From Lactobacillus sp. Sy-1 (lineage in GTDB: Bacteria; Bacillota; Bacilli; Lactobacillales; Lactobacillaceae): DNA of 64,000 nucleotides. Both the position numbers and the translations under genes were made by a program. The notes under the pieces were generated by a model, which was not told the DNA's origin, searched no databases, and was given only the letters and a program-made list of their open reading frames with translations. Shown piece after piece: positions 1 through 64,000 of the stretch. The stretch lies in NCBI RefSeq assembly GCF_019303535.1, contig NZ_JACCIU010000001.1:558001-622000 (forward strand), read 5' to 3'. Position 1 is the stretch's first letter, and every line of letters begins with the position of its first letter.

Positions 1-27
1 GTTGTCAATTAAATTAGCAATTTTTAT

Positions 28-56
28 TGGCTCAATTTTTCTGATTGAGATATTAT
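28..56 (+). promoter_or_regulatory. fab operon promoter with embedded inverted repeat
   Basis: A -35 box TTGGCT (28-33) and a -10 box TATTAT (51-56) are separated by 17 bp. The spacer holds a 6-bp inverted repeat, CTCAAT (31-36) and ATTGAG (44-49). Its place between the boxes suits a repressor operator. Fatty-acid operons of this family are commonly repressed by a MarR-type protein (FabT), but this repeat does not match the FabT site I know from streptococci, and no regulator gene lies inside the window. Confidence 0.5.
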
Positions 57-78
57 AGATATTGAAACATCAGACACC

Positions 79-102
79 CATGGTGACATTTTGGCCACCA
101 TG
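79..102 (+). promoter_or_regulatory. Leader hairpin upstream of fabH
   Basis: A perfect 7-bp inverted repeat (CATGGTG at 79-85, CACCATG at 96-102) with a 10-nt loop sits in the untranslated leader, ending 14 nt before the fabH ribosome binding site. No U-tract follows, so it is not a terminator. It may act on mRNA stability or be a protein-binding dyad. Confidence 0.4.
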
Positions 103-126
103 ACAAAGGGATATTAAGGAGATAGT

Positions 127-1113
127 ATGAGTACTTTTTCAATTATGGCTACTGCTAAGTCGATTCCAGATAAAGTGGTCACTAATGATGATCTTGCTCA
201 AATAATGGACACTTCCGACGAATGGATCAGTCGACGGACTGGAATTCGCCGCCGGCATGTTGTTACTACTGAGACCAATACCTCGCTCGCGACAAACGTA
301 GCTAAGCAGCTATTAGCGAAGACCCACGTTAGCCCAGAGGAGATTGACTTCATTATTGTAGCGACAATGTCTGGCGACCAGTTGATGCCATCGACTGCTG
401 CTGCTGTTCAGGGGTTGATTCAAGCCGATAACGCGATGGCTTTTGATATCAGTGCTGCTTGTTCTGGATTCTCGTATGGATTAGACCTGCTGCATTCACT
501 CCTTGCGACCCATCCTGATTCGACCGGGATGTTAATCGGGAGCGAGGCGTTAAGCAAGCTAATCGACTGGCAAGACCGGACGACCGCCGTACTATTCGGC
601 GACGGGGCTGGTGGGCTGCTGGTTACCAATAAGCAGTCTGCTGATTACGACGGTCAATTTCTGAGTGGCAAGCTCAGTACCTACGGCGCTGATGGTGATT
701 CATTAACGATGGGAAAGATTGCTAACCACTCGCCATTCGTGAGTGGGGATGCTAAGTCAGACCTTCCATTGCACATGGACGGTCACCGGGTTTTTGACTT
801 CGCCATTCGCCGGGTGCCAGAATCGATTCGAGAAGCGGTAGCTCAAGCAAACCTTAAGTTATCCGATGTGGACTTTTTTATTTTACACCAGGCTAACCAA
901 CGCATCGTTAAGAGCGTTGCCCGCAAACTAAAATTACCATTTGATGACCGGTTCCCGATTAATATCGACGAATACGGAAATACTTCCGCAGCTAGTGAGG
1001 CAATATTACTTGCTGAGTTAGTGGAAGATGGTAAAATTAAACGCGGGGATATCCTTGTGATGACCGGCTTTGGTGGCGGTTTAACGACCGGAACTGTTGT
1101 AATTAAATACTAG
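127..1113 (+). CDS. fabH: 3-oxoacyl-ACP synthase III (FabH)
   Basis: FabH starts fatty-acid synthesis by condensing an acyl-CoA primer with malonyl-ACP. The 328-residue protein has the usual family length and the full Cys-His-Asn triad: Cys112 in DISAACSGF, His254 in HQANQR and Asn285 in GNTSAAS. AAGGAG lies 5 nt before the ATG. It is the first gene of a tightly packed operon running to fabF, and because FabH chooses the primer it helps set the straight-chain versus branched-chain content of the membrane. Nothing unusual was seen; identification is secure. Confidence 0.97.
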   Translation: MSTFSIMATAKSIPDKVVTNDDLAQIMDTSDEWISRRTGIRRRHVVTTETNTSLATNVAKQLLAKTHVSPEEIDFIIVATMSGDQLMPSTAAAVQGLIQADNAMAFDISAACSGFSYGLDLLHSLLATHPDSTGMLIGSEALSKLIDWQDRTTAVLFGDGAGGLLVTNKQSADYDGQFLSGKLSTYGADGDSLTMGKIANHSPFVSGDAKSDLPLHMDGHRVFDFAIRRVPESIREAVAQANLKLSDVDFFILHQANQRIVKSVARKLKLPFDDRFPINIDEYGNTSAASEAILLAELVEDGKIKRGDILVMTGFGGGLTTGTVVIKY

Positions 1114-1144
1114 AATTTAAAACTTTATGGAGAGTGAATTAAAA

Positions 1145-1393
1145 ATGGCAGACAAGAACGCAATTTTCGACAAAATCAAATCAATCGTAGAAGACCAAAC
1201 TGATGATGTAAAGGCTGATGACATCAAGTTAGACACTAACTTCAAGGAAGACCTTGACTTAGATAGTTTAGATATCTTCGAAATCATCGACGAATTAGAA
1301 GATGAATACGATATTGAAATTGATAGTGACAATGACATGTCAACTGTTCAACAATTAGTTGACTACGTTGCTAGTCAAGTTGACGCTAACTAA
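1145..1393 (+). CDS. acpP: Acyl carrier protein (AcpP)
   Basis: This 82-residue acidic helical protein carries the growing acyl chain as a thioester on a 4'-phosphopantetheine arm attached to Ser41 in the DLDSLD motif. The start at 1145 is chosen because GGAGAG lies 10 nt upstream and the protein then begins MADKNAIF, as expected; an upstream in-frame ATG at 1127 would add six residues and has no ribosome binding site. The gene lies 31 bp after fabH. Its modifying enzyme is probably the phosphopantetheinyl transferase at 7716 in the same operon. Confidence 0.96.
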   Translation: MADKNAIFDKIKSIVEDQTDDVKADDIKLDTNFKEDLDLDSLDIFEIIDELEDEYDIEIDSDNDMSTVQQLVDYVASQVDAN

Positions 1394-1423
1394 TTAGCTT
1401 TCTTCAATTAGGAGGGTTTAATT

Positions 1424-2326
1424 TTGAATCTCTGTTATTTATTTAGTGGTCAGGGAAGTCAGTTTGCAAACATGGGTCAAGACTTGTACCAGGCCGAACC
1501 GCTGTATAAACAGACGGTTGATGAAGCATCAGATGTATTGAATTTAAACCTAGCTGATCCACAAAATTTTGATGATCCAGCAAATGTTCAGATTGCCATT
1601 TTGACAATGAGTACGGGGATTGCGCGTATTTTAGACGCTCAATTACCAATGCCAAAGGCAATGTTTGGACTCAGTCTGGGAGAGTATAGTGCTTTGGTAT
1701 CTGCTAAAGCACTTTCTTTTCAATCTGGACTAAAATTAGTCCGGGATCGGTCTAGGTACATGGATGAAGCGGGGCGGGCAAATCCTGGTGCAATGGCAGC
1801 AGTGTTGAACCTTGCTCCTGACGTTGTGGAAGCGGTTTGTGACCGGATTGACGGCGTCTATCCAGCTAATTTCAATACGGTTAAGCAGACCGTAATCGGC
1901 GGTCAAGCGGATGCAGTTGAAAAGGCCAGTGCCGTGATGAAGGAAAAGGGTGCTAAGCGCGTCGTGCCAATCAAGGTCGCCGTTGCATCACACACCCCGT
2001 TGATGGCGCCCGCTAGTGAACAGCTAGCAATTCGGCTAGAATCGGTCGACTTCGCTCAACCAGCCACCACCGTGATGAGTAACACTTTGGTTGCCCCCTT
2101 TACCCAGGATAATTTAAAGTCCACCCTGGTAAAGCAGTTGGTCAGCCCCACTCATTTCATGGGTGACGTTGAAGCAGTCGCACCATTAGGCATCGACGCC
2201 TTTGTGGAAATTGGTCCCGGAAACACCCTTAGCAAATTAGCTAAGAAGACCGCTAAACAACCCACTTTCAATATTGAAAGTGTTGAGACACTGAATGATT
2301 TTAGAGCCAAATTGGAGGAATTCTAA
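1424..2326 (+). CDS. fabD: Malonyl-CoA:ACP transacylase (FabD)
   Basis: FabD moves malonyl groups from CoA to AcpP, supplying the extender unit for all condensation steps. The protein has 300 residues with the N-terminal SGQGSQ loop, the nucleophile Ser84 in GLSLGEYSA and the partner His190 in VASHTPLM. Translation starts at a TTG, supported by AGGAGGG 8 nt upstream; there is no better start nearby. It follows acpP by 30 bp and ends one base before fabG begins. Confidence 0.96.
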   Translation: MNLCYLFSGQGSQFANMGQDLYQAEPLYKQTVDEASDVLNLNLADPQNFDDPANVQIAILTMSTGIARILDAQLPMPKAMFGLSLGEYSALVSAKALSFQSGLKLVRDRSRYMDEAGRANPGAMAAVLNLAPDVVEAVCDRIDGVYPANFNTVKQTVIGGQADAVEKASAVMKEKGAKRVVPIKVAVASHTPLMAPASEQLAIRLESVDFAQPATTVMSNTLVAPFTQDNLKSTLVKQLVSPTHFMGDVEAVAPLGIDAFVEIGPGNTLSKLAKKTAKQPTFNIESVETLNDFRAKLEEF

Positions 2327-2327
2327 T

Positions 2328-3062
2328 ATGACAGACAAGCGCGTAATTCTAGTTACTGGTGGAACCAAGGGAATTGGGTTAGCAGCTGCGCAGTTATTAG
2401 CTGCAGATCCTGCTAACTTCGTGGTGGTAAATGCCCACCGCGCCCTTGGTGCTGACAAGACTGCTGAATTAAAGCAGCAGTTTGCCAACGACATCGACGT
2501 TGTAATCGGTGACGTTGCAAAGGAAGAAGACGCTAAACGTATGGTTGACGAAGTCGTTGACCGCCACGGTACGATTGACGGCCTAGTTAATAACGCTGGA
2601 ATCACTCAGGATAAGCTATTGACTAGAATGGGGACGGACTCATTTGAAGCGGTTCTTAAGACCAACCTAGTTGGGGCTTTTAACATGACGAAGTTTGCAA
2701 TGAAGATCATGCAAAAGAAGCGTTCCGGAAACATCGTGAACCTCTCTAGTATTGCTGGTTTACATGGGAACATCGGACAAGCCAACTACTCCGCAAGTAA
2801 GGCTGGTTTAATTGGTTTGACTAAGACGACCGCTCAAGAAGGGGCCCTCCGGGGAATTCGTTGTAACGCCGTTGCTCCTGGAATGGTTAAGTCTGATATG
2901 ACTGCCAAATTAAGCGACCGTAATATTGAAAAATGGGAAAAGCAAATTCCACTCGGTCGATTTGGAACCCCTGAAGACATCGCTGATGCCATCAAGTTCC
3001 TAATGAACAATAGCTATATTACCGGTCAAGTAATCACCCTTGATGGTGGTTTGACAATTTAA
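2328..3062 (+). CDS. fabG: 3-oxoacyl-ACP reductase (FabG)
   Basis: FabG is the NADPH-dependent reductase of the elongation cycle. The 244-residue short-chain dehydrogenase has the Rossmann motif TGGTKGIG (10-17), the NNAG motif (88-91) and the Ser140-Tyr154-Lys158 catalytic set. The ATG at 2328 is chosen because GGAGG lies 9 nt upstream inside the last codons of fabD, so the two genes are probably translationally coupled. A longer reading frame starting inside fabD is not needed. Confidence 0.96.
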   Translation: MTDKRVILVTGGTKGIGLAAAQLLAADPANFVVVNAHRALGADKTAELKQQFANDIDVVIGDVAKEEDAKRMVDEVVDRHGTIDGLVNNAGITQDKLLTRMGTDSFEAVLKTNLVGAFNMTKFAMKIMQKKRSGNIVNLSSIAGLHGNIGQANYSASKAGLIGLTKTTAQEGALRGIRCNAVAPGMVKSDMTAKLSDRNIEKWEKQIPLGRFGTPEDIADAIKFLMNNSYITGQVITLDGGLTI

Positions 3063-3085
3063 GGAACGTAGGAGAGTTTTTGAAA

Positions 3086-3517
3086 ATGGATGAACAAGAC
3101 GTCGAGAAGTTAATCGATAAGTTTGACCAATCGAACCTTACTGAGTTAAGAATTGATGGTCAATTATACTTTAGCAAGTTGGACCACCCCCAACAAGTAG
3201 TTGCCCAACCAGCTGCGAATGCAGCGGCTCCTGCTGGAGCCCCCGCACCGCAAAAGGCAGCGACTGCCAATAACGAAGGAGCTAAGATTAAAGCACCGCT
3301 AGTGGGGATCGTCTACTTTGCACCCAGTCCAGAAAAGCCGGTCTTCAAATCAGTTGGCGACCACGTTAAGAAGGGCGAAACCGTCTGTGTGATCGAAGCA
3401 ATGAAGGTCATTAACGACGTTAAGAGCCCGGTTTCTGGAACCATTACCAAGCAGTTAGTATCTGATGGGGAAATGGTCGAATACGACCAACCCATCTTCG
3501 CAATCGAGGAGGACTAA
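3086..3517 (+). CDS. accB: Biotin carboxyl carrier protein of acetyl-CoA carboxylase (AccB)
   Basis: AccB carries biotin between the biotin carboxylase (AccC) and carboxyltransferase (AccA/AccD) halves of acetyl-CoA carboxylase. The 143-residue protein has a short N-terminal helical region, an Ala/Pro-rich flexible linker (about 38-62) and a C-terminal biotinyl domain with biotin-accepting Lys107 in EAMKV. GGAGAG sits 9 nt before the ATG at 3086; the TTG two codons earlier is too close to it. The FabZ-like gene follows after 3 bp. Confidence 0.95.
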   Translation: MDEQDVEKLIDKFDQSNLTELRIDGQLYFSKLDHPQQVVAQPAANAAAPAGAPAPQKAATANNEGAKIKAPLVGIVYFAPSPEKPVFKSVGDHVKKGETVCVIEAMKVINDVKSPVSGTITKQLVSDGEMVEYDQPIFAIEED

Positions 3518-3520
3518 ATC

Positions 3521-3931
3521 GTGAGTTTCGAAGTTGATAAGTATATCCCCCAACGCTACCCATTTCAGATGATTGACCAGATCGACGAAGTGCGTCCCGG
3601 CGAAGGATCAAAAGCAACTAAGTACTTAACGATTAATGAATGGTTTTTCCAAGGTCAAAATAATCCCGTCATGCCACGGCCGATCGTGCTAGAATGTTTA
3701 GCGCAAACGGGCGTGGTATCGCTGTTATCAATGCCAGAATATGAGGGCCGCAACGTCTTCTTTGGTGGGATTAAAGATGCCGAATACCAAGACGACTTTC
3801 GCCCTGGTGATAAACTATCATTATCAGTTGAGATGACAAAGCTAAAGCGGCAGATCGGGGTTGGTCATGGGACCGTTACCCGAGATGGTGAAGTAATCTG
3901 TACGGCTGACTTAGTCTTTGCGATTGAATAG
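3521..3931 (+). CDS. FabZ-like hot-dog protein with degraded active site
   Basis: By position (between accB and accC) and sequence this 136-residue protein is a FabZ-family hot-dog fold: RYPFQMID near the start, LECLAQTG on the central helix (catalytic-type Glu58) and FGGIKDAEY later. The key loop is broken. Where FabZ has GHFPGxPVMPG it reads GQNNPVMPR, so the catalytic His is Gln46, two residues of the loop are missing and the closing Gly is Arg. It therefore probably cannot dehydrate 3-hydroxyacyl-ACP. An intact FabZ is encoded at 8315. The gene keeps a good ribosome binding site (GAGGAGG before a GTG start) and no stop or frameshift, so it may be a retained pseudoenzyme, for example a subunit of a mixed oligomer. 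Confidence 0.85.
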   Translation: MSFEVDKYIPQRYPFQMIDQIDEVRPGEGSKATKYLTINEWFFQGQNNPVMPRPIVLECLAQTGVVSLLSMPEYEGRNVFFGGIKDAEYQDDFRPGDKLSLSVEMTKLKRQIGVGHGTVTRDGEVICTADLVFAIE

Positions 3932-3945
3932 TAAAGGATGGTTTG

Positions 3946-5325
3946 ATGTTTAAGAAAGTATTGATTGCCAACCGGGGCGAAATTGCGGTTCAAATCATCC
4001 GCGCCCTGCGGGAAATGGGGATTCAATCGGTAGCGGTGTACTCCACTGCTGATAAGGAGAGCCTCTTTACCAAACTGGCCGATGAAGCAATCTGTATTGG
4101 GGGCCCCCAGCCGGGGGAATCATACCTGAATATGGAAGCAATTATTGACACTGCAGTGCTGACCGGCAGTGACGCGATTCACCCCGGCTACGGCTTTCTA
4201 TCTGAAAACGCTGAGTTTGCAGAGCTCTGTGAACAATGCCACATTAAGTTCATCGGCCCCAGCGCGAGTGTGATTGACCTAATGGGGAATAAGGCCCACG
4301 CTAAGGCCACCATGAAAAAAGCTGGCGTGCCGACCATTCCCGGGAGTGATGGTGCCGTCAAGACCGTTGAACAAGCAATTACCGCTGCCAATCAAATTGG
4401 GTATCCGGTAATGCTAAAAGCTGCTGCTGGTGGGGGTGGTAAGGGAATTCGCAAGATCGTCGATGACAATGCAATGCGCGAAATCTACCCCACGACCCAG
4501 CGCGAAATTAAATTATCGTTTGACGATGATACGCTATACTTAGAAAAGGATTTAAGCGACGCCAAGCACATTGAAATGCAAGCAATTGCAGATCAACAGG
4601 GGCACGTCGTTTACTTCCCCGAACGGGACTGTTCGCTTCAACGCGGTCACCAAAAAATTATCGAAGAGAGTCCATGTATGCTGGTCAACCAAGACCAACG
4701 GGACTACCTCGGTTCACTAGTGGTTACCGCAATGAAGGAAATCGGCTATGAGAACACCGGGACGATTGAATTTCTACTGGATGAAAAGAACATGCAGTTC
4801 TACTTCATGGAAATGAATACCCGGCTACAAGTCGAACATACCGTCACCGAAGAAGTCGCTGGCGTGGAACTTATCAAGTCCCAAGTACAGGTGGCAGAAG
4901 GCGAAGCCCTGCCATACACCCAGGCTGACTGTGCACCAAAGGGCTTTGCAATCGAATGTCGAATCAATGCCGAAAACCCAGCAACTGGGTTTACCCCTTC
5001 GCCAGGTAAGATTAAGGCGCTCCGCTTCCCATTCGGGACCAAGGGCGTTCGCATCGATGCCGGCGTGGAAGCGGGCGACACGATTTCGCCATTCTACGAT
5101 TCAATGATTGCTAAAATCATTGTGCACATGCCAACCAAGGCTCAGGCGGTCAATAAGATGCGCCGGGTCATCAAGGAATTTAAGATTGAGGGCGTGCAGA
5201 CGAACCAGGCCTTCCTCTACGACCTCCTTGATGATGAGCACTTTAAAGCCAGTGACTTTAATAATATGTACATTGAGAATTCATTCTTGAAAGCGTGGTT
5301 GAAGAAAAATGACACAGCCAAATAA
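3946..5325 (+). CDS. accC: Biotin carboxylase of acetyl-CoA carboxylase (AccC)
   Basis: AccC carboxylates the biotin on AccB using ATP and bicarbonate. The 459-residue protein has the typical length, an N-terminal biotin-carboxylase domain (KVLIANRGEIAVQIIRAL), the ATP-grasp glycine loop AAAGGGGKGIR and the metal- and biotin-binding stretch ending MEMNTRLQVEHTVTE. The ATG at 3946 is preferred over a TTG one codon earlier because AAGGA lies 7 nt upstream. The end overlaps accD by 17 bases. Confidence 0.96.
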   Translation: MFKKVLIANRGEIAVQIIRALREMGIQSVAVYSTADKESLFTKLADEAICIGGPQPGESYLNMEAIIDTAVLTGSDAIHPGYGFLSENAEFAELCEQCHIKFIGPSASVIDLMGNKAHAKATMKKAGVPTIPGSDGAVKTVEQAITAANQIGYPVMLKAAAGGGGKGIRKIVDDNAMREIYPTTQREIKLSFDDDTLYLEKDLSDAKHIEMQAIADQQGHVVYFPERDCSLQRGHQKIIEESPCMLVNQDQRDYLGSLVVTAMKEIGYENTGTIEFLLDEKNMQFYFMEMNTRLQVEHTVTEEVAGVELIKSQVQVAEGEALPYTQADCAPKGFAIECRINAENPATGFTPSPGKIKALRFPFGTKGVRIDAGVEAGDTISPFYDSMIAKIIVHMPTKAQAVNKMRRVIKEFKIEGVQTNQAFLYDLLDDEHFKASDFNNMYIENSFLKAWLKKNDTAK

Positions 5326-6133
5326 CGAATCCACCAATCATTACCAGGAATTAATGGATCGGATTCCAGACCACCTCTTTGTGAAGTGTCCCGTCTGTGG
5401 CGCTAATTTTTACTCCAAAAAGCTGGGTCCCTTTAATGAATGTCCGAACTGCCACTACGGTTTTCGGATTGGAGCGCAAAAACGGATTGCAATGATTTGT
5501 GATCCAGATAGCTTTACCGAAATTGACGCACACGTGAAGGCGCCAGACCGGTTTAAAGATGATACTAAGTACATGGGGAAGCTTGCGAAGTCACGACAGG
5601 TCACCCAAATGGACGAAAGTGTCATGACTGGAATTGGGAAAATTGACGGTCACGAAGTCGGCATCGGGGTCATGGACTCCCGCTTCATCATGGGGAGTCT
5701 AGGGACTGCGACCGGTGAAAAGATTACCCGCCTCTTTGAAAAGTGTACGGAAGCGGGGCTGCCAGTGATTATGTTCACGGCTTCTGGAGGAGCTCGGATG
5801 CAAGAGGGAATCAATTCGCTGATGCAAATGGCGAAGGTTTCTGCAGCCGTTGCTGACCACGGTGAGAAGGGGCTGTTATACATCAGCGTCCTCACCGACC
5901 CCACAACTGGGGGAGTAACCGCTAGTTTCGCCATGGAAGGCGATATTATGATTAGCGAGCCGCATACGTTAATTGGGTTTGCTGGTCGGCGGGTCATCGA
6001 AAAGACGATTCAACAGGTGCCACCGAAAGATTTTCAACGGGCGGAAACGCTCTTGAAGAATGGCTTCCTGGATCAAATCGTCCGGCGACCAGATTTAAAG
6101 GGATTACTTGCAAAGCTGTTAGCTTGGCACTAA
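5309..6133 (+). CDS. accD: Acetyl-CoA carboxylase carboxyltransferase beta subunit (AccD)
   Basis: AccD forms the carboxyltransferase with AccA and moves the carboxyl group from biotin to acetyl-CoA, giving malonyl-CoA. The protein has an N-terminal four-cysteine zinc ribbon (Cys27, Cys30, Cys45, Cys48) followed by a crotonase-type domain with the FTASGGARMQEG and GGVTASFAM oxyanion motifs. The start overlaps the end of accC by 17 bases, indicating coupling. A second ATG at 5354 with AGGAAT upstream is possible and would still keep the zinc ribbon. Confidence 0.95.
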   Translation: MTQPNNESTNHYQELMDRIPDHLFVKCPVCGANFYSKKLGPFNECPNCHYGFRIGAQKRIAMICDPDSFTEIDAHVKAPDRFKDDTKYMGKLAKSRQVTQMDESVMTGIGKIDGHEVGIGVMDSRFIMGSLGTATGEKITRLFEKCTEAGLPVIMFTASGGARMQEGINSLMQMAKVSAAVADHGEKGLLYISVLTDPTTGGVTASFAMEGDIMISEPHTLIGFAGRRVIEKTIQQVPPKDFQRAETLLKNGFLDQIVRRPDLKGLLAKLLAWH

Positions 6134-6149
6134 TTAAGGAGGACTGATG

Positions 6150-6923
6150 ATGACAGATAAACCGGCTTACGACCGGGTCCTAGCTGCACGCAGTAGCGCT
6201 AAAATTAGCATCCAAAAATTAGTTGCTGGGATTACGGAGGACTTTGTCGAACTCCACGGCGACCGGGCATACGGTGATGACCCAGCAGTCTATGCTGGAA
6301 TCGGCACCTTGAACGGTCAGCCAGTTACAATAATCGGGATTCAAAAGGGGCTTAATAATGAAGAAAACCTTGCGCGCCACTTTGGTTCTGCCGAACCCGA
6401 TGGTTACCGCAAGGCGCTGCGCTTAATGAAGCAAGCCGAAAAATTTAAGCGGCCCGTTATTACCCTGGTGAACACTCCCGGAGCATATCCAGGGATGGAC
6501 GCCGAATACCATGGGCAGGGATACATGATTGCCCAATCAATTATGCAGGGGCTCAACCTTACTGTTCCATACATCAGCGTTATCGTTGGTGAAGGGGGCA
6601 GTGGGGGTGCGTTAGCCCTAGCAGTCGGGGATGAAGTCTGGGCCTTTGAAGATAGTGCGTACTCTGTACTATCACCAGAGGGCTTTGCGACGATTCTCTG
6701 GAAGGATTCAAGCCGAGCTAAGGAAGCGGCTGAACAGATGGGCTTAACCCCAGAGGAACTCCTCGCCAACCACATTATTGACCGTGTGGTTCCAGAGGTG
6801 AAAACCGATTCTGATTTAGCTCAATTCAAAGCCGACCTGGACACAAAACTAAAAGCATTATCACAGAAACCGGTTGATCAACTAATTGCTGATCGCCACG
6901 CCCGCTATCGAAAGTTTAACTAA
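6150..6923 (+). CDS. accA: Acetyl-CoA carboxylase carboxyltransferase alpha subunit (AccA)
   Basis: AccA is the partner of AccD in the carboxyltransferase. The 257-residue protein shows the family sequences ELHGDRAYGDDPA, TLVNTPGAYPGMDAE and GEGGSGGALALAVGD, the last forming the oxyanion hole. Two adjacent ATG codons exist (6147 and 6150); AAGGAGG is 4 nt from the first and 7 nt from the second, so 6150 is preferred. The length suits Firmicutes AccA, which lacks the longer N-terminus of the enterobacterial protein. Confidence 0.95.
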   Translation: MTDKPAYDRVLAARSSAKISIQKLVAGITEDFVELHGDRAYGDDPAVYAGIGTLNGQPVTIIGIQKGLNNEENLARHFGSAEPDGYRKALRLMKQAEKFKRPVITLVNTPGAYPGMDAEYHGQGYMIAQSIMQGLNLTVPYISVIVGEGGSGGALALAVGDEVWAFEDSAYSVLSPEGFATILWKDSSRAKEAAEQMGLTPEELLANHIIDRVVPEVKTDSDLAQFKADLDTKLKALSQKPVDQLIADRHARYRKFN

Positions 6924-6944
6924 TTGAATGGAGGAAATAAACTC

Positions 6945-7712
6945 ATGGCAGGAATTTTAGACGGTAAAAAAATCGTTATCATGGGAGTTGCAAATAAAAA
7001 GAGTATCGCCTGGGGTTGTGCCCAAGCATTAATGGATCAAGGTGCTGAAATCATCTTGACCTACCAAAACGAACGGATGAAACGTTCATTAGATAAGATG
7101 TTAGCTGACGTCGACGTTAAGATGTTTGAATGTGACGTAGCCGAAGACGCTAATGTTGAAAAAACGTTCAATGAAATTCACAATGCGGTTGGAAACATTG
7201 ATGGATTGATTCATGCAATTGCATTTGCTGATAAGGACACGCTTGAAGGTGGCGTTAAAAACGTAAAGAAGGACGGCTTTAACCTCGCGCAAGATATTAG
7301 TGCCTACTCCTTCATCAGCGTTTCACGCTACGCCAGTGCCATTATGAATAGGGGTGGGAGCATTACGACCTTAACTTACATTGGCGCTGTTCGCGCAATT
7401 CCAAACTATAATATGATGGGAGTGGCTAAGGCTGCTCTTGAAGCCGAAGTTCGCTACCTAGCCGCTGAATTAGGGAAGGAAAGCGATATTCGGGTTAATG
7501 CTATCTCAGCCGGTGCGATTAAGACGCTTGCCGTAACTGGAATTAAGCACCATGGGGACCTCCTTAAGATGTCAGAAGGCTTTACCGTTAACGGAAAGAG
7601 TGTAACGCCAATGGACGTTGGTAAGTCTGCTGCTTTCTTGATGAGTGATTTAGCCTCTGGGGTAACCGGGGATATCATCTACGTCGATAATGGAGTGCAC
7701 CTAATCGTCTAA
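6945..7712 (+). CDS. fabI: Enoyl-ACP reductase (FabI)
   Basis: FabI completes each elongation round by NAD(P)H-dependent reduction of enoyl-ACP. The 255-residue protein has the FabI-type N-terminus (LDGKKIVIMGVANKKSIAWG), the SISAYSF-like region and the catalytic Tyr-x6-Lys in YNMMGVAKAALE. GGAGG lies 10 nt before the ATG; a TTG seven codons earlier lacks a ribosome binding site. The operon uses FabI and shows no FabK, the flavin enzyme found at the equivalent step in many streptococci. FabI is the usual triclosan target. Confidence 0.96.
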   Translation: MAGILDGKKIVIMGVANKKSIAWGCAQALMDQGAEIILTYQNERMKRSLDKMLADVDVKMFECDVAEDANVEKTFNEIHNAVGNIDGLIHAIAFADKDTLEGGVKNVKKDGFNLAQDISAYSFISVSRYASAIMNRGGSITTLTYIGAVRAIPNYNMMGVAKAALEAEVRYLAAELGKESDIRVNAISAGAIKTLAVTGIKHHGDLLKMSEGFTVNGKSVTPMDVGKSAAFLMSDLASGVTGDIIYVDNGVHLIV

Positions 7713-7715
7713 ATC

Positions 7716-8294
7716 ATGACTAAGTTAATAATTGATTCAATCCAGAATCCCCGTTACCAATCTGCCTTCGAACGTTACAATGTCGGGCAAATGTATAATA
7801 AGCGCCAATCAATTGTTGGCAAGTACATGCTTGCCGACTGGCTGCGGGTAACCCCCGCTAAGGTTGCGGATGGCAGCCTTTTTGAATCCGGACCGCATGG
7901 GAAGCCACGGTTAAAGAGTGGGGCGTCTGAGTATAATATTGCGAACTCCTATGATAAAGTAGTCTTAGCCATCTCGGACCAGCCAGTTGGCGTGGACCTA
8001 GAAAAGCTACGGCCCTACGATTACCACCGCATTCACCGGGCGTTTCGCAGTGAGGAACTCGCCTACCTAGCTCAGCTTACTGGCGAGCAACAAATCTGGG
8101 CAACCTTTAAGATCTGGACAATTAAAGAGGCCGTGTTAAAGCTAGTCGGAATGGGGATTCCGGGGGGCATCAGAAGCATGCAAATTGACCTAACCACCTT
8201 TGCCCATGCGAATCGCTATGGTCAATCAATTCGTTTAGAACCATTGTACGTTGGGACTGACTACGTCGGCACCATCGCTCAATTTGAAAATTAG
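7716..8294 (+). CDS. Sfp-type 4'-phosphopantetheinyl transferase
   Basis: This 192-residue protein belongs to the Sfp/AcpT-type phosphopantetheinyl transferases: GVDLEKLRPYDY carries the metal-binding Asp, and IWTIKEAVLKLVGMG the second acidic and Lys residues. The enzyme moves the phosphopantetheine arm of CoA onto apo-carrier proteins. It begins 3 bp after fabI with no clear ribosome binding site, so translation is probably coupled to fabI. In this operon the most likely substrate is AcpP; no polyketide or peptide synthetase is in the window. Whether it replaces a classical AcpS elsewhere cannot be told. Confidence 0.9.
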   Translation: MTKLIIDSIQNPRYQSAFERYNVGQMYNKRQSIVGKYMLADWLRVTPAKVADGSLFESGPHGKPRLKSGASEYNIANSYDKVVLAISDQPVGVDLEKLRPYDYHRIHRAFRSEELAYLAQLTGEQQIWATFKIWTIKEAVLKLVGMGIPGGIRSMQIDLTTFAHANRYGQSIRLEPLYVGTDYVGTIAQFEN

Positions 8295-8314
8295 AGTTTA
8301 TTAGGAGGATTATA

Positions 8315-8767
8315 ATGGCTGTTTTAGACATTACCGAAATCATGGATTTAATTCCCAATCGTTACCCCATCTTATACATTGACCGGGTAGACGAACTAGT
8401 ACCTGATGAAAAGATCGTGGCTACTAAGAACGTGACGATCAACGAAAACTACTTCCAAGGACACTTCCCTGGGAACCCCGTAATGCCTGGGGTATTGATC
8501 ATTGAATCAATGGCGCAAGCTGCATCAATCTTAATCTTAAAGAGTGAAAAGTATAAGGATAAGACTGCTTACATGGGTTCCATCAAGAATGCGAAGTTCA
8601 GAAAGATGGTCCGCCCTGGTGACGTGATCAGATTTGAAATTACCATGAAGAAGCAACACAGTAATATGGGAACCGTTGATTGTATTGCTTACGTCGGTGA
8701 TAAAAAGGCTTGTCAAGCTGAACTATCATTCATCGTACCGGACAAGAAACGTCCAGAAGCAGAATAA
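8315..8767 (+). CDS. fabZ: 3-hydroxyacyl-ACP dehydratase (FabZ), intact copy
   Basis: FabZ dehydrates 3-hydroxyacyl-ACP to enoyl-ACP. The 150-residue protein has the complete hot-dog signature FQGHFPGNPVMPGVLIIESMAQ with catalytic His50 and Glu64. AGGAGG lies 7 nt before the ATG. Compared with the FabZ-like gene at 3521, all catalytic elements are present, so this is the working dehydratase of the operon. It sits next to fabF instead of between accB and accC. Some lactobacillal FabZ enzymes also isomerise; sequence alone does not show whether this one does. Confidence 0.95.
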   Translation: MAVLDITEIMDLIPNRYPILYIDRVDELVPDEKIVATKNVTINENYFQGHFPGNPVMPGVLIIESMAQAASILILKSEKYKDKTAYMGSIKNAKFRKMVRPGDVIRFEITMKKQHSNMGTVDCIAYVGDKKACQAELSFIVPDKKRPEAE

Positions 8768-8778
8768 GGAGGAGCATT

Positions 8779-10017
8779 ATGGAACATCGTGTCGCTGTCG
8801 TAGGGATTGGGGCTGTTACCCCACTAGGTAACGATTCCAAGACCTTCTTAGATAATATTTTTGCTAATAAGACCGGAATTGCACCGATTACCCATTTTGA
8901 TGCTACCGAAACTGGGATTACGGTCGCTGCTGAAGTAAAGGACTTTGATCCTTTGAAGCGGATTCCAAAGAAGATCTCCAAGCGAATGGACGACTTCTCC
9001 CGTTACGCTGTTTACTCCGCCTTTGAAGCCATGGAAATGGCCGGCCTTGAAAAGGGGAGCTACGACCCTGATGACATCGGGGTAATCTACGGTTCTGGAA
9101 TCGGGGGCTTAACGACGATTCAAGAACAAGCCATTAAGATGCACGATAAGGGACCTAAGCGGGTTTCTCCATTTTTCGTTCCTAATTCGATTATTAATAT
9201 GGCGGCTGGGAACATCTCAATTAATTTGGATACCCGGAACATTAATGAAGCGGTCGTTACCGCCTGTGCTTCTGGAACCAATGCAATTGGTGACGCCTTC
9301 GAACGAATTAAGAGTGGCAAAGCTACCTATATGATAACCGGTGGATCTGAAGCATCAATTAACGAACTGGGCATTTCTGGATTCGCTGCTTTGACTGCAC
9401 TATCAGATTCGACCGATCCACTCCGTGCTTCAATGCCATTTGATAAGAACCGTTCCGGGTTCGTAATGGGTGAAGGGGCTGGAACATTGGTCCTTGAAGA
9501 TTACGACCATGCTAAGCAACGGGGGGCTAACATCCTCGCTGAAATCACTGGTTATGGTGCGACGGGGGATGCCTACCATCTAACTGCTCCCCGCCCAGAC
9601 GGAAGTGGGGCCATCAAAGCGATGAAGGAAGCCATCAAGGAAAGTGGCATGACCGAAGGGGACGTTGATTACATCAACGCCCACGGAACGGCCACTCAAG
9701 CAAACGACTCCGCTGAATCAGAAGGAATCGCCAAGCTCTTTGACGGAGTCAATGACCACCTTAAGGTAAGTAGTACGAAGGGCCAAACTGGTCACGCCCT
9801 TGGGGCAGCTGGTTCGCTTGAAGCCGTAATCATGATTGGCGCCCTCCAACGCAATGTGATGCCGGTCAATGTCGGGATGTTTGACCTCGATCCAGAAGTG
9901 AAGACAACCATTGTGACCGATGAAAACAAAAATTCACCAGTTAACTTTGCGTTAAGTAACTCACTTGGATTCGGTGGCCATAACGCCGTCCTAGCCTTTA
10001 AGAGTGTTCGCAAGTAA
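8779..10017 (+). CDS. fabF: 3-oxoacyl-ACP synthase II (FabF)
   Basis: FabF condenses malonyl-ACP with growing acyl-ACP. The 412-residue thiolase-fold protein has Cys163 in TACASGTNA, His302 in NAHGTATQAND and His339 in KGQTGHALGAAG, the full Cys-His-His set. AAGGAGG precedes the ATG. It is the last gene of the operon and is followed by a terminator at 10041. Its position after fabZ, at the end, differs from the common streptococcal order, in which fabF follows fabG. Confidence 0.96.
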   Translation: MEHRVAVVGIGAVTPLGNDSKTFLDNIFANKTGIAPITHFDATETGITVAAEVKDFDPLKRIPKKISKRMDDFSRYAVYSAFEAMEMAGLEKGSYDPDDIGVIYGSGIGGLTTIQEQAIKMHDKGPKRVSPFFVPNSIINMAAGNISINLDTRNINEAVVTACASGTNAIGDAFERIKSGKATYMITGGSEASINELGISGFAALTALSDSTDPLRASMPFDKNRSGFVMGEGAGTLVLEDYDHAKQRGANILAEITGYGATGDAYHLTAPRPDGSGAIKAMKEAIKESGMTEGDVDYINAHGTATQANDSAESEGIAKLFDGVNDHLKVSSTKGQTGHALGAAGSLEAVIMIGALQRNVMPVNVGMFDLDPEVKTTIVTDENKNSPVNFALSNSLGFGGHNAVLAFKSVRK

Positions 10018-10040
10018 AAATGAACCCCAAATTAATAAAA

Positions 10041-10080
10041 AGCTAAATTGTTCGAAGCAGACAATTTGGCTTTTTATTTT
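10041..10080 (+). terminator. Terminator of the fab operon
   Basis: An 11-bp stem with one G-T pair (10041-10051 with 10061-10071) and a 9-nt loop is followed by a T-rich run. It lies 24 bp after the fabF stop. Confidence 0.85.
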
Positions 10081-10130
10081 GAAAAACATGTGATTTTTTT
10101 AACTTTTTCTTCTGAATTGAGGGGGGGTTG

Positions 10131-10168
10131 TGTTATAATACAATCACAATGTTTAAGGATAAACATTG
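10131..10168 (+). promoter_or_regulatory. Distal promoter and 5'-end hairpin of the surface-protein gene
   Basis: An extended -10 element (TG at 10131, TATAAT at 10134-10139) has no good -35 box. The predicted start, about 10146, coincides with a perfect 9-bp stem-loop (10147-10155 with 10160-10168, loop AGGA). A hairpin at the very 5' end is a known way to stabilise abundant mRNAs; that role here is inferred. Confidence 0.6.
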
Positions 10169-10243
10169 CGGTAACCGCTATTTTTATTTTATTTCTTACA
10201 CGCTGGTTACGAAAATTACAGCTATATTAAAGTATGTATGATA

Positions 10244-10274
10244 TTGTACAAATCATAATATTTTATGCTATAAT
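10244..10274 (+). promoter_or_regulatory. Proximal promoter of the surface-protein gene
   Basis: TTGTAC (10244-10249) and TATAAT (10269-10274), spacer 19 bp, with a TGC extension just upstream of the -10 box. The predicted start is near 10281. Two extended -10 promoters in tandem suggest strong expression of the gene at 10402. Confidence 0.65.
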
Positions 10275-10282
10275 ACCAGTTG

Positions 10283-10375
10283 TTATGTAATTGTTGCATG
10301 GCGGTTACATAATGCCGTAAAGGCATTTTGTTTTGTCCTGTATTAGCATATTAGAAGTAAGGCATCCTGCCTTGC
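10283..10375 (+). promoter_or_regulatory. Structured 5' leader with three hairpins
   Basis: Three stem-loops follow the proximal promoter: TTATGTAA pairing with TTACATAA (10283-10290 with 10305-10312); AATGCC with GGCATT (10311-10316 with 10322-10327), followed by a U-rich stretch; and an 8-bp stem with a 3-nt loop (10357-10364 with 10368-10375). AAGGCA at 10320-10325 can instead pair with TGCCTT at 10368-10373, so the second and third hairpins have an alternative fold. This may control read-through or stability; no known riboswitch consensus was recognised. Confidence 0.5.
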
Positions 10376-10401
10376 AAAAATTATTTATGAGGTGATCTTT
10401 T

Positions 10402-13400
10402 ATGAAGTTCAATAAGAACCAATATCGTGTTGCAAACGATAAAAAGGTTATGCATAAGAGACACAAACAATGGGTTGTATTATCCACTGTTGCGTTCTCC
10501 TTATTAACTTTCTCCGCAGTAGAAGCAACTTCAGTTAACGCTGACACTACTACTTCTGCAAACGTTTCAAGCACATCAAGTGCTACTAGTTCAGCTACTT
10601 CAAGTGCTACTAGCTCAGCTACTTCAGCTGCTAGTTCAGCTACTTCAAGTGCTACTAGTTCAGATTCAAGTGCTACTAGTTCATCAGCTACTAGTTCATC
10701 AGCTAGCTCAGACTCAAGTGCTACTAGCTCATCAGCTACTAGTTCATCAGCTAGCTCAGACTCAAGTGCTACTAGTTCATCAGCTACTAGTTCAGTAGCT
10801 TCTGACTCCCCAGCACAAGTTAAGGCTTACGATGACGCTAAGTTAAGCGCATACCGTGCTACTTACGCATCAGCTAAGAGTGTTTACACTACTAGCGCTA
10901 CTAAGGCTAACAAGGCTGCTTACTTGAAGGCACGTGCTGCCGTTGATAACGTTAAGTACCTATACGCACAAAAGTACGATGGTGCTAATGTTTTAACTTA
11001 TAACTACAACCGGATCTTAGCTGCTGGTAACTACAAGGTTGCTGCTGCTGATCTTAAGCTTTCAAAGGCTAAGACTGCTGCTGCTAAGAAGTCTGCTAAG
11101 AAGGCATTGGCTACTGCTAAGGCTAACTTAAAGACTTTCAAGGAAAACTACGCTAAGGTTGATAAGTTACGGAAGGCATTTAACAAGGCTGGTTCATACG
11201 ACTTAAACGTTACTTTTGACGTTCCAGTTGTTCCTAACAGCTCATCAAGTGCTGTTTCATCAGCTGCTTCTGCTAACTCATCAGCATCAACTACTTCATC
11301 AGCTGCTTCATTGACTGATACTGAAGCATTATCAAATGCTTTTGTTAACGCATACAAGCTAGCTCAAAGTGGTTACAACTTCCGTTACACTGCTAACTCA
11401 TTAGCTTCAGAAGTTGACAAGAACTTATACGGTAACGTATATCCTAACAACGTTAAGACTACTAGTTCAGCATATATTAACACTCCTGCAGCTGTTAAGT
11501 TTGCTCGTCTTCTTGACCAATTAGCTAACACTGATGCTTTATCAGCAACTTCAAACGATGCTGCTTTAACTTCAGCATACGCAAGTCAAACTATGAGTTA
11601 CGCTGCTTCAGCTAGTGCTGCCATTGTTAGTTCATCAGATGTTGCTGTTAAGTCATCTGTTGCTAGCGCAATCAGTAACTACGCTGCTGCTACTGGTTCA
11701 TCTGCATCTGTTACTGTTGACGGTGTATCAAAGGTTGTTTACCTTGGTGCTAAGTCCGGTAACGATGGTCAATACCTTACTAACTTAGTTACTAACGCTG
11801 GTAGCCTTTACTCAGTTGCTGCTACTAACCTATCAGCTGCTGTTAGCGCTACTAACTGGAGCTCAGCACGGGCATACGCTAACCAAATCTGGGCTTACCA
11901 ACAAGGTAACTTCTCAGCTACTCCATACGATAACACCACTACTTCAAATGCATCCGTTGCAAACTTTGATGATGGTGTATACCACCTAGGTTCAGACGTT
12001 GCTAGTGTATTCGCATCTACTGGTTCAAGCTTAGCTTCATCAGTCGGTGTTTCAAACACTGCTAGTGCTGCTGCTCTTTACTCAGCAACTTCAAACGTTA
12101 ACAACCGTTGGGCTACTTTAAGCTACGACCGGACTGTATACCAAGGTGTAGCTAGTGACTCACTTTACATTGCTAACGCAAGTGCTGCTAACTCAAACAC
12201 TGTTTCATTAGTTTCTTCATTAGCTGGTTCAGCTTTTGTTAACTTTGATAACACTGGTGTTTACGTTGACACTGCTAACAGTAATGTTGCAACTGTTCAA
12301 TACACTGATCTTAATGGTAGCAAGGTTACTGCTCACTTCAACTCAGCTGGCGTTCTTGTGAACCAAAACGGTAGTTCAGTTGCTGCAAGTGCTCCATTAT
12401 CAAACGACAAGTACGTTGCATTGAAGGCATTCTCAGCTGCTTCAACTGCTTACAGTTCAGCTGCTGTTGCTCAATATGGTAACACTCAATCTGTTAATGC
12501 TAACTCAGCATACTACGCAAGTAAGTATGCGGTTGTATCTAACTTTGCTAACTTAGTAAACTCACTTAGTGGTAACTCATACGGTGATAATACTTCTGTT
12601 AATGAAAATGTTTCAACTAGCATTTATAGTTTCTACAGTCAAAACAAGGCTGTTTTAGATTCAGCATTTAGTGGTACTCTAGCTGACTTCACTTCTTTTG
12701 GTACTACTGCCAATAATAGTTCAGCAGTTTCAAGTGCCGTAGTTGCTAACTCAGTTTTAGCTTCTGCTGCTAAGGAAGCTAACAATAGTGCTTTTGCTCA
12801 AGTTAGTGGTCAAGTAAATACTGATAGTATTGCAGTATCTAATGCATATGCTGCTGTATCTTCAGCTGTTAACGCCAAGTCTAATGTAGCTTATACTAAT
12901 TCATCTGAATATTTATCTGCTGTATCTACTGCTGTTGGTACAGTTACTAATGCTACTTCTTCAGCTGTATCTGCTGCTCTAAGCACTGTTTCTAATGCTA
13001 TCTATGAAGCTTCTAGTAACGCTTCTGGATATACTTCAGCTTCAAATAGTAATGCTTTATCAGCATATGTATTTAGCTATGCATCTAATTTTGTATCTGC
13101 ATCAGCTCTTAGTTCATCTAATTCATTCGCTGCTGCAACTGCATCACTTAATAATGCTAATAATACTGTTGCTTCTAAGGCTGGAAATGTTACAAGCTCT
13201 AGTGCTTACAGTGCTTACAAGAGTTTAGCTGCTTCAGCTACTTCATTAGCTTCATCTGTTGCATCTTCAGCATCAGCTGCTAATGTAAATGGTGCTTACA
13301 ATGACTCAATCGATGCAGTTCAAAAGTCATTAGTTGCTAGTGGTTTATCATCAGTTGTTGCTGCTAACGTAAACAACAACTATGCTACCCTTGCTACTGC

Positions 13401-14361
13401 AATTAACAACTACAGAGGTACTCAATTTACTGCCTTTGGTAAGACTTACAACGTTGCTGATGTTTACAGTGAAATGTTTACTGCCGTAAACACTCCATTA
13501 TACGCAACTGCTAACGGTGTAGTTACTACTGTACCAGTTGGAACTACTAGTGAAGCATATGCTCACTCATTAGTTAACTCATTAGCTGATTCAGCTAGTG
13601 CAAGTGCTAACAACAACTACAGTGTTGCTTCAGTTGCCGAAAACAGTGCTAACTCAGCATATGTTTCAGCTGCTAGTGTATTTGCTGCTGTTACTGCACC
13701 AACTACTGGCGCTACTGCAATTCAAACTGTTACTACTGATGACGGTGTTACCCACACTGTTTACCTACCAACTGCTCCTAACACTGTTGGTACTAACTAT
13801 GTAACTGCTGATGGTGTTAACGTAACTACTACTACTATTACTAGTTATGCTAACGGTACTGTTACTTCAAGCACTAACACTGCTGCTACTCAAGCTTCTA
13901 ACTACAACTTCGGTTCAGTTGCTGCTCAATTGACTGGTTCAAGTGCTGCGCTTGCAAACTACTTGCCACAATTATCTTCAGCAGTTAACTCAGCTCAATA
14001 CGCTGCTAAGGTTGCCTTTAGTACTGCTGATGGTGCATGGAGTTCCGCTGCTAATAACTACAACTACTACAGTTCATTAGCTACTCAAAACTCAGCTAAC
14101 TCTTCAGCATCTGCTGCATACTCAAATGCTGCATCAAATGCTAAGAATTCAATGACTTCAGCTTCAAACGCTAAGGTTGACGCTGCTAACTCATACTGGG
14201 CTGCTCCAGATTCAGTTGCTAAGTCAGCAATCGCTTCAGCTGTTGCTAACTTAAACACTGGTTTCAGCAACGTTACTGCTGCTGAATCAGTTGCTGCTGA
14301 TTTATTCGCACCATACAACGTTAGTTTCTACACTAACGGTAACTACTCATACACTAAGTAA
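10402..14361 (+). CDS. Large Ser/Ala/Asn-rich secreted surface protein
   Basis: A 1,319-residue protein with a long N-terminal export signal: a basic stretch ending HKRHKQW, a hydrophobic core (about 34-46) and a likely cleavage after SVNA (about 49). The basic part resembles a degenerate KxYKxGKxW signal, the class often linked to serine-rich surface proteins. Residues about 52-136 are a Ser/Ala/Thr low-complexity stalk. The remainder is Ala/Ser/Asn/Thr-rich, with Lys/Tyr-rich helical stretches near 140-270 and many Asn-Ser-Ala segments. No LPxTG motif, LysM or SLH domain is visible, and it ends with YSYTK. Codon choice is very restricted (GCT, ACT, TCA, AAC, GTT), unlike its neighbours, which suggests very high expression as for S-layer proteins. 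Function unknown; an S-layer-like coat or adhesin is the best guess. GAGGTG precedes the ATG. Confidence 0.8.
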   Translation: MKFNKNQYRVANDKKVMHKRHKQWVVLSTVAFSLLTFSAVEATSVNADTTTSANVSSTSSATSSATSSATSSATSAASSATSSATSSDSSATSSSATSSSASSDSSATSSSATSSSASSDSSATSSSATSSVASDSPAQVKAYDDAKLSAYRATYASAKSVYTTSATKANKAAYLKARAAVDNVKYLYAQKYDGANVLTYNYNRILAAGNYKVAAADLKLSKAKTAAAKKSAKKALATAKANLKTFKENYAKVDKLRKAFNKAGSYDLNVTFDVPVVPNSSSSAVSSAASANSSASTTSSAASLTDTEALSNAFVNAYKLAQSGYNFRYTANSLASEVDKNLYGNVYPNNVKTTSSAYINTPAAVKFARLLDQLANTDALSATSNDAALTSAYASQTMSYAASASAAIVSSSDVAVKSSVASAISNYAAATGSSASVTVDGVSKVVYLGAKSGNDGQYLTNLVTNAGSLYSVAATNLSAAVSATNWSSARAYANQIWAYQQGNFSATPYDNTTTSNASVANFDDGVYHLGSDVASVFASTGSSLASSVGVSNTASAAALYSATSNVNNRWATLSYDRTVYQGVASDSLYIANASAANSNTVSLVSSLAGSAFVNFDNTGVYVDTANSNVATVQYTDLNGSKVTAHFNSAGVLVNQNGSSVAASAPLSNDKYVALKAFSAASTAYSSAAVAQYGNTQSVNANSAYYASKYAVVSNFANLVNSLSGNSYGDNTSVNENVSTSIYSFYSQNKAVLDSAFSGTLADFTSFGTTANNSSAVSSAVVANSVLASAAKEANNSAFAQVSGQVNTDSIAVSNAYAAVSSAVNAKSNVAYTNSSEYLSAVSTAVGTVTNATSSAVSAALSTVSNAIYEASSNASGYTSASNSNALSAYVFSYASNFVSASALSSSNSFAAATASLNNANNTVASKAGNVTSSSAYSAYKSLAASATSLASSVASSASAANVNGAYNDSIDAVQKSLVASGLSSVVAANVNNNYATLATAINNYRGTQFTAFGKTYNVADVYSEMFTAVNTPLYATANGVVTTVPVGTTSEAYAHSLVNSLADSASASANNNYSVASVAENSANSAYVSAASVFAAVTAPTTGATAIQTVTTDDGVTHTVYLPTAPNTVGTNYVTADGVNVTTTTITSYANGTVTSSTNTAATQASNYNFGSVAAQLTGSSAALANYLPQLSSAVNSAQYAAKVAFSTADGAWSSAANNYNYYSSLATQNSANSSASAAYSNAASNAKNSMTSASNAKVDAANSYWAAPDSVAKSAIASAVANLNTGFSNVTAAESVAADLFAPYNVSFYTNGNYSYTK
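10663..10794 (+). repeat. 48-bp tandem repeat in the Ser-rich stalk
   Basis: Two full 48-bp units (10663-10710 and 10711-10758) and a 36-bp partial third unit (10759-10794) differ at only a few bases. Each full unit encodes 16 residues, DSSATSSSATSSSASS. Near identity at DNA level means copy number could vary between strains and change stalk length in frame. Confidence 0.85.
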
Positions 14362-14422
14362 TTCTTAATTACTCAGTTGTATACCAAGTAAATTAATGCT
14401 TAATCATTAATTTCATATCTCT

Positions 14423-14454
14423 AAGGTTCCGACTTCGGTCGGGGCCTTTTTTTT
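14423..14454 (+). terminator. Terminator of the surface-protein gene
   Basis: An 11-bp stem with two G-T pairs closes on a TTCG tetraloop and is followed by eight or more T (stem 14423-14433 with 14438-14448). It is a strong rho-independent terminator, fitting a highly expressed gene. Confidence 0.92.
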
Positions 14455-14483
14455 ATCCATTTTTAATTGGTGTTAAATAACGG

Positions 14484-14489
14484 TATAAT
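14484..14489 (+). promoter_or_regulatory. -10 box of the fructan-enzyme gene
   Basis: TATAAT at 14484-14489 has no convincing -35 partner. A transcript starting near 14496 would leave only about 5 nt before the ATG at 14501 but about 35 nt before the ATG at 14531, which supports the latter as the true start. Confidence 0.5.
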
Positions 14490-14530
14490 AGGATAAGATT
14501 ATGATCAAAGAAAGCTTAGGGAGTTATAAA

Positions 14531-17500
14531 ATGGCAAATCAAGATAATCGCCAAGTGCGTTATAAAATGTATAAATCAGGAAAGTTATGGTTAGTGACTG
14601 GGATTACCGCAGCCGCATTTGTGGGAATTGACTTATCGAACCAGGCAGTTGTTCATGCTGATGTAAATCAGTCGGTAGCGACCAGTGCAGCTAGTAGTAG
14701 TTCAATTGTAGCTGATAGTGTCAGTGTTAGTTCTGCTACCAGTGCCAGTAGTGTTAGCGCTGCCGTAGTTAGTAGTGCAACTAAGGGATCAATTGTTGAT
14801 TCTGCGGCTTCCACCGCTAGTTACAATGCGACTAAGTTAAATGCTGCCGAGGGACCAGTCTTAAAAAATGAATCTGCAGTTTCATCCGATACTAGTACCT
14901 CCGAAGCCCTAATGACTAATACCATTTTAGACCAAAACTTCCATTATAATGTGCCGCGGGGGTATTCCAATGATGTGCAGACGATCCTGCCCCACAGTGA
15001 TGCCAATGGTAAAATTGATTATTACGATGTTTATTACCTCTATAATGCCTATCCTAGTCAAATGCAGTTTGCCGACGAATGGTACCATGCGACAACGACT
15101 GATTTTAAAACCTTCCAGCCATTTGATAGTGCCAATCCAACTGGGTTAAATAACGTTGCCATTCCCGATCCAGATTACGTTGACTCCAATGGCAATACTG
15201 GGTTGGAAGTTGCTAGTAATAATAAGAATGGAATTCCGTGGAACTACGTTGCGACGGGGTCGGTCATTTATAATGACGGGCTCCTAAAGACCGATCAGTG
15301 GAATCATCCAATCGATTTTAATGCGAAGCTAGCTTACTTTACTTCCTTCACTAGTGACGGGGATCAAATGACCTTCCTAGCTTATAGTAATAATGATCAG
15401 CAATTTCATCCGTATCAAGATCAACCAGTGATGAAACGCCAACAGTTTGGCATTGACCTCCAGGACTTTAGAGATCCGTCAGTGGTTCGAACCCAGAACG
15501 GATTTGTTGCCTACGTGTCGGGGGGCTGGTCGAAACAGATGTATGTCTTGACCAGTACCGACGGGGTTCATTGGCACTATAACTCAGCAAATAATATTAA
15601 TCTAGACCAGGGCCAAGCAATGGAAGTCGAAACGCCGATTGTGAAGACGATTAGCGGGCAGCCGTATTTATTTTATAGTTGGTCGACCGGAGATAATGCA
15701 AATGAAAAGGGCATCAATGCGATTAGTGGGGAAATTGATAGTCAAGGGATTTTTAAACTTAATTCCAGTAGTCAGATTACTAACTTAGATGGTTCAGCTT
15801 ATAAGGGCGATACCTATGCGGGGAACTTTGTGAATATCGATCCAGATACCCTAATTAACATTAATTGGTCTGGAAGCTGGCAATATTCTTTGGTTGGGAA
15901 TACCCTTACCTATACCTATTCCAAGCACAGCGGGAGTTTCTTACTTCCCCGGGTAATGCAGAATCTGAATGGGGTTCTGTGGTCGACACCAATCGAGCCT
16001 AATAATCAACTTGTGGGAACCATCAAAACGACCCAGGCTGATTTAAAACACCAATTTATTATTGGAACGAATAATAAACTCGACTTCACGTTTGATCACC
16101 CGGCTCAAACGCACTCGATTAAACTCTCCCGGGGTGAATCGAAGGTTACCATTACGATTAAGAATGGTAAGTTAACGCTAAGCCGTAAGAATGTCATTAA
16201 TCAACAGCTGGCTAAAAAGGTAACGATTCAATTACCGAATTTAAACACGACTAAAATGACGTTGTACCTAGATAATACGACATTAGAATTATACCTGCCG
16301 GAACAAAACCTGCTTTATAATGTGATTAACTTTACCAGTAATCAAAATGATCCGTACTTACTGGCGACGAATAGTAGTGCCACGATTGATAATTATCAGT
16401 TTAATAATAAGTACCCAGGGCTAACTCCTGCGGCAATTAATACGGTAATTGCTAAATTGGGGACAGCGATGAAGACTAGTCAAACGGCGGTCCGCCAGTT
16501 AACCCAATCCCTAAATCGTTATTACCAGACGAACATCAAGGGAGACGATTACGCGACCGCTAGTGCCGCTGCCCAAACGGCAACGCAGCAATTAAGTGCC
16601 GCCCAATCAGCAGTTTCATTAGCGAGTGGCTATGCCTCTCAAGCTGTCGCGCTATCTGGTGACGCGCGCGAAAACGTCTACTTGACGCTGGCTAGTTCAG
16701 CGTATGCTAAGGCTTCCACGGATGCTACGAGTGCTAGTCAAGCGGTATTAAACGCTAATCAGTTAATGACCGCCGTAGCCCCAAGCACATTTAAATCGGT
16801 GGCGGCGGTAGCTAAGCGCAGCGGCAAGGTGGTTACGGATCAAAAGGGGAACCCCCATTACTACGATTCGATTACTGGAGTCGAGATGCGGAATACTTTC
16901 TACATGCAAGATGGGAAGTATTACTACTTTGATAAGAATGGTAACATGGTGAAAAACCGCTTCTTTAAGGCCGTCCCAAATACGGATTATTACTACTACT
17001 TTAATCAAAAGGGCCAGGCCCTGACTGGTAAGCAGATAATTAACCATAAGGAATATCTATTTGATAGCAGTGGGATTCAAGTGCGGAATCAATTTGTGAA
17101 GGGGAAGGCTGGGAAATTTCGTTACTATAACCGGAGTGGAGTCCTAGTTACCAAATCTGGAATAATTAATGGCCACGCACTGACGATTAAAGCGAATGGT
17201 CAGATTACTAGTAAGAATAAGTTGATCCAATTTAACGATTACATTACTAAGCAGCCGAAGACCTACTACCTGAATGGAAAGTCCGAAGCCTACCATGGCG
17301 TAAAACAGGTCGGTCGGGTAATCTATAATTTTAGTAAGCAGGGGAATGCCGTTTACGGAACCTTTGTGGTAAATTCGAAGAATAAGGTGACTCGCTACTA
17401 CGACAAGTACGGGAACCTAATTAAGTACCAATATGTATTAGCATTTGGCAAGCAGGATTCGTACTACTTCTTTGATGCCAATGGTAAGGCCGTTAGCGGT

Positions 17501-17764
17501 GGCTACACTGTTAATGGGATTGAGCAGTACTTCCATCCCAATGGCATTCTGGCAATGAACCAGTTCCTGTTCTATCAAGACGGTCGAATTCGGTATGCCG
17601 ATGAACATGGTAATATCTATAAGAACTATTTATTTACGGCTGGTGGGAAACAATACTACGCTGGAGTTGATGGTTACTTATTGCAAAATCAGACCCAGGT
17701 AATTAATGGGGTCACGTATAAAGCGAATAAGAAGGGTGTTTTAACCCCGGTTAATAAGGCATAA
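14531..17764 (+). CDS. Secreted GH32-type fructan-active enzyme with wall-binding repeats
   Basis: A 1,077-residue secreted protein. It begins with an exact KxYKxGKxW signal (KMYKSGKLW, residues 12-20) and a hydrophobic core with likely cleavage after VVHA. A Ser/Ala-rich linker (about 45-115) leads to a five-bladed propeller domain of clan GH-J (about 130-470). Its family-32 features are the nucleophile-type Asp148 in YSNDVQ (in place of the usual MNDPNG), Asp315 in FRDPSVV and Glu367 in VETPIV, plus EWYHATTTDF. A beta-sandwich (about 490-645) follows, then an Ala-rich helical segment (about 650-745) and roughly ten glucan/choline-binding-type Tyr/Gly repeats to the end. It should hydrolyse or transfer fructose units of sucrose or fructans at the cell surface. 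The EWYHA stretch recalls levan fructotransferases and levanases, but product type cannot be read. AGGGAG precedes the ATG at 14531. Confidence 0.85.
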   Translation: MANQDNRQVRYKMYKSGKLWLVTGITAAAFVGIDLSNQAVVHADVNQSVATSAASSSSIVADSVSVSSATSASSVSAAVVSSATKGSIVDSAASTASYNATKLNAAEGPVLKNESAVSSDTSTSEALMTNTILDQNFHYNVPRGYSNDVQTILPHSDANGKIDYYDVYYLYNAYPSQMQFADEWYHATTTDFKTFQPFDSANPTGLNNVAIPDPDYVDSNGNTGLEVASNNKNGIPWNYVATGSVIYNDGLLKTDQWNHPIDFNAKLAYFTSFTSDGDQMTFLAYSNNDQQFHPYQDQPVMKRQQFGIDLQDFRDPSVVRTQNGFVAYVSGGWSKQMYVLTSTDGVHWHYNSANNINLDQGQAMEVETPIVKTISGQPYLFYSWSTGDNANEKGINAISGEIDSQGIFKLNSSSQITNLDGSAYKGDTYAGNFVNIDPDTLININWSGSWQYSLVGNTLTYTYSKHSGSFLLPRVMQNLNGVLWSTPIEPNNQLVGTIKTTQADLKHQFIIGTNNKLDFTFDHPAQTHSIKLSRGESKVTITIKNGKLTLSRKNVINQQLAKKVTIQLPNLNTTKMTLYLDNTTLELYLPEQNLLYNVINFTSNQNDPYLLATNSSATIDNYQFNNKYPGLTPAAINTVIAKLGTAMKTSQTAVRQLTQSLNRYYQTNIKGDDYATASAAAQTATQQLSAAQSAVSLASGYASQAVALSGDARENVYLTLASSAYAKASTDATSASQAVLNANQLMTAVAPSTFKSVAAVAKRSGKVVTDQKGNPHYYDSITGVEMRNTFYMQDGKYYYFDKNGNMVKNRFFKAVPNTDYYYYFNQKGQALTGKQIINHKEYLFDSSGIQVRNQFVKGKAGKFRYYNRSGVLVTKSGIINGHALTIKANGQITSKNKLIQFNDYITKQPKTYYLNGKSEAYHGVKQVGRVIYNFSKQGNAVYGTFVVNSKNKVTRYYDKYGNLIKYQYVLAFGKQDSYYFFDANGKAVSGGYTVNGIEQYFHPNGILAMNQFLFYQDGRIRYADEHGNIYKNYLFTAGGKQYYAGVDGYLLQNQTQVINGVTYKANKKGVLTPVNKA

Positions 17765-17778
17765 TGCTAAATAAATAA

Positions 17779-17815
17779 CCACCATAGTTGATTAGTTCAA
17801 CTACGGTGGCTATTT
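17779..17815 (+). terminator. Terminator between convergent genes
   Basis: A 12- to 13-bp stem with one mismatch (CCACC at 17779 pairing with GGTGG near 17805) is followed by TATTTTTGG on the plus strand. The minus strand also has a T-rich run, so it may serve both the fructan-enzyme gene and the TetR gene. Confidence 0.8.
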
Positions 17816-17819
17816 TTGG

Positions 17820-18365
17820 TTATAAAATACTAATTAACGGGATCTTAAATAGGTGGCAAAATTGATCAATGAATTCTTCCGGAGGGGTCGGAAGTGGGCT
17901 CGTGATCCACAATTCGATAATGTCCAGTCCAAACTTTAAAATTAGCGGGAGCGACTGCTGATTCAAATTCAAAACTTCGGTAAACCGATTGATCGTTTTT
18001 AAGTACTTTCCTTCTAGGTAGTGTTTCCATTCCCCATTGATTGAGGACTTATATAGAATTCGAATTTTTTCGCGTTGGTTATAAATCGCTGGAATGGTTG
18101 CGTCAGCGACACACTTTAATAGGAGGTCAGCCGAATTAGAAACCATCAGGGTCGTTCGTTGTTCGATAATGGCATGGATGATTTTACTGTCAATTTCATG
18201 AAAAATGAAGTGGGCAATCGCTTGTTGACTATCGAAGTTGTTGTAGAACGTTCCCTTTGAAATTCCAGCATTTTCGATGATTTCATTATTAGTAATCTGA
18301 TCGTCACCCTTACTATCTAGTAAGATTAGAAAGGCGTTCGCAATTTTATTCTTAGTTTTATTCAT
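17820..18365 (-). CDS. TetR-family transcriptional regulator
   Basis: A 181-residue protein with an N-terminal TetR-type helix-turn-helix (NNEIIENAGISKGTFYNNF, about 26-44) and a variable ligand-binding half of no recognised specificity. It is convergent with the fructan-enzyme gene and separated by about 650 bp from the next plus-strand gene. AAGGAT lies upstream of the ATG, and a dyad near its own promoter suggests autoregulation. Its other targets are unknown; the secreted protein at 19029 is a possible neighbour target. Confidence 0.85.
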   Translation of the reverse strand: MNKTKNKIANAFLILLDSKGDDQITNNEIIENAGISKGTFYNNFDSQQAIAHFIFHEIDSKIIHAIIEQRTTLMVSNSADLLLKCVADATIPAIYNQREKIRILYKSSINGEWKHYLEGKYLKTINRFTEVLNLNQQSLPLILKFGLDIIELWITSPLPTPPEEFIDQFCHLFKIPLISIL

Positions 18366-18389
18366 GTGTTTTCATCCTTATTACATTTT

Positions 18390-18416
18390 TAACAGTAATG
18401 TTACAGTATTATAACA
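18390..18416 (-). promoter_or_regulatory. Promoter and candidate operator of the TetR gene
   Basis: On the minus strand an extended -10 element (TGT then TATAAT, plus-strand 18408-18416) is followed by a 14-bp dyad, TAACA-4-TGTTA (18390-18403), at the expected transcription start. This arrangement fits negative autoregulation by a TetR protein. Confidence 0.45.
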
Positions 18417-18648
18417 TATATTTCACCTTGAGTATAATGATAACGCTATGATTCTGCATTAGCTGGGCGTTTCACTATTGTTTAGTAAGTCATTTGAATG
18501 TTTTTATTTGCTATTGTTACCAAACTATTACTTAAATATTACATTAGCTTTACAATCGTTCAACCGCTGGTCTAATTAACCCCGCAGACTAAGTACTTTA
18601 ATATTGTATCACGATTGGTTTTAGAACTTGAGTCCAATTTTTAAAAAC

Positions 18649-18905
18649 TTGTTAAGAACTTAATAATTGGGTAAGATGGTGTTACATATTAAGCGACATC
18701 GTCGTGTAAAAGTTTTTATTGTTAATTAGACTTGAACAAATTAACTACTAACTGACCATTAGTAACTCCTTTAAATAAAGCGCTTTTACCGACACCAAGC
18801 AGTCGCGGCTAAGAAAAAGTTCTCTTTTTCTATCATTCACATAATTTACACATATCTCTCATTCTGATAAAGCAGTTGATCATTTGGATCAACTGCTTTA
18901 TTTTT
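18649..18905 (+). ncRNA. Candidate small RNA with its own promoter and terminator
   Basis: The 650-bp gap between the TetR gene and the gene at 19029 holds a possible promoter (TTGTTA at 18649-18654, 17-bp spacer, TAAGAT at 18672-18677) and a perfect 15-bp terminator stem (18867-18881 with 18887-18901, loop of 5 nt) followed by T residues. Between them lies a further perfect hairpin, AGAAAAAG-TTCT-CTTTTTCT, and the palindrome AAAGCGCTTT (18777-18786). No protein-coding frame with a ribosome binding site was seen. The transcript would be about 220 nt. The terminator is certain; the RNA itself is inferred. Confidence 0.4.
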
Positions 18906-18906
18906 G
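18867..18906 (+). terminator. Strong orphan terminator
   Basis: A perfect 15-bp stem with a 5-nt loop and a T-run, more than 500 bp from the end of any plus-strand gene and about 120 bp before the next start. The minus strand also reads an A-flanked hairpin without a clear T-run. Confidence 0.9.
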
Positions 18907-19028
18907 GTTTAAAAATCAGTTATACTAATGGTCTGTTTTATATGGTTAGTCTGATTTTGATTTACTGGAATCGCCGGGTTGATTAGCCTATAATATGAAT
19001 ATCAATTTAGAGAATGGCGGTGCATCAA

Positions 19029-20855
19029 ATGAATAAATGGGTCCGGCTAGGGACGCTTTCGGTAATTGCCCTGGGTTGCTTTGTGGTGGTTAATGACCAT
19101 CCCCAGCGTGTCCATGCTGATGAACAATACTACGTTGATCCCGATCAAAACTCAGCTAGTAATATTCAACAGCTTCAGGCCAGTAATGGGATGAGTAGCT
19201 ACGCTAAGAGTAGTATTACGACCGTGGCAAGCGTTCCACCGACCGTGGTCTATAATGGTAAGTTTAGCCACACTGATTACCAGATGGATCAGCAAAACCC
19301 CAGCCATAGTTATCAAGATCAGCAGGGGACGAACACCTTTAATACCTACTACTATTTACCGAACGGCTTTCATGCTGATTATCGGGAATACGGAAATTAC
19401 CAGAGTAGCGTTAAGGTCAATGATAATATGTACTATGTTGAATCGTTGGGCGACAATGTTAAGCAGGGGGTCATTGCGAAGTATAACCTAACCGACCTTA
19501 CTAATTTAGGCGTGCTTGGTGGTAATGGCGACGGTCGGGACTTGATTTGGAAGGCCTATACCTACACGTCGCCTTACACGACTGAGGGACAGGCCAATAT
19601 TAAGGCGGCTGCTAACTACCAGTCGTTGCTGACGGATGCGGGATACAGTGATCAGGACTCCCAAAATGCGGTTACGAATGCGAACGCCCAGGTGGTCAGC
19701 GACCAGCAGCTAGCTGCGGAATACCAAAAGCAGTTGACCACGGCGACCAAGGTGGCGGATCAATTCGCTAGCAAGGTCCAAGCGACGTTAGCGAAGCAGC
19801 GGCAGTACGATCAGCGGGTGGCTAAAAAGCTCACCGCTAGTAACTACGTGGCGTACTTTAACACCGTTAATCAGCAGGGGACGAAGGCTGCCAACCAGAT
19901 TGAAGTGAAGCAAAAGCGCCTGAAGCAGCAGTTACATACGGCGAAGGGCAAGCAACGTGTGAAATTGACGGCTAGGCTCAAGAAACTTGGCCAACAGGGC
20001 CAGCAGCTAGGCGCACGCTTAAAGGCGGCAACCGCTGCTTTGAAGCAGTTTAACGCTGGGGTGGGGCAAAGCTACCAGACGGCGTTGCAAAACGTCAGTG
20101 ATGCGCAGGACTTGGTTAATGGCGACTTGGATGCGGTTACGACCGCTAAGCAGAACGTAACCAATAATGTGCAGATTTTGGAAGCCCAACATGCTGAGTA
20201 TGAAAAGTACGCAGCTATCGTTGCAGCGGCTCAGGTAACGCCAATGTTGAACATTGGCCACGGCCAGACGTTGTCGTATAATCCGGTGACCAAGAACCTC
20301 TACCTAGTGCAGGATGATGATTTGGGGAACCTGCCTGCTGGCGGCGAGAATACGATTACCGAGTTGGACCCGACGACGCTGCAGCCGATTAAGCAGTTCA
20401 ACTTCCCGTTGATCCACGGCAATAATAATTACAGCATTAATACACTGACCTTCGATAGCGCCGGGAATGCTTACTTTGGCCGTAAGGAATCGGTGGTGGA
20501 ATCCGGGCAGAAGAGTTATTCGACCTACCAGATCTACAAGGGGACGCTGGATGAAACGACCGGGGCGGCTAATTTTGCGCCGGTCCCGCAGAGCATTAAT
20601 TGGGGTGGTTATAGTAACCAGAACCTCGCTTACGATGCCTTTAATAACCGGATGTACATTATTTCGGATAATATTATTACGTCCGTGCCGCTGGATAAGT
20701 TGAATGCGGGGACCCTGCAACCGTCAGATGTGAATTACATGTCGTTTGATATCAATCGGGAGTTTGAGGACTTGACGTTTGATGATCAGGGGTATGGATA
20801 CTTGCTGACGTTGTGGGATCCGGAAGTGATGAAGTCGGAGAATCCGATGAATTAA
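19029..20855 (+). CDS. Secreted propeller-like protein with coiled-coil insertion
   Basis: A 608-residue secreted protein. The signal peptide runs from NKWVRLG to a likely cleavage after RVHA (about residue 30). Residues 70-185 (many Tyr, Asn, Gly) and 405-605 (TLSYNPVTKNLYLVQDDD, LTFDSAGNAYFG, LAYDAFNNRMYIISD) look like beta-propeller blades. Between them, about 190-400, is a charged Gln/Lys/Ala-rich helical stretch that should form a coiled coil projecting from the propeller. No anchor motif is present. The ATG at 19029 is preferred because GGCGGTG lies 6 nt upstream; an ATG at 19014 would add five residues. TATAAT at 18989 is the likely -10. Function is unknown; adhesion or carbohydrate binding are guesses from the domain plan. 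Confidence 0.75.
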   Translation: MNKWVRLGTLSVIALGCFVVVNDHPQRVHADEQYYVDPDQNSASNIQQLQASNGMSSYAKSSITTVASVPPTVVYNGKFSHTDYQMDQQNPSHSYQDQQGTNTFNTYYYLPNGFHADYREYGNYQSSVKVNDNMYYVESLGDNVKQGVIAKYNLTDLTNLGVLGGNGDGRDLIWKAYTYTSPYTTEGQANIKAAANYQSLLTDAGYSDQDSQNAVTNANAQVVSDQQLAAEYQKQLTTATKVADQFASKVQATLAKQRQYDQRVAKKLTASNYVAYFNTVNQQGTKAANQIEVKQKRLKQQLHTAKGKQRVKLTARLKKLGQQGQQLGARLKAATAALKQFNAGVGQSYQTALQNVSDAQDLVNGDLDAVTTAKQNVTNNVQILEAQHAEYEKYAAIVAAAQVTPMLNIGHGQTLSYNPVTKNLYLVQDDDLGNLPAGGENTITELDPTTLQPIKQFNFPLIHGNNNYSINTLTFDSAGNAYFGRKESVVESGQKSYSTYQIYKGTLDETTGAANFAPVPQSINWGGYSNQNLAYDAFNNRMYIISDNIITSVPLDKLNAGTLQPSDVNYMSFDINREFEDLTFDDQGYGYLLTLWDPEVMKSENPMN

Positions 20856-21040
20856 TGTTGGGATTTAAAAATTGAAAAAACTTGAAAACCTGTTAAGGTA
20901 TTAGTTGAGGAAACATTTGTTATTATTGCCGTTGATAGTGTTTCCGTTAATAACATTATTGGAGCACGTGATGTTGCCTGACGGAGGCCTTATATCCGAT
21001 CACTAGTCGCGATAATTGACGTCTAATTATCCGGTGCTAA

Positions 21041-21076
21041 AAAAAGGAAGGTAGCTAAAAGCTATCTTCCTTTTTA
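21041..21076. terminator. Bidirectional terminator
   Basis: A long stem with one G-T pair (AAGGAAGGTAGCT pairing with AGCTATCTTCCTT, loop of 3 nt) is flanked by A-run and T-run, so it can end transcription from both convergent genes. The rest of the gap from 20856 has no gene; it contains a 7-bp dyad GATAATT-7-AATTATC near 21011-21031. Confidence 0.9.
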
Positions 21077-21080
21077 ATAG

Positions 21081-21611
21081 TCAGTATTTAAGTGGATCCT
21101 CATTCGCACTTTCTTTAAAATTTTTATCTGGAGACATTAATCCAAAGTTCTTCCCATGTTTCATATGGTAGCCATAGTTATCTTTGATAGTTACGTTAAT
21201 CTTTTTACCATGTTTAGTAACCTTATAAGATACGTGTTCTCCTAGGATGGTTTTTCGATTTTTAATCAGGTAAGTGTTTTTGGAAAGCTTTTGATACTGT
21301 GGAGTTAAAATCTGTCCCTCAGCATCACCTCTTGCAGCGGCACTCTTCAGCGAGCTACCATTTTTATAAAACCCCATTGTGGAATATATCATTGACTTCT
21401 TAGTAGTGAAAATTAGATATCTCCGGTAAGCACCCTTAATGGTGTATCCGCTATGCTCCTTTTTATCAGTAACCCAGGTTTTGCTACTAGTTACTATGCT
21501 TGGTAAGCCCTTGTGCCAAGTTGCCGCGTTAGCAACTTGATTTTGACTACTTAATAAGCTACTTCCTAATAGGGCGGTTAGTAAGATTGAATATCCAAGG
21601 CCTTTGTTCAA
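21081..21611 (-). CDS. Small secreted protein of a lactobacillal hypothetical family
   Basis: A secreted protein of 176 residues with a hydrophobic signal segment (YSILLTALLGSSLLSS) and likely cleavage after VANA. The mature part is basic, rich in Tyr, Lys and Thr, and probably beta-stranded. A TTG at 21611 has AAAGGA 9 nt upstream and is the preferred start; an ATG at 21629 would add six residues but has no ribosome binding site. The mature N-terminus (LPSIVTSSKTWVTDK) resembles that of the secreted protein at 58837 (APQVLKGTWVTKAV), and both have a Lys/Tyr-rich body, so they are probably distant paralogues. Function unknown. Confidence 0.7.
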   Translation of the reverse strand: MNKGLGYSILLTALLGSSLLSSQNQVANAATWHKGLPSIVTSSKTWVTDKKEHSGYTIKGAYRRYLIFTTKKSMIYSTMGFYKNGSSLKSAAARGDAEGQILTPQYQKLSKNTYLIKNRKTILGEHVSYKVTKHGKKINVTIKDNYGYHMKHGKNFGLMSPDKNFKESANEDPLKY

Positions 21612-21641
21612 TTTAATCGATCCTTTCATATGTAAATAAAA

Positions 21642-21683
21642 AATACCGACTAATCATTACGTACATAATCATTAATCGGTATT
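21642..21683 (-). terminator. Terminator of the 131-residue gene
   Basis: An 18-bp stem with two mismatches and a 6-nt loop, followed on the minus strand by TTTTTTATTT. It separates the gene at 21696 from the secreted-protein gene downstream. Confidence 0.8.
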
Positions 21684-21695
21684 TTAAGTAGTAAA

Positions 21696-22091
21696 TTACT
21701 TAAGCACCTTGTCTACGACTCCTTCAACAGAGTCCTTAGCAAGTGGCTTGTATTCGTTCTTCTTTTCATCTAATTCGTAGGCTTCAACATCGTTTAAACC
21801 TTCAACGTCGATGTCCTTGTAGTCCTTACTATCGTTAACGGCCTTCTTAATTTCCTTACCGGTACCGTATAATAAGAATCCGCGGGAATCCTTCTTGAAT
21901 AGTAAGTCAGCTAAAGTCTTACGGTAGTCTTCAGCCTTGGAGTCGCTACGGTCGATGGTTTCTGAAAGGTTCAAAAGGGTATTCCAACCATCAGTAGGGG
22001 TAATGGTATCTTCCTTTGCACTCTTCTTAACGTCGTTTAAACGGTGTTCTACTTCTCTGGTTTCTAAATGTTTGTTTTGCTTATCACTCAT
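21696..22091 (-). CDS. Hypothetical charged protein, 131 residues
   Basis: A very hydrophilic protein, rich in Lys, Asp and Glu, without signal peptide, membrane segment or recognised domain. The N-terminal half is probably helical and ends in a hydrophobic patch, SRGFLLYGTG. GAGGGA precedes the ATG. A possible promoter lies just upstream on the minus strand (TTGACT at 22161-22156, 16-bp spacer, TAAATT), so it is probably transcribed separately from the dehydrogenase gene behind it. Many lactobacilli carry such small acidic stress-type proteins, but no function can be assigned. Confidence 0.7.
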   Translation of the reverse strand: MSDKQNKHLETREVEHRLNDVKKSAKEDTITPTDGWNTLLNLSETIDRSDSKAEDYRKTLADLLFKKDSRGFLLYGTGKEIKKAVNDSKDYKDIDVEGLNDVEAYELDEKKNEYKPLAKDSVEGVVDKVLK

Positions 22092-22170
22092 AAGTAAGTC
22101 CCTCTTTATTTAAGATTTGAATAATATACCACTAATTTATCACATTAACTAAGATAGTCAAGGATTATGA

Positions 22171-23160
22171 CTAGTTAACGGGACTGAATGGGGTTTCCCC
22201 ATCAATGATTTGCTTGGCGTTGTTCAATGAAATTTGGACCATGTTTTTAACTGCCATGTCGGTGTAAAAGGCAATGTGGGGAGTTAAAACCACGTTCTTC
22301 ATTGGTAGTAGGGTATCAATATATGGGTTGCCAGTTTTATCACCAGGCACCTTGTGGGAGAAGTAGGCGTCTTCGTCTTCGACCGTATCGAGTCCAGCGG
22401 ATTGGATTTCGCCGTTCTTAAGGGCGTCGATTAAGTCGGGAGTGTTGACCACTTTCCCCCGTGAAGCGTTGATAAAGATGGCGCTCTTCTTCATCTGCTT
22501 AAAGCGCTTAGCATCCATGAAGTGGAACATATCATCAGTTAATGGCGTATGCATGGTTACAATGTCCGCTTTAGCAAGTAGGGTGTCGTAGTCCACGTAG
22601 TCGAGCGTGTCAGCTAGTTCGGGCCGGTGAATCGGATCGGTTGCGATTACGGTTGAACCGAGGGCCTTGAAGATTCTGGCAACGGTGCTCCCGATTTTAC
22701 CAGCTCCGATGATGCCGACGGTGAGGTTATGGATTTCTGGGGCTTCTACTCCAGCCCAGCTGAAGTCGTTATGGTGTTCGTTGACTTCGATCATGTGAAT
22801 CTTTCTGAGCATCGTCATTGTGAGGGCGAGCGTGTGTTCTGCTACCGAACGGGGGGAGTATGCTGGAACGTTGGTGACCGTGATGCCATTGTCGCGGGCG
22901 GCCTTTAGATTGTAGATTTCATAACCAGTACTCCGTACGGCGAGGTTCTTAATGCCGTGCTTAGCAAGTGCTTCGTACACCTTAGGGTCTTCCAGTGGTT
23001 CTAGTTGTAGAACGGAGATTCCGTCGTACCCTGCTACCTTGTCAACGTTATCCAGGCTAAGTTGTTCTGGAGTGGCATCGACGGTTACGTTGTTAGCGTC
23101 CGCCCATTCCTTAGTTGCTGGTTGTTCATCTGGTCTGGTTCCAAACATCAAAATTTTCAT
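22171..23160 (-). CDS. ldhD: D-lactate dehydrogenase / D-2-hydroxyacid dehydrogenase
   Basis: A 329-residue NAD-dependent D-2-hydroxyacid dehydrogenase. It has the catalytic-domain sequence VRSTGYEIYNL, the Rossmann motif GIIGAGKIGSTVA, the substrate-binding Arg in NASRGKVV, the Glu in LDTVEDED and the catalytic His in LTPHIAFYT. The closest match by eye is lactobacillal D-lactate dehydrogenase, which reduces pyruvate to D-lactate, reoxidises NADH and supplies D-lactate for peptidoglycan precursors; D-hydroxyisocaproate dehydrogenase is the main alternative. AGGAGG lies directly behind the U-tract of an upstream terminator, so expression should depend on read-through of the leader described at 23175-23361. 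Confidence 0.88.
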   Translation of the reverse strand: MKILMFGTRPDEQPATKEWADANNVTVDATPEQLSLDNVDKVAGYDGISVLQLEPLEDPKVYEALAKHGIKNLAVRSTGYEIYNLKAARDNGITVTNVPAYSPRSVAEHTLALTMTMLRKIHMIEVNEHHNDFSWAGVEAPEIHNLTVGIIGAGKIGSTVARIFKALGSTVIATDPIHRPELADTLDYVDYDTLLAKADIVTMHTPLTDDMFHFMDAKRFKQMKKSAIFINASRGKVVNTPDLIDALKNGEIQSAGLDTVEDEDAYFSHKVPGDKTGNPYIDTLLPMKNVVLTPHIAFYTDMAVKNMVQISLNNAKQIIDGETPFSPVN

Positions 23161-23174
23161 TAGTAAATCCTCCT

Positions 23175-23255
23175 AAAATAAAAAGCCACCCCTAGATTAT
23201 CCATGGGTGGCATTTGTTATGCCCACCCGCGCTTGCGATATAACTGCGTGGGTGG
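23175..23255 (-). promoter_or_regulatory. Four-segment transcription attenuator before ldhD
   Basis: Read on the minus strand, four complementary segments occur in order: 1, CCACCCACGC (23255-23246); 2, GCGCGGGTGGGC (23232-23221); 3, GCCACCC (23211-23205); 4, GGGGTGGC (23192-23185) followed by TTTTTATTTT. Pair 1:2 has nine pairs and one mismatch. Pair 2:3 can form nine pairs with one bulge (GGGTGGGCAT with ATGCCACCC). Pair 3:4 is an intrinsic terminator. Pairs 2:3 and 3:4 exclude each other, the classical attenuator plan. The stop codon of a leader reading frame lies 7 nt before segment 1. Confidence 0.75.
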
Positions 23256-23262
23256 TTTAAAA

Positions 23263-23361
23263 TCAACTTAAAGTGATTTTGGCATCACACAGAAATGAAC
23301 GCAAGCGTGTGAAACGCCAAAATCGAGCACTAATATTTAACTGAATGTCGTTTTTGATCAT
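23263..23361 (-). CDS. Leader peptide of the ldhD attenuator, 32 residues
   Basis: A short frame starts at ATG 23361 with AAGGAG 9 nt upstream and stops at 23263. It encodes 32 residues beginning MIKNDIQLNISARFWRFTR and is rich in Arg, with Phe, Trp and Cys. The codons from about 13 to 30 lie inside a long RNA hairpin (23324-23316 with 23283-23275, and 23312-23307 with 23290-23285) that a moving ribosome would open. A good start signal, the position of its stop next to attenuator segment 1 and a promoter just upstream all indicate a regulatory leader peptide rather than a functional protein. The signal sensed is unknown. Confidence 0.7.
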   Translation of the reverse strand: MIKNDIQLNISARFWRFTRLRSFLCDAKITLS

Positions 23362-23393
23362 TATTAAAAACTCCTTAGATATTAGTTACCATT

Positions 23394-23421
23394 ATCATAC
23401 AATTTTAATTACAAAAGTCAA
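23394..23421 (-). promoter_or_regulatory. Promoter of the ldhD leader
   Basis: On the minus strand, TTGACT (23421-23416), a 16-bp spacer and TATGAT (23399-23394). Transcription would begin near 23387, giving a leader of about 225 nt before ldhD. Confidence 0.7.
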
Positions 23422-23458
23422 GATTTCCTTTATTTTGTTTAGTAATGCTTAAGCCTAA

Positions 23459-23487
23459 TTGCAGACGCCGGTGGAATATAAGATAAT
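23459..23487 (+). promoter_or_regulatory. Promoter of galE
   Basis: TTGCAG (23459-23464), 17-bp spacer, GATAAT (23482-23487). It diverges from the ldhD leader promoter, about 40 bp away. Confidence 0.5.
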
Positions 23488-23531
23488 TGGATTATCGATT
23501 TTAAGAGAACAAGAGAAAGTGAGATGTAAGT

Positions 23532-24530
23532 ATGGCAATTTTGGTTACAGGTGGTGCTGGATACATTGGTTCAGAGACCGTCGCAACATTGATTAAGGAC
23601 GGTTACGAAACCATCGTCGTTGATAATCTATCAACAGGGCACGTCAAAGCCATTGACCCTGCAGCAGAATTTTACGAGGGGGACGTTCGGGACCGTGAGT
23701 TTCTAGACTACGTTTTTGCCCACGAATCAATTGATGCGGTCATTCATTTTGCTTCTGATTCAATCGTGGCGGACTCGATGAAGGATCCGCTCAAATATTT
23801 TGATAATAACGATGGTGGGACAATTTCATTGCTGGAAGCAATGCGCGATCATGGGGTTAAGAAGCTCGTCTTTTCATCGACGGCAGCCGTTTACGGCCAA
23901 CCAGATGAAATGCCAATCAAGGAGGATGCGCCTAAGCACCCCACGAATGCGTACGGCCAAAGTAAGTGGATCATGGAGCAAATGGCCCACTGGGCAGACG
24001 TTGCCTATGGGATTAAGTTTACGGCGCTGCGTTACTTTAATGTTGGTGGTGCCAGTCGCGATGGTGTGCTAGGTGAGGATCATAATCCTGAAACGCACTT
24101 GATTCCAATCATTTTGCAGGTTGCTAATGGTCAACGCGATGTCTTTAAGATGTTTGGGGATGATTACCAGACCCCTGATGGGACCAATATCCGCGACTAC
24201 GTTCACGTTGTTGACCTTGCTAATGCCCATGTGCTGGCAATGAAGCGCCTCTTGAACGGCGGCGATTCCACTGCCTTTAATATTGGGTCTTCGCACGGTT
24301 TTTCTAATTCGCAGATTTTGCAGGCGGCCAGAAAGGTAACTGGTGATCCAATTGAGACTGAAAAAGCGCCCCGGCGACCGGGTGATCCAGACGAACTAGT
24401 GGCCGATTCGACACGGGCGCGGACCGAATTAGGTTGGCACCCCCAATTTGACGATATTGAATCGATCATTAGTGACGCTTGGCGATTTAAGCAGGCCCAC
24501 CCGCACGGTTATGAAAAGCGGAAACAATAA
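23532..24530 (+). CDS. galE: UDP-glucose 4-epimerase (GalE)
   Basis: GalE interconverts UDP-glucose and UDP-galactose, feeding cell-wall and exopolysaccharide synthesis and galactose use. The 332-residue protein has the NAD-binding TGGAGYIGS motif near the N-terminus, the catalytic Ser in FSSTAAVYG, Tyr and Lys in NAYGQSKW, and the late RPGDPDELVADS stretch typical of the family. The ribosome binding site is weak (AAGTGAG). No Leloir-pathway genes adjoin it, which favours a role in envelope precursor supply. Confidence 0.93.
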   Translation: MAILVTGGAGYIGSETVATLIKDGYETIVVDNLSTGHVKAIDPAAEFYEGDVRDREFLDYVFAHESIDAVIHFASDSIVADSMKDPLKYFDNNDGGTISLLEAMRDHGVKKLVFSSTAAVYGQPDEMPIKEDAPKHPTNAYGQSKWIMEQMAHWADVAYGIKFTALRYFNVGGASRDGVLGEDHNPETHLIPIILQVANGQRDVFKMFGDDYQTPDGTNIRDYVHVVDLANAHVLAMKRLLNGGDSTAFNIGSSHGFSNSQILQAARKVTGDPIETEKAPRRPGDPDELVADSTRARTELGWHPQFDDIESIISDAWRFKQAHPHGYEKRKQ

Positions 24531-24602
24531 GCAATTTAATTGCAGTTTACCCATGATTCCTTTACGATGATATTGTAAATAATATTATTAGGAGGGACCA
24601 TC

Positions 24603-25502
24603 ATGGAAGGATTAACCACAACTACTAAGTTAAACAATGGAGTTGAAATGCCACGACTCGGAATGGGTGTTTGGAAGAGTGATAACACGACTGCTAAGCA
24701 TTCTGTGATCGAAGCTTTAAAGCATGGCTACCGGATGATTGATGTTGCTAAGCAATATGGAAATGAAGCCGGGACTGGAGAAGGAATTAAGGAAGGATTG
24801 GAAGCCCTTGGGATGAACCGCAAGGACCTCTTTGTGACTACCAAGATTTTCAATGGGGACCAAGGTTACGATTCAGTGCTCCACGCTTTTGAAGGTCAAT
24901 TAAAGCGTCTCCAGTTGACTTACGTGGATCTATTGTTAATCCACTGGCCAGTTGACGGCAAGTACATTGATACTTGGCAGGCCATGGAAAAGCTTTACCA
25001 TGATGGCAAGGTTCGTGCGATTGGGGTTTCGAACTTCAATAACGAAAGAATGGACGATTTATTAGCCCATGCGACCGTTACCCCAGCCGTTAACCAAATG
25101 GAATTTAATCCCGTTTGCCAAGATGTAGACATTATTAAGCATGATAATCACTTGGGAATCCAAGTGGAAGCCTGGTCACCACTTGGTGGCGGGGAATCAT
25201 TAAATAACCCTGAAATTAATAAGCTCGCTGAAAAGTACGGGAAGTCTGCAGCACAAGTTATCCTTCGTTGGGACTGGCAACGCGGGATTGTGACAATTCC
25301 AAAGTCTAGTCACGAAAAGCGAATCGTTCAAAATAGTGACATTTTCGACTTCGAACTTTCTGCTGAAGACGTGGAAACAATTAATAAATTAGATCAGGAC
25401 AAGCGTTCTTTGACTTACAACATGTTCCAGTGGCACAACCCTGATGGTGCTCCGGATGACGTTGATAAGTGGGATGACTCTCCTGTCAACTACAAAGATT
25501 AA
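24603..25502 (+). CDS. Aldo/keto reductase
   Basis: A 299-residue NADPH-dependent aldo/keto reductase of the diketogluconate-reductase-like group. The catalytic set is visible: Asp and Tyr in MIDVAKQYGNE, Lys in TTKIF and His in LLIHWP; the cofactor loop IPKSSHEKRI is near the C-terminus. The acidic end (WDDSPVNYKD) is typical of lactobacillal members. AGGAGGG precedes the ATG, and a terminator follows. The natural substrate cannot be told; small aldehydes and diketones are common for the family. Confidence 0.9.
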   Translation: MEGLTTTTKLNNGVEMPRLGMGVWKSDNTTAKHSVIEALKHGYRMIDVAKQYGNEAGTGEGIKEGLEALGMNRKDLFVTTKIFNGDQGYDSVLHAFEGQLKRLQLTYVDLLLIHWPVDGKYIDTWQAMEKLYHDGKVRAIGVSNFNNERMDDLLAHATVTPAVNQMEFNPVCQDVDIIKHDNHLGIQVEAWSPLGGGESLNNPEINKLAEKYGKSAAQVILRWDWQRGIVTIPKSSHEKRIVQNSDIFDFELSAEDVETINKLDQDKRSLTYNMFQWHNPDGAPDDVDKWDDSPVNYKD

Positions 25503-25516
25503 TTAAGAATCGAATC

Positions 25517-25555
25517 AAAAAGATCGGTAATTTAAATTTACTGGTCTTTTTTTTC
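25517..25555 (+). terminator. Terminator of the aldo/keto reductase gene
   Basis: A stem of about 11 bp with two weak pairs (AAAAGATCGGTAA with TTTACTGGTCTTTT) is followed by a run of eight T. Confidence 0.85.
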
Positions 25556-25589
25556 GTAATTAATAGTATAGTAGAAGGGAGGAACTAAC

Positions 25590-25745
25590 ATGGAACATAA
25601 AAACAAATCTGCACATCCTGATACGCATGGCTTTTTTCAAGATGTGGAATTACTAAAGGCTGATTTAAAGCGCATTAACGATCAATATCCAGACGACCCT
25701 GAGCGTGCAGCTGAAGAAGTAAGAAAGTTGTGGGAGTCAGAATAG
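25590..25745 (+). CDS. Small hypothetical protein, 51 residues
   Basis: A short charged frame with a strong ribosome binding site (GGGAGG, 7 nt before the ATG). It has a His/Lys-rich N-terminus and a helical, acidic C-terminal half (EEVRKLWESE). No signal peptide or known domain. The strong start signal and its place in a gap free of other genes support a real gene. A weak GC-rich hairpin follows at about 25751-25783. Confidence 0.65.
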   Translation: MEHKNKSAHPDTHGFFQDVELLKADLKRINDQYPDDPERAAEEVRKLWESE

Positions 25746-25817
25746 ATTAGGGCAGGGGGGCTTTCAAAAGAAGGCGCCCTTTGTTAATAAATTATTAATT
25801 TTAGATTAAATATAATG

Positions 25818-25847
25818 TTTCAAACCACCTTTCATTAGTGTTATGAT
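25818..25847 (+). promoter_or_regulatory. Promoter before the giant-protein locus
   Basis: TTTCAA (25818-25823), 18-bp spacer, TATGAT (25842-25847) with a TGT extension immediately upstream. It probably drives the 98-residue gene and the giant gene together, since no terminator separates them. Confidence 0.55.
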
Positions 25848-25927
25848 ATAAGGGAGTATTTATTAAAAGTGTTTAATGGGATATTTACCTTAAAAAATAA
25901 TTTATGTCGATAAAGGAAGTGGTAATT

Positions 25928-26224
25928 ATGACGGAAGAATTAAATAATAGTAGTGCTCACGTTAATAGTCGCCATCAAGCTGACTCTTCTAAATCAATGA
26001 CTCTAGCTGACAAACAAGCAGAGCTCCGCAAGTTCGTGTCGCTTTCTGATATTCAGTTACAAGCGCTCATCGACCGGATTTCTCCAGATGCTAGGAGCCG
26101 CAAGGTTATGCAAGAGGATTTAGCCAAACAAAGTAATCTCATGAAATCGCAGATTGAAAAAGTTACGTCCATTCAAGAAGCCGATCAGCTATACGAAAAG
26201 TTTGAAAACCAGTTCAAACAATAA
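25928..26224 (+). CDS. Hypothetical helical protein preceding the giant gene, 98 residues
   Basis: A soluble, mostly helical protein: a polar Ser/Asn/His-rich N-terminus (1-25) and two or three amphipathic helices (about 28-98) with Leu/Ile/Val heptad-like spacing. No signal peptide or recognised domain. The ATG at 25928 is chosen because AAAGGAAG lies about 8 nt upstream; an in-frame ATG at 25904 lacks a ribosome binding site. It lies 71 bp upstream of the giant gene on the same strand without a terminator between, so the two are probably co-transcribed. A role as a partner or assembly factor of the giant protein is only a guess from context. Confidence 0.7.
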   Translation: MTEELNNSSAHVNSRHQADSSKSMTLADKQAELRKFVSLSDIQLQALIDRISPDARSRKVMQEDLAKQSNLMKSQIEKVTSIQEADQLYEKFENQFKQ

Positions 26225-26295
26225 ACCGTGATACGTCATATTACTAAACTTATCGAATCAATTATCAATAACGTTAACAGGAAGGTGCAATACTT

Positions 26296-29200
26296 ATGGG
26301 ATCTGAAGCCAATCAAATAAATTCGTCAGCTAACAACACACTTTCAGCCGCTTCCAGTGCAGCGCTGGCTGGTTTTAGTGGTGTTGATAGCCAATATGGA
26401 GTGGCTGCTAAAAATTCAATTGACGCAATCGTTAAATCGATGGCTGTTGATATCCAAAATACCGATGTTTCTCAAACTCCGATCGTTGAGTCACTTACTT
26501 CAAAATCGGTTTCATTAATTAATTCAGCAGCACAACAAGTTGTTTTAGAATACGCTAAAGCAGCAATTTCAAACTCAGTTAAAATTGCCAACAATCGGGC
26601 CCAAGAATTGGACGACGTTGCTAAAAGTAGTGCAACGGTTGCAATTTCTTACTTTGCAGGTTCCGCATATGGAGAAGCATCTAATTATGCTACTCCATCG
26701 GAAGCAACTTCAGGAGTGAATGCGTTCACTGCTGCTATTAATAGTGCCATTAATAATGCAAACTTCTCATCTGCTAACGTCGTGGTTACCAAAGCCGCTG
26801 AATCACTTACTTCAAAGACTAATTTAATGCAAAGTACTGCCGCTGAAAAAGCCAGTCAAGCTATCGAAACGACTGCTAATCAAGTTATTAATGCAATTAA
26901 GACCCAGGCTGCGGACATTAACGCTGCGGATTCATTAGCCCAAAGTGGGGTCGAACAACTTGAATCATTAGCTAGCGAATCCGTTTTAACTTCCGCAAAT
27001 GCGGCCGTAGAAGACGCTTACCACCGCTTTAAGAATGATTTAGTGCAAGTGTCCGATGCAGTGGCTAAGGACGCCTTAGCCGCAATTGAAGACGTGTTAG
27101 CACCAGTTTACGATCAAATTGAATCTAACGTTGCCGAACCACTTAGTGCGAGTGCGGACGCAAGTAATGCGATTAGTTCAATGAGCCGGATTTTTACCAG
27201 CTATGGGAACAATTTAGTTTCAGCTGGGGTTAAGGAATACACTAGTTCGGCTTACGCCACGGTGGGCTACTTGAACGATGATGATTTGTTGACTGCCAAT
27301 AGCATGATTTCTAGTGTTGCGGACGATGTTTTATCTAGTGCTGATAGCATTAACACCAGTGCTGCTGATGCAGTAAATCGTTTTTATGGATTGATTCCAT
27401 ATGCATCACAATCAATTAAGTCGATTGCCGATGAAGTTAACATCCATTATGCTGCATCTGCATTAAGTACTGAATCTGCAAATGCTGGGGTCCGGGTGCA
27501 TCAAGTATCAACTGACTTAAAATCCACGTTTGCCAGTGCCGTTAGTTCTTATACTGATCAGGTACAAAGCCAGGTGCGGGGACTAGCTAGTCGTCCTGAC
27601 ATGCTGCAAAACACGCTTTATTCAGCAAGTAATGAAATTGATGCAATGGCTAATTCAGCAATTGCTTCCGACCCATACGCTTCTGCGTGTGCTTCCGTGG
27701 ATACCGCTTATTCTGAAGCTAATGACCAGTTAAACTTACTATCATCAGACGCAATTTGGAACGCTTCCAGTGCCGTAAACGTGGCAATTAAGGATGCGTA
27801 TCTTGCTGCTGATGCTAATCGCAATGACCAAGCCCAATTGAATCAAATTGGTGAGAAAATCTACAGTACCGTTTCCCAGGTTATCCATAGCTATGCAACT
27901 TCGGCAGCCTTTTCTCAACTAGCTGGTGCTTCCGCAGCAGCCAATTCCATGATTGAACAACTCAGTAACGTTGCTGATCAAAAGAGTGCCGCAGATCGCT
28001 TGAGCCAGATTCATGATGACGCTAAACGGGCGGTAGAAGTTGCCCCTAATATCCACTTGACTGCTAAGTCAGGGGTTAGCACGATTGAATCCGTGGCTGC
28101 TGACTTGATCAGCACTGACCCAACGGTTTCTGCATACTATGCGGTGCAAAATACGCTTAGTTCTGCTGCTGCCAAGGGAGTTTATCTCGACCAATTTAGT
28201 CACGATAACGCTACAAGTGAAGTTACTCGTGTGGCCAATTCTGCTAGTTCCGCCATCAATGAAGACATTGGGAATGCGAACGCCTTAAGCAAGGATGTTG
28301 ACCAGGCTTCTTTAGCTGCGGATGAAATTATTAACCGCTATAACGTTAATTCAGCTCAGTCTGCAATGAACGAACTAGCAAGTAGTGCTAAGCACGATAT
28401 GCGCAATATTGCTGACGATACGGTTTCATTCCAAGCTTCCAGTGCGGTTACTTCAATTCGGGTATCATTAACTGCAACCCTTAACCGGGCTTCAGACCGA
28501 CTTTCTACCATTTCTTTAGCGATGAGTTCTGCTAACTCATCCATCGATAGTATCACCGCTCGTTACGTGGGGGCTGATATCGCTGCAGCTGCTTATTCCA
28601 AGGTGGATTCAGTTGTCGCTGCTGCCACTTCTGCGGCCGCTGAATTTGATGAAAGCAACCAGGGCAATGCTGATAGCGAGGTTGCCAAACAACTCGATAG
28701 TACCTACAAGGAATTAGCCACCACTCGTGATCATAATGGAGTGGCTTCACAAGCTAGCCAAACCATCTACTCGGTATTGAATCGTTACACGTTATCATAC
28801 ACTAGCGTTGCATTTAGTAGCGCTACCAGTTCTGCCCAGTCCGAGCTAGACTCCTATGGCGTCTTAGACGGTGATGCTACTAATCAAATCCATCAATACA
28901 TTCAGTCTGCATCTGAAAACATCAAGAAGGATGCGCGCCTTTCTGACGTCGTTTTATTAGACCTTAGAAATGGACTTTCCGCGGTTGATTCATATGTTAA
29001 TCACTTAATCAGTAGTAATTCCAATGCATCTGCAATTAGAGCGGTTGAAAGTTATGCAACCGAATTAGTAGCTGATCGCTCAGCTGCTAATTTTGATTTT
29101 GCTAACTTTAGTAGTGCTGTTACCAAGACCACTGCGACTAATTGCTCAACCATTCGGGCGGTCGAAGATAAAGCAACCATTGATCAATTAGTGGACGTTA

Positions 29201-32200
29201 CCGGGACTGAAAATACGGAACATTTCAAGAGCAACGTGGCTGATTCCGCAATTACTGCGGTGTCCTTAGTTGCCGATGATGTGCGGACTAAGCTGACCCA
29301 GGCTAGTTTGACTGCTGATTCCACGATTAATCAATTGGTGGATAAGTACGTTACCTTAATTAAAAAGGACGCTGAAGAGTCTAAGTTTGCCGATCTTGAT
29401 AGTAAGAACGGGATTCGTGCGCTTAAGCGATTATTCGCAACCACCGTTAACGATCACCCAAAGGTGGCCCAAGTTTATCGAATCGATTCATTAGTTAGTT
29501 CTGCCAATTCAATGGCAGTAAACTACATTTCTGATTCAGCAGACGTAGCATTGAGTCGGGACCTTTACCGGGCGGCAAGCAGTGCTAAGTTAACAATCAA
29601 TAGTGCTGATAACGACCTTCAAGTATCGAACGCTGCTGATGATGCAAATAACACGATTAATTCAATCGTTAATTCGCATATCGCAGCTAGTGCATTAGAA
29701 ACAATCGAATCTGCTACGATGGTTTCCATCGATGATGTTGCCGACATTAAGAACTCCGGTAAGTTAATCGATGCGCAAAATGAAATTCATTCGATGGCGC
29801 AAGATGGGTTTGACTTAATCCGGGCTGATGAAGCCAAGCCAACCGTTGTAAATACCGACGTTAGAAATACCATTAATAATTTGAACTCCATGGCCCAGGC
29901 CGCAATCGGTGATGACTCTACCGCCGCTGCCCTTAGCCAAGTTCATTCCATGGCTAATAGTGCTAAGTCCAGCGTTTCACTTGAAAATAGTTCGGCTGCG
30001 CTTAATTTTGATAGCTCCGTTGCAAAGTTAGTTAATCAATCGACTAATGTGATTACTAGCGACAAGGGTGAATCATTAATTGCGCCTGAATTAACCACGC
30101 TTAAGCAGGATTTAGACCAGTTAGCAGACCGATTTAAGCTTGATTCTGTTAACGCTAAAATTACTGACGCTGCAGATAATGCCAAGCTTCAATTTGACAT
30201 GCTTCGTGGCGCCGATAAACTCACGTTAATTAGTCAGCTGGATGCGCTGGTTGACGGTTCTGAAGAATTATTCAAGACCGATTTAAACTCCCCAGCAGCC
30301 TTAAAGACCGACATTAATAACGTTTTATTTAGTCTGCGTGAATTTGTTGATGCGACGATTTCCAATAATCGCTTTGCAACCGCTAAGTACGACTTAAACT
30401 CAGCATTATCATCTGCTGATAGTACTGCTGCAAAGTTATCCGGAAGCATCGCTGCCAACTTAAATAGTGACATCGCTAGTGCCGACCATGAATTTTCTGA
30501 GCAGCTGAGTTTTGCTGATGATGACAATGTTCAATCAGCTGCTAGTTCAGCAGTCAATGCGCTTGGAACGACCGTTAATAACTACGTTGCGACCTATGCT
30601 AATGAAATGATTAATAACGCTGCTGCAAAGCTCTTTGCTAGTGCACGCACGTACCAAGGAATTAATCGGACGGCGCTTGAAAATAACTTTAATACCATCT
30701 TAGAGAAGGCTACTAATACGATTCAAAGTGATAGTAGCGATATTTCACTTGCCGTATTGGATGCCAAAAACGCAATCAATGCTCTATACAATGAATTTAG
30801 GGATGTTGTTACTGCTAATGGTGAATCTAAATATCAATACACCCTTAATAATTTGAAGCGTTCTGCAGTTGCTGCTGCTGGATCAATGGATAGTTTTACG
30901 GCTGCTAACATGGCCAGTGCGTTAAACAGCACTGCAATTGCTGCCAGTGGCCATTCTAACGTGGCCAGCGCTCAAATGAGTAGCGTTGTGAACGCCTACC
31001 ATGCTTCTAACGCGCAATCTGAGGTGGTTGCCGCAGCAACGGCTGCTCACCGTCAGGTTCTCCAACTCAGTAACGTTACCAAAATTAGTACTTCTGCTGC
31101 CATTAATAACGTGGTGGCTTCAACTAGCTCTGAAATCAACGCTGATGTTCAAGAAGCGAAGTTTACCAGCTTGGATGCTAAGGATGGAATTGTTGCCATC
31201 AACAAGATTCTGGATTCCGCAATTGCTGATGACTTCCGGGCTTCAACCAATAGTTTTGCTGCCAGTGCCACTAGTGCGGCTTTTAACCGTTTAGGCTCAT
31301 TAGATTCGCACACGTCACTAGTTGCTTCCAATCAAATTCAACAAATTGTTGATCGGGCCGCTAGTAACAACCAAGCTCCCCGTTCACTAGCTCATGAAAT
31401 TAACCAAGTAGCAAATGAATATCTAATTCAATCCGCTACCAGTGCGGTAAGTGCAGCTGCTGATTCAGTTCGGGACCAATTAAAAACCAATTCTGATCGT
31501 TCAACCATCATTAGTGAAATTAAAAAGATTGTTGATGACACCAATCAAAAAGTACGGGTGGATGTTGAAAATCCGGCTTATCTTTCACTAGATATCGATA
31601 ATGGAATAGCTGCATTGAACGGCTTAGTCGCTGAATTCCAAGACGATAAGGTTGCTGCTATCAGTGCTGAAATCAACTCTTCAGCTAGTGATTTGAACCA
31701 AATTGTTACGGCTGATGAATTGGCTAAGACCAACATCAGCAGTGCTGCTGCCAGTGTTGCGCGGATTGCAGCTAAGAATATCGCAAACGTTATTTCTGAC
31801 TCTAATGCTGTGGCTGCGTTTACCAATTCCGCTGCTAACCAATTTGACGACATTCGGCGTTCCTACTTTGCGAGTTCAGCAAATAACACGATCGAAAGCG
31901 CCGTTGTTAGTGCCAAGTCACACGCTGCCGTAATTGCTGATCCTAATAATCTAGACCGAATCAACGCCCAATTTAGTGGGGTGGCTGAAAGCTTTAAGCA
32001 GCTAGTAAGTAGTGATGCAATTAGCTCCAGCCTAGCTTCATTGGATGCTGATAATGCTGTTCTAGAAATTAACCGCATCGCTTCACAAGCGGTTGATGAT
32101 AGTCCGGTTGCTTCCACTAAGTATGCTGTAAGCAGTGCAGTTAGTGCTGCATTCAGTAACGCTACTTTAATGACGCGTAGCCAAAGCGATAACTATGAAA

Positions 32201-35200
32201 GTGCAATGGCTAAGGTGGTTGCACCAATTGATAGCATCAATAGCCAGGCTAGTTCTGGATTAGGGAGCCTCGTTGACTCCGTAATGAGTGGACTATCTTC
32301 TGTTGCTAACCAATATTATGGTCAGTGGGCTACTAGTGCAGTGAGCCAAGCTGCCGATGATTTATTTACAGCTGCTGGTCACTACAATGGCGATGTTGCT
32401 AGTGAAGCTGCTTCACTAGCTACCAAGTATCAATCCGAGTTCAGTAGCCAGTTTGAACGTGATTACAGCGATGCTGATTTGATCGTCTTAGATGCTCAAA
32501 ATGCGGTTAAGTCGATTAATTCAGCTGCTTCCGAAGCCGCTTATAACGACTCGATTGCGTTTGCAAACGCTGCAATTAGTGACCAAATCAGTAGTGCTAA
32601 TTCCGTGTTGACCCAATTGAACGGCCATACTGATAGCACCGCTGACATGCAAATGGATAGTGTTGCCAACCAGGCGAACGAAAAACTAGGCTCCGTTTAC
32701 AGTAACTTGAATGCTGTAATGATGGTAATTAACTCTGCTTCCGGAGCAATGAATGACATCGCAAACTTTGTAATCGTTAGTTCTGCACATTCAGCAGTGG
32801 GCAGCGTTGCCGATTCACTAATGGTGCGGGCGGTTGAATTAACCGATGGAGATAAGCAATCCACCTTAATTAGTTCGGTTAAGAACACCGTTGATACGCT
32901 TGATAACACGATTGATGCCCATTCTAACTACCCAGTTTCAGTTTCCATGGCTGCTGAGAGTGGAATGCATTCCCTCGCCGACAGTATGTTTGAAGAATTC
33001 AAACAAAACCGTTCGGCAAGCGCTGAAATTGCTTTGCAATCATTAGCTTCTTCAGCTGCAACTCAAGTCGGGGATTTGGATTCCTTCGCAAGTGCGAACT
33101 TCAGTAGTGCTGTTGGTAGCATTAGTCGGCGGACGAATGCTTATTTGGCTGATCAATTTAACAGCCCCAAGCGGGTGGAGTCAGAAATTAAGTACGCCGG
33201 AAAGGCAATCAAAAAGCTGATTCAAAATGCCATTGCGGATTCCGCAAATGCGTCTGTTGATAGTGAAGCTGCGTTGATTAAGGAACAGTTACCAACGATT
33301 GCGGATGAAGAACTCAGAAGCAGTGTTACCAGTGAAGTTGACGAACACTTGACCAAGGCTCAATTCATGATCAAGAGTGATGCTTTTGATTATCAATTAG
33401 CGAGCCTAGATGCTTATAACACAGGCGTTTCTATCAACTCCATTGCTAGTTCAGCATTTCGGGCTGACTCTACCGCTGCTCAGTCACTAGCTAACCGCAG
33501 TGCGCTTTATTCAGCACACGCTAAGATTGGTTCACTAAGCGGTCTCCAATCAGTTACGTTTGATAGTCAAATTGCTGATTTAAATACCAGTAAACCAGCT
33601 GAATACCAACGTGAATTAGACTCAATCGCGAGTGAATTCATTAAGGATTCTGCTGAAACCAAGTTGAACACGACCCTGGCTAGCGCTAGTGTGCGTGCAA
33701 ACGTAGTTAGTGATACCACCAGTAAAAATAATTTAATTCAAGCAATTACTCAGCGAGCTGAACAGGCAAGTATGGCAATTCAAATTGATGCTCAAAACGC
33801 TAAATTTGCTTCCCTAGATGCAAATAATGCTACGAGTACCATCTCTTCAATGGTAAATGAAGCCATTGAACGAGATTCAGTTGCCTCAGCTAGCGTCATG
33901 ATTCAAAAGGCTGCCGATTCAGTGATTGCCCGGATGGGTTCATTGGCTAGTGACCAACAAATCCGCTTTAACAAGCAGGTTGATGGGATTACTAGCAATG
34001 CCAATACTTCGTTGATTGGCCCATTCGCTGATAAAAATAATGTAATTAGCCAGGCCAGCACCCAGATTGAAAACCTTGCAAATGCTTACTTATTAAGTTC
34101 TGCCTATAGCGCAGTTGATGAGTTGGCTTCTTCAGCGAGCGTTCAAACCGCTGACCTTTCAGTTAATGATTCGTTAAGTGTAAAGACTTATATTGACAGT
34201 GCGTTAAGCTCTGCCGACTCACAAATTAGTGCCCACAGTGCTTCTGATTCATTGATTGCCGATGCGGTTAATGATGCTAATAATACGGTGGAAAACCTTG
34301 CCAGTGCTGCGGTTAATAATTCACCAATGGCAGCAGCTAAGCACAGTTTAGCCTCCGTTCGAAGTAGTGCGACTGTAATTGCTAGTTCATTAAGTGGGCG
34401 CAATGCTGCTAACTTCAGTAGTGCAATTGCGAGCGTTAACGTTCAAGCAATTGATAGTTTCACTGCCGACGATGCGACTGCTAACCAACAGGCATTGCAA
34501 AGCGCTGCTCAATTGATGAGAAACATCTCTAACTTCCATGCTGCCAAGGGGGCTCTTGGTCAGATCATGGATGCTGCGAGTGCTGCTGAAACTAAAATTA
34601 ATCGGATGGCTGATGATGATAAGCGGAACACGGCATTAACTGATATTGCTAACACAATTGATGAATACCGGCTTAGAATTCAAAATGATACCGATAATCT
34701 TAAGTTAATTAACTTGGATGTTATTAATGGCCAAAATGAATTAGCAAACGTAGCTAATAATGCCATTAAGGCTGATGAGGTTGCTAAGGCGCTTGCTGAT
34801 CTTGACAGCCACGCCAACACCGTTGCTTCAGGTGCCGCTAACTTTAGTTCACTAGCCAGTGCTAACTTAAGTAGTGCTGTGAATGACTTGACCAGCACGG
34901 CGGTTAACGACATGGTTTCCGTTAAGAACGACCCCGCTGCAATTAAGGGCGTTCAAGAATCTGCTGAACAAAAAATCAATCAGCTCTTTAATAGCTATGT
35001 TACTGATTCAGCAGTTTCAGAATTGGATTCCATGCGTGCCCAATTGAAACACCGCATTGGGGATATTCAAGTTGCTTCAGTTGCTAATGAAATCAACACC
35101 CACTTGAACGCATTCCAGAGTAGCGTTGCTAGTCAGGTCGCAAAGGATGCCCACTCTAAGGCGTTTGTTGACCTAGACTTGCGGAATGCTAATTCATACA

Positions 35201-38200
35201 TGAATAGTTTTGCCGATAGCAACGTTCAAAGAGATGTGATTGCCAGTGCCGCTTATGATATTCAAGGGCTGATTACGGCTGCTAATAGTCGGGCTCAGCA
35301 CTTATCAGGAAGCGCTGCTGATAACTTCAGTAGTGCCATTAATAGTGTGTCTAGACAGGCAACTCACGCTGCTAGTGGGGTTAGTGATTATCGGACGTTA
35401 GATACCATCATTTCTGCTACTGATAAAGAAGTTAGTTCGACGGTTGGGAACTACCTAGTGGCTTCAGCGTATGCTAAGCTCTCAACGGTTACTAGTGAAG
35501 CTAGTGCTGCCATGAACTATGTTGATGGTCAAACTAAGATGGATGCGAATAAGGCGGTTAATTCAGTGGCTAACTCCGCTGCTCAGTTAATCCACGGGGA
35601 TTCCACCGATGACCAACTGATTAGTCTAGACGTTAAAGAGGGAATCCAAGCGATTACTTCCATCACTAACTCAGTGGTTGCGAGTCAACCATTTGCGAGT
35701 GCCCATTCAGTAGTTGCCCACACCGCTAGTGTTGCTATGCAAAGGGTGGGAAGCTTAAGTTCATTCGCCTCCGCAAACCTCAGTAGTGCCATGAACCGCT
35801 TTAAGAATGAAGCCCACGCAAGCATGACTTCATTCGGTGCTGACGAAGCTGCAATTGACTCGGTTCAAAATGAATTTGTGGAATCAATTAACGATGTGGC
35901 CAATAGCTACGTTGCTAGTTCTGCTTCTGAATTAATTACCCATGCAACTGACTCTGCTTATAACGTTATTAATCAATTTAATAACTCAGAAGCTACTTCT
36001 ACTGCTAATGAAACCATTGATAATACGCTTAATACCGTTGCGGATAACTTTGCTAAGGACAGTAATAATGCTTCATTGATGGCATTGGATGCTGCAAATG
36101 CAATTGATTCAATTCGTTCTGCCGCTCAATTCATTACGACTACCGACGAAGTAATTTCTGGAAACGTTTCAGTTCGGAGTGCTGCTGACTCTGCATATTC
36201 AGCAACCGCTGGATTAGGGCGCCCAACTCAATTAAATAAACAAATTAAAACCGTCATTGCGGACACTACCGGGCGCTTTGCTAATGGCGAAGACGTTGAT
36301 ATGGTTGTTAAAAATGCCAATCGTGACATCAACAAGTACGTTAGTGAGTTTGTTAATACCACTGCTGAAATCAAGTTAACTCAATTAATTGGTGAAGCAC
36401 AGACCCGTTTAGGACGGCTCCTAGATGGCACTGAATATAACTTTGCTGTTGATCGAATTAAGGAATTCACTAATAACGCTAGAAAAACAATTCAAAAGGA
36501 TGCTTACAGTGGAGAGTTAATCACCCTTGACCTAGTAAACATTGAACGTGAATTGAGTGCATTAGAAAATAAGATCATTAGTGAAAACCGCCTGGCAACT
36601 GCTTTAAATGCAGTTGATAATCATGCGAGTGCAGCCGTTAATAACCCATATCTATCAACTGCTGATGATCACTACTTGAACTTTAGTAGTGCTGTGAACT
36701 CAGTTGTGCGGGACTTTGATGCTGATGATGATCAAGTGGAAACTAATAATGCCTTTAGCCAAATTGATAGTCTTTCACAATCATATGCGGCTAGTCAGGC
36801 CGTTAACTTCCTATCAGTTCAAATTAGTAATTTAGATACGCAGGTTCGCGACCTCAGTAACTTTGTTACTCAATCGTCTGCTTACAGTGCAATTCATGAA
36901 ATTGCTAGTCAAGCAGTAATTAACATCCGGAGTGATAATGCTGACTTTGGTGCGGTTTCATTAGACGCAGATAATGCAATTAGTTCTGCAAATGCAATCC
37001 TTGCCAGTGCCGTTTCCAACGACTCAATCGCAGCTGCTAAGCGCAACGTTAGTTCGGTTTACTCAGAAGCTGCCAGTTTTGCGACCCGCTTAAGTTGGAA
37101 TGACTCGGTTGAGTTTAGTATGGCGATTGCTAGTCAAGATGCTAAGACCTCCTTTGGGACGGATGCTAATAATGCATCACTAGAAGTGGCGACCGAAAGT
37201 TTTGTTCGGAGCCTTGCCAATAGCTACGTTGCTAGTTATGCCAACTCATCCATTAGTGATACTGCTAGTAAAGCAATTGCAGACCTTCGGAACATATCTG
37301 ATTCCGAAGCTAAATCAACCTACGTAGGCACGATTAAAAACGTGGTTCGTGAAATTACGAACACGATTGCATCCGATACTGCCAGTCAAGATCTGGTTAA
37401 TATTGATGTCCAAAATGGGATCAATATGATTAACAGTCTGGCAGACTCAATGGTTAGAAATGATCCAACTGCTGCTGGTCAATACATCATCGCTAGTGCT
37501 GCTAGTTCAGCATTTGATGGGATGGCTAGTGGCAATGCCTTGGATGAAGCTAACTTCACCAGTGCCATTAATAGTGTGGCTGCCCAGGCTAGTTTATCAG
37601 TGAGCCTGGTTAGTAAGAACCTCGGATTAGTTAATCGGGCTGCTACTTCATCCACCAACAAGATGAACCGGTTAGCCGTTAACTACCGGAACTCACTTGC
37701 CCAGGCTAGTTTGAGTAGCGTCTTTACCTCAGCTAGCGCCACCGTTGATTACTTTAGCAATGAACAGACTAGAAATAGTGTCATGGCGGAAATCAATTCT
37801 GCAAACGAATACTTCAGTTCTTTAATTAGCGCTGATGCTTACAGTGCTGATTATGTTGACTTAGACCTTGAAAACGGGATTAGTAAAATTAATCGGACAG
37901 TTGATAGTTCTGCTGACTTTGATACCGCAGTTAAAATTCGCTTACAGCTAGCTTCAACAGCTGATCAAGCTAGTTTCAGACTATCATCGTTAAGCTCAAG
38001 TGTAAGTGCTAACTTCACTAGTGCTGCGCAGAAGGTTACTTCTCAAACGAATGGAATTATTTCATACGCTAATAGTGACGTAAACCTAGTTTCAGCTGCT
38101 ACTAGTTCTACAACAACGACGTTGCTCAGCTTAGCTGACAGCTACATGGCTAGTTCTGCTACGTCTGCAATTGATTCAATCGTGGCCACTACTAAGGACC

Positions 38201-41200
38201 ATTCATTGAACCTATTTGCCAATGCCGACGTACGTCAAATGATTCTTAGTCGGATTCAAGAACTTCAATCAGCCGGTTATACAACCATCGAACGCGATTC
38301 TGCTGATGATGATTTGTTGGCGTTGGACGTTCGCAATGTGGAAGCAAGAATTTCCGCTGCCGTTGCCAAGGCAGTTAATAATGATGTCTACGCATCTGCA
38401 AACTACCATGTTCAATCGGTTTCTAGCTCATTGATTGCTGCTAATCAAGTTGAAGATCCCGTTGAAGTAGCACGGTTGAAACTGGAAATCAATAGCGCTG
38501 CTAAGAAGGCAAAGACCGATATTAGTGGGGCGGGGATGAACAATGACTTGATTCACGTTACTGTTGACTCGACTTCTTCATTAATGAGTAGTATTGCCCA
38601 AAGCTTTACCGTTAAGGCGGCTAGAAATCAAGTTAGTTCATACGTTGATAGTGCTAACAGCGCGCTTAGTTGGTTCAGCAGTAATGATGACTACCGGGCT
38701 AGAGTTGCCGTGGGAGTGAACTCATTAGCTGCACAAGTTAATAATCAAATTGAACGCTACGCAAGTGATGAAAATGCTAGAAAGTTAATGACTAAAAACG
38801 GTCAAAAGTCACTAGCTAACTACGTGGATACTTTGGTCCATCAAGAACCACAAGCATCCGCAAGTTACGCAGTGGCCGGATTTGCCAGCTCTGCAACCAG
38901 CGCAGTGGCTAGCATTAGTGGCTCTAGTCAAGCTAACTTCAATAGCGAAGTAGCAATGACCGCTAGAAGCGCTGATGAAATGAACGGTAGTATCGTTGAT
39001 GATTCTGAAACGGCTGAGAAGTTAACCAACTCGGTTGCTGATGCGTTCGACCAGGTTGCTCGTAAGTACGTGGCGGATGGCGGTTATACCGCATTGGATA
39101 CAATTACTAGTTCGGCTTATGATGTATTCTATCAATTTGGATTAAATGAAGACCAATTCGAGGGACCACTACAAGACTTTGCTCGTGAGTACAACAGTAT
39201 GGTGGATAGTGACGCTGCTAAGCAATCAACCGTGTTACTCGATTGTCATAATGCCAGTTTGGAAATGAGTCGTTTAATTGAGGACATTGCTGCTGATGAC
39301 TTAAACGCTTATTCTAAGTGGCAGGTACAAAGTGGTGCGGACTCCATTGTGAATAGTCTAGGAACCATCAGCAATGCTAGTTCCGCTGCTAACTTCAGTA
39401 GTGCAATGAATTCATTGGTTACATCTGCTAACGTTGCAATCGATAATGGTCATGATGATGAGTCGCAAGTCAATCAAGAAGTAACCGCTGCTAATACAGC
39501 CCTTCAAAACCTTGCAAACAGTTATGTTGTTGATTCTGCAAAGAATAAGGTGGCCCAAGCTCAATCTAGTGCGAGTGCATTAGTTAGTCAATTCGATGTT
39601 GCTGACCAGTTAACTTCGGTTGCGAATGCATACACAGAAATGGTCAACCAAGATAGTGCCAATAGCGCGTTTGCTTCGTTGGATGCTGATAATGGTTCCT
39701 TAGCGTTAGCTTCATTTGCTAAGCAAACCATCAGTAAGTCATCACAAGCTGAGCTTAACTACCAAGTTAACTCCGCAGCAAATACGATGGCATCTGCTGC
39801 AGCTCAGTTTGCTAGTGATGATCAAGTCCGGTTTAGTAGTGCGATTGCGAGTGTTGTTAGTGCTGCTGGAATGGTTCGATTGGTTGATGAACGCCACTTG
39901 AATCAAGTGGTTACGAGTGCCAGTCAACAAATGCACTCGGTTGCAAACTACTTCATTGGTAAAACAGCGATGAGTGAAATCGATGTTGCTACCACCAGTG
40001 CTAGTCAAAGGGTTGCTTTATTGCATAATGATGCTGCCAACGTGGTAATGAGTAGCGCTGCCGCTAGTGCTAATAGTGCGGTGATTGCTTACTCTAGTAA
40101 TCCACTTGCAACGTCACTATACGCACACGATGGTGTGATTGCAGCAAATTCACTTGCTGATAGTTTGATTGCTGAACATCCATTTGCTTCTGCAATTGAC
40201 CGGGTGAACCAGTTGGTTGACTCTGCCACTCACGATGTCTTGATGAGCGACAGCTTAGCTGACATGAACTTCTTGAGTGCGGTTGCTAAGCAAAGTAAGT
40301 ACGCAACAGAACAATTTAGTGCTGCTGCAACGAATGATTCAGAGCTGAATTCATTAGCTAATCAGGCCGAAATTGCGATTACTTCAGTTGCCAATAGTTA
40401 CGTTATGGATTCTGCCGGCGTGGTATTGAGTTCTGCAACTAGCTCTGCTGCTTCAGTGGTAAATGAAATTACCAACAACGTTGAACGTTCACAAGCAATT
40501 AATTGGATTAATAATCAAGCCAGTGTTGCAAGTGAATTGATCGCAACGGATGTTAATAATGATTCTCTAGTATCATTGGACCTTGATAATGCCATTATTT
40601 CGATTGGCTCGGTTGCTAATAGCGCAACTGAACATGATGCTCAGATTACTTTCAATAACTACATTACTAGTGCTTTCGATAGTGCTAATTCGCAAGCATC
40701 AGAACTAAGTGGGAGTTTGGCTGAAAATTACGATAGTGCAGTTAATAGCGCGAATAAATCGATTCGGGCTGAACACCAATCTGGAGCGGAACTCGATTAC
40801 GAATCAATTGATTCAGCAACGTCATTATTTGCAAGCATTGCTGCGGATTACGTTACTAGATCGTCAATTCAAATGATTGAAGATAAGATTGCTTCATTGA
40901 ATGCAACCGCATCACTAGGAACTGAATTCAATAACCAATTGGCATTTGTGAAGAGCATTTCAGAACAAACGATTCGCAACGATAGCTACGACGTCAAGCT
41001 AGCAACGCTCGATGCTGTTAATGCAGTTAATGCAATTCAAAAACAATTTGATAACTTGGTGGCTTCAAATCAATCACTATTGTTCCACCATCAATTAACT
41101 AGTCAGGCTAGTTCTGCTAGTGAAAAGGTGGGAACCATGAACTCACACAGTGCTGCTAACTTCAGCAGTGCTGCTAGTCGAATTGCCAACAACGCAATCA

Positions 41201-44200
41201 ACCAGGCCAATACCTTTGGTCAATCGGATGCGGTAGTTGCTAGTGCTGCTAGTGCGATGAATAGCCTTGCTAACGGCTACATTCTGAACTCTGCAATGAC
41301 TTCGTTGAATTCAATCGTTGATTCTGCGAACGTTAAAATTGCAACCGTTGATAACTACGTAATCGTTGAAAATGCAATTAACAGTGCCGCAACTGAAACG
41401 AGTGCTGCCATCATTAATGATAGTAATGATTCGGCAGTGGTTTCCCTCCGGGTTGCTGATATGCGGAGTCATGCACAATACTTGGTTGACAACGCAATTA
41501 GTTCAGATCGGACCGCTTCTGCAATGAACACGATTTATCAAATTGCTGATTCATTAATGAGTGACGCCGAATTGACTGGCCATGCGCAAGCATCATTTGC
41601 TTCCGTTACCGCAAGTACTGCTAGTTCAGCTAGTTACGACTTGCTTGGCCAAAGCAACATTATCAATACGATTAATAATGCTAAACAAACGCTCAAGCAG
41701 GCTGCTAACCGCTTTGTGGTTGAAACTGCAAATGAAATCGTGAATAAGGCGCTTGATATTGCTAATAACCAGGCCGTTGAAATCTATGACATCCATAACC
41801 GGAATAAGACGATTTCTGCAATCGGGGCGCAAGTAAGTCACGCCCGGCAATTAATCAAGGAACACGCTAATAATCCGTTCTTTGCCTATCTAGATGCGCA
41901 AAATGCCGCTGCTAAGATTGCTACGATTACCAGCGCTGCAGTTGGTTCAGATACGATTGCAACTGCCATTCTATCTACCTCCCGAGCTGCTGATCGGGTC
42001 GTAAAGAAGTTACGGCCATTGATTGACGAAAACGAAGAGTTCAGATTGAATAACCGCTTATTGAACATCGTTGACCAAACGAACCGTTCAATTAACGTTA
42101 ATGCTGAAGACTCAGCAGCAGTTAGCTCACATGCAACGGCTGCCGAATCAGCCTTTAACTCAATCGCAAGCAGTTATGTTGCTGAATCTGCTAACTCCAT
42201 CGTTACTGCTGCCAGTGATTCCGCAACCATTCAAATTGAAGGGTTGGATGATACTGAATCTAGAAATGAAACCAGTCAGTTCATTTCATTGTTGGTTGAC
42301 TCTGCTAGTTCAGCCATCGATAGTGATGCTAGTAACATTGCATACGCTTCATTGGATGCCACTAACGCTTCATCTGCAATTACTAGTTTGACCGCTCAGG
42401 CAATCAATGCCGACCCAAGTGCATCTGCAAATGCTACGATTTCAAAACAAATTGCATCTACTGCCGATACGTTGTCCGGGATGAAGACGAGCGACCGCAA
42501 TGCCTTTAGTTCGGCTGTGCTTTCAGTTGTGGTGTCTGCGAACGTTCAGTTTGCTAGTGCTGCCAGTGATGCGAGTGCAATCTCCAATATCACTGACCAA
42601 ACGCTTACGCAGTTGGATAGTGTTGCCCGTGAATTCGTGGTAACGTCTGCTAAGGCGGTTGTAAACGGGGCGGCCAGTGCTGCTACCCACCTGTTGGATT
42701 CAATGTTTGCAAACTCATCTGCCAACGTTTACAGTTCAGTTGCCAGCGTTGTGAACCAAGCAATCGTGGCTGTTAATAGTGATAGTAGTAACTTTGCGAC
42801 CGTTTCATTGGATGCTTACAATGCTTCTAGTGCAATCGATCAATTAGTTAAGACGAACGAAAATAGTTACGCGCACTCTGCAATTGATTCACAAGCTAGT
42901 TACGCCAATTCACTTGCTGACGTCTTGAATGACGCCCTCAGACCAGTTGCGGTAAACGGAATTAGCTTGCATGCCAGTGCTGCTCATAGTGCCGTTAATC
43001 TCCACTTTGGGCAAGCCCAAGCAACCCTATCGGATGTTAATTCAGCTGCTAGGGCAATGGACAGCTTAATCAACGAATACGTGGTTAAGGATCCAGTGGC
43101 ATCTGCCCACTCAATTGTTGCCAGTGCTGCATCATCTGCTAACGTTAAGGCTGCCAACTTGAATGATAGTTACTTGGCTGATATGAGTACTTCAATTTCA
43201 AGTGCCGCTACCCAGGCAAATACGTTGATTGCAATGAACCCAGCTAACTCTTTGTTGGATTCACAATTAGCTAGCGATGCTGCTAGTTCAATGAACAGTT
43301 TCGTTAACATGTATGAAGCTGCTGCTGCGAACGAAGCCACTACTAGTTACGCTGCTTCAGCATACGCTCAAATTGACTTGATGGATGATGAATTCAAGCA
43401 ACTTGCTAACCATGAAGTGGCAATGGAAGTTGATAATGCTAAGCAAGCATTTTCTGTAAATGAAGATGACCCTCGGGCAATCTTCGACAACGTGCAAAGT
43501 GCTGCTGATAACATGAAATTCTTGGTTGCTAACTACATTGCTAAAAACAGTAACGCTGTGGTTGAAGCTAAGCAATCATTTGCTGCTGATATGGATAGCC
43601 TTGCTGGTGACGTATACAGTCAAGCCCGGGTATTGAGTATCAATAACCGTGGTCAAATTAATAGTTTGACTGGTTCCGTTGCGAACTCTGCTAGTGCTAG
43701 CGTTAGTGGGGCAACAACGATTAGTAACGTTGCTTCAACTTTCCACAGTGCGAATGCATTAATTGGGAGTGTTGCTAGTGTTGCAATTAACTTTGCTCGT
43801 GATACCGCACGTGCAGAATTAGCAAACGTATTGCATGATGCTGATCAATCATTGAACTCAATGGAACCAAGTGCTAAACAAGCGGTTACCGCTTCGATTG
43901 ATGCTTTGATGTCCGGAGTGCAAGGGCGGATTACAATTGCCAACAATACGGTGGAAATTGTCAACGAAACCCAGTCACTGGTTAATCAAGTTCATGAAAT
44001 GGTTACATCTGCATTGTCTGCTAACCTGCGGAATATTAAGGATAGTTACAAGACTCAAATCTTGAACGCCGCAACCACTGCGTACCAAGACGTCAATGGG
44101 CTTGATTCTAATGCTCAATCATTGACGAATGCTGCAATTAGTATGGCGGCTAGTGATGCCAATGCTAATATCGATCAAACCAACCAGTTGGCTGAAATTC

Positions 44201-45504
44201 AAATGCTTACCAGCGCCGGAATTGCTTCCATTAATGAAGCATCCAGTGTGGCAGTAAGTAACGTGAAGGCGAGCGGGAATTCACTAATTGCCAGTGCTGC
44301 TAACTCAGCTACCGGACGGACCGCAACCTTATCACCAGTTGATAAGTCTACTGCAACTAGCATCATTACTTCATTGGCTAGTGTTGCTAACATGGACTTG
44401 AACACCGCTGCTAACGTTGAAGAAGCTTCCGTTGCAATTACCTCTGGTGCTGCAGCGATTGCTTCCGCAATTGATTCTACAATTGCCAGTGTTATCAACA
44501 GTGCCATGGCCATGGCTAATAACTTGGCAGCCCAAAACGAACGGGATTCGATTAGACTCCAAGTTAAGAGTGCTGCGAACGCCGCTTATGCTTCCACAGC
44601 TAGCTTAGACAGTAGTGCTGCCAGTGCGGTAAACGAATACGTTACCAGAACGGCAAGTATTGCTGATCGGCAAATCATTGCTGCTGAAAACGAAGAGGAA
44701 GTGAACGAAATTGCTCGTTCCGGAGTTGCTGCATTACAAAGTGCAACTAACTCTGCTGCTGGCATTTACGTTTCATCCCTCCGGACCAGTGCAGAATCAA
44801 TGGTTGATTCTGCGGCTAACTCAGCATTTATGTTGACCGACGCCTTTAACGAGGCGACCCGTTACTCGATGAACCGTGCCATCGCTCAAATTGCCGATGG
44901 GACTAAGTTCGAATTACGGGGAGCTAGCGATGCGGACCGGGCAAACCAATTGATTAGTTTAACCGTTGATAACTTGAACAAGTTAATTGATGAAAATAAT
45001 TACAGTCAATTAGATGGTAACCGGGCAGCTGCTAAGACTAAGGTGAGCGAAAATGCCCAGTCAGTAATTGGCTCATTGGGCTCAATGAGTGCAATTTCAA
45101 AGCAAACGATTACAAAAGCGATTAACGAAGAAGTTAATAGTCTCTACTCCCGCATTAATAAGTCCCATACCGCAGTTGAGATTAAGAACGTCGTTGATTC
45201 TTCTAAGCCTAAGTTTGAATCCAAGATTACAATGGTTAACTCTCGTGAGATGGAACTCTCTAGACAAGCTGCTAAGCAAGTGTTGAAGGAAAATTCCAGA
45301 AATGCATACACTAAGGTGGCTAACCTTAGTGAGATGATTGTCGATACCGCAGAGGAAACGATTGATGACTTGATTGAACGGGCTTACAAGGATATTGACG
45401 TGGCATTGACTGTCGATAAGGTCACTGAGATTACTAATCGGACCAGTGGTGATATTAATAACATTGTTAAGGAATCAATTTCAATGAATGATAAGATGAA
45501 ATAA
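26296..45504 (+). CDS. Giant 6,402-residue helical repeat protein without export signal
   Basis: One uninterrupted frame of 19.2 kb starts at an ATG with GAAGGTG 8 nt upstream. The protein is dominated by Ala, Ser, Asn, Asp, Val and Ile with very few Trp or Cys. It is built from a degenerate repeat of about 135-150 residues marked by a motif near SLDAxNAxxxINS, seen about thirty times (e.g. TSLDAKDGIVAIN, VSLDLDNAIISIG). Each unit appears to be two half-modules of about 70 residues: one with SANFSSAINSV and ending NSYV, the other ending in the SLDA stretch. The half-modules resemble three-helix DUF1542/FIVAR-type modules of giant staphylococcal surface proteins such as Ebh. The last 800 residues follow the same pattern without the SLDA motif and end in a charged segment. 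Unlike Ebh, the N-terminus (MGSEANQINSSANNTLSAAS) is no signal peptide, and there is no transmembrane segment, LPxTG or wall-binding domain. Location and role are therefore open: cytoplasmic filament or non-classical export. Confidence 0.88.
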   Translation: MGSEANQINSSANNTLSAASSAALAGFSGVDSQYGVAAKNSIDAIVKSMAVDIQNTDVSQTPIVESLTSKSVSLINSAAQQVVLEYAKAAISNSVKIANNRAQELDDVAKSSATVAISYFAGSAYGEASNYATPSEATSGVNAFTAAINSAINNANFSSANVVVTKAAESLTSKTNLMQSTAAEKASQAIETTANQVINAIKTQAADINAADSLAQSGVEQLESLASESVLTSANAAVEDAYHRFKNDLVQVSDAVAKDALAAIEDVLAPVYDQIESNVAEPLSASADASNAISSMSRIFTSYGNNLVSAGVKEYTSSAYATVGYLNDDDLLTANSMISSVADDVLSSADSINTSAADAVNRFYGLIPYASQSIKSIADEVNIHYAASALSTESANAGVRVHQVSTDLKSTFASAVSSYTDQVQSQVRGLASRPDMLQNTLYSASNEIDAMANSAIASDPYASACASVDTAYSEANDQLNLLSSDAIWNASSAVNVAIKDAYLAADANRNDQAQLNQIGEKIYSTVSQVIHSYATSAAFSQLAGASAAANSMIEQLSNVADQKSAADRLSQIHDDAKRAVEVAPNIHLTAKSGVSTIESVAADLISTDPTVSAYYAVQNTLSSAAAKGVYLDQFSHDNATSEVTRVANSASSAINEDIGNANALSKDVDQASLAADEIINRYNVNSAQSAMNELASSAKHDMRNIADDTVSFQASSAVTSIRVSLTATLNRASDRLSTISLAMSSANSSIDSITARYVGADIAAAAYSKVDSVVAAATSAAAEFDESNQGNADSEVAKQLDSTYKELATTRDHNGVASQASQTIYSVLNRYTLSYTSVAFSSATSSAQSELDSYGVLDGDATNQIHQYIQSASENIKKDARLSDVVLLDLRNGLSAVDSYVNHLISSNSNASAIRAVESYATELVADRSAANFDFANFSSAVTKTTATNCSTIRAVEDKATIDQLVDVTGTENTEHFKSNVADSAITAVSLVADDVRTKLTQASLTADSTINQLVDKYVTLIKKDAEESKFADLDSKNGIRALKRLFATTVNDHPKVAQVYRIDSLVSSANSMAVNYISDSADVALSRDLYRAASSAKLTINSADNDLQVSNAADDANNTINSIVNSHIAASALETIESATMVSIDDVADIKNSGKLIDAQNEIHSMAQDGFDLIRADEAKPTVVNTDVRNTINNLNSMAQAAIGDDSTAAALSQVHSMANSAKSSVSLENSSAALNFDSSVAKLVNQSTNVITSDKGESLIAPELTTLKQDLDQLADRFKLDSVNAKITDAADNAKLQFDMLRGADKLTLISQLDALVDGSEELFKTDLNSPAALKTDINNVLFSLREFVDATISNNRFATAKYDLNSALSSADSTAAKLSGSIAANLNSDIASADHEFSEQLSFADDDNVQSAASSAVNALGTTVNNYVATYANEMINNAAAKLFASARTYQGINRTALENNFNTILEKATNTIQSDSSDISLAVLDAKNAINALYNEFRDVVTANGESKYQYTLNNLKRSAVAAAGSMDSFTAANMASALNSTAIAASGHSNVASAQMSSVVNAYHASNAQSEVVAAATAAHRQVLQLSNVTKISTSAAINNVVASTSSEINADVQEAKFTSLDAKDGIVAINKILDSAIADDFRASTNSFAASATSAAFNRLGSLDSHTSLVASNQIQQIVDRAASNNQAPRSLAHEINQVANEYLIQSATSAVSAAADSVRDQLKTNSDRSTIISEIKKIVDDTNQKVRVDVENPAYLSLDIDNGIAALNGLVAEFQDDKVAAISAEINSSASDLNQIVTADELAKTNISSAAASVARIAAKNIANVISDSNAVAAFTNSAANQFDDIRRSYFASSANNTIESAVVSAKSHAAVIADPNNLDRINAQFSGVAESFKQLVSSDAISSSLASLDADNAVLEINRIASQAVDDSPVASTKYAVSSAVSAAFSNATLMTRSQSDNYESAMAKVVAPIDSINSQASSGLGSLVDSVMSGLSSVANQYYGQWATSAVSQAADDLFTAAGHYNGDVASEAASLATKYQSEFSSQFERDYSDADLIVLDAQNAVKSINSAASEAAYNDSIAFANAAISDQISSANSVLTQLNGHTDSTADMQMDSVANQANEKLGSVYSNLNAVMMVINSASGAMNDIANFVIVSSAHSAVGSVADSLMVRAVELTDGDKQSTLISSVKNTVDTLDNTIDAHSNYPVSVSMAAESGMHSLADSMFEEFKQNRSASAEIALQSLASSAATQVGDLDSFASANFSSAVGSISRRTNAYLADQFNSPKRVESEIKYAGKAIKKLIQNAIADSANASVDSEAALIKEQLPTIADEELRSSVTSEVDEHLTKAQFMIKSDAFDYQLASLDAYNTGVSINSIASSAFRADSTAAQSLANRSALYSAHAKIGSLSGLQSVTFDSQIADLNTSKPAEYQRELDSIASEFIKDSAETKLNTTLASASVRANVVSDTTSKNNLIQAITQRAEQASMAIQIDAQNAKFASLDANNATSTISSMVNEAIERDSVASASVMIQKAADSVIARMGSLASDQQIRFNKQVDGITSNANTSLIGPFADKNNVISQASTQIENLANAYLLSSAYSAVDELASSASVQTADLSVNDSLSVKTYIDSALSSADSQISAHSASDSLIADAVNDANNTVENLASAAVNNSPMAAAKHSLASVRSSATVIASSLSGRNAANFSSAIASVNVQAIDSFTADDATANQQALQSAAQLMRNISNFHAAKGALGQIMDAASAAETKINRMADDDKRNTALTDIANTIDEYRLRIQNDTDNLKLINLDVINGQNELANVANNAIKADEVAKALADLDSHANTVASGAANFSSLASANLSSAVNDLTSTAVNDMVSVKNDPAAIKGVQESAEQKINQLFNSYVTDSAVSELDSMRAQLKHRIGDIQVASVANEINTHLNAFQSSVASQVAKDAHSKAFVDLDLRNANSYMNSFADSNVQRDVIASAAYDIQGLITAANSRAQHLSGSAADNFSSAINSVSRQATHAASGVSDYRTLDTIISATDKEVSSTVGNYLVASAYAKLSTVTSEASAAMNYVDGQTKMDANKAVNSVANSAAQLIHGDSTDDQLISLDVKEGIQAITSITNSVVASQPFASAHSVVAHTASVAMQRVGSLSSFASANLSSAMNRFKNEAHASMTSFGADEAAIDSVQNEFVESINDVANSYVASSASELITHATDSAYNVINQFNNSEATSTANETIDNTLNTVADNFAKDSNNASLMALDAANAIDSIRSAAQFITTTDEVISGNVSVRSAADSAYSATAGLGRPTQLNKQIKTVIADTTGRFANGEDVDMVVKNANRDINKYVSEFVNTTAEIKLTQLIGEAQTRLGRLLDGTEYNFAVDRIKEFTNNARKTIQKDAYSGELITLDLVNIERELSALENKIISENRLATALNAVDNHASAAVNNPYLSTADDHYLNFSSAVNSVVRDFDADDDQVETNNAFSQIDSLSQSYAASQAVNFLSVQISNLDTQVRDLSNFVTQSSAYSAIHEIASQAVINIRSDNADFGAVSLDADNAISSANAILASAVSNDSIAAAKRNVSSVYSEAASFATRLSWNDSVEFSMAIASQDAKTSFGTDANNASLEVATESFVRSLANSYVASYANSSISDTASKAIADLRNISDSEAKSTYVGTIKNVVREITNTIASDTASQDLVNIDVQNGINMINSLADSMVRNDPTAAGQYIIASAASSAFDGMASGNALDEANFTSAINSVAAQASLSVSLVSKNLGLVNRAATSSTNKMNRLAVNYRNSLAQASLSSVFTSASATVDYFSNEQTRNSVMAEINSANEYFSSLISADAYSADYVDLDLENGISKINRTVDSSADFDTAVKIRLQLASTADQASFRLSSLSSSVSANFTSAAQKVTSQTNGIISYANSDVNLVSAATSSTTTTLLSLADSYMASSATSAIDSIVATTKDHSLNLFANADVRQMILSRIQELQSAGYTTIERDSADDDLLALDVRNVEARISAAVAKAVNNDVYASANYHVQSVSSSLIAANQVEDPVEVARLKLEINSAAKKAKTDISGAGMNNDLIHVTVDSTSSLMSSIAQSFTVKAARNQVSSYVDSANSALSWFSSNDDYRARVAVGVNSLAAQVNNQIERYASDENARKLMTKNGQKSLANYVDTLVHQEPQASASYAVAGFASSATSAVASISGSSQANFNSEVAMTARSADEMNGSIVDDSETAEKLTNSVADAFDQVARKYVADGGYTALDTITSSAYDVFYQFGLNEDQFEGPLQDFAREYNSMVDSDAAKQSTVLLDCHNASLEMSRLIEDIAADDLNAYSKWQVQSGADSIVNSLGTISNASSAANFSSAMNSLVTSANVAIDNGHDDESQVNQEVTAANTALQNLANSYVVDSAKNKVAQAQSSASALVSQFDVADQLTSVANAYTEMVNQDSANSAFASLDADNGSLALASFAKQTISKSSQAELNYQVNSAANTMASAAAQFASDDQVRFSSAIASVVSAAGMVRLVDERHLNQVVTSASQQMHSVANYFIGKTAMSEIDVATTSASQRVALLHNDAANVVMSSAAASANSAVIAYSSNPLATSLYAHDGVIAANSLADSLIAEHPFASAIDRVNQLVDSATHDVLMSDSLADMNFLSAVAKQSKYATEQFSAAATNDSELNSLANQAEIAITSVANSYVMDSAGVVLSSATSSAASVVNEITNNVERSQAINWINNQASVASELIATDVNNDSLVSLDLDNAIISIGSVANSATEHDAQITFNNYITSAFDSANSQASELSGSLAENYDSAVNSANKSIRAEHQSGAELDYESIDSATSLFASIAADYVTRSSIQMIEDKIASLNATASLGTEFNNQLAFVKSISEQTIRNDSYDVKLATLDAVNAVNAIQKQFDNLVASNQSLLFHHQLTSQASSASEKVGTMNSHSAANFSSAASRIANNAINQANTFGQSDAVVASAASAMNSLANGYILNSAMTSLNSIVDSANVKIATVDNYVIVENAINSAATETSAAIINDSNDSAVVSLRVADMRSHAQYLVDNAISSDRTASAMNTIYQIADSLMSDAELTGHAQASFASVTASTASSASYDLLGQSNIINTINNAKQTLKQAANRFVVETANEIVNKALDIANNQAVEIYDIHNRNKTISAIGAQVSHARQLIKEHANNPFFAYLDAQNAAAKIATITSAAVGSDTIATAILSTSRAADRVVKKLRPLIDENEEFRLNNRLLNIVDQTNRSINVNAEDSAAVSSHATAAESAFNSIASSYVAESANSIVTAASDSATIQIEGLDDTESRNETSQFISLLVDSASSAIDSDASNIAYASLDATNASSAITSLTAQAINADPSASANATISKQIASTADTLSGMKTSDRNAFSSAVLSVVVSANVQFASAASDASAISNITDQTLTQLDSVAREFVVTSAKAVVNGAASAATHLLDSMFANSSANVYSSVASVVNQAIVAVNSDSSNFATVSLDAYNASSAIDQLVKTNENSYAHSAIDSQASYANSLADVLNDALRPVAVNGISLHASAAHSAVNLHFGQAQATLSDVNSAARAMDSLINEYVVKDPVASAHSIVASAASSANVKAANLNDSYLADMSTSISSAATQANTLIAMNPANSLLDSQLASDAASSMNSFVNMYEAAAANEATTSYAASAYAQIDLMDDEFKQLANHEVAMEVDNAKQAFSVNEDDPRAIFDNVQSAADNMKFLVANYIAKNSNAVVEAKQSFAADMDSLAGDVYSQARVLSINNRGQINSLTGSVANSASASVSGATTISNVASTFHSANALIGSVASVAINFARDTARAELANVLHDADQSLNSMEPSAKQAVTASIDALMSGVQGRITIANNTVEIVNETQSLVNQVHEMVTSALSANLRNIKDSYKTQILNAATTAYQDVNGLDSNAQSLTNAAISMAASDANANIDQTNQLAEIQMLTSAGIASINEASSVAVSNVKASGNSLIASAANSATGRTATLSPVDKSTATSIITSLASVANMDLNTAANVEEASVAITSGAAAIASAIDSTIASVINSAMAMANNLAAQNERDSIRLQVKSAANAAYASTASLDSSAASAVNEYVTRTASIADRQIIAAENEEEVNEIARSGVAALQSATNSAAGIYVSSLRTSAESMVDSAANSAFMLTDAFNEATRYSMNRAIAQIADGTKFELRGASDADRANQLISLTVDNLNKLIDENNYSQLDGNRAAAKTKVSENAQSVIGSLGSMSAISKQTITKAINEEVNSLYSRINKSHTAVEIKNVVDSSKPKFESKITMVNSREMELSRQAAKQVLKENSRNAYTKVANLSEMIVDTAEETIDDLIERAYKDIDVALTVDKVTEITNRTSGDINNIVKESISMNDKMK
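26296..45504 (+). repeat. Diverged internal repeats of about 420 bp
   Basis: The coding sequence repeats with a period of roughly 405-450 bp, corresponding to units of about 140 residues. Two measured intervals between SLDA-type motifs were about 140 and 150 residues. The copies are diverged at DNA level (no long identical tracts noticed), unlike the 48-bp repeat at 10663, implying old duplications under purifying selection. Confidence 0.75.
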
Positions 45505-45528
45505 CTAATTCATTTTGAAACGCTTAAT

Positions 45529-45560
45529 CAAAAAACGGGAATTTATTTCCCGTTTTTTTG
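45529..45560 (+). terminator. Terminator of the giant gene
   Basis: A perfect stem AAAAACGGGAA with TTCCCGTTTTT around a 5-nt loop, ending in seven T. Confidence 0.93.
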
Positions 45561-45604
45561 TGGGTTGAATAAACACTAACGAATTTTATTAAGGAGCGAT
45601 TTTG

Positions 45605-46513
45605 TTGCAAGTGAAACGTGAGGGGATTGGTGCCATCCTAGCAATCATCGGTGCGATTTGCTGGGGGATTCAAGGACCAGTTTCACAATTTTTATTTCAG
45701 GATGCTAATTACTCACCGGAGTGGTTAATGGGGATTAAAATGTCGATTGCCGGAGTGTTGATTCTGTTATTTACCAAGGGGGTTAAAAAGCTACCGTTAT
45801 TAACGGTCTGGAAAACGCCCAAGGACGCCAGTTTACTGATTGTGTACGCACTATTTGGGCTGGCTGCCGTTCAATACTTCTACTTGGTAACGGTGAGTGC
45901 TAGTAATTCTGGAACGGCAACCATTTTACAAAGCCTGGGAACGATTATGATCGTGATTCTAACCGCCCTGATTTACCACCACCTGCCATCAAGGAACGAA
46001 TGGTTGGCAGTTATCTTAGCGTTACTCGGGACCTGGCTATTGGTAACGAAGGGCGATTTATTCCACCTGGCAATTAGTGACCGGGCACTAACGTTGGGGT
46101 TATTACTAGCCTTAGCGGGAGCATTGCAAACGATGTTACCGGTGAGGCTCTTAAAGCGCTACGATGTGATGGTGATTGTCGGTTGGGCAATGGTGATTGG
46201 AGGCGTTATTTTTACAATCGTGCACCCGTTTTGGGTGGACCCACCCCGCTTTACAGTTGGTGGGGTCATTGGGGTGGCGTTCATCGTCATCTTTGGAACG
46301 ATGGTGTCCTTCATCTGCTTCACCACTAGTTTGAAGTATGTTTCACCAACGGTGGCGGGGATGTTAGATACGTTTGAGCCGCTGTCAGCCACGATTGGTT
46401 CGATTGCATTTTTAAACACTAGTTTTAATTTTCCAGAAATGATTGGTGGGGTGTTGATCCTAAGTACCGTCTTTGTTTTGGCGTTACCCAATCCAAAACA
46501 ATCCAAAAATTAA
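45605..46513 (+). CDS. EamA/DMT-family transporter
   Basis: A polytopic protein of about 302 residues with ten predicted membrane segments and the two EamA halves typical of drug/metabolite transporters (IGAICWGIQGPVSQF at the start; GTMVSFICFTTSLKYVSPTVAGMLDTFEP in the second half). It probably exports small metabolites or amino acids. AAGGAG (45591-45596) lies 8 nt before a TTG at 45605; another TTG at 45602 is 5 nt away, so the start is one of these two. It is the first of three EamA genes around an amino-acid permease. Confidence 0.85.
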   Translation: MQVKREGIGAILAIIGAICWGIQGPVSQFLFQDANYSPEWLMGIKMSIAGVLILLFTKGVKKLPLLTVWKTPKDASLLIVYALFGLAAVQYFYLVTVSASNSGTATILQSLGTIMIVILTALIYHHLPSRNEWLAVILALLGTWLLVTKGDLFHLAISDRALTLGLLLALAGALQTMLPVRLLKRYDVMVIVGWAMVIGGVIFTIVHPFWVDPPRFTVGGVIGVAFIVIFGTMVSFICFTTSLKYVSPTVAGMLDTFEPLSATIGSIAFLNTSFNFPEMIGGVLILSTVFVLALPNPKQSKN

Positions 46514-46542
46514 TTGTAATTATATTAAAAATAGGTTAAAAT
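46514..46542 (+). promoter_or_regulatory. Promoter of the amino-acid permease leader
   Basis: TTGTAA (46514-46519), 17-bp spacer, TAAAAT (46537-46542), directly after the EamA stop codon. Transcription would start near 46549. Confidence 0.5.
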
Positions 46543-46577
46543 AATACTAATTAAAATTCAGATTGGGAGATTGTATT

Positions 46578-46637
46578 ATGTGTTTATTAGTTTTAAATGT
46601 TAATTCATTTAATCGAAAGTTCTTCTCGTTCTGCTAA
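46578..46637 (+). CDS. Leader peptide of the permease attenuator, 19 residues
   Basis: A 19-codon frame with GGGAG upstream. The peptide reads MCLLVLNVNSFNRKFFSFC: Cys at positions 2 and 19, Leu at 3, 4 and 6, and three Phe between 15 and 18. Its stop codon (46635-46637) lies one base before the first strand of a set of mutually exclusive RNA hairpins. This is the arrangement expected of a regulatory leader peptide whose translation rate controls the downstream permease gene. Which amino acid is sensed is not certain; Phe, Leu and Cys are candidates. Confidence 0.7.
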   Translation: MCLLVLNVNSFNRKFFSFC

Positions 46638-46638
46638 T

Positions 46639-46751
46639 GTTATTCGTTAGGAGGGAAGAGCCTGCTTAGACACGCAATCTTCACTAGCTAGAATAACGAA
46701 CTGATTTTCTAGTTGGGAAGAAGCCATACTAGAAATAGTATGGCTTTTTTT
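46639..46751 (+). promoter_or_regulatory. Transcription attenuator before the amino-acid permease
   Basis: Four segments can pair alternatively. Segment 1 (GTTATTC, 46639-46645, plus TAG at 46648) pairs with segment 2 (CTAGAATAAC, 46688-46697). Segment 2 through CTAGAA can instead pair with TTCTAG of segment 3 (46707-46712). Segment 3 (TTTCTAGT, 46706-46713) also pairs with segment 4 (ACTAGAAA, 46728-46735). Segment 4 overlaps the terminator AGCCATACTA-GAAA-TAGTATGGCT (46722-46745), which ends in a run of seven T. A ribosome covering segment 1 should favour 2:3 and termination; a ribosome held earlier should favour 1:2, 3:4 and read-through. No T-box sequence was found. Confidence 0.72.
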
Positions 46752-46780
46752 ATCGAGGTTTATTATTAAGGAGGAATACC

Positions 46781-48169
46781 ATGAGTTTATTATCGAATAT
46801 GTTTAGAAAGGAAACGCTCGATAATTACATCGATAAGGATAGTAATTTAAAGCGGACCCTTGGATCCTGGGACTTAATTGGGATGGGAGTCGGAACCGTT
46901 ATCGGAGCTGGGATTTTCATCCTACCCGGGACGGTTGCGGCCACTACTGCCGGACCAGGAATCATCTTTTCGTTTATCATTGCCACATTGGTCTGTTCAC
47001 TCAGTGCCATGTGTTATGCTGAGTTTTCATCCTCACTCCCAGTTGCCGGAAGTGCTTACTCCTACGGAAACGTTGTTTTCGGAGAAATCATTGGCTGGGT
47101 ATTAGGCTGGGCGTTAGTATTGGAATACACGCTGTCGGTGGCGGCCGTTGCGACCGGTTGGTCAGCGTACTTCCAGACCTTTTTAGGCGGGTTTGGAATT
47201 CACATTCCAAAGGCGTTGAGCGGATTTTACGACCCTAGTAAGGGGACCTATGTAAATATCTTTGCGATTTTAATTGTATTGTTGATTGCCTTTATTTTAA
47301 CGAAGGGGACCCAGTCCTCGACACGAATCAATAACATCATCGTTGCCATCAAGGTGTTAATCATTGTCCTATTCCTAGTGGTAGGGGCCTTCTTCGTTAA
47401 GCCAGCCAATTGGAACCCATTACTGCCATTCGGAACCTTCGGGGTCTTTCATGGAGCCGCTGCAGTCTTCTTTGCCTACCTCGGGTTTGACTGTGTATCG
47501 TCAGCAGCTTCCGAAGTGAAGAATCCAAAGCGCAACATGCCAATTGGGATTTTAGGAACGTTATTCATTTGTACGATTCTATACGTATTAGTGTCACTAG
47601 TCCTTACTGGAATGGTACATTACAAGGATCTAAACGTTGCGGATCCAGTTTCATTTGCATTACAAATGGTGCACCAAAACTTTGTGGCCGGAATCATCGC
47701 CGTTGGTGCGTTAGCCGGGATGTTTACCATGATGCTTACCATGATCTACGGTGGATCCAGATTGCTCTACTCAATGGGCCGGGATGGACTATTACCAAAG
47801 CACTTGCACAAGGTTAATAACAAAAACGTTCCCCACCATAGTGTGTTAATCGTAACGGTTGTGATTGCCTTCATGAGTGGCTTTATCTCCCTTGATAAGC
47901 TCGCTAGTTTAGTTAACATCGGGACGTTGATTGCCTTTATCGTGATTTCATTAGGAATCCTACCATTGCGGAAACGTAAGGACATTCCAAACCAAGGCTT
48001 CAAGGTGCCATTGTACCCATACCTACCAATCCTGTCAGCAATCTTAAGTATTTTAGTTGCTACCCAGCTACCTAAGGATACCTTCTATACGGCATTGATT
48101 TGGTTCGTGATTGGGTTGGTCATTTACTTCGCATACGGAATTCGGCACAGTATCCTGAATAAAGATTAG
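46781..48169 (+). CDS. APC-family amino-acid permease
   Basis: A 462-residue membrane protein with twelve predicted helices and the APC hallmark GMGVGTVIGAGIFILPG in the first helix, followed by AGPGIIFSFIIA and FSSSLPVAGSAYSY. The N-terminal FRKETLDNYID stretch places it in the YfnA/cationic-amino-acid-transporter-like group. It probably imports an amino acid by proton symport; specificity cannot be read from the sequence. AAGGAGG lies 9 nt before the ATG. Expression should depend on the attenuator immediately upstream. Confidence 0.9.
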   Translation: MSLLSNMFRKETLDNYIDKDSNLKRTLGSWDLIGMGVGTVIGAGIFILPGTVAATTAGPGIIFSFIIATLVCSLSAMCYAEFSSSLPVAGSAYSYGNVVFGEIIGWVLGWALVLEYTLSVAAVATGWSAYFQTFLGGFGIHIPKALSGFYDPSKGTYVNIFAILIVLLIAFILTKGTQSSTRINNIIVAIKVLIIVLFLVVGAFFVKPANWNPLLPFGTFGVFHGAAAVFFAYLGFDCVSSAASEVKNPKRNMPIGILGTLFICTILYVLVSLVLTGMVHYKDLNVADPVSFALQMVHQNFVAGIIAVGALAGMFTMMLTMIYGGSRLLYSMGRDGLLPKHLHKVNNKNVPHHSVLIVTVVIAFMSGFISLDKLASLVNIGTLIAFIVISLGILPLRKRKDIPNQGFKVPLYPYLPILSAILSILVATQLPKDTFYTALIWFVIGLVIYFAYGIRHSILNKD

Positions 48170-48199
48170 TAATTATCACATTTAAATTTAATTTTTATC

Positions 48200-48230
48200 G
48201 TGTACAATACACAAATGAGATTAATATAAT
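48200..48230 (+). promoter_or_regulatory. Promoter with 13-bp palindrome before the second EamA gene
   Basis: TATAAT at 48225-48230; the expected -35 position overlaps a perfect palindrome GTGTA-CAA-TACAC (48200-48212). A dyad over the -35 box suggests a repressor site. No adjacent regulator gene exists, so the binding protein is unknown. Confidence 0.45.
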
Positions 48231-48250
48231 TACTATTTGAGGTGTAATAA

Positions 48251-49246
48251 ATGCAAGACAAGACACAGTTGAAGGAGAATGTGGTCCGGGGGATTTTTTG
48301 GTCAGCGATGGCTTCAACGCTCTGGGCATTTTCTGGAATTCTAATGCAGATGGTTGCAAAAAACGGGGCCATCCCAGTCGACTGGTTCATTTCCGCTAGA
48401 ACCTCCGTTGCGGGAGTATTGTTATTGATCATCGGGGCGTTCCACGTTAAAAAGGACGTCTTCAAGGTCTTTAAGGACAAGCGTTCAATTATGTTGCTTT
48501 TGATTTACAGTTTGTTCGGGCTAGCCGTTAATATGTCGACGTTCTACATGGCGATTCAGACTGGAAATGCGCCGACTGCGACGTTGTTACAGTATTTGGC
48601 ACCAATTTTTATTGTGTTGTACAAATTCGTCTTCCGGGGCCATCGGCCATTGAAATCCGACGTGTTAGTATTCTTTATCGCATTAGTTGGAATCGTGCTT
48701 TCGGTGACTAAGGGAGACTTGAACGAACTTTCTATCCCGCTGGTTTCAATTCTGTGGGGACTAGGTTCAGCCGTTTCAGCTGCCATCTACTACTCCGTTC
48801 CCCAACCACTTTCGCGGGAAAACTCACCATTTGTTGTCCTGGGCTGGGGAACTTTAATCGCCAGCATCCCATTCAACATCTTCTACATTGCAGTTCACCA
48901 CGCACCATTCTTTATTGCGGCACCAAAGCAAGTGACTGCAAGTCCAATGGTGTTAGTTGGGCTGGGTGGAGTAATCTTAGTCGGGACCATTGGGGCGTTC
49001 TCTTCAATGATTTACAGTCTCAAGTTTGCTTCATCAGAAGTGCTTAGTATCGTTGATGCTGTTGAACCAGCAATGACATTTATCCTAAGCTTGCTATGTA
49101 CGATTATCCCAATCGCGTTAATTCAATCATTAGGGGTACCTTTTGATTTAGTTGAATGTATTGGAGCGGCATTGGTTATCTATTCGATTTACCTGCTGCA
49201 AAAAATTCACAGACGCCACGTGGAAGACTTACCACCAATGGAATAA
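48251..49246 (+). CDS. EamA/DMT-family transporter, first of a tandem pair
   Basis: A 331-residue transporter with about ten membrane segments and two EamA repeats (GIFWSAMASTLWAFSGILMQ; IGAFSSMIYSLKFASSEVLSIVDAVEP). GAGGTG precedes the ATG. It is clearly related to the gene at 49397: both share the WxxxASxLWxxSG start, NAPTATLLQYLAPIFIV versus NAAASTILQYLAPIFIV, and VTKGDLNELSIP versus ITQGDFSKLSIS. They look like a tandem duplication that has diverged. Substrate unknown; metabolite or amino-acid export is usual. Confidence 0.87.
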   Translation: MQDKTQLKENVVRGIFWSAMASTLWAFSGILMQMVAKNGAIPVDWFISARTSVAGVLLLIIGAFHVKKDVFKVFKDKRSIMLLLIYSLFGLAVNMSTFYMAIQTGNAPTATLLQYLAPIFIVLYKFVFRGHRPLKSDVLVFFIALVGIVLSVTKGDLNELSIPLVSILWGLGSAVSAAIYYSVPQPLSRENSPFVVLGWGTLIASIPFNIFYIAVHHAPFFIAAPKQVTASPMVLVGLGGVILVGTIGAFSSMIYSLKFASSEVLSIVDAVEPAMTFILSLLCTIIPIALIQSLGVPFDLVECIGAALVIYSIYLLQKIHRRHVEDLPPME

Positions 49247-49257
49247 CCTTAAAACGA

Positions 49258-49292
49258 AACGCTTTGAATCTTATGGTTCAAGGCGTTTTTTA
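49258..49292 (+). terminator. Terminator after the second EamA gene
   Basis: An 11-bp stem with one weak pair, AACGCTTTGAA with TTCAAGGCGTT, 8-nt loop, then a T-run. Confidence 0.85.
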
Positions 49293-49396
49293 GTGTGGCG
49301 GATTCCGGAAAATCCAAAATAGATTGACATTTACGGGGATTGCACTAAAATTAGAATGTTATTTACTAGTCAAATTCAATTTTTGGGGTGAAATTA

Positions 49397-50380
49397 ATGA
49401 ACAGTCAATCAACTCACTCTGAAGGCACAGTAGCGCCAATGAAGGGAATTTTATGGGCGATTTTTGCATCAGCACTATGGGGCGTTTCGGGAACCATCTT
49501 ACAGCTGATCTCCAATCCCAAGACCGGATTTTCAATGCCGGCGCCATGGTTTCTTTCCGTGCGGACGCTGTCTTCTGGGGTGATTTTGTTATTTCTTGCG
49601 GCCATTATGTACCGGGGCGCAATTTTTAACGTATTTAGGAACGGCAGGGTCTTCTTGTGGCTTCTGGCTTACGGAATTTTTGGGTTAGGGGCAAACCTGT
49701 TGACCTTTTACATTAGTGTCCAGGAAGGGAATGCCGCAGCATCAACTATCTTGCAGTACCTGGCACCAATTTTTATCGTGATTGGGAGCATTTGCTTTCA
49801 GCGGAAACGGCCACTAAATAGCGATTTATTAGTGTTTGGAATTGCATTGGTGGGGGTGTTTCTAGCAATTACTCAGGGTGATTTTTCAAAGCTATCGATT
49901 TCGTTGAGTTCGCTTCTGTGGGGAATTGGCTCTGGAATCACTGCTGCCTTTTACGTGGTGTTACCACGCCCGGTATTAAAGGATAATCCACCAATCGTGG
50001 TCCTGGGCTGGGGGACCTTGATTGCGGGGCTCATCTTTAACGCTGATTTTATCATCCGCAACCATGCACCGTTTTGGGCCGCTGCCCCGAAATTACCCAA
50101 TATGAGCGTATTCGGAATTAACGTGGCGTTGATTGCAATTGCCGGAGTCGTTTTACTGGGGACCGTTTTTCCGTTCCTGTCGCTTTTGCACGCGTCCAAA
50201 TTCGCGACATCTGAAGTGGTCAGTTTAGTAGATGCAACGCAGCCGGTGGTGACGTTCATCCTAAGTATCATCTTCTTTAGTTTGCATCCTAAGTTGATGG
50301 AAATAATTGGGGCCGGGTTGGTAATCATTGCGATTTACCTTCTGCAATATTTCCATCGGCAGCCCGCTGGAAAAAATTAA
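49397..50380 (+). CDS. EamA/DMT-family transporter, second of a tandem pair
   Basis: A 327-residue transporter, paralogue of the gene at 48251, with ten predicted helices. It begins at ATG 49397, where GGGGTG lies 6 nt upstream; a GTG three codons earlier overlaps that ribosome binding site and is unlikely. A terminator separates it from its paralogue, so the two can be regulated independently. Substrate unknown. Confidence 0.86.
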   Translation: MNSQSTHSEGTVAPMKGILWAIFASALWGVSGTILQLISNPKTGFSMPAPWFLSVRTLSSGVILLFLAAIMYRGAIFNVFRNGRVFLWLLAYGIFGLGANLLTFYISVQEGNAAASTILQYLAPIFIVIGSICFQRKRPLNSDLLVFGIALVGVFLAITQGDFSKLSISLSSLLWGIGSGITAAFYVVLPRPVLKDNPPIVVLGWGTLIAGLIFNADFIIRNHAPFWAAAPKLPNMSVFGINVALIAIAGVVLLGTVFPFLSLLHASKFATSEVVSLVDATQPVVTFILSIIFFSLHPKLMEIIGAGLVIIAIYLLQYFHRQPAGKN

Positions 50381-50424
50381 AATTATCACAATCTTAATTC
50401 TAAAACCAATTTTTAAGTTATAAT

Positions 50425-50457
50425 AAGGATATTCGCATTCTGTGCGAATCCTTTTTT
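50425..50457 (+). terminator. Terminator after the third EamA gene
   Basis: A stem with one bulge (AAGGAT-A-TTCGCA with TGCGAATCCTT), then six T. TATAAT at 50419 just ahead of it is probably chance. Confidence 0.8.
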
Positions 50458-50490
50458 GTATAATTATAAATTTAAAGGAGTTTTATTGAG

Positions 50491-52203
50491 ATGGCTAACC
50501 AAAAATGGCGCCGGCTTTGGCCGTATTTGATCATTGCAATCGTTGCACTGGTTGAAATTTTGCCACAGATTCTTACTAAATCGTTCATCGTTGGGATTGA
50601 CTCGATTTTCCACATGAACCGCTTCTATGATGCTGCGATGCAGATTAAAACTGGGGATTATAACTACTTTCAATCCTTCTTTGGTTACCAACAAACGGGA
50701 CGGGTCATTAACGCCTTGTACGGTCCAGTATTTGCCTATTTTAACGGTCTGTTACTGCTGATTGCTGGGACTTGGTTTAAGTTCCAACTACTGACCAGTT
50801 GGTTATACCTATCCATTGCTGGATGGTTAATGTATCGGCTTGCCGTTGCCAATCGAGTGACTACCTGGCCAGCAGTGGTAGTTAGCGCAATGTATCTAAT
50901 GTCCTCCCCAATGCTTTCTTGGGTTTCCGGGACGCAGTTCACGGGTCTGGGGGCAATGTTCACTCCGTTGGTAATGTTGGCGGGAACCCGCATGATGCGC
51001 GAAGATAAAATCGCTGTCATTCCGCTGTCGATTGCAATGACGTTGGTAATTCAAATGCATTTGATGACCAGCATCATTTGTGCGGCGGCGTTGATTCCGT
51101 TCTTTGTAGTTGCCTTTATCTACAGCAAGCACCGTGTAACATTGGTTGTAGATTTATTTAAGGCCGTTGGGCTAACGCTATTACTAACTGCCAATGTATG
51201 GGGCGCAATGCTAGAGTTATTTAAGTCTAATACCTTGCTGCCAGTCGCACCACAATTAGTGATGAGTGAAAACGCTTTTAACGTAATTAACACGAATTCA
51301 TACGTATTATTACCGGTTTATACGATTCTGTACTTACTAGTGACCATTTATGTAATTGCTAAGTGGAAGCAGCTCAGCCTTTATACAAAGGTGATTTTTG
51401 GGAATGCAATGCTATTTCTATGGCTGTCATCATACTTCTTCCCATGGAATTGGATTGCTAAGTTCGTGCCAGGAGTTGCATATTACATCCAGATGCCAGC
51501 ACGGTTTTACGTGGTATCGTTTGCGCTGCTCTTCTTGATGGTGGGAATTATCCTGTCACATGAAGTGAGCCATGGAATGCAGGTTGCCCGCTGGACGCTA
51601 GCAACCCTTGCCTTTCTGGGCATTTTTGGGATTGCTGAAGGAACCGTGATTTTGGGGACGATTTCGTACCATGCCGAACGGGTAATTGATAACCCGACGA
51701 ACCTCAAGCTTCACACCAAGAGCACGCAAAAGCTCCGGAATTCGCTTAAATCGACAAATCTTAAGACGACGTTGAAGTACGTTACTAAGTCCACGCCGGA
51801 TTACCTGCCAATTAAGAAGGCTCTGGCTCCTGATGAGTACTTTCCGTTCCATCCGTACCATGCATATACTATTACGGCAATCAAGAAGAATCACTACCAT
51901 GTGAAGAAGCACGTTACTAAGAATGGGTTGAAGGTGACCTGGATTAATCCAAAGAATCACGATCAAAACATTCGGATCCCAGTCTTTAAATATGCTCACA
52001 CCACGGTAGCTAGAAACGGGAAGACGTTCACCGATTACCGCACTTCTAAGATTGGGGCGTTAATTGTGAAATCGCATCCGGGAAAGAACCACTTAACGAT
52101 TGGCTATCGAGTAAGCCGTTGGTTCAAGGCGTTAGTAGCCCTTCAAGGATTAACCTACGTCGGTTTGATTGGGACGTTGATCTATCGAAAATTCAAAAGA
52201 TAA
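50491..52203 (+). CDS. Polytopic GT-C-like membrane protein
   Basis: A 570-residue membrane protein with about eleven predicted helices in the first 390 residues and a soluble C-terminal region (about 395-550) rich in Lys, His and Thr, followed by a last helix (LVALQGLTYVGLIGTLIY). The first loop carries GIDSIFHMNRFYDAAMQIKTG and then GYQQTGRVINALYGPVFAYF, an acidic-His loop like that of GT-C lipid-linked sugar transferases and YfhO-like proteins. It may decorate a wall polymer or lipid, but the enzyme class is only inferred from topology. It stands alone between terminators; AAAGGAG precedes the ATG. Confidence 0.7.
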   Translation: MANQKWRRLWPYLIIAIVALVEILPQILTKSFIVGIDSIFHMNRFYDAAMQIKTGDYNYFQSFFGYQQTGRVINALYGPVFAYFNGLLLLIAGTWFKFQLLTSWLYLSIAGWLMYRLAVANRVTTWPAVVVSAMYLMSSPMLSWVSGTQFTGLGAMFTPLVMLAGTRMMREDKIAVIPLSIAMTLVIQMHLMTSIICAAALIPFFVVAFIYSKHRVTLVVDLFKAVGLTLLLTANVWGAMLELFKSNTLLPVAPQLVMSENAFNVINTNSYVLLPVYTILYLLVTIYVIAKWKQLSLYTKVIFGNAMLFLWLSSYFFPWNWIAKFVPGVAYYIQMPARFYVVSFALLFLMVGIILSHEVSHGMQVARWTLATLAFLGIFGIAEGTVILGTISYHAERVIDNPTNLKLHTKSTQKLRNSLKSTNLKTTLKYVTKSTPDYLPIKKALAPDEYFPFHPYHAYTITAIKKNHYHVKKHVTKNGLKVTWINPKNHDQNIRIPVFKYAHTTVARNGKTFTDYRTSKIGALIVKSHPGKNHLTIGYRVSRWFKALVALQGLTYVGLIGTLIYRKFKR

Positions 52204-52212
52204 TTAAAATTG

Positions 52213-52246
52213 AAAACGTTGGGGTGCAACCGCCCAGCGTTTTTTA
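52213..52246 (+). terminator. Terminator of the GT-C-like gene
   Basis: Stem AACGTTGGG with CCCAGCGTT (one G-T pair), 9-nt loop, then six T. Confidence 0.87.
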
Positions 52247-52291
52247 TTTCTGTTTTGTCCATGGTATGATATAGGAAAACGAGGTGACGAG

Positions 52292-52606
52292 ATGAAGGGG
52301 AAATATAAAGTAAATCGGTATGTAGGGGTGCCAGTAGAAACTGATAACTCCGGTAACTATCAAATCAAGCGGGATGCTGATGGTAGTTTTAAACTGCATG
52401 ACTGGCGGACTGGAAAACACACGAATGGTAAATTTAGACAGATCGGCCAAATCTTCCTAACGGAAAACAATCTTAAGGTGGCCGTAATTGACTATGAACC
52501 AGTGGCTTTTAATCACCGGCACGAATATACACCACTCCAGCGCTTCACTTCAGAAGTTGTTTCAGACGACCTAGTGCAGAGCGCAAAAAAAGCACTTGGT
52601 TCATAA
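52292..52606 (+). CDS. Hypothetical protein, 104 residues
   Basis: A soluble basic protein, probably beta-rich in the first 80 residues (KYKVNRYVGVPVETDNSGNY, LKVAVIDYEPVAF) with a short C-terminal helix. No known domain. GAGGTG precedes the ATG, and a TATGAT-type -10 lies about 25 bp upstream. Its last codons contain the terminator of the convergent gene at 52655. Function unknown. Confidence 0.7.
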   Translation: MKGKYKVNRYVGVPVETDNSGNYQIKRDADGSFKLHDWRTGKHTNGKFRQIGQIFLTENNLKVAVIDYEPVAFNHRHEYTPLQRFTSEVVSDDLVQSAKKALGS

Positions 52607-52619
52607 GAACCAAGCGCTT
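52587..52619 (-). terminator. Minus-strand terminator inside the end of the 104-residue gene
   Basis: On the minus strand, AAGCGCTTGGTTC pairs with GAACCAAGTGCTT (one mismatch, 4-nt loop) and is followed by seven T. The final codons of the plus-strand gene form one arm, so one DNA stretch is both coding and terminator. There is no T-run for the plus strand. Confidence 0.85.
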
Positions 52620-52654
52620 CAACGAGTTAAAATATTGGGTTGTTGGAGGAATGA

Positions 52655-52867
52655 CTATTTCTTCAATACCTTTTCAGCATTAGCCTTAACTTCATCATCT
52701 GACATGGCTTCATACTTATCCATTTCATCAGAAGTCTTGATAGTGTCATGGTTATTGTGTTCCATAAAGTAGTCCCACAATGCATCTCTAACTGGGGTAT
52801 CAGAATCGCTCCAGTCATAAACTTCACTCATTTTTCTATCTAAAGTAGTATCTTCTTCAAATGCCAT
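52655..52867 (-). CDS. Small acidic hypothetical protein, 70 residues
   Basis: A very acidic, helical cytosolic protein (many Asp, Glu and Met) without signal or known domain. GGGAG lies upstream of the ATG, and its own terminator lies within the convergent neighbour. It resembles other small acidic lactobacillal proteins of unknown role. Confidence 0.7.
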
Positions 52868-53019
52868 AATAAAATCTCCCTTTCAATATAAACTCAACTA
52901 TTATTATAATTCATTATTCCAAAAAAGGGTTATCAAATGCTCATTAAAATCAAAAATTTGAAATTTAGCCAATTGTAATATAATATTGCAGAAGAAGGAA
53001 AAGTGGTGGATTAATAAAG

Positions 53020-53541
53020 ATGAGAGATAAGTTAGCGACGAAACGCAAAATTGTCGCTGGAATGATTAAATTAATGGATAGTATGAAATACCAAGACATT
53101 ACCGTGAAGGAAATTTGCAGTGAAACCGGGGTTTCACGGATGACGTATTACCGTAACTTTCACGATAAAAAGGACCTATTAATCTACCACTTTGATGGTT
53201 TATTTACCACGTTCATTCAACGAGTTTCCTCTAGTCATTCACGAACGTTTTACGACATTGCAACAATTTTCTTTAACTTGATTAGGGAAGATCAGCACGT
53301 GATGGAGCTTTTAATCCAAAACGACCTAACGGTGATTATTAGGGAACGCCTCCGTTATTACATCGGAGGACTAATTGATCAGCGAGTACTATCATTTCGG
53401 GAAAATTCATCAAAACTTTTGGTGTCGATGATTTCAGGAGGCTTAACGGAAATTTTAGTGACTTGGACTAACGATGGAATGCAAGAACCAGTGGAGTCAT
53501 TAGTGATCTTTGCTTCAAAGTACATGCATTTTAAAAAATAG
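53020..53541 (+). CDS. TetR-family transcriptional regulator
   Basis: A 173-residue regulator. The helix-turn-helix is TVKEICSETGVSRMTYYRNFH (about 28-48). The C-terminal part contains the TetR_C_7-like pattern LLIQNDLTVIIRERL and SMISGGLTEILVTW. This subgroup often governs stress or envelope genes; the target here is not adjacent. The ribosome binding site is weak (AAGTGG). A bidirectional terminator follows. Confidence 0.88.
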   Translation: MRDKLATKRKIVAGMIKLMDSMKYQDITVKEICSETGVSRMTYYRNFHDKKDLLIYHFDGLFTTFIQRVSSSHSRTFYDIATIFFNLIREDQHVMELLIQNDLTVIIRERLRYYIGGLIDQRVLSFRENSSKLLVSMISGGLTEILVTWTNDGMQEPVESLVIFASKYMHFKK

Positions 53542-53544
53542 CAC

Positions 53545-53579
53545 AAAAAAACGGTGTGGATAAAATCCACACCGTTTTT
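53545..53579. terminator. Bidirectional terminator
   Basis: A perfect stem AAAAACGGTGTGGAT with ATCCACACCGTTTTT and a 3-nt loop has A-run and T-run flanks and serves the convergent TetR and cold-shock genes. Confidence 0.93.
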
Positions 53580-53599
53580 AAATTAAGTTGGGTTGAAGA

Positions 53600-53803
53600 T
53601 TAGCCTTCAACTGGAGTAACATTAGCAGCTTGTGGGCCACGGTCACCTTGTTCAACATCAAGAGTAACTTTTTCGCCTTCGTCTAAGGTCTTGAAGCCAT
53701 CCTTGTTGATTGCTGAGTAGTGAACAAAAACGTCACCATTGTCAGTAGTAATAAATCCGTATCCCTTGTCAGCGTTAAACCATTTTACAGTACCTTGTTC
53801 CAT
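53600..53803 (-). CDS. csp: Cold-shock protein (CspA family)
   Basis: A 67-residue OB-fold RNA chaperone starting [19 protein letters not shown], with the RNA-binding motifs KGYGFI and VFVHYSAI. It melts RNA structure at low temperature and after growth changes. The ATG at 53803 is chosen because GGAGG lies 10 nt upstream; an upstream in-frame ATG is not needed. A strong promoter (TTGACA, 17 bp, TATTAT at 53930-53925) gives an untranslated leader of about 115 nt, as usual for cold-shock genes. Confidence 0.96.
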
Positions 53804-53924
53804 AATAATAGAACCTCCATTTATCAAAAAATTTCATGTATCATTAAGCTTGAATCAGATTAAGGAAGTTTTTTATGAAAAACAAGAACCTTAAAAACTC
53901 GAAACTACGTAACACATTGGTATT

Positions 53925-53953
53925 ATAATAGCAGAATTATTTATAATTGTCAA
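53925..53953 (-). promoter_or_regulatory. Promoter of the cold-shock gene
   Basis: On the minus strand, TTGACA (53953-53948), 17-bp spacer, TATTAT (53930-53925): a near-consensus sigma-A promoter with a long leader before the gene. Confidence 0.8.
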
Positions 53954-54024
53954 TCAATGAACTCACATCTTTTTTGGGGTAAAATATGAATATTAATTGA
54001 TTTCATAAGGGGGCCGTCAATCAA

Positions 54025-54732
54025 TTGAAGACGCTAATAATTATTTCGCATCCAGAGCTGAAAGACTCTGGAACCCAGTCGTTTTTGCGGGCGGCAACAA
54101 AGCCACTGCCGAACGTTGAATGGCATCCACTAGACCTGGTGTATCCTAACTATCAAATTGACGTGGCTGCAGAACAGCACCGCCTGAAGCAAGTAGAGCG
54201 CATCATTTTTCAATTTCCGCTGTACTGGTATAGTTCTCCAGCGCTGTTGAAGAAGTGGGAAGACGACGTTTTGACCCGTAACTTCACCTACCACGATCAA
54301 GATGGCATGCTTGCTGGAAAGCAGCTAGGCATTGTTACGACGCTTGGCACCGCCGCCAAGAACTACGTGGCTGGGGGCTCGGAACACTTCACCATTTCGG
54401 AATTAATGAAGCCGTTTCAAGCCCTGGCCGAGCAGGCGGGGATGCGTTTTTTGCCGCCGTTCGTGGTCGACCAGTTTAACTACATGACGCCCGAACAAAA
54501 GGCGCGGCTGTTATTTGACTATCAAAACTACGTTGATAATCCCCAGCCAGACTCGTTTACAGGCCAACAGGAGTGGTTGATTCAAAGGCTGCGCGCCCGT
54601 GCGGCAGCGACTATTGATGAGCAACAGCAGTTATTGTTGAACCTCACGATCGATCAAATTGAAAATAACCAATCTGAATTAGCTAGTTTGAAGGAGCAAA
54701 TTGCGATGATTAAGCGGGGGGATGATGAGTAA
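54025..54732 (+). CDS. Flavodoxin-fold NAD(P)H oxidoreductase
   Basis: A 235-residue protein whose first 170 residues match the quinone-reductase/KefF-like flavodoxin fold: LIIISHPELKDSGTQ, IIFQFPLYWYSSPALLKKW and GKQLGIVTTLGTAA (FMN-binding loops). A helical tail of about 60 residues follows, which is longer than usual for the family. It probably reduces quinones or other electrophiles. Translation starts at a TTG with AAGGGGG about 12 nt upstream. Its stop codon overlaps the next gene by one base (TAATG), so the two are coupled. Confidence 0.87.
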   Translation: MKTLIIISHPELKDSGTQSFLRAATKPLPNVEWHPLDLVYPNYQIDVAAEQHRLKQVERIIFQFPLYWYSSPALLKKWEDDVLTRNFTYHDQDGMLAGKQLGIVTTLGTAAKNYVAGGSEHFTISELMKPFQALAEQAGMRFLPPFVVDQFNYMTPEQKARLLFDYQNYVDNPQPDSFTGQQEWLIQRLRARAAATIDEQQQLLLNLTIDQIENNQSELASLKEQIAMIKRGDDE

Positions 54733-54908
54733 TGGATAATCAAGAATGGCTTTTTGACCAACTACAAAAGTTGGCGGAAGTAGAGGGTGACTTTGCTACC
54801 CGGTGCCTCTTTGAAGGCGCCCAACGAATCGTAGCGGAACAATCAAAGCGAATTCAACAGGCAAATGATGAACTAGACGGGCGGGTCTGGAGCCCCAATA
54901 AGTGGTAA
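54732..54908 (+). CDS. Small hypothetical protein coupled to the oxidoreductase, 58 residues
   Basis: A short helical protein starting at an ATG that overlaps the stop of the oxidoreductase gene (TAATG). It contains one Cys and several Gln/Glu-rich helical turns and ends RVWSPNKW. Translation probably depends on coupling with the gene before it, and no separate promoter was seen. The one-base overlap and lack of stops support a real gene. A partner of the oxidoreductase is possible but unproven. Confidence 0.65.
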   Translation: MDNQEWLFDQLQKLAEVEGDFATRCLFEGAQRIVAEQSKRIQQANDELDGRVWSPNKW

Positions 54909-54951
54909 ATCACAAATTCAAAAACGGCCGAATTGGCTTTTAATTTTGGAT

Positions 54952-54981
54952 TTGATTTTGGGGGCGACTTTGTATTATAAT
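54952..54981 (+). promoter_or_regulatory. Promoter of the 40-residue gene
   Basis: TTGATT (54952-54957), 18-bp spacer, TATAAT (54976-54981). Confidence 0.6.
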
Positions 54982-55033
54982 TAAATGGTATATTTCAAGA
55001 ATAAGACAGACAAAGTAAAGGAGCGATAAAGTT

Positions 55034-55156
55034 ATGCGTATTTGTCATCCAAACGGTGTTCAAGGCCGTCGTCCAGTTAACCAAAAGAAGGACAAGAAGA
55101 AGAACAAAGAAATTTCAGCATTACAAAAATTCTTAAAGCAAAGTCCTGCTAAATAA
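55034..55156 (+). CDS. Small basic protein, 40 residues
   Basis: A strongly basic peptide (MRICHPNGVQGRRPVNQKK at the start, then a Lys-rich run and ALQKFLKQ). It has AAGGAG 10 nt before the ATG, its own promoter and its own strong terminator, making a complete monocistronic unit for a very small protein. Charge suggests nucleic-acid or ribosome binding; no function is known to me. Confidence 0.75.
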   Translation: MRICHPNGVQGRRPVNQKKDKKKNKEISALQKFLKQSPAK

Positions 55157-55163
55157 TAACAAT

Positions 55164-55194
55164 GCCCAGTATAATTAAATACTGGGCTTTTTTG
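55164..55194 (+). terminator. Terminator of the 40-residue gene
   Basis: Stem GCCCAGTAT with ATACTGGGC, short A/T loop, then a run of six or more T. Confidence 0.92.
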
Positions 55195-55201
55195 TTATTG
55201 A

Positions 55202-55633
55202 TTATTCAGCGGGTGCTGGGTCTTGAGGGATGTGCTTGTGCTTTGATTTTTTCCGTAGGGCATCCTTAAATTCGTTAATATCATCCAAATGGTTGCTCTT
55301 CCATTGGTGGTACGATGAATGACTATCCATGTCATTTGTCTTAAGACCAGTGTCTAACCAGAACAATGCTTCTGATAGGCTAGGAAAGTTATGTAACCAT
55401 AAGGTTTGGCCATTATCTGAATCAAAAGCAACATACGAACGGGCATGCCGCTTAAGGAACGTCCGCTTTCGGATTTTAAATGCTTCACGCTTCCGGGTAA
55501 GCTTGTAGTCAGGAAGGATGAATTTACCATTTTTTTCAAATTGGGGAAAACGTTCATTTCGCTGACTTTTTTTATCCTTAAGCATTGCCCAGGCATCTTG
55601 AACGGTGATTAATGTTGTATTTAACTTAGTCAT
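55202..55633 (-). CDS. Hypothetical basic protein, 143 residues
   Basis: The real start is ATG 55633, where AAGGAGA lies 9 nt upstream. The protein is basic (SRNERFPQFEKNGKF, KLTRKREAFKIRKRTFLKRH) with a mixed middle (YVAFDSDNGQTLWLHNFPSLSEALFWLD) and a His/Lys-rich end. No known domain. It diverges from the RNase H gene with 78 bp between them, so they may share a control region. Function unknown. Confidence 0.7.
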   Translation of the reverse strand: MTKLNTTLITVQDAWAMLKDKKSQRNERFPQFEKNGKFILPDYKLTRKREAFKIRKRTFLKRHARSYVAFDSDNGQTLWLHNFPSLSEALFWLDTGLKTNDMDSHSSYHQWKSNHLDDINEFKDALRKKSKHKHIPQDPAPAE

Positions 55634-55711
55634 CACAAAATCTCCTTTTAATTTTATTTTCTCACAAAATGGCTTAAAATCAAAGTCGAAACCCTTATTG
55701 GAGGCGATATT

Positions 55712-56641
55712 ATGGCTCATAAATACTACGCAGTTCGAATTGGACGGAAACCGGGAATTTATGATAGCTGGCCAGAATGTCAAAAACAAATTGCCAGTTA
55801 TCCGAATGCTCGCTTCAAGAGTTTCATCAACCGAGCAGACGCGGTCGCATTTGTAAATGGGGCGAATCCTGGTTCCACTCGACAAGCGCCCCCGACTCAG
55901 CCCCTCCGTAACGATGCCATCGTGATGTACACCGATGGAGGATCTAGAAATCACGGGAACAAAAAGGGTAAGCACGTGCAAACCACTGACAAGGCTGCCT
56001 GGGCTTACTTGATCATCAGGCCTGATGGGACTAAGCAGAGTGCCGCGGACGGTGAGTTGGGAGCGACCAATAACCGAATGGAGATTATGGCGCTGTTAAA
56101 CGGGTTGACCTACCTTGATCAGCATGGTTTGAATGGGGATGCAATCGACGTGGTGGCTGACTCCAAGTACGTTTTAGATACGATTACAAAGCACTGGTTG
56201 GCTGGTTGGAAACGACGGGGTTGGAAAACCAGTAACGGGCAACCAGTAAAAAATGATGCACTATGGAAGCAGGTTGACCAACTGCTAGGCCGCTTTACCG
56301 ACCTGCGGTTCCATTGGACGAAGGGCCATGCCGATAATCAGGGAAACGAGTTCGTTGATCATCAATTAAATAAGGCAATGGATAGGATGGGTCAATCTGG
56401 CACGATTAGAATCGCTAAGCCGGTTCCCGAACGACCAGTCACCCCAGCTGACGAAAATGTTAAAAAGCAAGCGCTATCCAATATTGACGGAATCTTGAAC
56501 GGTAGTAGTGCACATGAGGACCAAAACAAGCAACCAGACGGGCATCCCGCTCCTGACCATTCCGTTTCAACTAACGAATCCGTTGATAACATCAAGAATT
56601 CACTCAAACAGTTGAACCTCTTTGATGATACTGATGAATAG
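55712..56641 (+). CDS. rnhA: Ribonuclease H with N-terminal hybrid-binding domain
   Basis: A 309-residue RNase HI that cuts RNA in RNA-DNA hybrids. Residues 1-50 form a hybrid-binding domain (YYAVRIGRKPGIYDSWPEC, FKSFINRADAVAFVNG). The RNase H fold spans about 68-222 with catalytic Asp75 (YTDGGS), Glu124 (NNRMEIMALL), Asp150 (VVADSKYV) and Asp216, plus His206 in WTKGHAD. A polar tail of about 85 residues follows, unusually long. GGAGG precedes the ATG. Confidence 0.94.
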   Translation: MAHKYYAVRIGRKPGIYDSWPECQKQIASYPNARFKSFINRADAVAFVNGANPGSTRQAPPTQPLRNDAIVMYTDGGSRNHGNKKGKHVQTTDKAAWAYLIIRPDGTKQSAADGELGATNNRMEIMALLNGLTYLDQHGLNGDAIDVVADSKYVLDTITKHWLAGWKRRGWKTSNGQPVKNDALWKQVDQLLGRFTDLRFHWTKGHADNQGNEFVDHQLNKAMDRMGQSGTIRIAKPVPERPVTPADENVKKQALSNIDGILNGSSAHEDQNKQPDGHPAPDHSVSTNESVDNIKNSLKQLNLFDDTDE

Positions 56642-56677
56642 AAGTGCTATCATGGGGATGATAAGGATGGTGGAATC

Positions 56678-57229
56678 ATGACAACTGAACGTGAAAAAAT
56701 GACGGCTGGAGAAAATTATGACCAGTTCGATCCAGAATTACAGGCTCAACGAACAAAGATGCGCAAGGCATTGGGTGCTTTGAACCAGATTTATGACAAT
56801 CAGGAATTTAACAAGCAGCTAAAACCACTTTTGGGCGATAGCGGCGATCATTTATTCGTAGAAAATGGCATTGCGTTTGACTATGGCTTTAACATCCATG
56901 TCGGCAATGACTTCTACGCTAATTACCACTTAACGCTGTTGGATACCTGCCCAATTACGATTGGTGATAATTGTTACTTTGGCCCTGACTGTGGGTTGTA
57001 CACACCAGTGCACCCAATTGATCCAGTGCAACGTAAAAACGACGTTGAAATGGGGGCTCCGATTACGATTGGCAATAACGTGTGGCTTGGTGGCCACGTG
57101 ACCATCTTGCCCGGAGTGACGTTAGGCAATAACGTCGTTGTTGGCGCTGGCTCGGTAGTGACTAAATCGTTTGGCGATAACGTGGTCATCGTTGGGAATC
57201 CAGCGCACGTGATTAAGACCGTTGATTAG
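56678..57229 (+). CDS. Maltose/galactoside-type O-acetyltransferase
   Basis: A 183-residue left-handed beta-helix acetyltransferase. The N-terminal segment TEREKMTAGENYDQFDPEL is typical of the Maa/LacA group. Hexapeptide repeats run from about residue 65 (ITIGDNCYFGPDCGLYTPVHPID, where His is catalytic) to VVGAGSVVTKSF. It transfers acetyl from acetyl-CoA to a sugar. It starts 36 bp after the RNase H gene and may share its transcript; a terminator follows. Confidence 0.92.
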   Translation: MTTEREKMTAGENYDQFDPELQAQRTKMRKALGALNQIYDNQEFNKQLKPLLGDSGDHLFVENGIAFDYGFNIHVGNDFYANYHLTLLDTCPITIGDNCYFGPDCGLYTPVHPIDPVQRKNDVEMGAPITIGNNVWLGGHVTILPGVTLGNNVVVGAGSVVTKSFGDNVVIVGNPAHVIKTVD

Positions 57230-57239
57230 ATTCTAATTT

Positions 57240-57278
57240 AAAATGATTTTAGCCAGAATGGTTAAAATCATTTTTTGG
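57240..57278 (+). terminator. Terminator of the acetyltransferase gene
   Basis: A 12-bp stem, AAAATGATTTTA with TAAAATCATTTT, about 10-nt loop, then a T-run. Confidence 0.87.
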
Positions 57279-57336
57279 TTGACAGCGGGTCAAAGTTTTT
57301 TATATACTTTTAAAAGTACTTACTTTTAGTTAAGTA
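57279..57336 (+). promoter_or_regulatory. Promoter and overlapping operator dyads of an MFS gene
   Basis: TTGACA (57279-57284), 18-bp spacer, TATACT (57303-57308). Just after the -10 box two overlapping dyads occur: AAAAGTA-CT-TACTTTT (57312-57327) and TACTTA-8-TAAGTA (57317-57336). Their position at the transcription start is typical for TetR- or MarR-type repression of a drug exporter. Confidence 0.6.
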
Positions 57337-57360
57337 AAATTTATAAGGAGACGAAATACA

Positions 57361-57372
57361 ATGATTATTTAA
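57361..57372 (+). other. Three-codon upstream frame (MII) overlapping the MFS start
   Basis: AAGGAG (57345-57350) lies 10 nt before an ATG at 57361 that encodes only Met-Ile-Ile and stops at 57370-57372. The stop overlaps the ATG of the transporter (TAATG). The ribosome binding site thus fits the mini-frame, and the transporter would be translated by reinitiation. Confidence 0.6.
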
Positions 57373-58739
57373 TGGAAAAGAAAATATCATCAAGTGTTTT
57401 ATTAGCAATTATTGCATCAGGAGTTATGACGTTTAGTGGGGTTACGGTGGAGACATCGATGAACATTACGTTCCCCACGTTGATCAAGGAATTTGGTATC
57501 GGCCTCAGTGTCGTGCAGTGGATGACCACGATTTACCTACTGGTCCTATCGAGCATCATTCCACTTTCGCGGTTCTTGAAGGCGCGCTTTAAAATGAGTT
57601 CGCTGTTTATTGTCGCCAACTTATTGTTCCTAGTGGGATTAGTGGTGGATGCGTTTGCACCATCGTTTATCTTCCTGCTATTGGGGCGGGTGATTCAAGG
57701 TCTTGGGACTGGAATTGCGTTGCCACTAATGTTCAACATTATTCTGGAAAACGTGCCGCAAGAAAGATTGGGGGTGATGATGGGCTTTGGCTCCTTGATT
57801 ACCGCGGCTGCTTCTGCGGTCGGCCCAACCTTTGGTGGAATTATTGTTAATACGCTTGGCTGGCGGTTTATTTTTATTATTTTAATGCCAGTACTATTGA
57901 TTTCATTATTGATGGGGATTTTCTCAATTCCCCACTTACGGAAGAACGAGCTCGTTGCGGAACGCTTTGATCTAAAGAGTTTCTTGCTAATCGTAGCCAC
58001 TTTCGCAGGGTTAATCATTGGGATTGACACCATTAGTACCAGTAGCTTCTGGAATCCAATGGTGATTATTCCGATTCTAATTGGGTTGGTCGCACTATTT
58101 ACATTCGTACGGGTGCAAAATCATTCTGACCAACCACTACTGCGGGTGCATATCTTAAAGAACACCGCCTATGCTAAATATGTGGGAGCATTTTTCATTA
58201 ACCAGCTCATCATCTTAGGACTAGCATTTGTAATTCCAAATTACGTCCAACTAATTAACCACAGTAGTTCCAGTGTGGCTGGGTTATTGCTATTGCCGGG
58301 GGCCGTCTTAGGGGCAATCGTCTCGCCATTCTCCGGTGCGTTACTGGATCGCTTCGGGGCGAAGAAGCCAATCCTAAGCGGGATTGCAATCATGGCCGGC
58401 TCATTGTTGATTTTGAGTATTTTTGCTAGCCACTTAGGCAACCTGTTGATTACCATTTTCTACACTCTGATCATGCTTGGGGTGGGCTTAGCCTACGGAA
58501 ACATCATGACCAAGGGCCTAAGTTACCTATCGGGTGAACTACAGGCCGATGGTAATGCAATTATTACGACCGTTCAACAATTTGCGGGAGCGATTGGAAC
58601 GGTAATCGTAGCAACGATTATCACTAAGGTCTCAGCATTGGGTTCTGGTAACGGAATCCTGGGGTATACGTTCGCGTTGCTCTTCTTGTTGTTGATTAGT
58701 GTGATTCAATTCGTAGTGGTTGCATCGACAAAGGAATAG
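57372..58739 (+). CDS. MFS drug-efflux transporter (DHA2/EmrB-QacA type)
   Basis: A 455-residue transporter with about fourteen predicted helices. Motif A-like and C-like stretches are present: LLGRVIQGLGTGIALPLMF and GFGSLITAAASAVGPTFGGIIVNTLGWRFIF, the latter characteristic of the EmrB/QacA group. It probably exports lipophilic drugs by proton antiport. Its own ribosome binding site is absent at the right distance; translation seems coupled to the MII frame. Operator-like dyads upstream suggest ligand-inducible repression. Confidence 0.88.
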   Translation: MEKKISSSVLLAIIASGVMTFSGVTVETSMNITFPTLIKEFGIGLSVVQWMTTIYLLVLSSIIPLSRFLKARFKMSSLFIVANLLFLVGLVVDAFAPSFIFLLLGRVIQGLGTGIALPLMFNIILENVPQERLGVMMGFGSLITAAASAVGPTFGGIIVNTLGWRFIFIILMPVLLISLLMGIFSIPHLRKNELVAERFDLKSFLLIVATFAGLIIGIDTISTSSFWNPMVIIPILIGLVALFTFVRVQNHSDQPLLRVHILKNTAYAKYVGAFFINQLIILGLAFVIPNYVQLINHSSSSVAGLLLLPGAVLGAIVSPFSGALLDRFGAKKPILSGIAIMAGSLLILSIFASHLGNLLITIFYTLIMLGVGLAYGNIMTKGLSYLSGELQADGNAIITTVQQFAGAIGTVIVATIITKVSALGSGNGILGYTFALLFLLLISVIQFVVVASTKE

Positions 58740-58744
58740 GATGT

Positions 58745-58776
58745 AAAAAGAGTCGTCTGCGGACGGCTCTTTTTTG
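58745..58776 (+). terminator. Terminator of the MFS gene
   Basis: Stem AAAGAGTCGTC with GACGGCTCTTT around TGCG, then six T. Confidence 0.92.
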
Positions 58777-58788
58777 TTAAAATAAACA

Positions 58789-58836
58789 AAAAGTGGCAGA
58801 ACGTTTACCATTAATGAACATTCTGCCGCTTTATTT
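58789..58836 (-). terminator. Terminator of the secreted-protein gene
   Basis: On the minus strand, AAAG-C-GGCAGAA pairs with TTCTGCC-A-CTTT over a 19-nt loop and is followed by TTGTTTATTTT. Confidence 0.7.
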
Positions 58837-59337
58837 TTAATATTTAAATTGATACTTAGTCGTGAAGGTAACGATCTTGGTTGATTGCTTATAATACTTA
58901 CCGCTGGATTCCCACTTCTTAGGCTGCTTCTTGGTGTAGCTGTTACCGAAGTAAACCTTCATTTGTTTCTGGTTGATCATTTTTACTTTGTAGTGGTAGC
59001 GAATTTTACCTTCACGGGTGCTAAGGTAGTAAGTCTTACCATGCTTAGTGTACTTTAAACCGCTATTGATTGCGCCACCAGCACTGTTGAATGGTTTAGC
59101 AGGCTTAGTTTTCGTCTTGTAAAATAAACCGGCTTCATCAATTGAACGATTAGTAACAAACAGGATGTTTTTTTGATAAATCGCATCTTCGACTATCGGT
59201 TCTGCCTTAACGGCCTTGGTTACCCAGGTTCCTTTAAGCACTTGGGGCGCACCCTTGATGCTAGTGCTTTTAGCACTGGCACTTCCCAGCAAGATTACAG
59301 CGATGAATGGGCAAATTAATTTAGTAAGCTTCTTCAT
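58837..59337 (-). CDS. Small secreted protein, paralogue of the one at 21081
   Basis: A 166-residue secreted protein with signal peptide KLTKLICPFIAVILLGSASA and a basic, Tyr/Lys-rich mature part (KGTWVTKAVKAEPIVEDAI, LKYTKHGKTYYLSTREGKI). It shares the GTWVT-type start and general make-up with the protein at 21081. Such small secreted proteins are common and multi-copy in lactobacilli and have no known function. AGGAGG lies 8 nt before the ATG. Confidence 0.72.
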   Translation of the reverse strand: MKKLTKLICPFIAVILLGSASAKSTSIKGAPQVLKGTWVTKAVKAEPIVEDAIYQKNILFVTNRSIDEAGLFYKTKTKPAKPFNSAGGAINSGLKYTKHGKTYYLSTREGKIRYHYKVKMINQKQMKVYFGNSYTKKQPKKWESSGKYYKQSTKIVTFTTKYQFKY

Positions 59338-59484
59338 TTGAAATGCCTCCTCTAATGTTAATATGATACTAACAGTATAACATTAGCGGAGGGCATGGTG
59401 CGATTTAATTAAATCATACTTCACAAAATGGGCGTATAATACACATTAACATCCTTTATGAATCAAATTGGAAGGTGATTGTAT

Positions 59485-60717
59485 ATGAGCAGTAATTCAA
59501 ATAGTTGGGATTCTAAAACCCTGTTCCACCGTTTTTCAATTTTAGCAGTATCACTGGTAATTACCATTGGGACCGCAATCTCACCGGCGTTGCCGGCAAT
59601 GGCAAAAACGTTTTCTAATTATCCAGTTTCGTTAGTAAACACCGTTGCCACGATTCAACAAGTCCCAGCATTCATTGTGCTTTTGTTTTCAGCGTCCATT
59701 TCGAGAAAGTTAGGGATGAAGAATTGCATTGGCTTGGGATTGTTGATTATGGGAATTTCTGGTGTGATTCCAGCGTTTATCCCGAATCTATGGGTCATTT
59801 TAGTTTCACGGGCCGTTTTTGGGATTGGAATTGGACTTTTGAATTCGTTAGCAATCACGATGGTGAACTTATTTTATGATGGTGCGGACCGTTCCCAAAT
59901 GCTAGGGAACCGGAGTTCGTTCGAACAAGTCGGCCTTTGTATCATGAACATAGCAATTGGACTATTGCTGAACATTAGTTGGCAATTTTCATTTTTGGCA
60001 TACATCGTTATCTTTGCCGTTCTAGCGTTGTTTTGGTTTATCGTTCCACCGTTTACTGATAATTCAAACGTTCAAGTTAATCAAGCGAACCCCCAGGATA
60101 GCGCAAAGCAGCGGGTTAACTTTAAGGTGATTGCTGCCGGAGTGATTTGTTGTTTACTAACCATGGGGATGGCGGCCGTCAGCATTTTGACTCCTTCAAT
60201 CGTCGTTAACGCTAAGATGGGAACCGCCACCGATGCTAGTTTTGTGATTACAATTTTCACGTTAACCAGCATGGTGATGGGCTTTTTGTTCGGTAAAATT
60301 TTTAAATTGATCAAGCGGTTCGTCTTTTCAGCCGGAATGTTGTTCTTATCAATTGGGATGTTACTAATGAATGGCGCTCACACTTTTCCAATGCTCATCG
60401 TTTCGGTAATGGTAATCGGGTGTGCCTTTCCATTGGCTGGTAACTACCTCTTCAACTTAATGGAAGTGGCCGCTCCTAAGGGCTCCAATGCCCTCGCCAA
60501 CTCAGTTTTGTTGGTGGGGTGTAACATTGGAACTGCCGTTTCACCAACCGTGATTTCGGCGCTGGGCAGTGTTTCGCCATTTAAGGGTGAAATGCCCGGA
60601 ATTGGACTATTTGGGGCGCTGATTATTGCGCTAATGATTATCCTGATCATTTTCCAAATTATTAGTCACACGCCAAACGTTTCAAATAAAAGAAATAAAT
60701 ACACGATTCATCAATAA
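59485..60717 (+). CDS. MFS transporter
   Basis: A 410-residue transporter with twelve predicted helices. ITIGTAISPALPAMAKTF forms the first helix and GIGIGLLNSLAITMVNLFY the motif-C-like region; ASISRKLGMKNCIGLGLL is the motif A loop. The ATG at 59485 is preferred because GAAGGTG lies 7 nt upstream; a TTG two codons earlier is weaker. Substrate is unknown. It is monocistronic, with a terminator at 60750. Confidence 0.87.
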   Translation: MSSNSNSWDSKTLFHRFSILAVSLVITIGTAISPALPAMAKTFSNYPVSLVNTVATIQQVPAFIVLLFSASISRKLGMKNCIGLGLLIMGISGVIPAFIPNLWVILVSRAVFGIGIGLLNSLAITMVNLFYDGADRSQMLGNRSSFEQVGLCIMNIAIGLLLNISWQFSFLAYIVIFAVLALFWFIVPPFTDNSNVQVNQANPQDSAKQRVNFKVIAAGVICCLLTMGMAAVSILTPSIVVNAKMGTATDASFVITIFTLTSMVMGFLFGKIFKLIKRFVFSAGMLFLSIGMLLMNGAHTFPMLIVSVMVIGCAFPLAGNYLFNLMEVAAPKGSNALANSVLLVGCNIGTAVSPTVISALGSVSPFKGEMPGIGLFGALIIALMIILIIFQIISHTPNVSNKRNKYTIHQ

Positions 60718-60749
60718 AAATCAGACAATCCATTTGTAGATTAATTACC

Positions 60750-60780
60750 AAAGACATCCAGAAGATGGGTGTCTTTTTGA
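60750..60780 (+). terminator. Terminator of the second MFS gene
   Basis: Stem AAAGACATCC with GGGTGTCTTT (one mismatch), 7-nt loop, then T-run. Confidence 0.82.
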
Positions 60781-60794
60781 TTTATTTACAATAA

Positions 60795-60837
60795 AGCAAA
60801 AAAAGCAAGTGCTAATTAATCGCACCATGCTTTCATT
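60795..60837 (-). terminator. Terminator of the HXXEE gene
   Basis: On the minus strand, an AAAGC/GCTTT stem with an inner GTGC/GCAC stem separated by a small internal loop, then seven T. Confidence 0.65.
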
Positions 60838-60858
60838 TAATTATTGATCCCTCATCCA

Positions 60859-61503
60859 TTATTTTTTAATCTTACAAAAGTTAACTACTTGATGGTATCG
60901 ATTTACCTGCCAAGGACTGATAACATACTTCGTATCCTTATTTTTCATTGACTGGACTGGCAAAATGATGCTGGTAATAATGCATCCTAATAGTGTTAAC
61001 ACACTGAACAACCATGTTGACCAGTTCAAGGCGTTCATTTGTGCTAACTGATGGATGAAAACAATGCCAAGTGGTAGAAATAGTACAATCGTGGTGAACA
61101 TTCCTGGATTATACCAAGTCTTAAGCTTGATATTCATTTGGAAAACGTGTCCCAGAATTTGGAAGAGGCTAAAGAGGATTACTCCCAATCCGAGCCAGTG
61201 CCAACTAGGAAGCATGATGGCAATTAAATAGATAAACCATGCGCTTACGTTTACCACCATAATCGAAAGGCTATTTCCCGGATAGTGATCCGCAAGATTG
61301 GTTTCATTATATACGACTCGATTAATAATTAGTGGTGCGCCCCCTGGAAGCTCATATTCCTCAACTTGATGGGCGAACAACGCTAGAAGGTTTAATATTA
61401 ATAGGAATTGAACCTGATTAATAGCTGGCTTAGCAAGCAATAAGTACCCACCGATTAAAATTAGTAAAACGGCCCCAAAGCGGTGCCAATTTTTAACGAA
61501 CAT
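60859..61503 (-). CDS. HXXEE-domain membrane protein
   Basis: A 214-residue membrane protein with about six predicted helices. The signature HQVEEYELPGG (about residues 44-54) and a later NPGMFTTIVLF match the HXXEE family, whose conserved His and Glu residues suggest metal or proton chemistry; its function is not established. The ATG at 61503 is chosen because GGGAG lies 8 nt upstream; the GTG three codons earlier overlaps that site. It diverges from a TetR gene, the common arrangement for a regulator and its target. Confidence 0.82.
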   Translation of the reverse strand: MFVKNWHRFGAVLLILIGGYLLLAKPAINQVQFLLILNLLALFAHQVEEYELPGGAPLIINRVVYNETNLADHYPGNSLSIMVVNVSAWFIYLIAIMLPSWHWLGLGVILFSLFQILGHVFQMNIKLKTWYNPGMFTTIVLFLPLGIVFIHQLAQMNALNWSTWLFSVLTLLGCIITSIILPVQSMKNKDTKYVISPWQVNRYHQVVNFCKIKK

Positions 61504-61521
61504 TAATTTCACTCCCTAAAT

Positions 61522-61557
61522 GTCATATTTGTGACTTTTAATCAAATCTATTATACT
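61522..61557 (+). promoter_or_regulatory. TetR promoter and candidate divergent operator
   Basis: TTGTGA (61529-61534), 17-bp spacer, TATACT (61552-61557) reads toward the TetR gene. A dyad GTCA-6-TGAC (61522-61535) overlaps the -35 box and lies close to the start of the HXXEE gene, so one protein could control both directions. Confidence 0.5.
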
Positions 61558-61591
61558 AATCATTAATTTAAAAATGAATAGGGATGGACGT

Positions 61592-62161
61592 ATGTGGCAC
61601 AAAGAAAGCGATAATATGACAGATAAATCGATTAAAAGACAACGCCAAGTTAATCAAACAATAGATTGGTTTGTGGAGAGTTTGGTTCAACTTTTAGAAC
61701 GAAAGCAATACCAACAAATTACAATCAAGGGCCTTGCTGAACGAGCGGGACTATCCACTAGAACGTTTTATCGGCACTTTACTAGTATTGATGATGTATT
61801 GAAGATTCAATTAGATCATTATAACTTGGGATTGTTGAAAACGCTCCGGGATGACCGCCCCGTTAGTTTTCCCGAGATGGTGACAATCTTTTTTGAATAC
61901 AGCGAACAGCATAAGCAGTTTTTACTAGCTTTATATCGCAATCAATTGACTTACCTACTATTGGCCAATTTGAGAAGTCACATGGGTGAAAGTCTACTTT
62001 CGCAATTTAATTTAAAGCAACGCAAGTATGTTTATTCATTTTCAATTGGTGGGATTGGGAATTTGCTATTGGACTGGCTCCAAAACGATGCAAAGCAATC
62101 GCCAAATGAAATGCGATCGATTGCTCAAGCGATTGGGCAGCATTTGATTGATGTAATGTAG
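61592..62161 (+). CDS. TetR-family transcriptional regulator
   Basis: A regulator of about 189 residues. The helix-turn-helix is TIKGLAERAGLSTRTFYRHF. The C-terminal half has the TetR_C_7-like stretch LLALYRNQLTYLLLANL, as in the regulator at 53020. Possible starts are ATG 61574, 61592 and 61616; 61592 is preferred because AGGGA lies about 8 nt upstream. It diverges from the HXXEE gene and is followed after 25 bp by a MerR gene on the same strand. Confidence 0.86.
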   Translation: MWHKESDNMTDKSIKRQRQVNQTIDWFVESLVQLLERKQYQQITIKGLAERAGLSTRTFYRHFTSIDDVLKIQLDHYNLGLLKTLRDDRPVSFPEMVTIFFEYSEQHKQFLLALYRNQLTYLLLANLRSHMGESLLSQFNLKQRKYVYSFSIGGIGNLLLDWLQNDAKQSPNEMRSIAQAIGQHLIDVM

Positions 62162-62186
62162 TTTATTAACAGGGGGGACTTAAACA

Positions 62187-62549
62187 ATGAATATTTCAGA
62201 AGCTAGTAATAAATACGGCGTATCCGCCGATGCCCTGCGCTATTGGGAGCAAATTAAGCTCCTTCGGTATGTTGAGCGGGATCAACACGGCTATCGAGTG
62301 TATAACGAACGGGCCCAAAATTGGATTAAATTTATAAAGTGTATGCGGAATGCGGGGATGGATATCAACCACCTGGTCAAATACGTCGCGCTATTCAATC
62401 AAAAAGATGCCACGAATGAAAATAAACGGGACATCTTAGTTGAACAGCAACAGCTGATTATAAATAAAATGAATGAGATGGAAACGGCGCTCCAGTATTT
62501 AAACTATAAAATCGATAACTATAATCAAATTATCAAAAAGTACGATTAA
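62187..62549 (+). CDS. MerR-family transcriptional regulator
   Basis: A 120-residue MerR regulator: winged helix-turn-helix at the N-terminus (NISEASNKYGVSADALRYWE and HGYRVYNERAQNW) and a C-terminal antiparallel coiled coil for dimerisation. No cysteine cluster for metals is present, so it falls in the NmlR/TipA-like organic-ligand group. GGGGGGA lies upstream of the ATG. Its end overlaps the end of the convergent SDR gene by 4 bases, and that gene has a promoter of MerR-regulated shape (63321-63351), making the SDR gene a likely target. Confidence 0.9.
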   Translation: MNISEASNKYGVSADALRYWEQIKLLRYVERDQHGYRVYNERAQNWIKFIKCMRNAGMDINHLVKYVALFNQKDATNENKRDILVEQQQLIINKMNEMETALQYLNYKIDNYNQIIKKYD

Positions 62550-63292
62550 ACCTGACTAGTGGGTCTGATTACCACTTCGTTAATGGCAGAATCAGCTGGT
62601 AAATTGATCGTGTCGGTAATTGCCTGGGCAATTCTTTCCGGTGCGATTGCGTAGTTATCGTAGTATGACTCCATGGCCTTTTTAGTGTTGGCGTCGGTGA
62701 CGCTATTCAATAATCCGGTATTAACGGCCCCCGGTGACACAACGGTAACGCGGACGTTACTTTTAGCAACCGCCTCTTCTTGTCGCAGGGCTTCGCTAAT
62801 CATCCAGACGGCTGCTTTGGTGGCACTGTAAACTCCGCCACCGGGATGGGTATCATGGGCAGCTACCGATGCAATGTTGATGAACTGACCGGCCTTTTGG
62901 TCGCGCATGATTGGAAGGGCGCTATGGATTCCGTTTAGCGTCCCGCGAATGTTGACGTCGATCATGTGGTTCCAATCATCGATGCGACCCTCGATGAAGG
63001 TGGATTGAGGCATGATTCCAGCCCCGTTGATCCAAACGTCGATGCGGCCGAACCGCTCAATTGTTTGGGCAGCCAGTTTGGCAACTGCGTCTGCATTGAC
63101 AACGTCGGTTGCAACGACAAGCGTGTTGTTTTGTTGTTCTTCCGTAAATTGGTTGCTAATTGCGGTCAGTTTTTGGTTGTTCCGGGCTGCTAGAACGATG
63201 CGGTTGCCCTGGCTAACTAACTGTTTAGCAGTTGCGGCACCAATTCCAGATGATGCTCCAGTAATGACGATTGTCTTTGGGTTTGTTTGCAA
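62546..63292 (-). CDS. Short-chain dehydrogenase/reductase
   Basis: A 248-residue classical SDR with TGASSGIG (NADP-binding), NGAG and the Ser-Tyr-Lys catalytic set (NIASVAAHD; YSATKAAV). The family reduces carbonyl compounds; substrate unknown. The TTG at 63292 is preferred because AAAGGAG lies 8 nt upstream; the GTG at 63301 abuts the ribosome binding site. Convergent with the MerR gene. Confidence 0.9.
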   Translation of the reverse strand: MQTNPKTIVITGASSGIGAATAKQLVSQGNRIVLAARNNQKLTAISNQFTEEQQNNTLVVATDVVNADAVAKLAAQTIERFGRIDVWINGAGIMPQSTFIEGRIDDWNHMIDVNIRGTLNGIHSALPIMRDQKAGQFINIASVAAHDTHPGGGVYSATKAAVWMISEALRQEEAVAKSNVRVTVVSPGAVNTGLLNSVTDANTKKAMESYYDNYAIAPERIAQAITDTINLPADSAINEVVIRPTSQV

Positions 63293-63320
63293 AATAACCA
63301 CTCCTTTATTGAATGATTAA

Positions 63321-63351
63321 ATGATATGCCTTCGGGTGCACACCAAGGCAA
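63321..63351 (-). promoter_or_regulatory. MerR-type promoter of the SDR gene
   Basis: On the minus strand, TTGCCT (63351-63346), a long 19-bp spacer and TATCAT (63326-63321). The region 63328-63349 holds an imperfect dyad (GCCTT at one end, AAGGC at the other, GGTG-TG-CACC in the middle on the minus strand). A 19-20 bp spacer with a dyad between the boxes is the hallmark of MerR-activated promoters. Confidence 0.65.
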
Positions 63352-63422
63352 GCAAAAACGATAAATTAATTTTTGAACGACTAAATGGGGATGCGTATAT
63401 ATTTTATATTCATTCACAATTG

Positions 63423-63442
63423 TTCTATAATAAATTATAGAA
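63423..63442. promoter_or_regulatory. Palindrome containing -10 boxes on both strands
   Basis: TTCTATAAT-AA-ATTATAGAA is a 9-bp inverted repeat with a 2-bp centre. It contains TATAAT on the plus strand (63426-63431) toward the BCCT gene and on the minus strand toward the SDR gene. Good -35 boxes are lacking, so activation by a bound protein is plausible. Confidence 0.5.
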
Positions 63443-63593
63443 AATGAAAACCTAAAATTTGATAGTCATTTTCAACCCACCATTGACGGTTACGAATATT
63501 TACATATCGCTTGTGGCGAGCTGTTTAGTTTCAAATTTTACTATGTTGACCCTTTAATGGGGCTGCATTTTTAATTTTTGAGGAGGATTTTTT
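63443..63593 (+). promoter_or_regulatory. Structured leader of the BCCT gene
   Basis: About 150 nt without a gene. A 10-bp long-range stem, TAAAATTTGA (63453-63462) with TCAAATTTTA (63531-63540), encloses smaller hairpins (GTCA/TGAC near 63464-63486; CGC/GCG near 63508-63518). Downstream, CCC-GGG pairing and a U-rich stretch (63566-63579) precede the ribosome binding site GAGGAGG (63580-63586). It could be a regulatory RNA; I recognise no known riboswitch consensus. Confidence 0.4.
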
Positions 63594-64000
63594 ATTTTTA
63601 AAAATAAAAAGATCAATAAGGTTATTTTTATTCCGACGGTCATTTTATTTATCTGCGTTTCAGCATTATTAATGATTGGTGGATCTTCGATTCGGGGCGT
63701 ATTAAATTCAATCTTAGCATGGGTTTCTGGTGAAATGGGCTGGGGCTACATGTGGATTTATGTAATTAATTTCGTCTTTTTTGTCTTCATTATTCTAAGT
63801 AAGTACGGGGGCATCAAACTCGGTGACAAGGATGAAAAGCCGGCCTACGGTAATTTTCAGTGGGGCGCAATGGTCTTTGCTACCGCCATTGATGCCAGTA
63901 TCCTAATGCTTAGTATGGTCGATCCACTGCGGTACTTACAGGACCCGCCATTTGGTGCAAAGCCCTATTCCGAAGAGGCGTATGGACTGGCCCATATGTT
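63594..64000 (+). CDS. BCCT-family transporter, N-terminal part (window edge)
   Basis: The first 135 residues of a betaine/choline/carnitine-type transporter run off the window. Visible are the first helices (NKVIFIPTVILFICVSALLM; WGYMWIYVINFVFFVFIIL), KYGGIKLG and the family stretch VDPLRYLQDPPFG. These carriers import compatible solutes for osmotic protection. GAGGAGG is 7 nt before an ATT codon at 63594 that opens the frame. An in-frame TGA lies at 63579, and no ATG, GTG or TTG occurs before ATG 63672, which would delete most of the first helix. AUU therefore seems to be the start codon, as in infC. Confidence 0.82.
   Translation, partial: MFKNKKINKVIFIPTVILFICVSALLMIGGSSIRGVLNSILAWVSGEMGWGYMWIYVINFVFFVFIILSKYGGIKLGDKDEKPAYGNFQWGAMVFATAIDASILMLSMVDPLRYLQDPPFGAKPYSEEAYGLAHM

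Follow-up and report, generated by a model that had tools for sequence, protein, structure and literature searches.

The window, a stretch of 64,000 nt from the genome of Lactobacillus sp. Sy-1, carries on its minus strand a gene for a D-2-hydroxyacid dehydrogenase of 329 aa (22171..23160), which is annotated as a D-lactate dehydrogenase type and belongs to an aminotransferase-linked clade. Upstream of this gene, a sigma-70-type promoter, TTGACT-16-TATGAT (23394..23421, minus strand, as for all leader features below; 10/12 matches), is followed by a ribosome-binding site AAGGAG (23371..23376) lying 9 nt 5' of an ATG at 23361, a leader peptide ORF of 32 codons (23263..23361) encoding MIKNDIQLNISARFWRFTRLRSFLCDAKITLS*, an intrinsic terminator that runs to 23175, and the dehydrogenase ribosome-binding site AGGAGG (23169..23174), with the gene ATG at 23160. 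All of these parts had been listed in an earlier note on this DNA and are present. The leader peptide contains three Phe and one Trp amid four Arg, and Tyr is absent. A Gln-Leu-Asn motif (QLN; CAG TTA AAT, 23335..23343), common to the leader family described below, precedes the proposed control codons Arg-Phe-Trp-Arg-Phe (23311..23325). Elsewhere in the window, a single ORF of 6402 codons (26296-45504, plus strand) with a high content of Ser, Ala, Asn and Asp probably encodes a giant surface protein.

From the control codons to the terminator, six segments form five alternating helices. Segment 1 (23307..23325) lies over the control codons and pairs with segment 2 (23275..23292) at -20.6 kcal/mol. 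The 5' part of segment 2, CUGUGUG, can instead pair with segment 3 (23244..23255) as helix 2:3, CUGUGUG:CACGCAG, and segment 3 alternatively pairs with segment 4 (23219..23232) as helix 3:4, CCACCCACGC:GCGCGGGUGG (-16.3 kcal/mol). The other partner of segment 4 is segment 5 (23205..23213), with which it forms the antiterminator 4:5, GGGUgGGCAU:AUGCCACCC (23219-23228 with 23205-23213; -12.4 kcal/mol). Segment 5 also supplies the 5' arm of the terminator 5:6, GCCACCC:GGGUGGC (23205-23211 with 23185-23191; -13.5 kcal/mol), in which segment 6 and the U-tract UUUUUAUUUU occupy 23175..23191. The four alternating complementary segments of the earlier note do exist, but the total is six, since segments 1 and 2 sit inside the leader ORF and are additional to its four; its nine-pair "2:3" and seven-pair "3:4" hairpins correspond to helices 4:5 and 5:6, which indeed exclude each other through their common segment, and do so in two species. 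The window leader RNA folds at -62.8 kcal/mol, compared with -46.1 +/- 4.4 kcal/mol for dinucleotide shuffles (z -3.8, 1/200). The 13-nt loop of the 5:6 terminator exceeds the 3-8 nt accepted by a simple terminator scan, which therefore did not call it.

The sole other species of the genus that was compared (G001) has the same layout ahead of an orthologous dehydrogenase gene (protein 89% identical), with both promoter hexamers kept and a short ORF with its ribosome-binding site again lying between promoter and terminator. Its leader, MIIKHTQLNISDRFWQFAGASTSSRAVKVLSI, likewise has 32 codons and retains QLNIS-RFW-F, including the FW-F of the control codons, while the remainder has changed. The earlier description of the leader as rich in Arg, Phe and Trp is accurate for the window, but the Arg richness is absent from the sister species. 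All five helices are present there with altered sequence: both pairings of segment 2 are kept in different letters, helix 2:3 being CGCGAG:CUCGCG in place of CUGUGUG:CACGCAG, and the terminator counterpart is stronger (-18.0 kcal/mol).

A DNA search with the leader across 398 Lactobacillaceae genomes turned up short leaders outside the genus whose peptides, for instance MTKSSETQLNTCRYYFWFFQI, carry QLN followed by an aromatic run (further examples are TQLNTCRYYFWFFQI and QLNNYYFSYFR). The window leader, QLNISARFWRF, fits the rule of this family, namely three or more aromatic residues shortly after QLN, and its control codons align with the family's YYFWFF run. A strict pattern search was positive in 28 of the 398 genomes, with no matches in the reversed control. 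A covariance model (R1), built from 20 aligned leaders of other genera with both species of the window's genus left out, finds the window element at 23222..23376, including the leader ribosome-binding site, with 49.8 bits and E = 5.9e-8 over 113,661 bases. Because the frequent start signal AAGGAGUUUUUAAUAAUG alone can contribute about 15-22 bits of R1 score (L047, L050, L052), a second model (R2) was built without the ribosome-binding site; it matches the window at 23222-23361 with 27.9 bits, which corresponds to E = 5.5e-4 for a search of 110 kb and to E = 0.010 for the complete 2.0 Mb genome. The window element is the top R2 match of its own genome, in which the scan gave no second credible leader copy, and R2 gives the sister species a score of just 17 bits (E = 0.17). 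Some DNA-search matches were rejected: the second one in the window's own genome (G000:C2:109359) has only a similar promoter and ribosome-binding site ahead of an ordinary gene, and L047, L049 and L050 (an argG-like and another match) are of this kind as well. In the 20-leader alignment, helices 1:2 and 3:4 covary, with 97.4% of cells paired and two-sided changes at 7 pairs, where shuffles gave 3.0 and slid helices no more than 2; helix 2:3 is 91.7% paired, yet its covariation does not exceed that of shuffles. Rfam gave nothing credible, neither at the gathering cut-off across the window nor with E relaxed to 10 in 23100-23600, the T-box model (RF00230) included, and had no match for the Lactobacillaceae family members examined. 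By model match, the window element thus appears to be a diverged representative of a leader-peptide family that ranges across the Lactobacillales, and the earlier proposal of a leader-peptide attenuator is well supported.

The genes behind these leaders, named by family scans of representatives and by sequence likeness for the rest, point to a common theme. Of the 28 strict-pattern leaders, 21 lie ahead of a class I aminotransferase, 5 ahead of a transketolase and 2 ahead of a PTS_EIIC_2 protein. R2 was positive in 133 of the 398 Lactobacillaceae genomes and in 19 of 40 genera, and 40 sampled weaker R2 matches precede an aminotransferase (14), a TrpX-like substrate-binding protein (PF04392; 12), a transketolase (5), aroE (4) or PTS_EIIC_2 (4), with the one remaining match ahead of an unassigned gene of about 190 codons. 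A recognisable aromatic-type gene lies downstream in all but one of 68 sampled Lactobacillaceae matches, and the class I aminotransferase targets are often followed by a D-2-hydroxyacid dehydrogenase of the window's type. In G231, the leader heads an operon of transketolase, aroE, DAHP synthase, aroB and prephenate dehydratase genes. An order-wide scan was positive in 45 of 295 genomes, many of them beyond the Lactobacillaceae, where leaders such as MLQKSKPQLNNYYFSYFR precede aroE operons and TrpX-like transporters. Judged from gene content, the leaders and their targets together form an aromatic amino-acid regulon, which probably is switched on when phenylalanine, tyrosine or tryptophan is scarce. 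The PTS_EIIC_2 membrane protein (PF13303) recurs under the leader, after the aminotransferase or beside a D-2-hydroxyacid dehydrogenase (L057, L058, L141, L157, L163, L175; L018, L019; L152, L174), and is a candidate for the transport of aromatic oxo or hydroxy acids. In addition, the gene for a protein of about 180-190 aa (L162 462-1028, L185 1752-2285), which matched nothing in Pfam or NCBIfam, stands first in some aromatic operons outside the Lactobacillaceae and in one inside.

The window dehydrogenase stands alone, with no adjoining aminotransferase. Nine of its nearest relatives, however, adjoin an aminotransferase upstream, and eight of these nine units start with an aromatic-rich leader. 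Phylogenetic analysis placed the leader-linked dehydrogenases, including that of the window, on one side of a branch (90/92), with the canonical D-LDH of the same genome on the opposite side; the best solved relative of the latter is 1J49, and this 1J49-like paralog lies at G000:C1:909340-910302. The window enzyme did not group with the canonical D-LDH clade (1J49/2DLD type) in the tree. Based on the aminotransferase-leader units of its relatives and on its tree position, the window gene probably encodes an aromatic D-2-hydroxyacid dehydrogenase that has lost its aminotransferase neighbour and kept the leader type, and the enzyme most likely catalyses the conversion between aromatic 2-oxo acids and D-2-hydroxy acids. 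Its earlier identification as a central fermentative dehydrogenase is therefore probably wrong. A scan of genome contigs with the dehydrogenase matched Apilactobacillus ozensis only, and no leader was seen there. EPSP synthase matches are present in the window's own genome and prephenate dehydratase was not found in it, so the organism may rely on external Phe, or on oxo or hydroxy acids as precursors. None of the aminotransferases of this genome has an aromatic leader; a T-box (RF00230, 100 bits) lies upstream of one of them (L092 2721-2967, minus strand), which suggests that this paralog is controlled differently. Both species of the genus possess a second large contig (C2 of 447 kb in the window's genome G000; C1 of 344 kb in G001) with several aminotransferase genes as well as an EPSP synthase, and this contig may represent a second replicon.

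Taken with the aromatic leader family, its aromatic targets and the enzyme clade, these observations make a classical amino-acid attenuator the most likely reading: with high probability, the element is a ribosome-mediated attenuator of the Lactobacillales family that senses charged aromatic tRNAs (Phe and Trp here; in relatives Tyr as well) and controls the D-2-hydroxyacid dehydrogenase. When aromatic amino acids are ample, the ribosome would pass the RFWRF codons and disturb or cover segment 2, helix 3:4 would form and leave segment 5 free, and the terminator 5:6 would stop transcription near 23175. When Phe or Trp, the presumed decisive amino acids in this species, is scarce, the ribosome would stall on segment 1, segment 2 would pair with segment 3, and the released segment 4 would form the antiterminator 4:5, allowing RNA polymerase to enter the dehydrogenase gene. 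In a crude folding model, in which the RNA is masked up to a stalled ribosome and the nascent remainder is folded at equilibrium, the 5' arm of the window terminator is sequestered with P 0.98-0.99 for a ribosome on Phe14-Arg16 and with P 0.15-0.43 for a ribosome on codons 20-32, which is the polarity expected of an attenuator. We infer the polarity from the classical scheme, however, because the masked folding does not tell ribosome positions apart in the sister species or in two family members (L061 and G014), and because read-through is predicted even when the ribosome is absent or sits at the stop codon. Against the aromatic reading also stand the modest R2 scores of the window (genome-wide) and of the sister species, the few aromatic codons of the window leader and its lack of Tyr, the lack of covariation in helix 2:3, and a genome in which neither prephenate dehydratase nor a second leader copy was found.

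The family poses the question of why QLN, which lies outside the control codons, is conserved. In a scan of 68 matches from fetched loci, which contains double counts and a few off-family matches (two of them evident), the Leu codon of the motif varies (TTG 34, CTG 19, TTA 12, CTT 2, CTA 1), the Gln and Asn codons are nearly invariant, and the last aromatic residue lies 7-9 residues after Asn in 58 of the 68. Variation of the Leu codon together with the narrow range of distances from Asn to the last aromatic residue suggests selection on the peptide. The peptide itself might then be the sensor: with QLN in the upper part of the exit tunnel while the aromatic run occupies the reaction centre, it would arrest the ribosome upon sensing a free aromatic compound or an aromatic-tRNA shortage. 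The persistence of QLN across the order and its spacing would agree with such an arrest, but the nearly fixed Gln and Asn codons leave room for a role at the nucleotide level, some members lack QLN (L143, L145, L148), and attenuation at a codon run accounts for the aromatic residues by itself; we regard nascent-chain sensing as unlikely.

The earlier note had considered the leader untied to one biosynthetic amino acid and had proposed that a ribosome paused at its stop codon reports on translation status. The paused ribosome would cover the arm that otherwise holds segment 4, so that any slowing of translation, whatever the amino acid, would lead to read-through. The window offers some footing for this, as its stop lies just ahead of segment 3, segment 4 becomes free (P 0.99) in the folding when the RNA is masked as far as the stop, and Arg codons are abundant in its leader. 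However, the stop codon falls 8-12 codons past QLN in most members and about 23 codons past it in the window leader, and this variable position relative to the segments argues against a pause at the stop. The conserved feature is instead the aromatic codon run, the targets are aromatic genes, and the Arg codons are missing from the sister species, so neither part of the earlier proposal is well supported and a sensor of general translation status is improbable. That the short ORF is fortuitous, with hairpins that insulate the gene or terminate constitutively and leader translation playing no regulatory part, would suit the full-length fold, which is dominated by the terminator in every state, but is very unlikely given the family match, the family covariation and the conservation of leader peptide and alternating helices in the sister species.

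The aromatic attenuator preferred here resembles the proteobacterial trpL, pheL and hisL attenuators in having a short ORF with pathway codons preceded by a Shine-Dalgarno sequence, mutually exclusive helices and an intrinsic terminator. The likeness is one of architecture, with no sequence relation claimed; the window comes from an order where T-boxes are usual, and it has six segments rather than four, the QLN motif outside the control codons and a D-2-hydroxyacid dehydrogenase as target. T-box leaders of Firmicutes amino-acid genes reach the same outcome, read-through on uncharged tRNA, whereas the window, which has no T-box match, would sense through translation of a peptide. Leader-peptide attenuation in Firmicutes has been noted as unusual, and has been noted for histidine genes (PMC2965389, PMC9413887); the hisZ/hisS and his operon attenuators are likewise classical systems in a setting where the T-box is usual, but they use His codons, control his genes, belong to other lineages and have no described shared peptide motif. 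The uORFC-13-1 motif upstream of aroF, whose 24 known examples are confined to Acholeplasma and environmental sequences and which is described by at least one Phe codon, shares with the window family the Phe codons in a uORF by a terminator and a downstream shikimate gene, but no QLN family was reported with it (PMC8632094). The Rfam model RF02863 (Enterococcus sRNA 2410) matches aroE leaders from families other than the Lactobacillaceae (L192-L195, L199) that carry a QLNNYYFSYFR-type peptide, although the window element has no RF02863 match at the gathering cut-off. In the accessible text of its report, E. faecium sRNA_2410 is a 195-nt RNA identified by RNA-seq and Northern blot with two transcripts, and is described there as an sRNA with no mention of a leader peptide, aroE or attenuation (PMC5593968). 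Because RF02863 represents an aroE leader belonging to the aromatic family, this RNA is probably a terminated attenuator leader, and a short RNA confirmed by Northern blot is what such a leader would be expected to yield. For Lactobacillus, Enterococcus and Lactococcus, no description of the family as an attenuator was found in the searchable literature, which subscription papers mostly lie outside, and the family is apparently undescribed as a regulator.

Collectively, the element reveals a recognisable leader-peptide regulon common to many lactic acid bacteria. In Firmicutes, T-boxes and protein repressors are the regulators usually ascribed to aromatic amino-acid genes. The regulon also offers an explanation for an enterococcal "sRNA", which is probably a terminated leader, and it suggests testable functions for the PTS_EIIC_2 membrane protein and the TrpX-like transporters. 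It would tie the aminotransferase and the D-2-hydroxyacid dehydrogenase to aromatic supply, likely as a route to phenyllactate and indolelactate, which are antifungal and host-active products. If nascent-peptide sensing were true, one peptide family would coordinate a scattered regulon of shikimate operons, aromatic aminotransferase, hydroxyacid dehydrogenase and transporters across a bacterial order.
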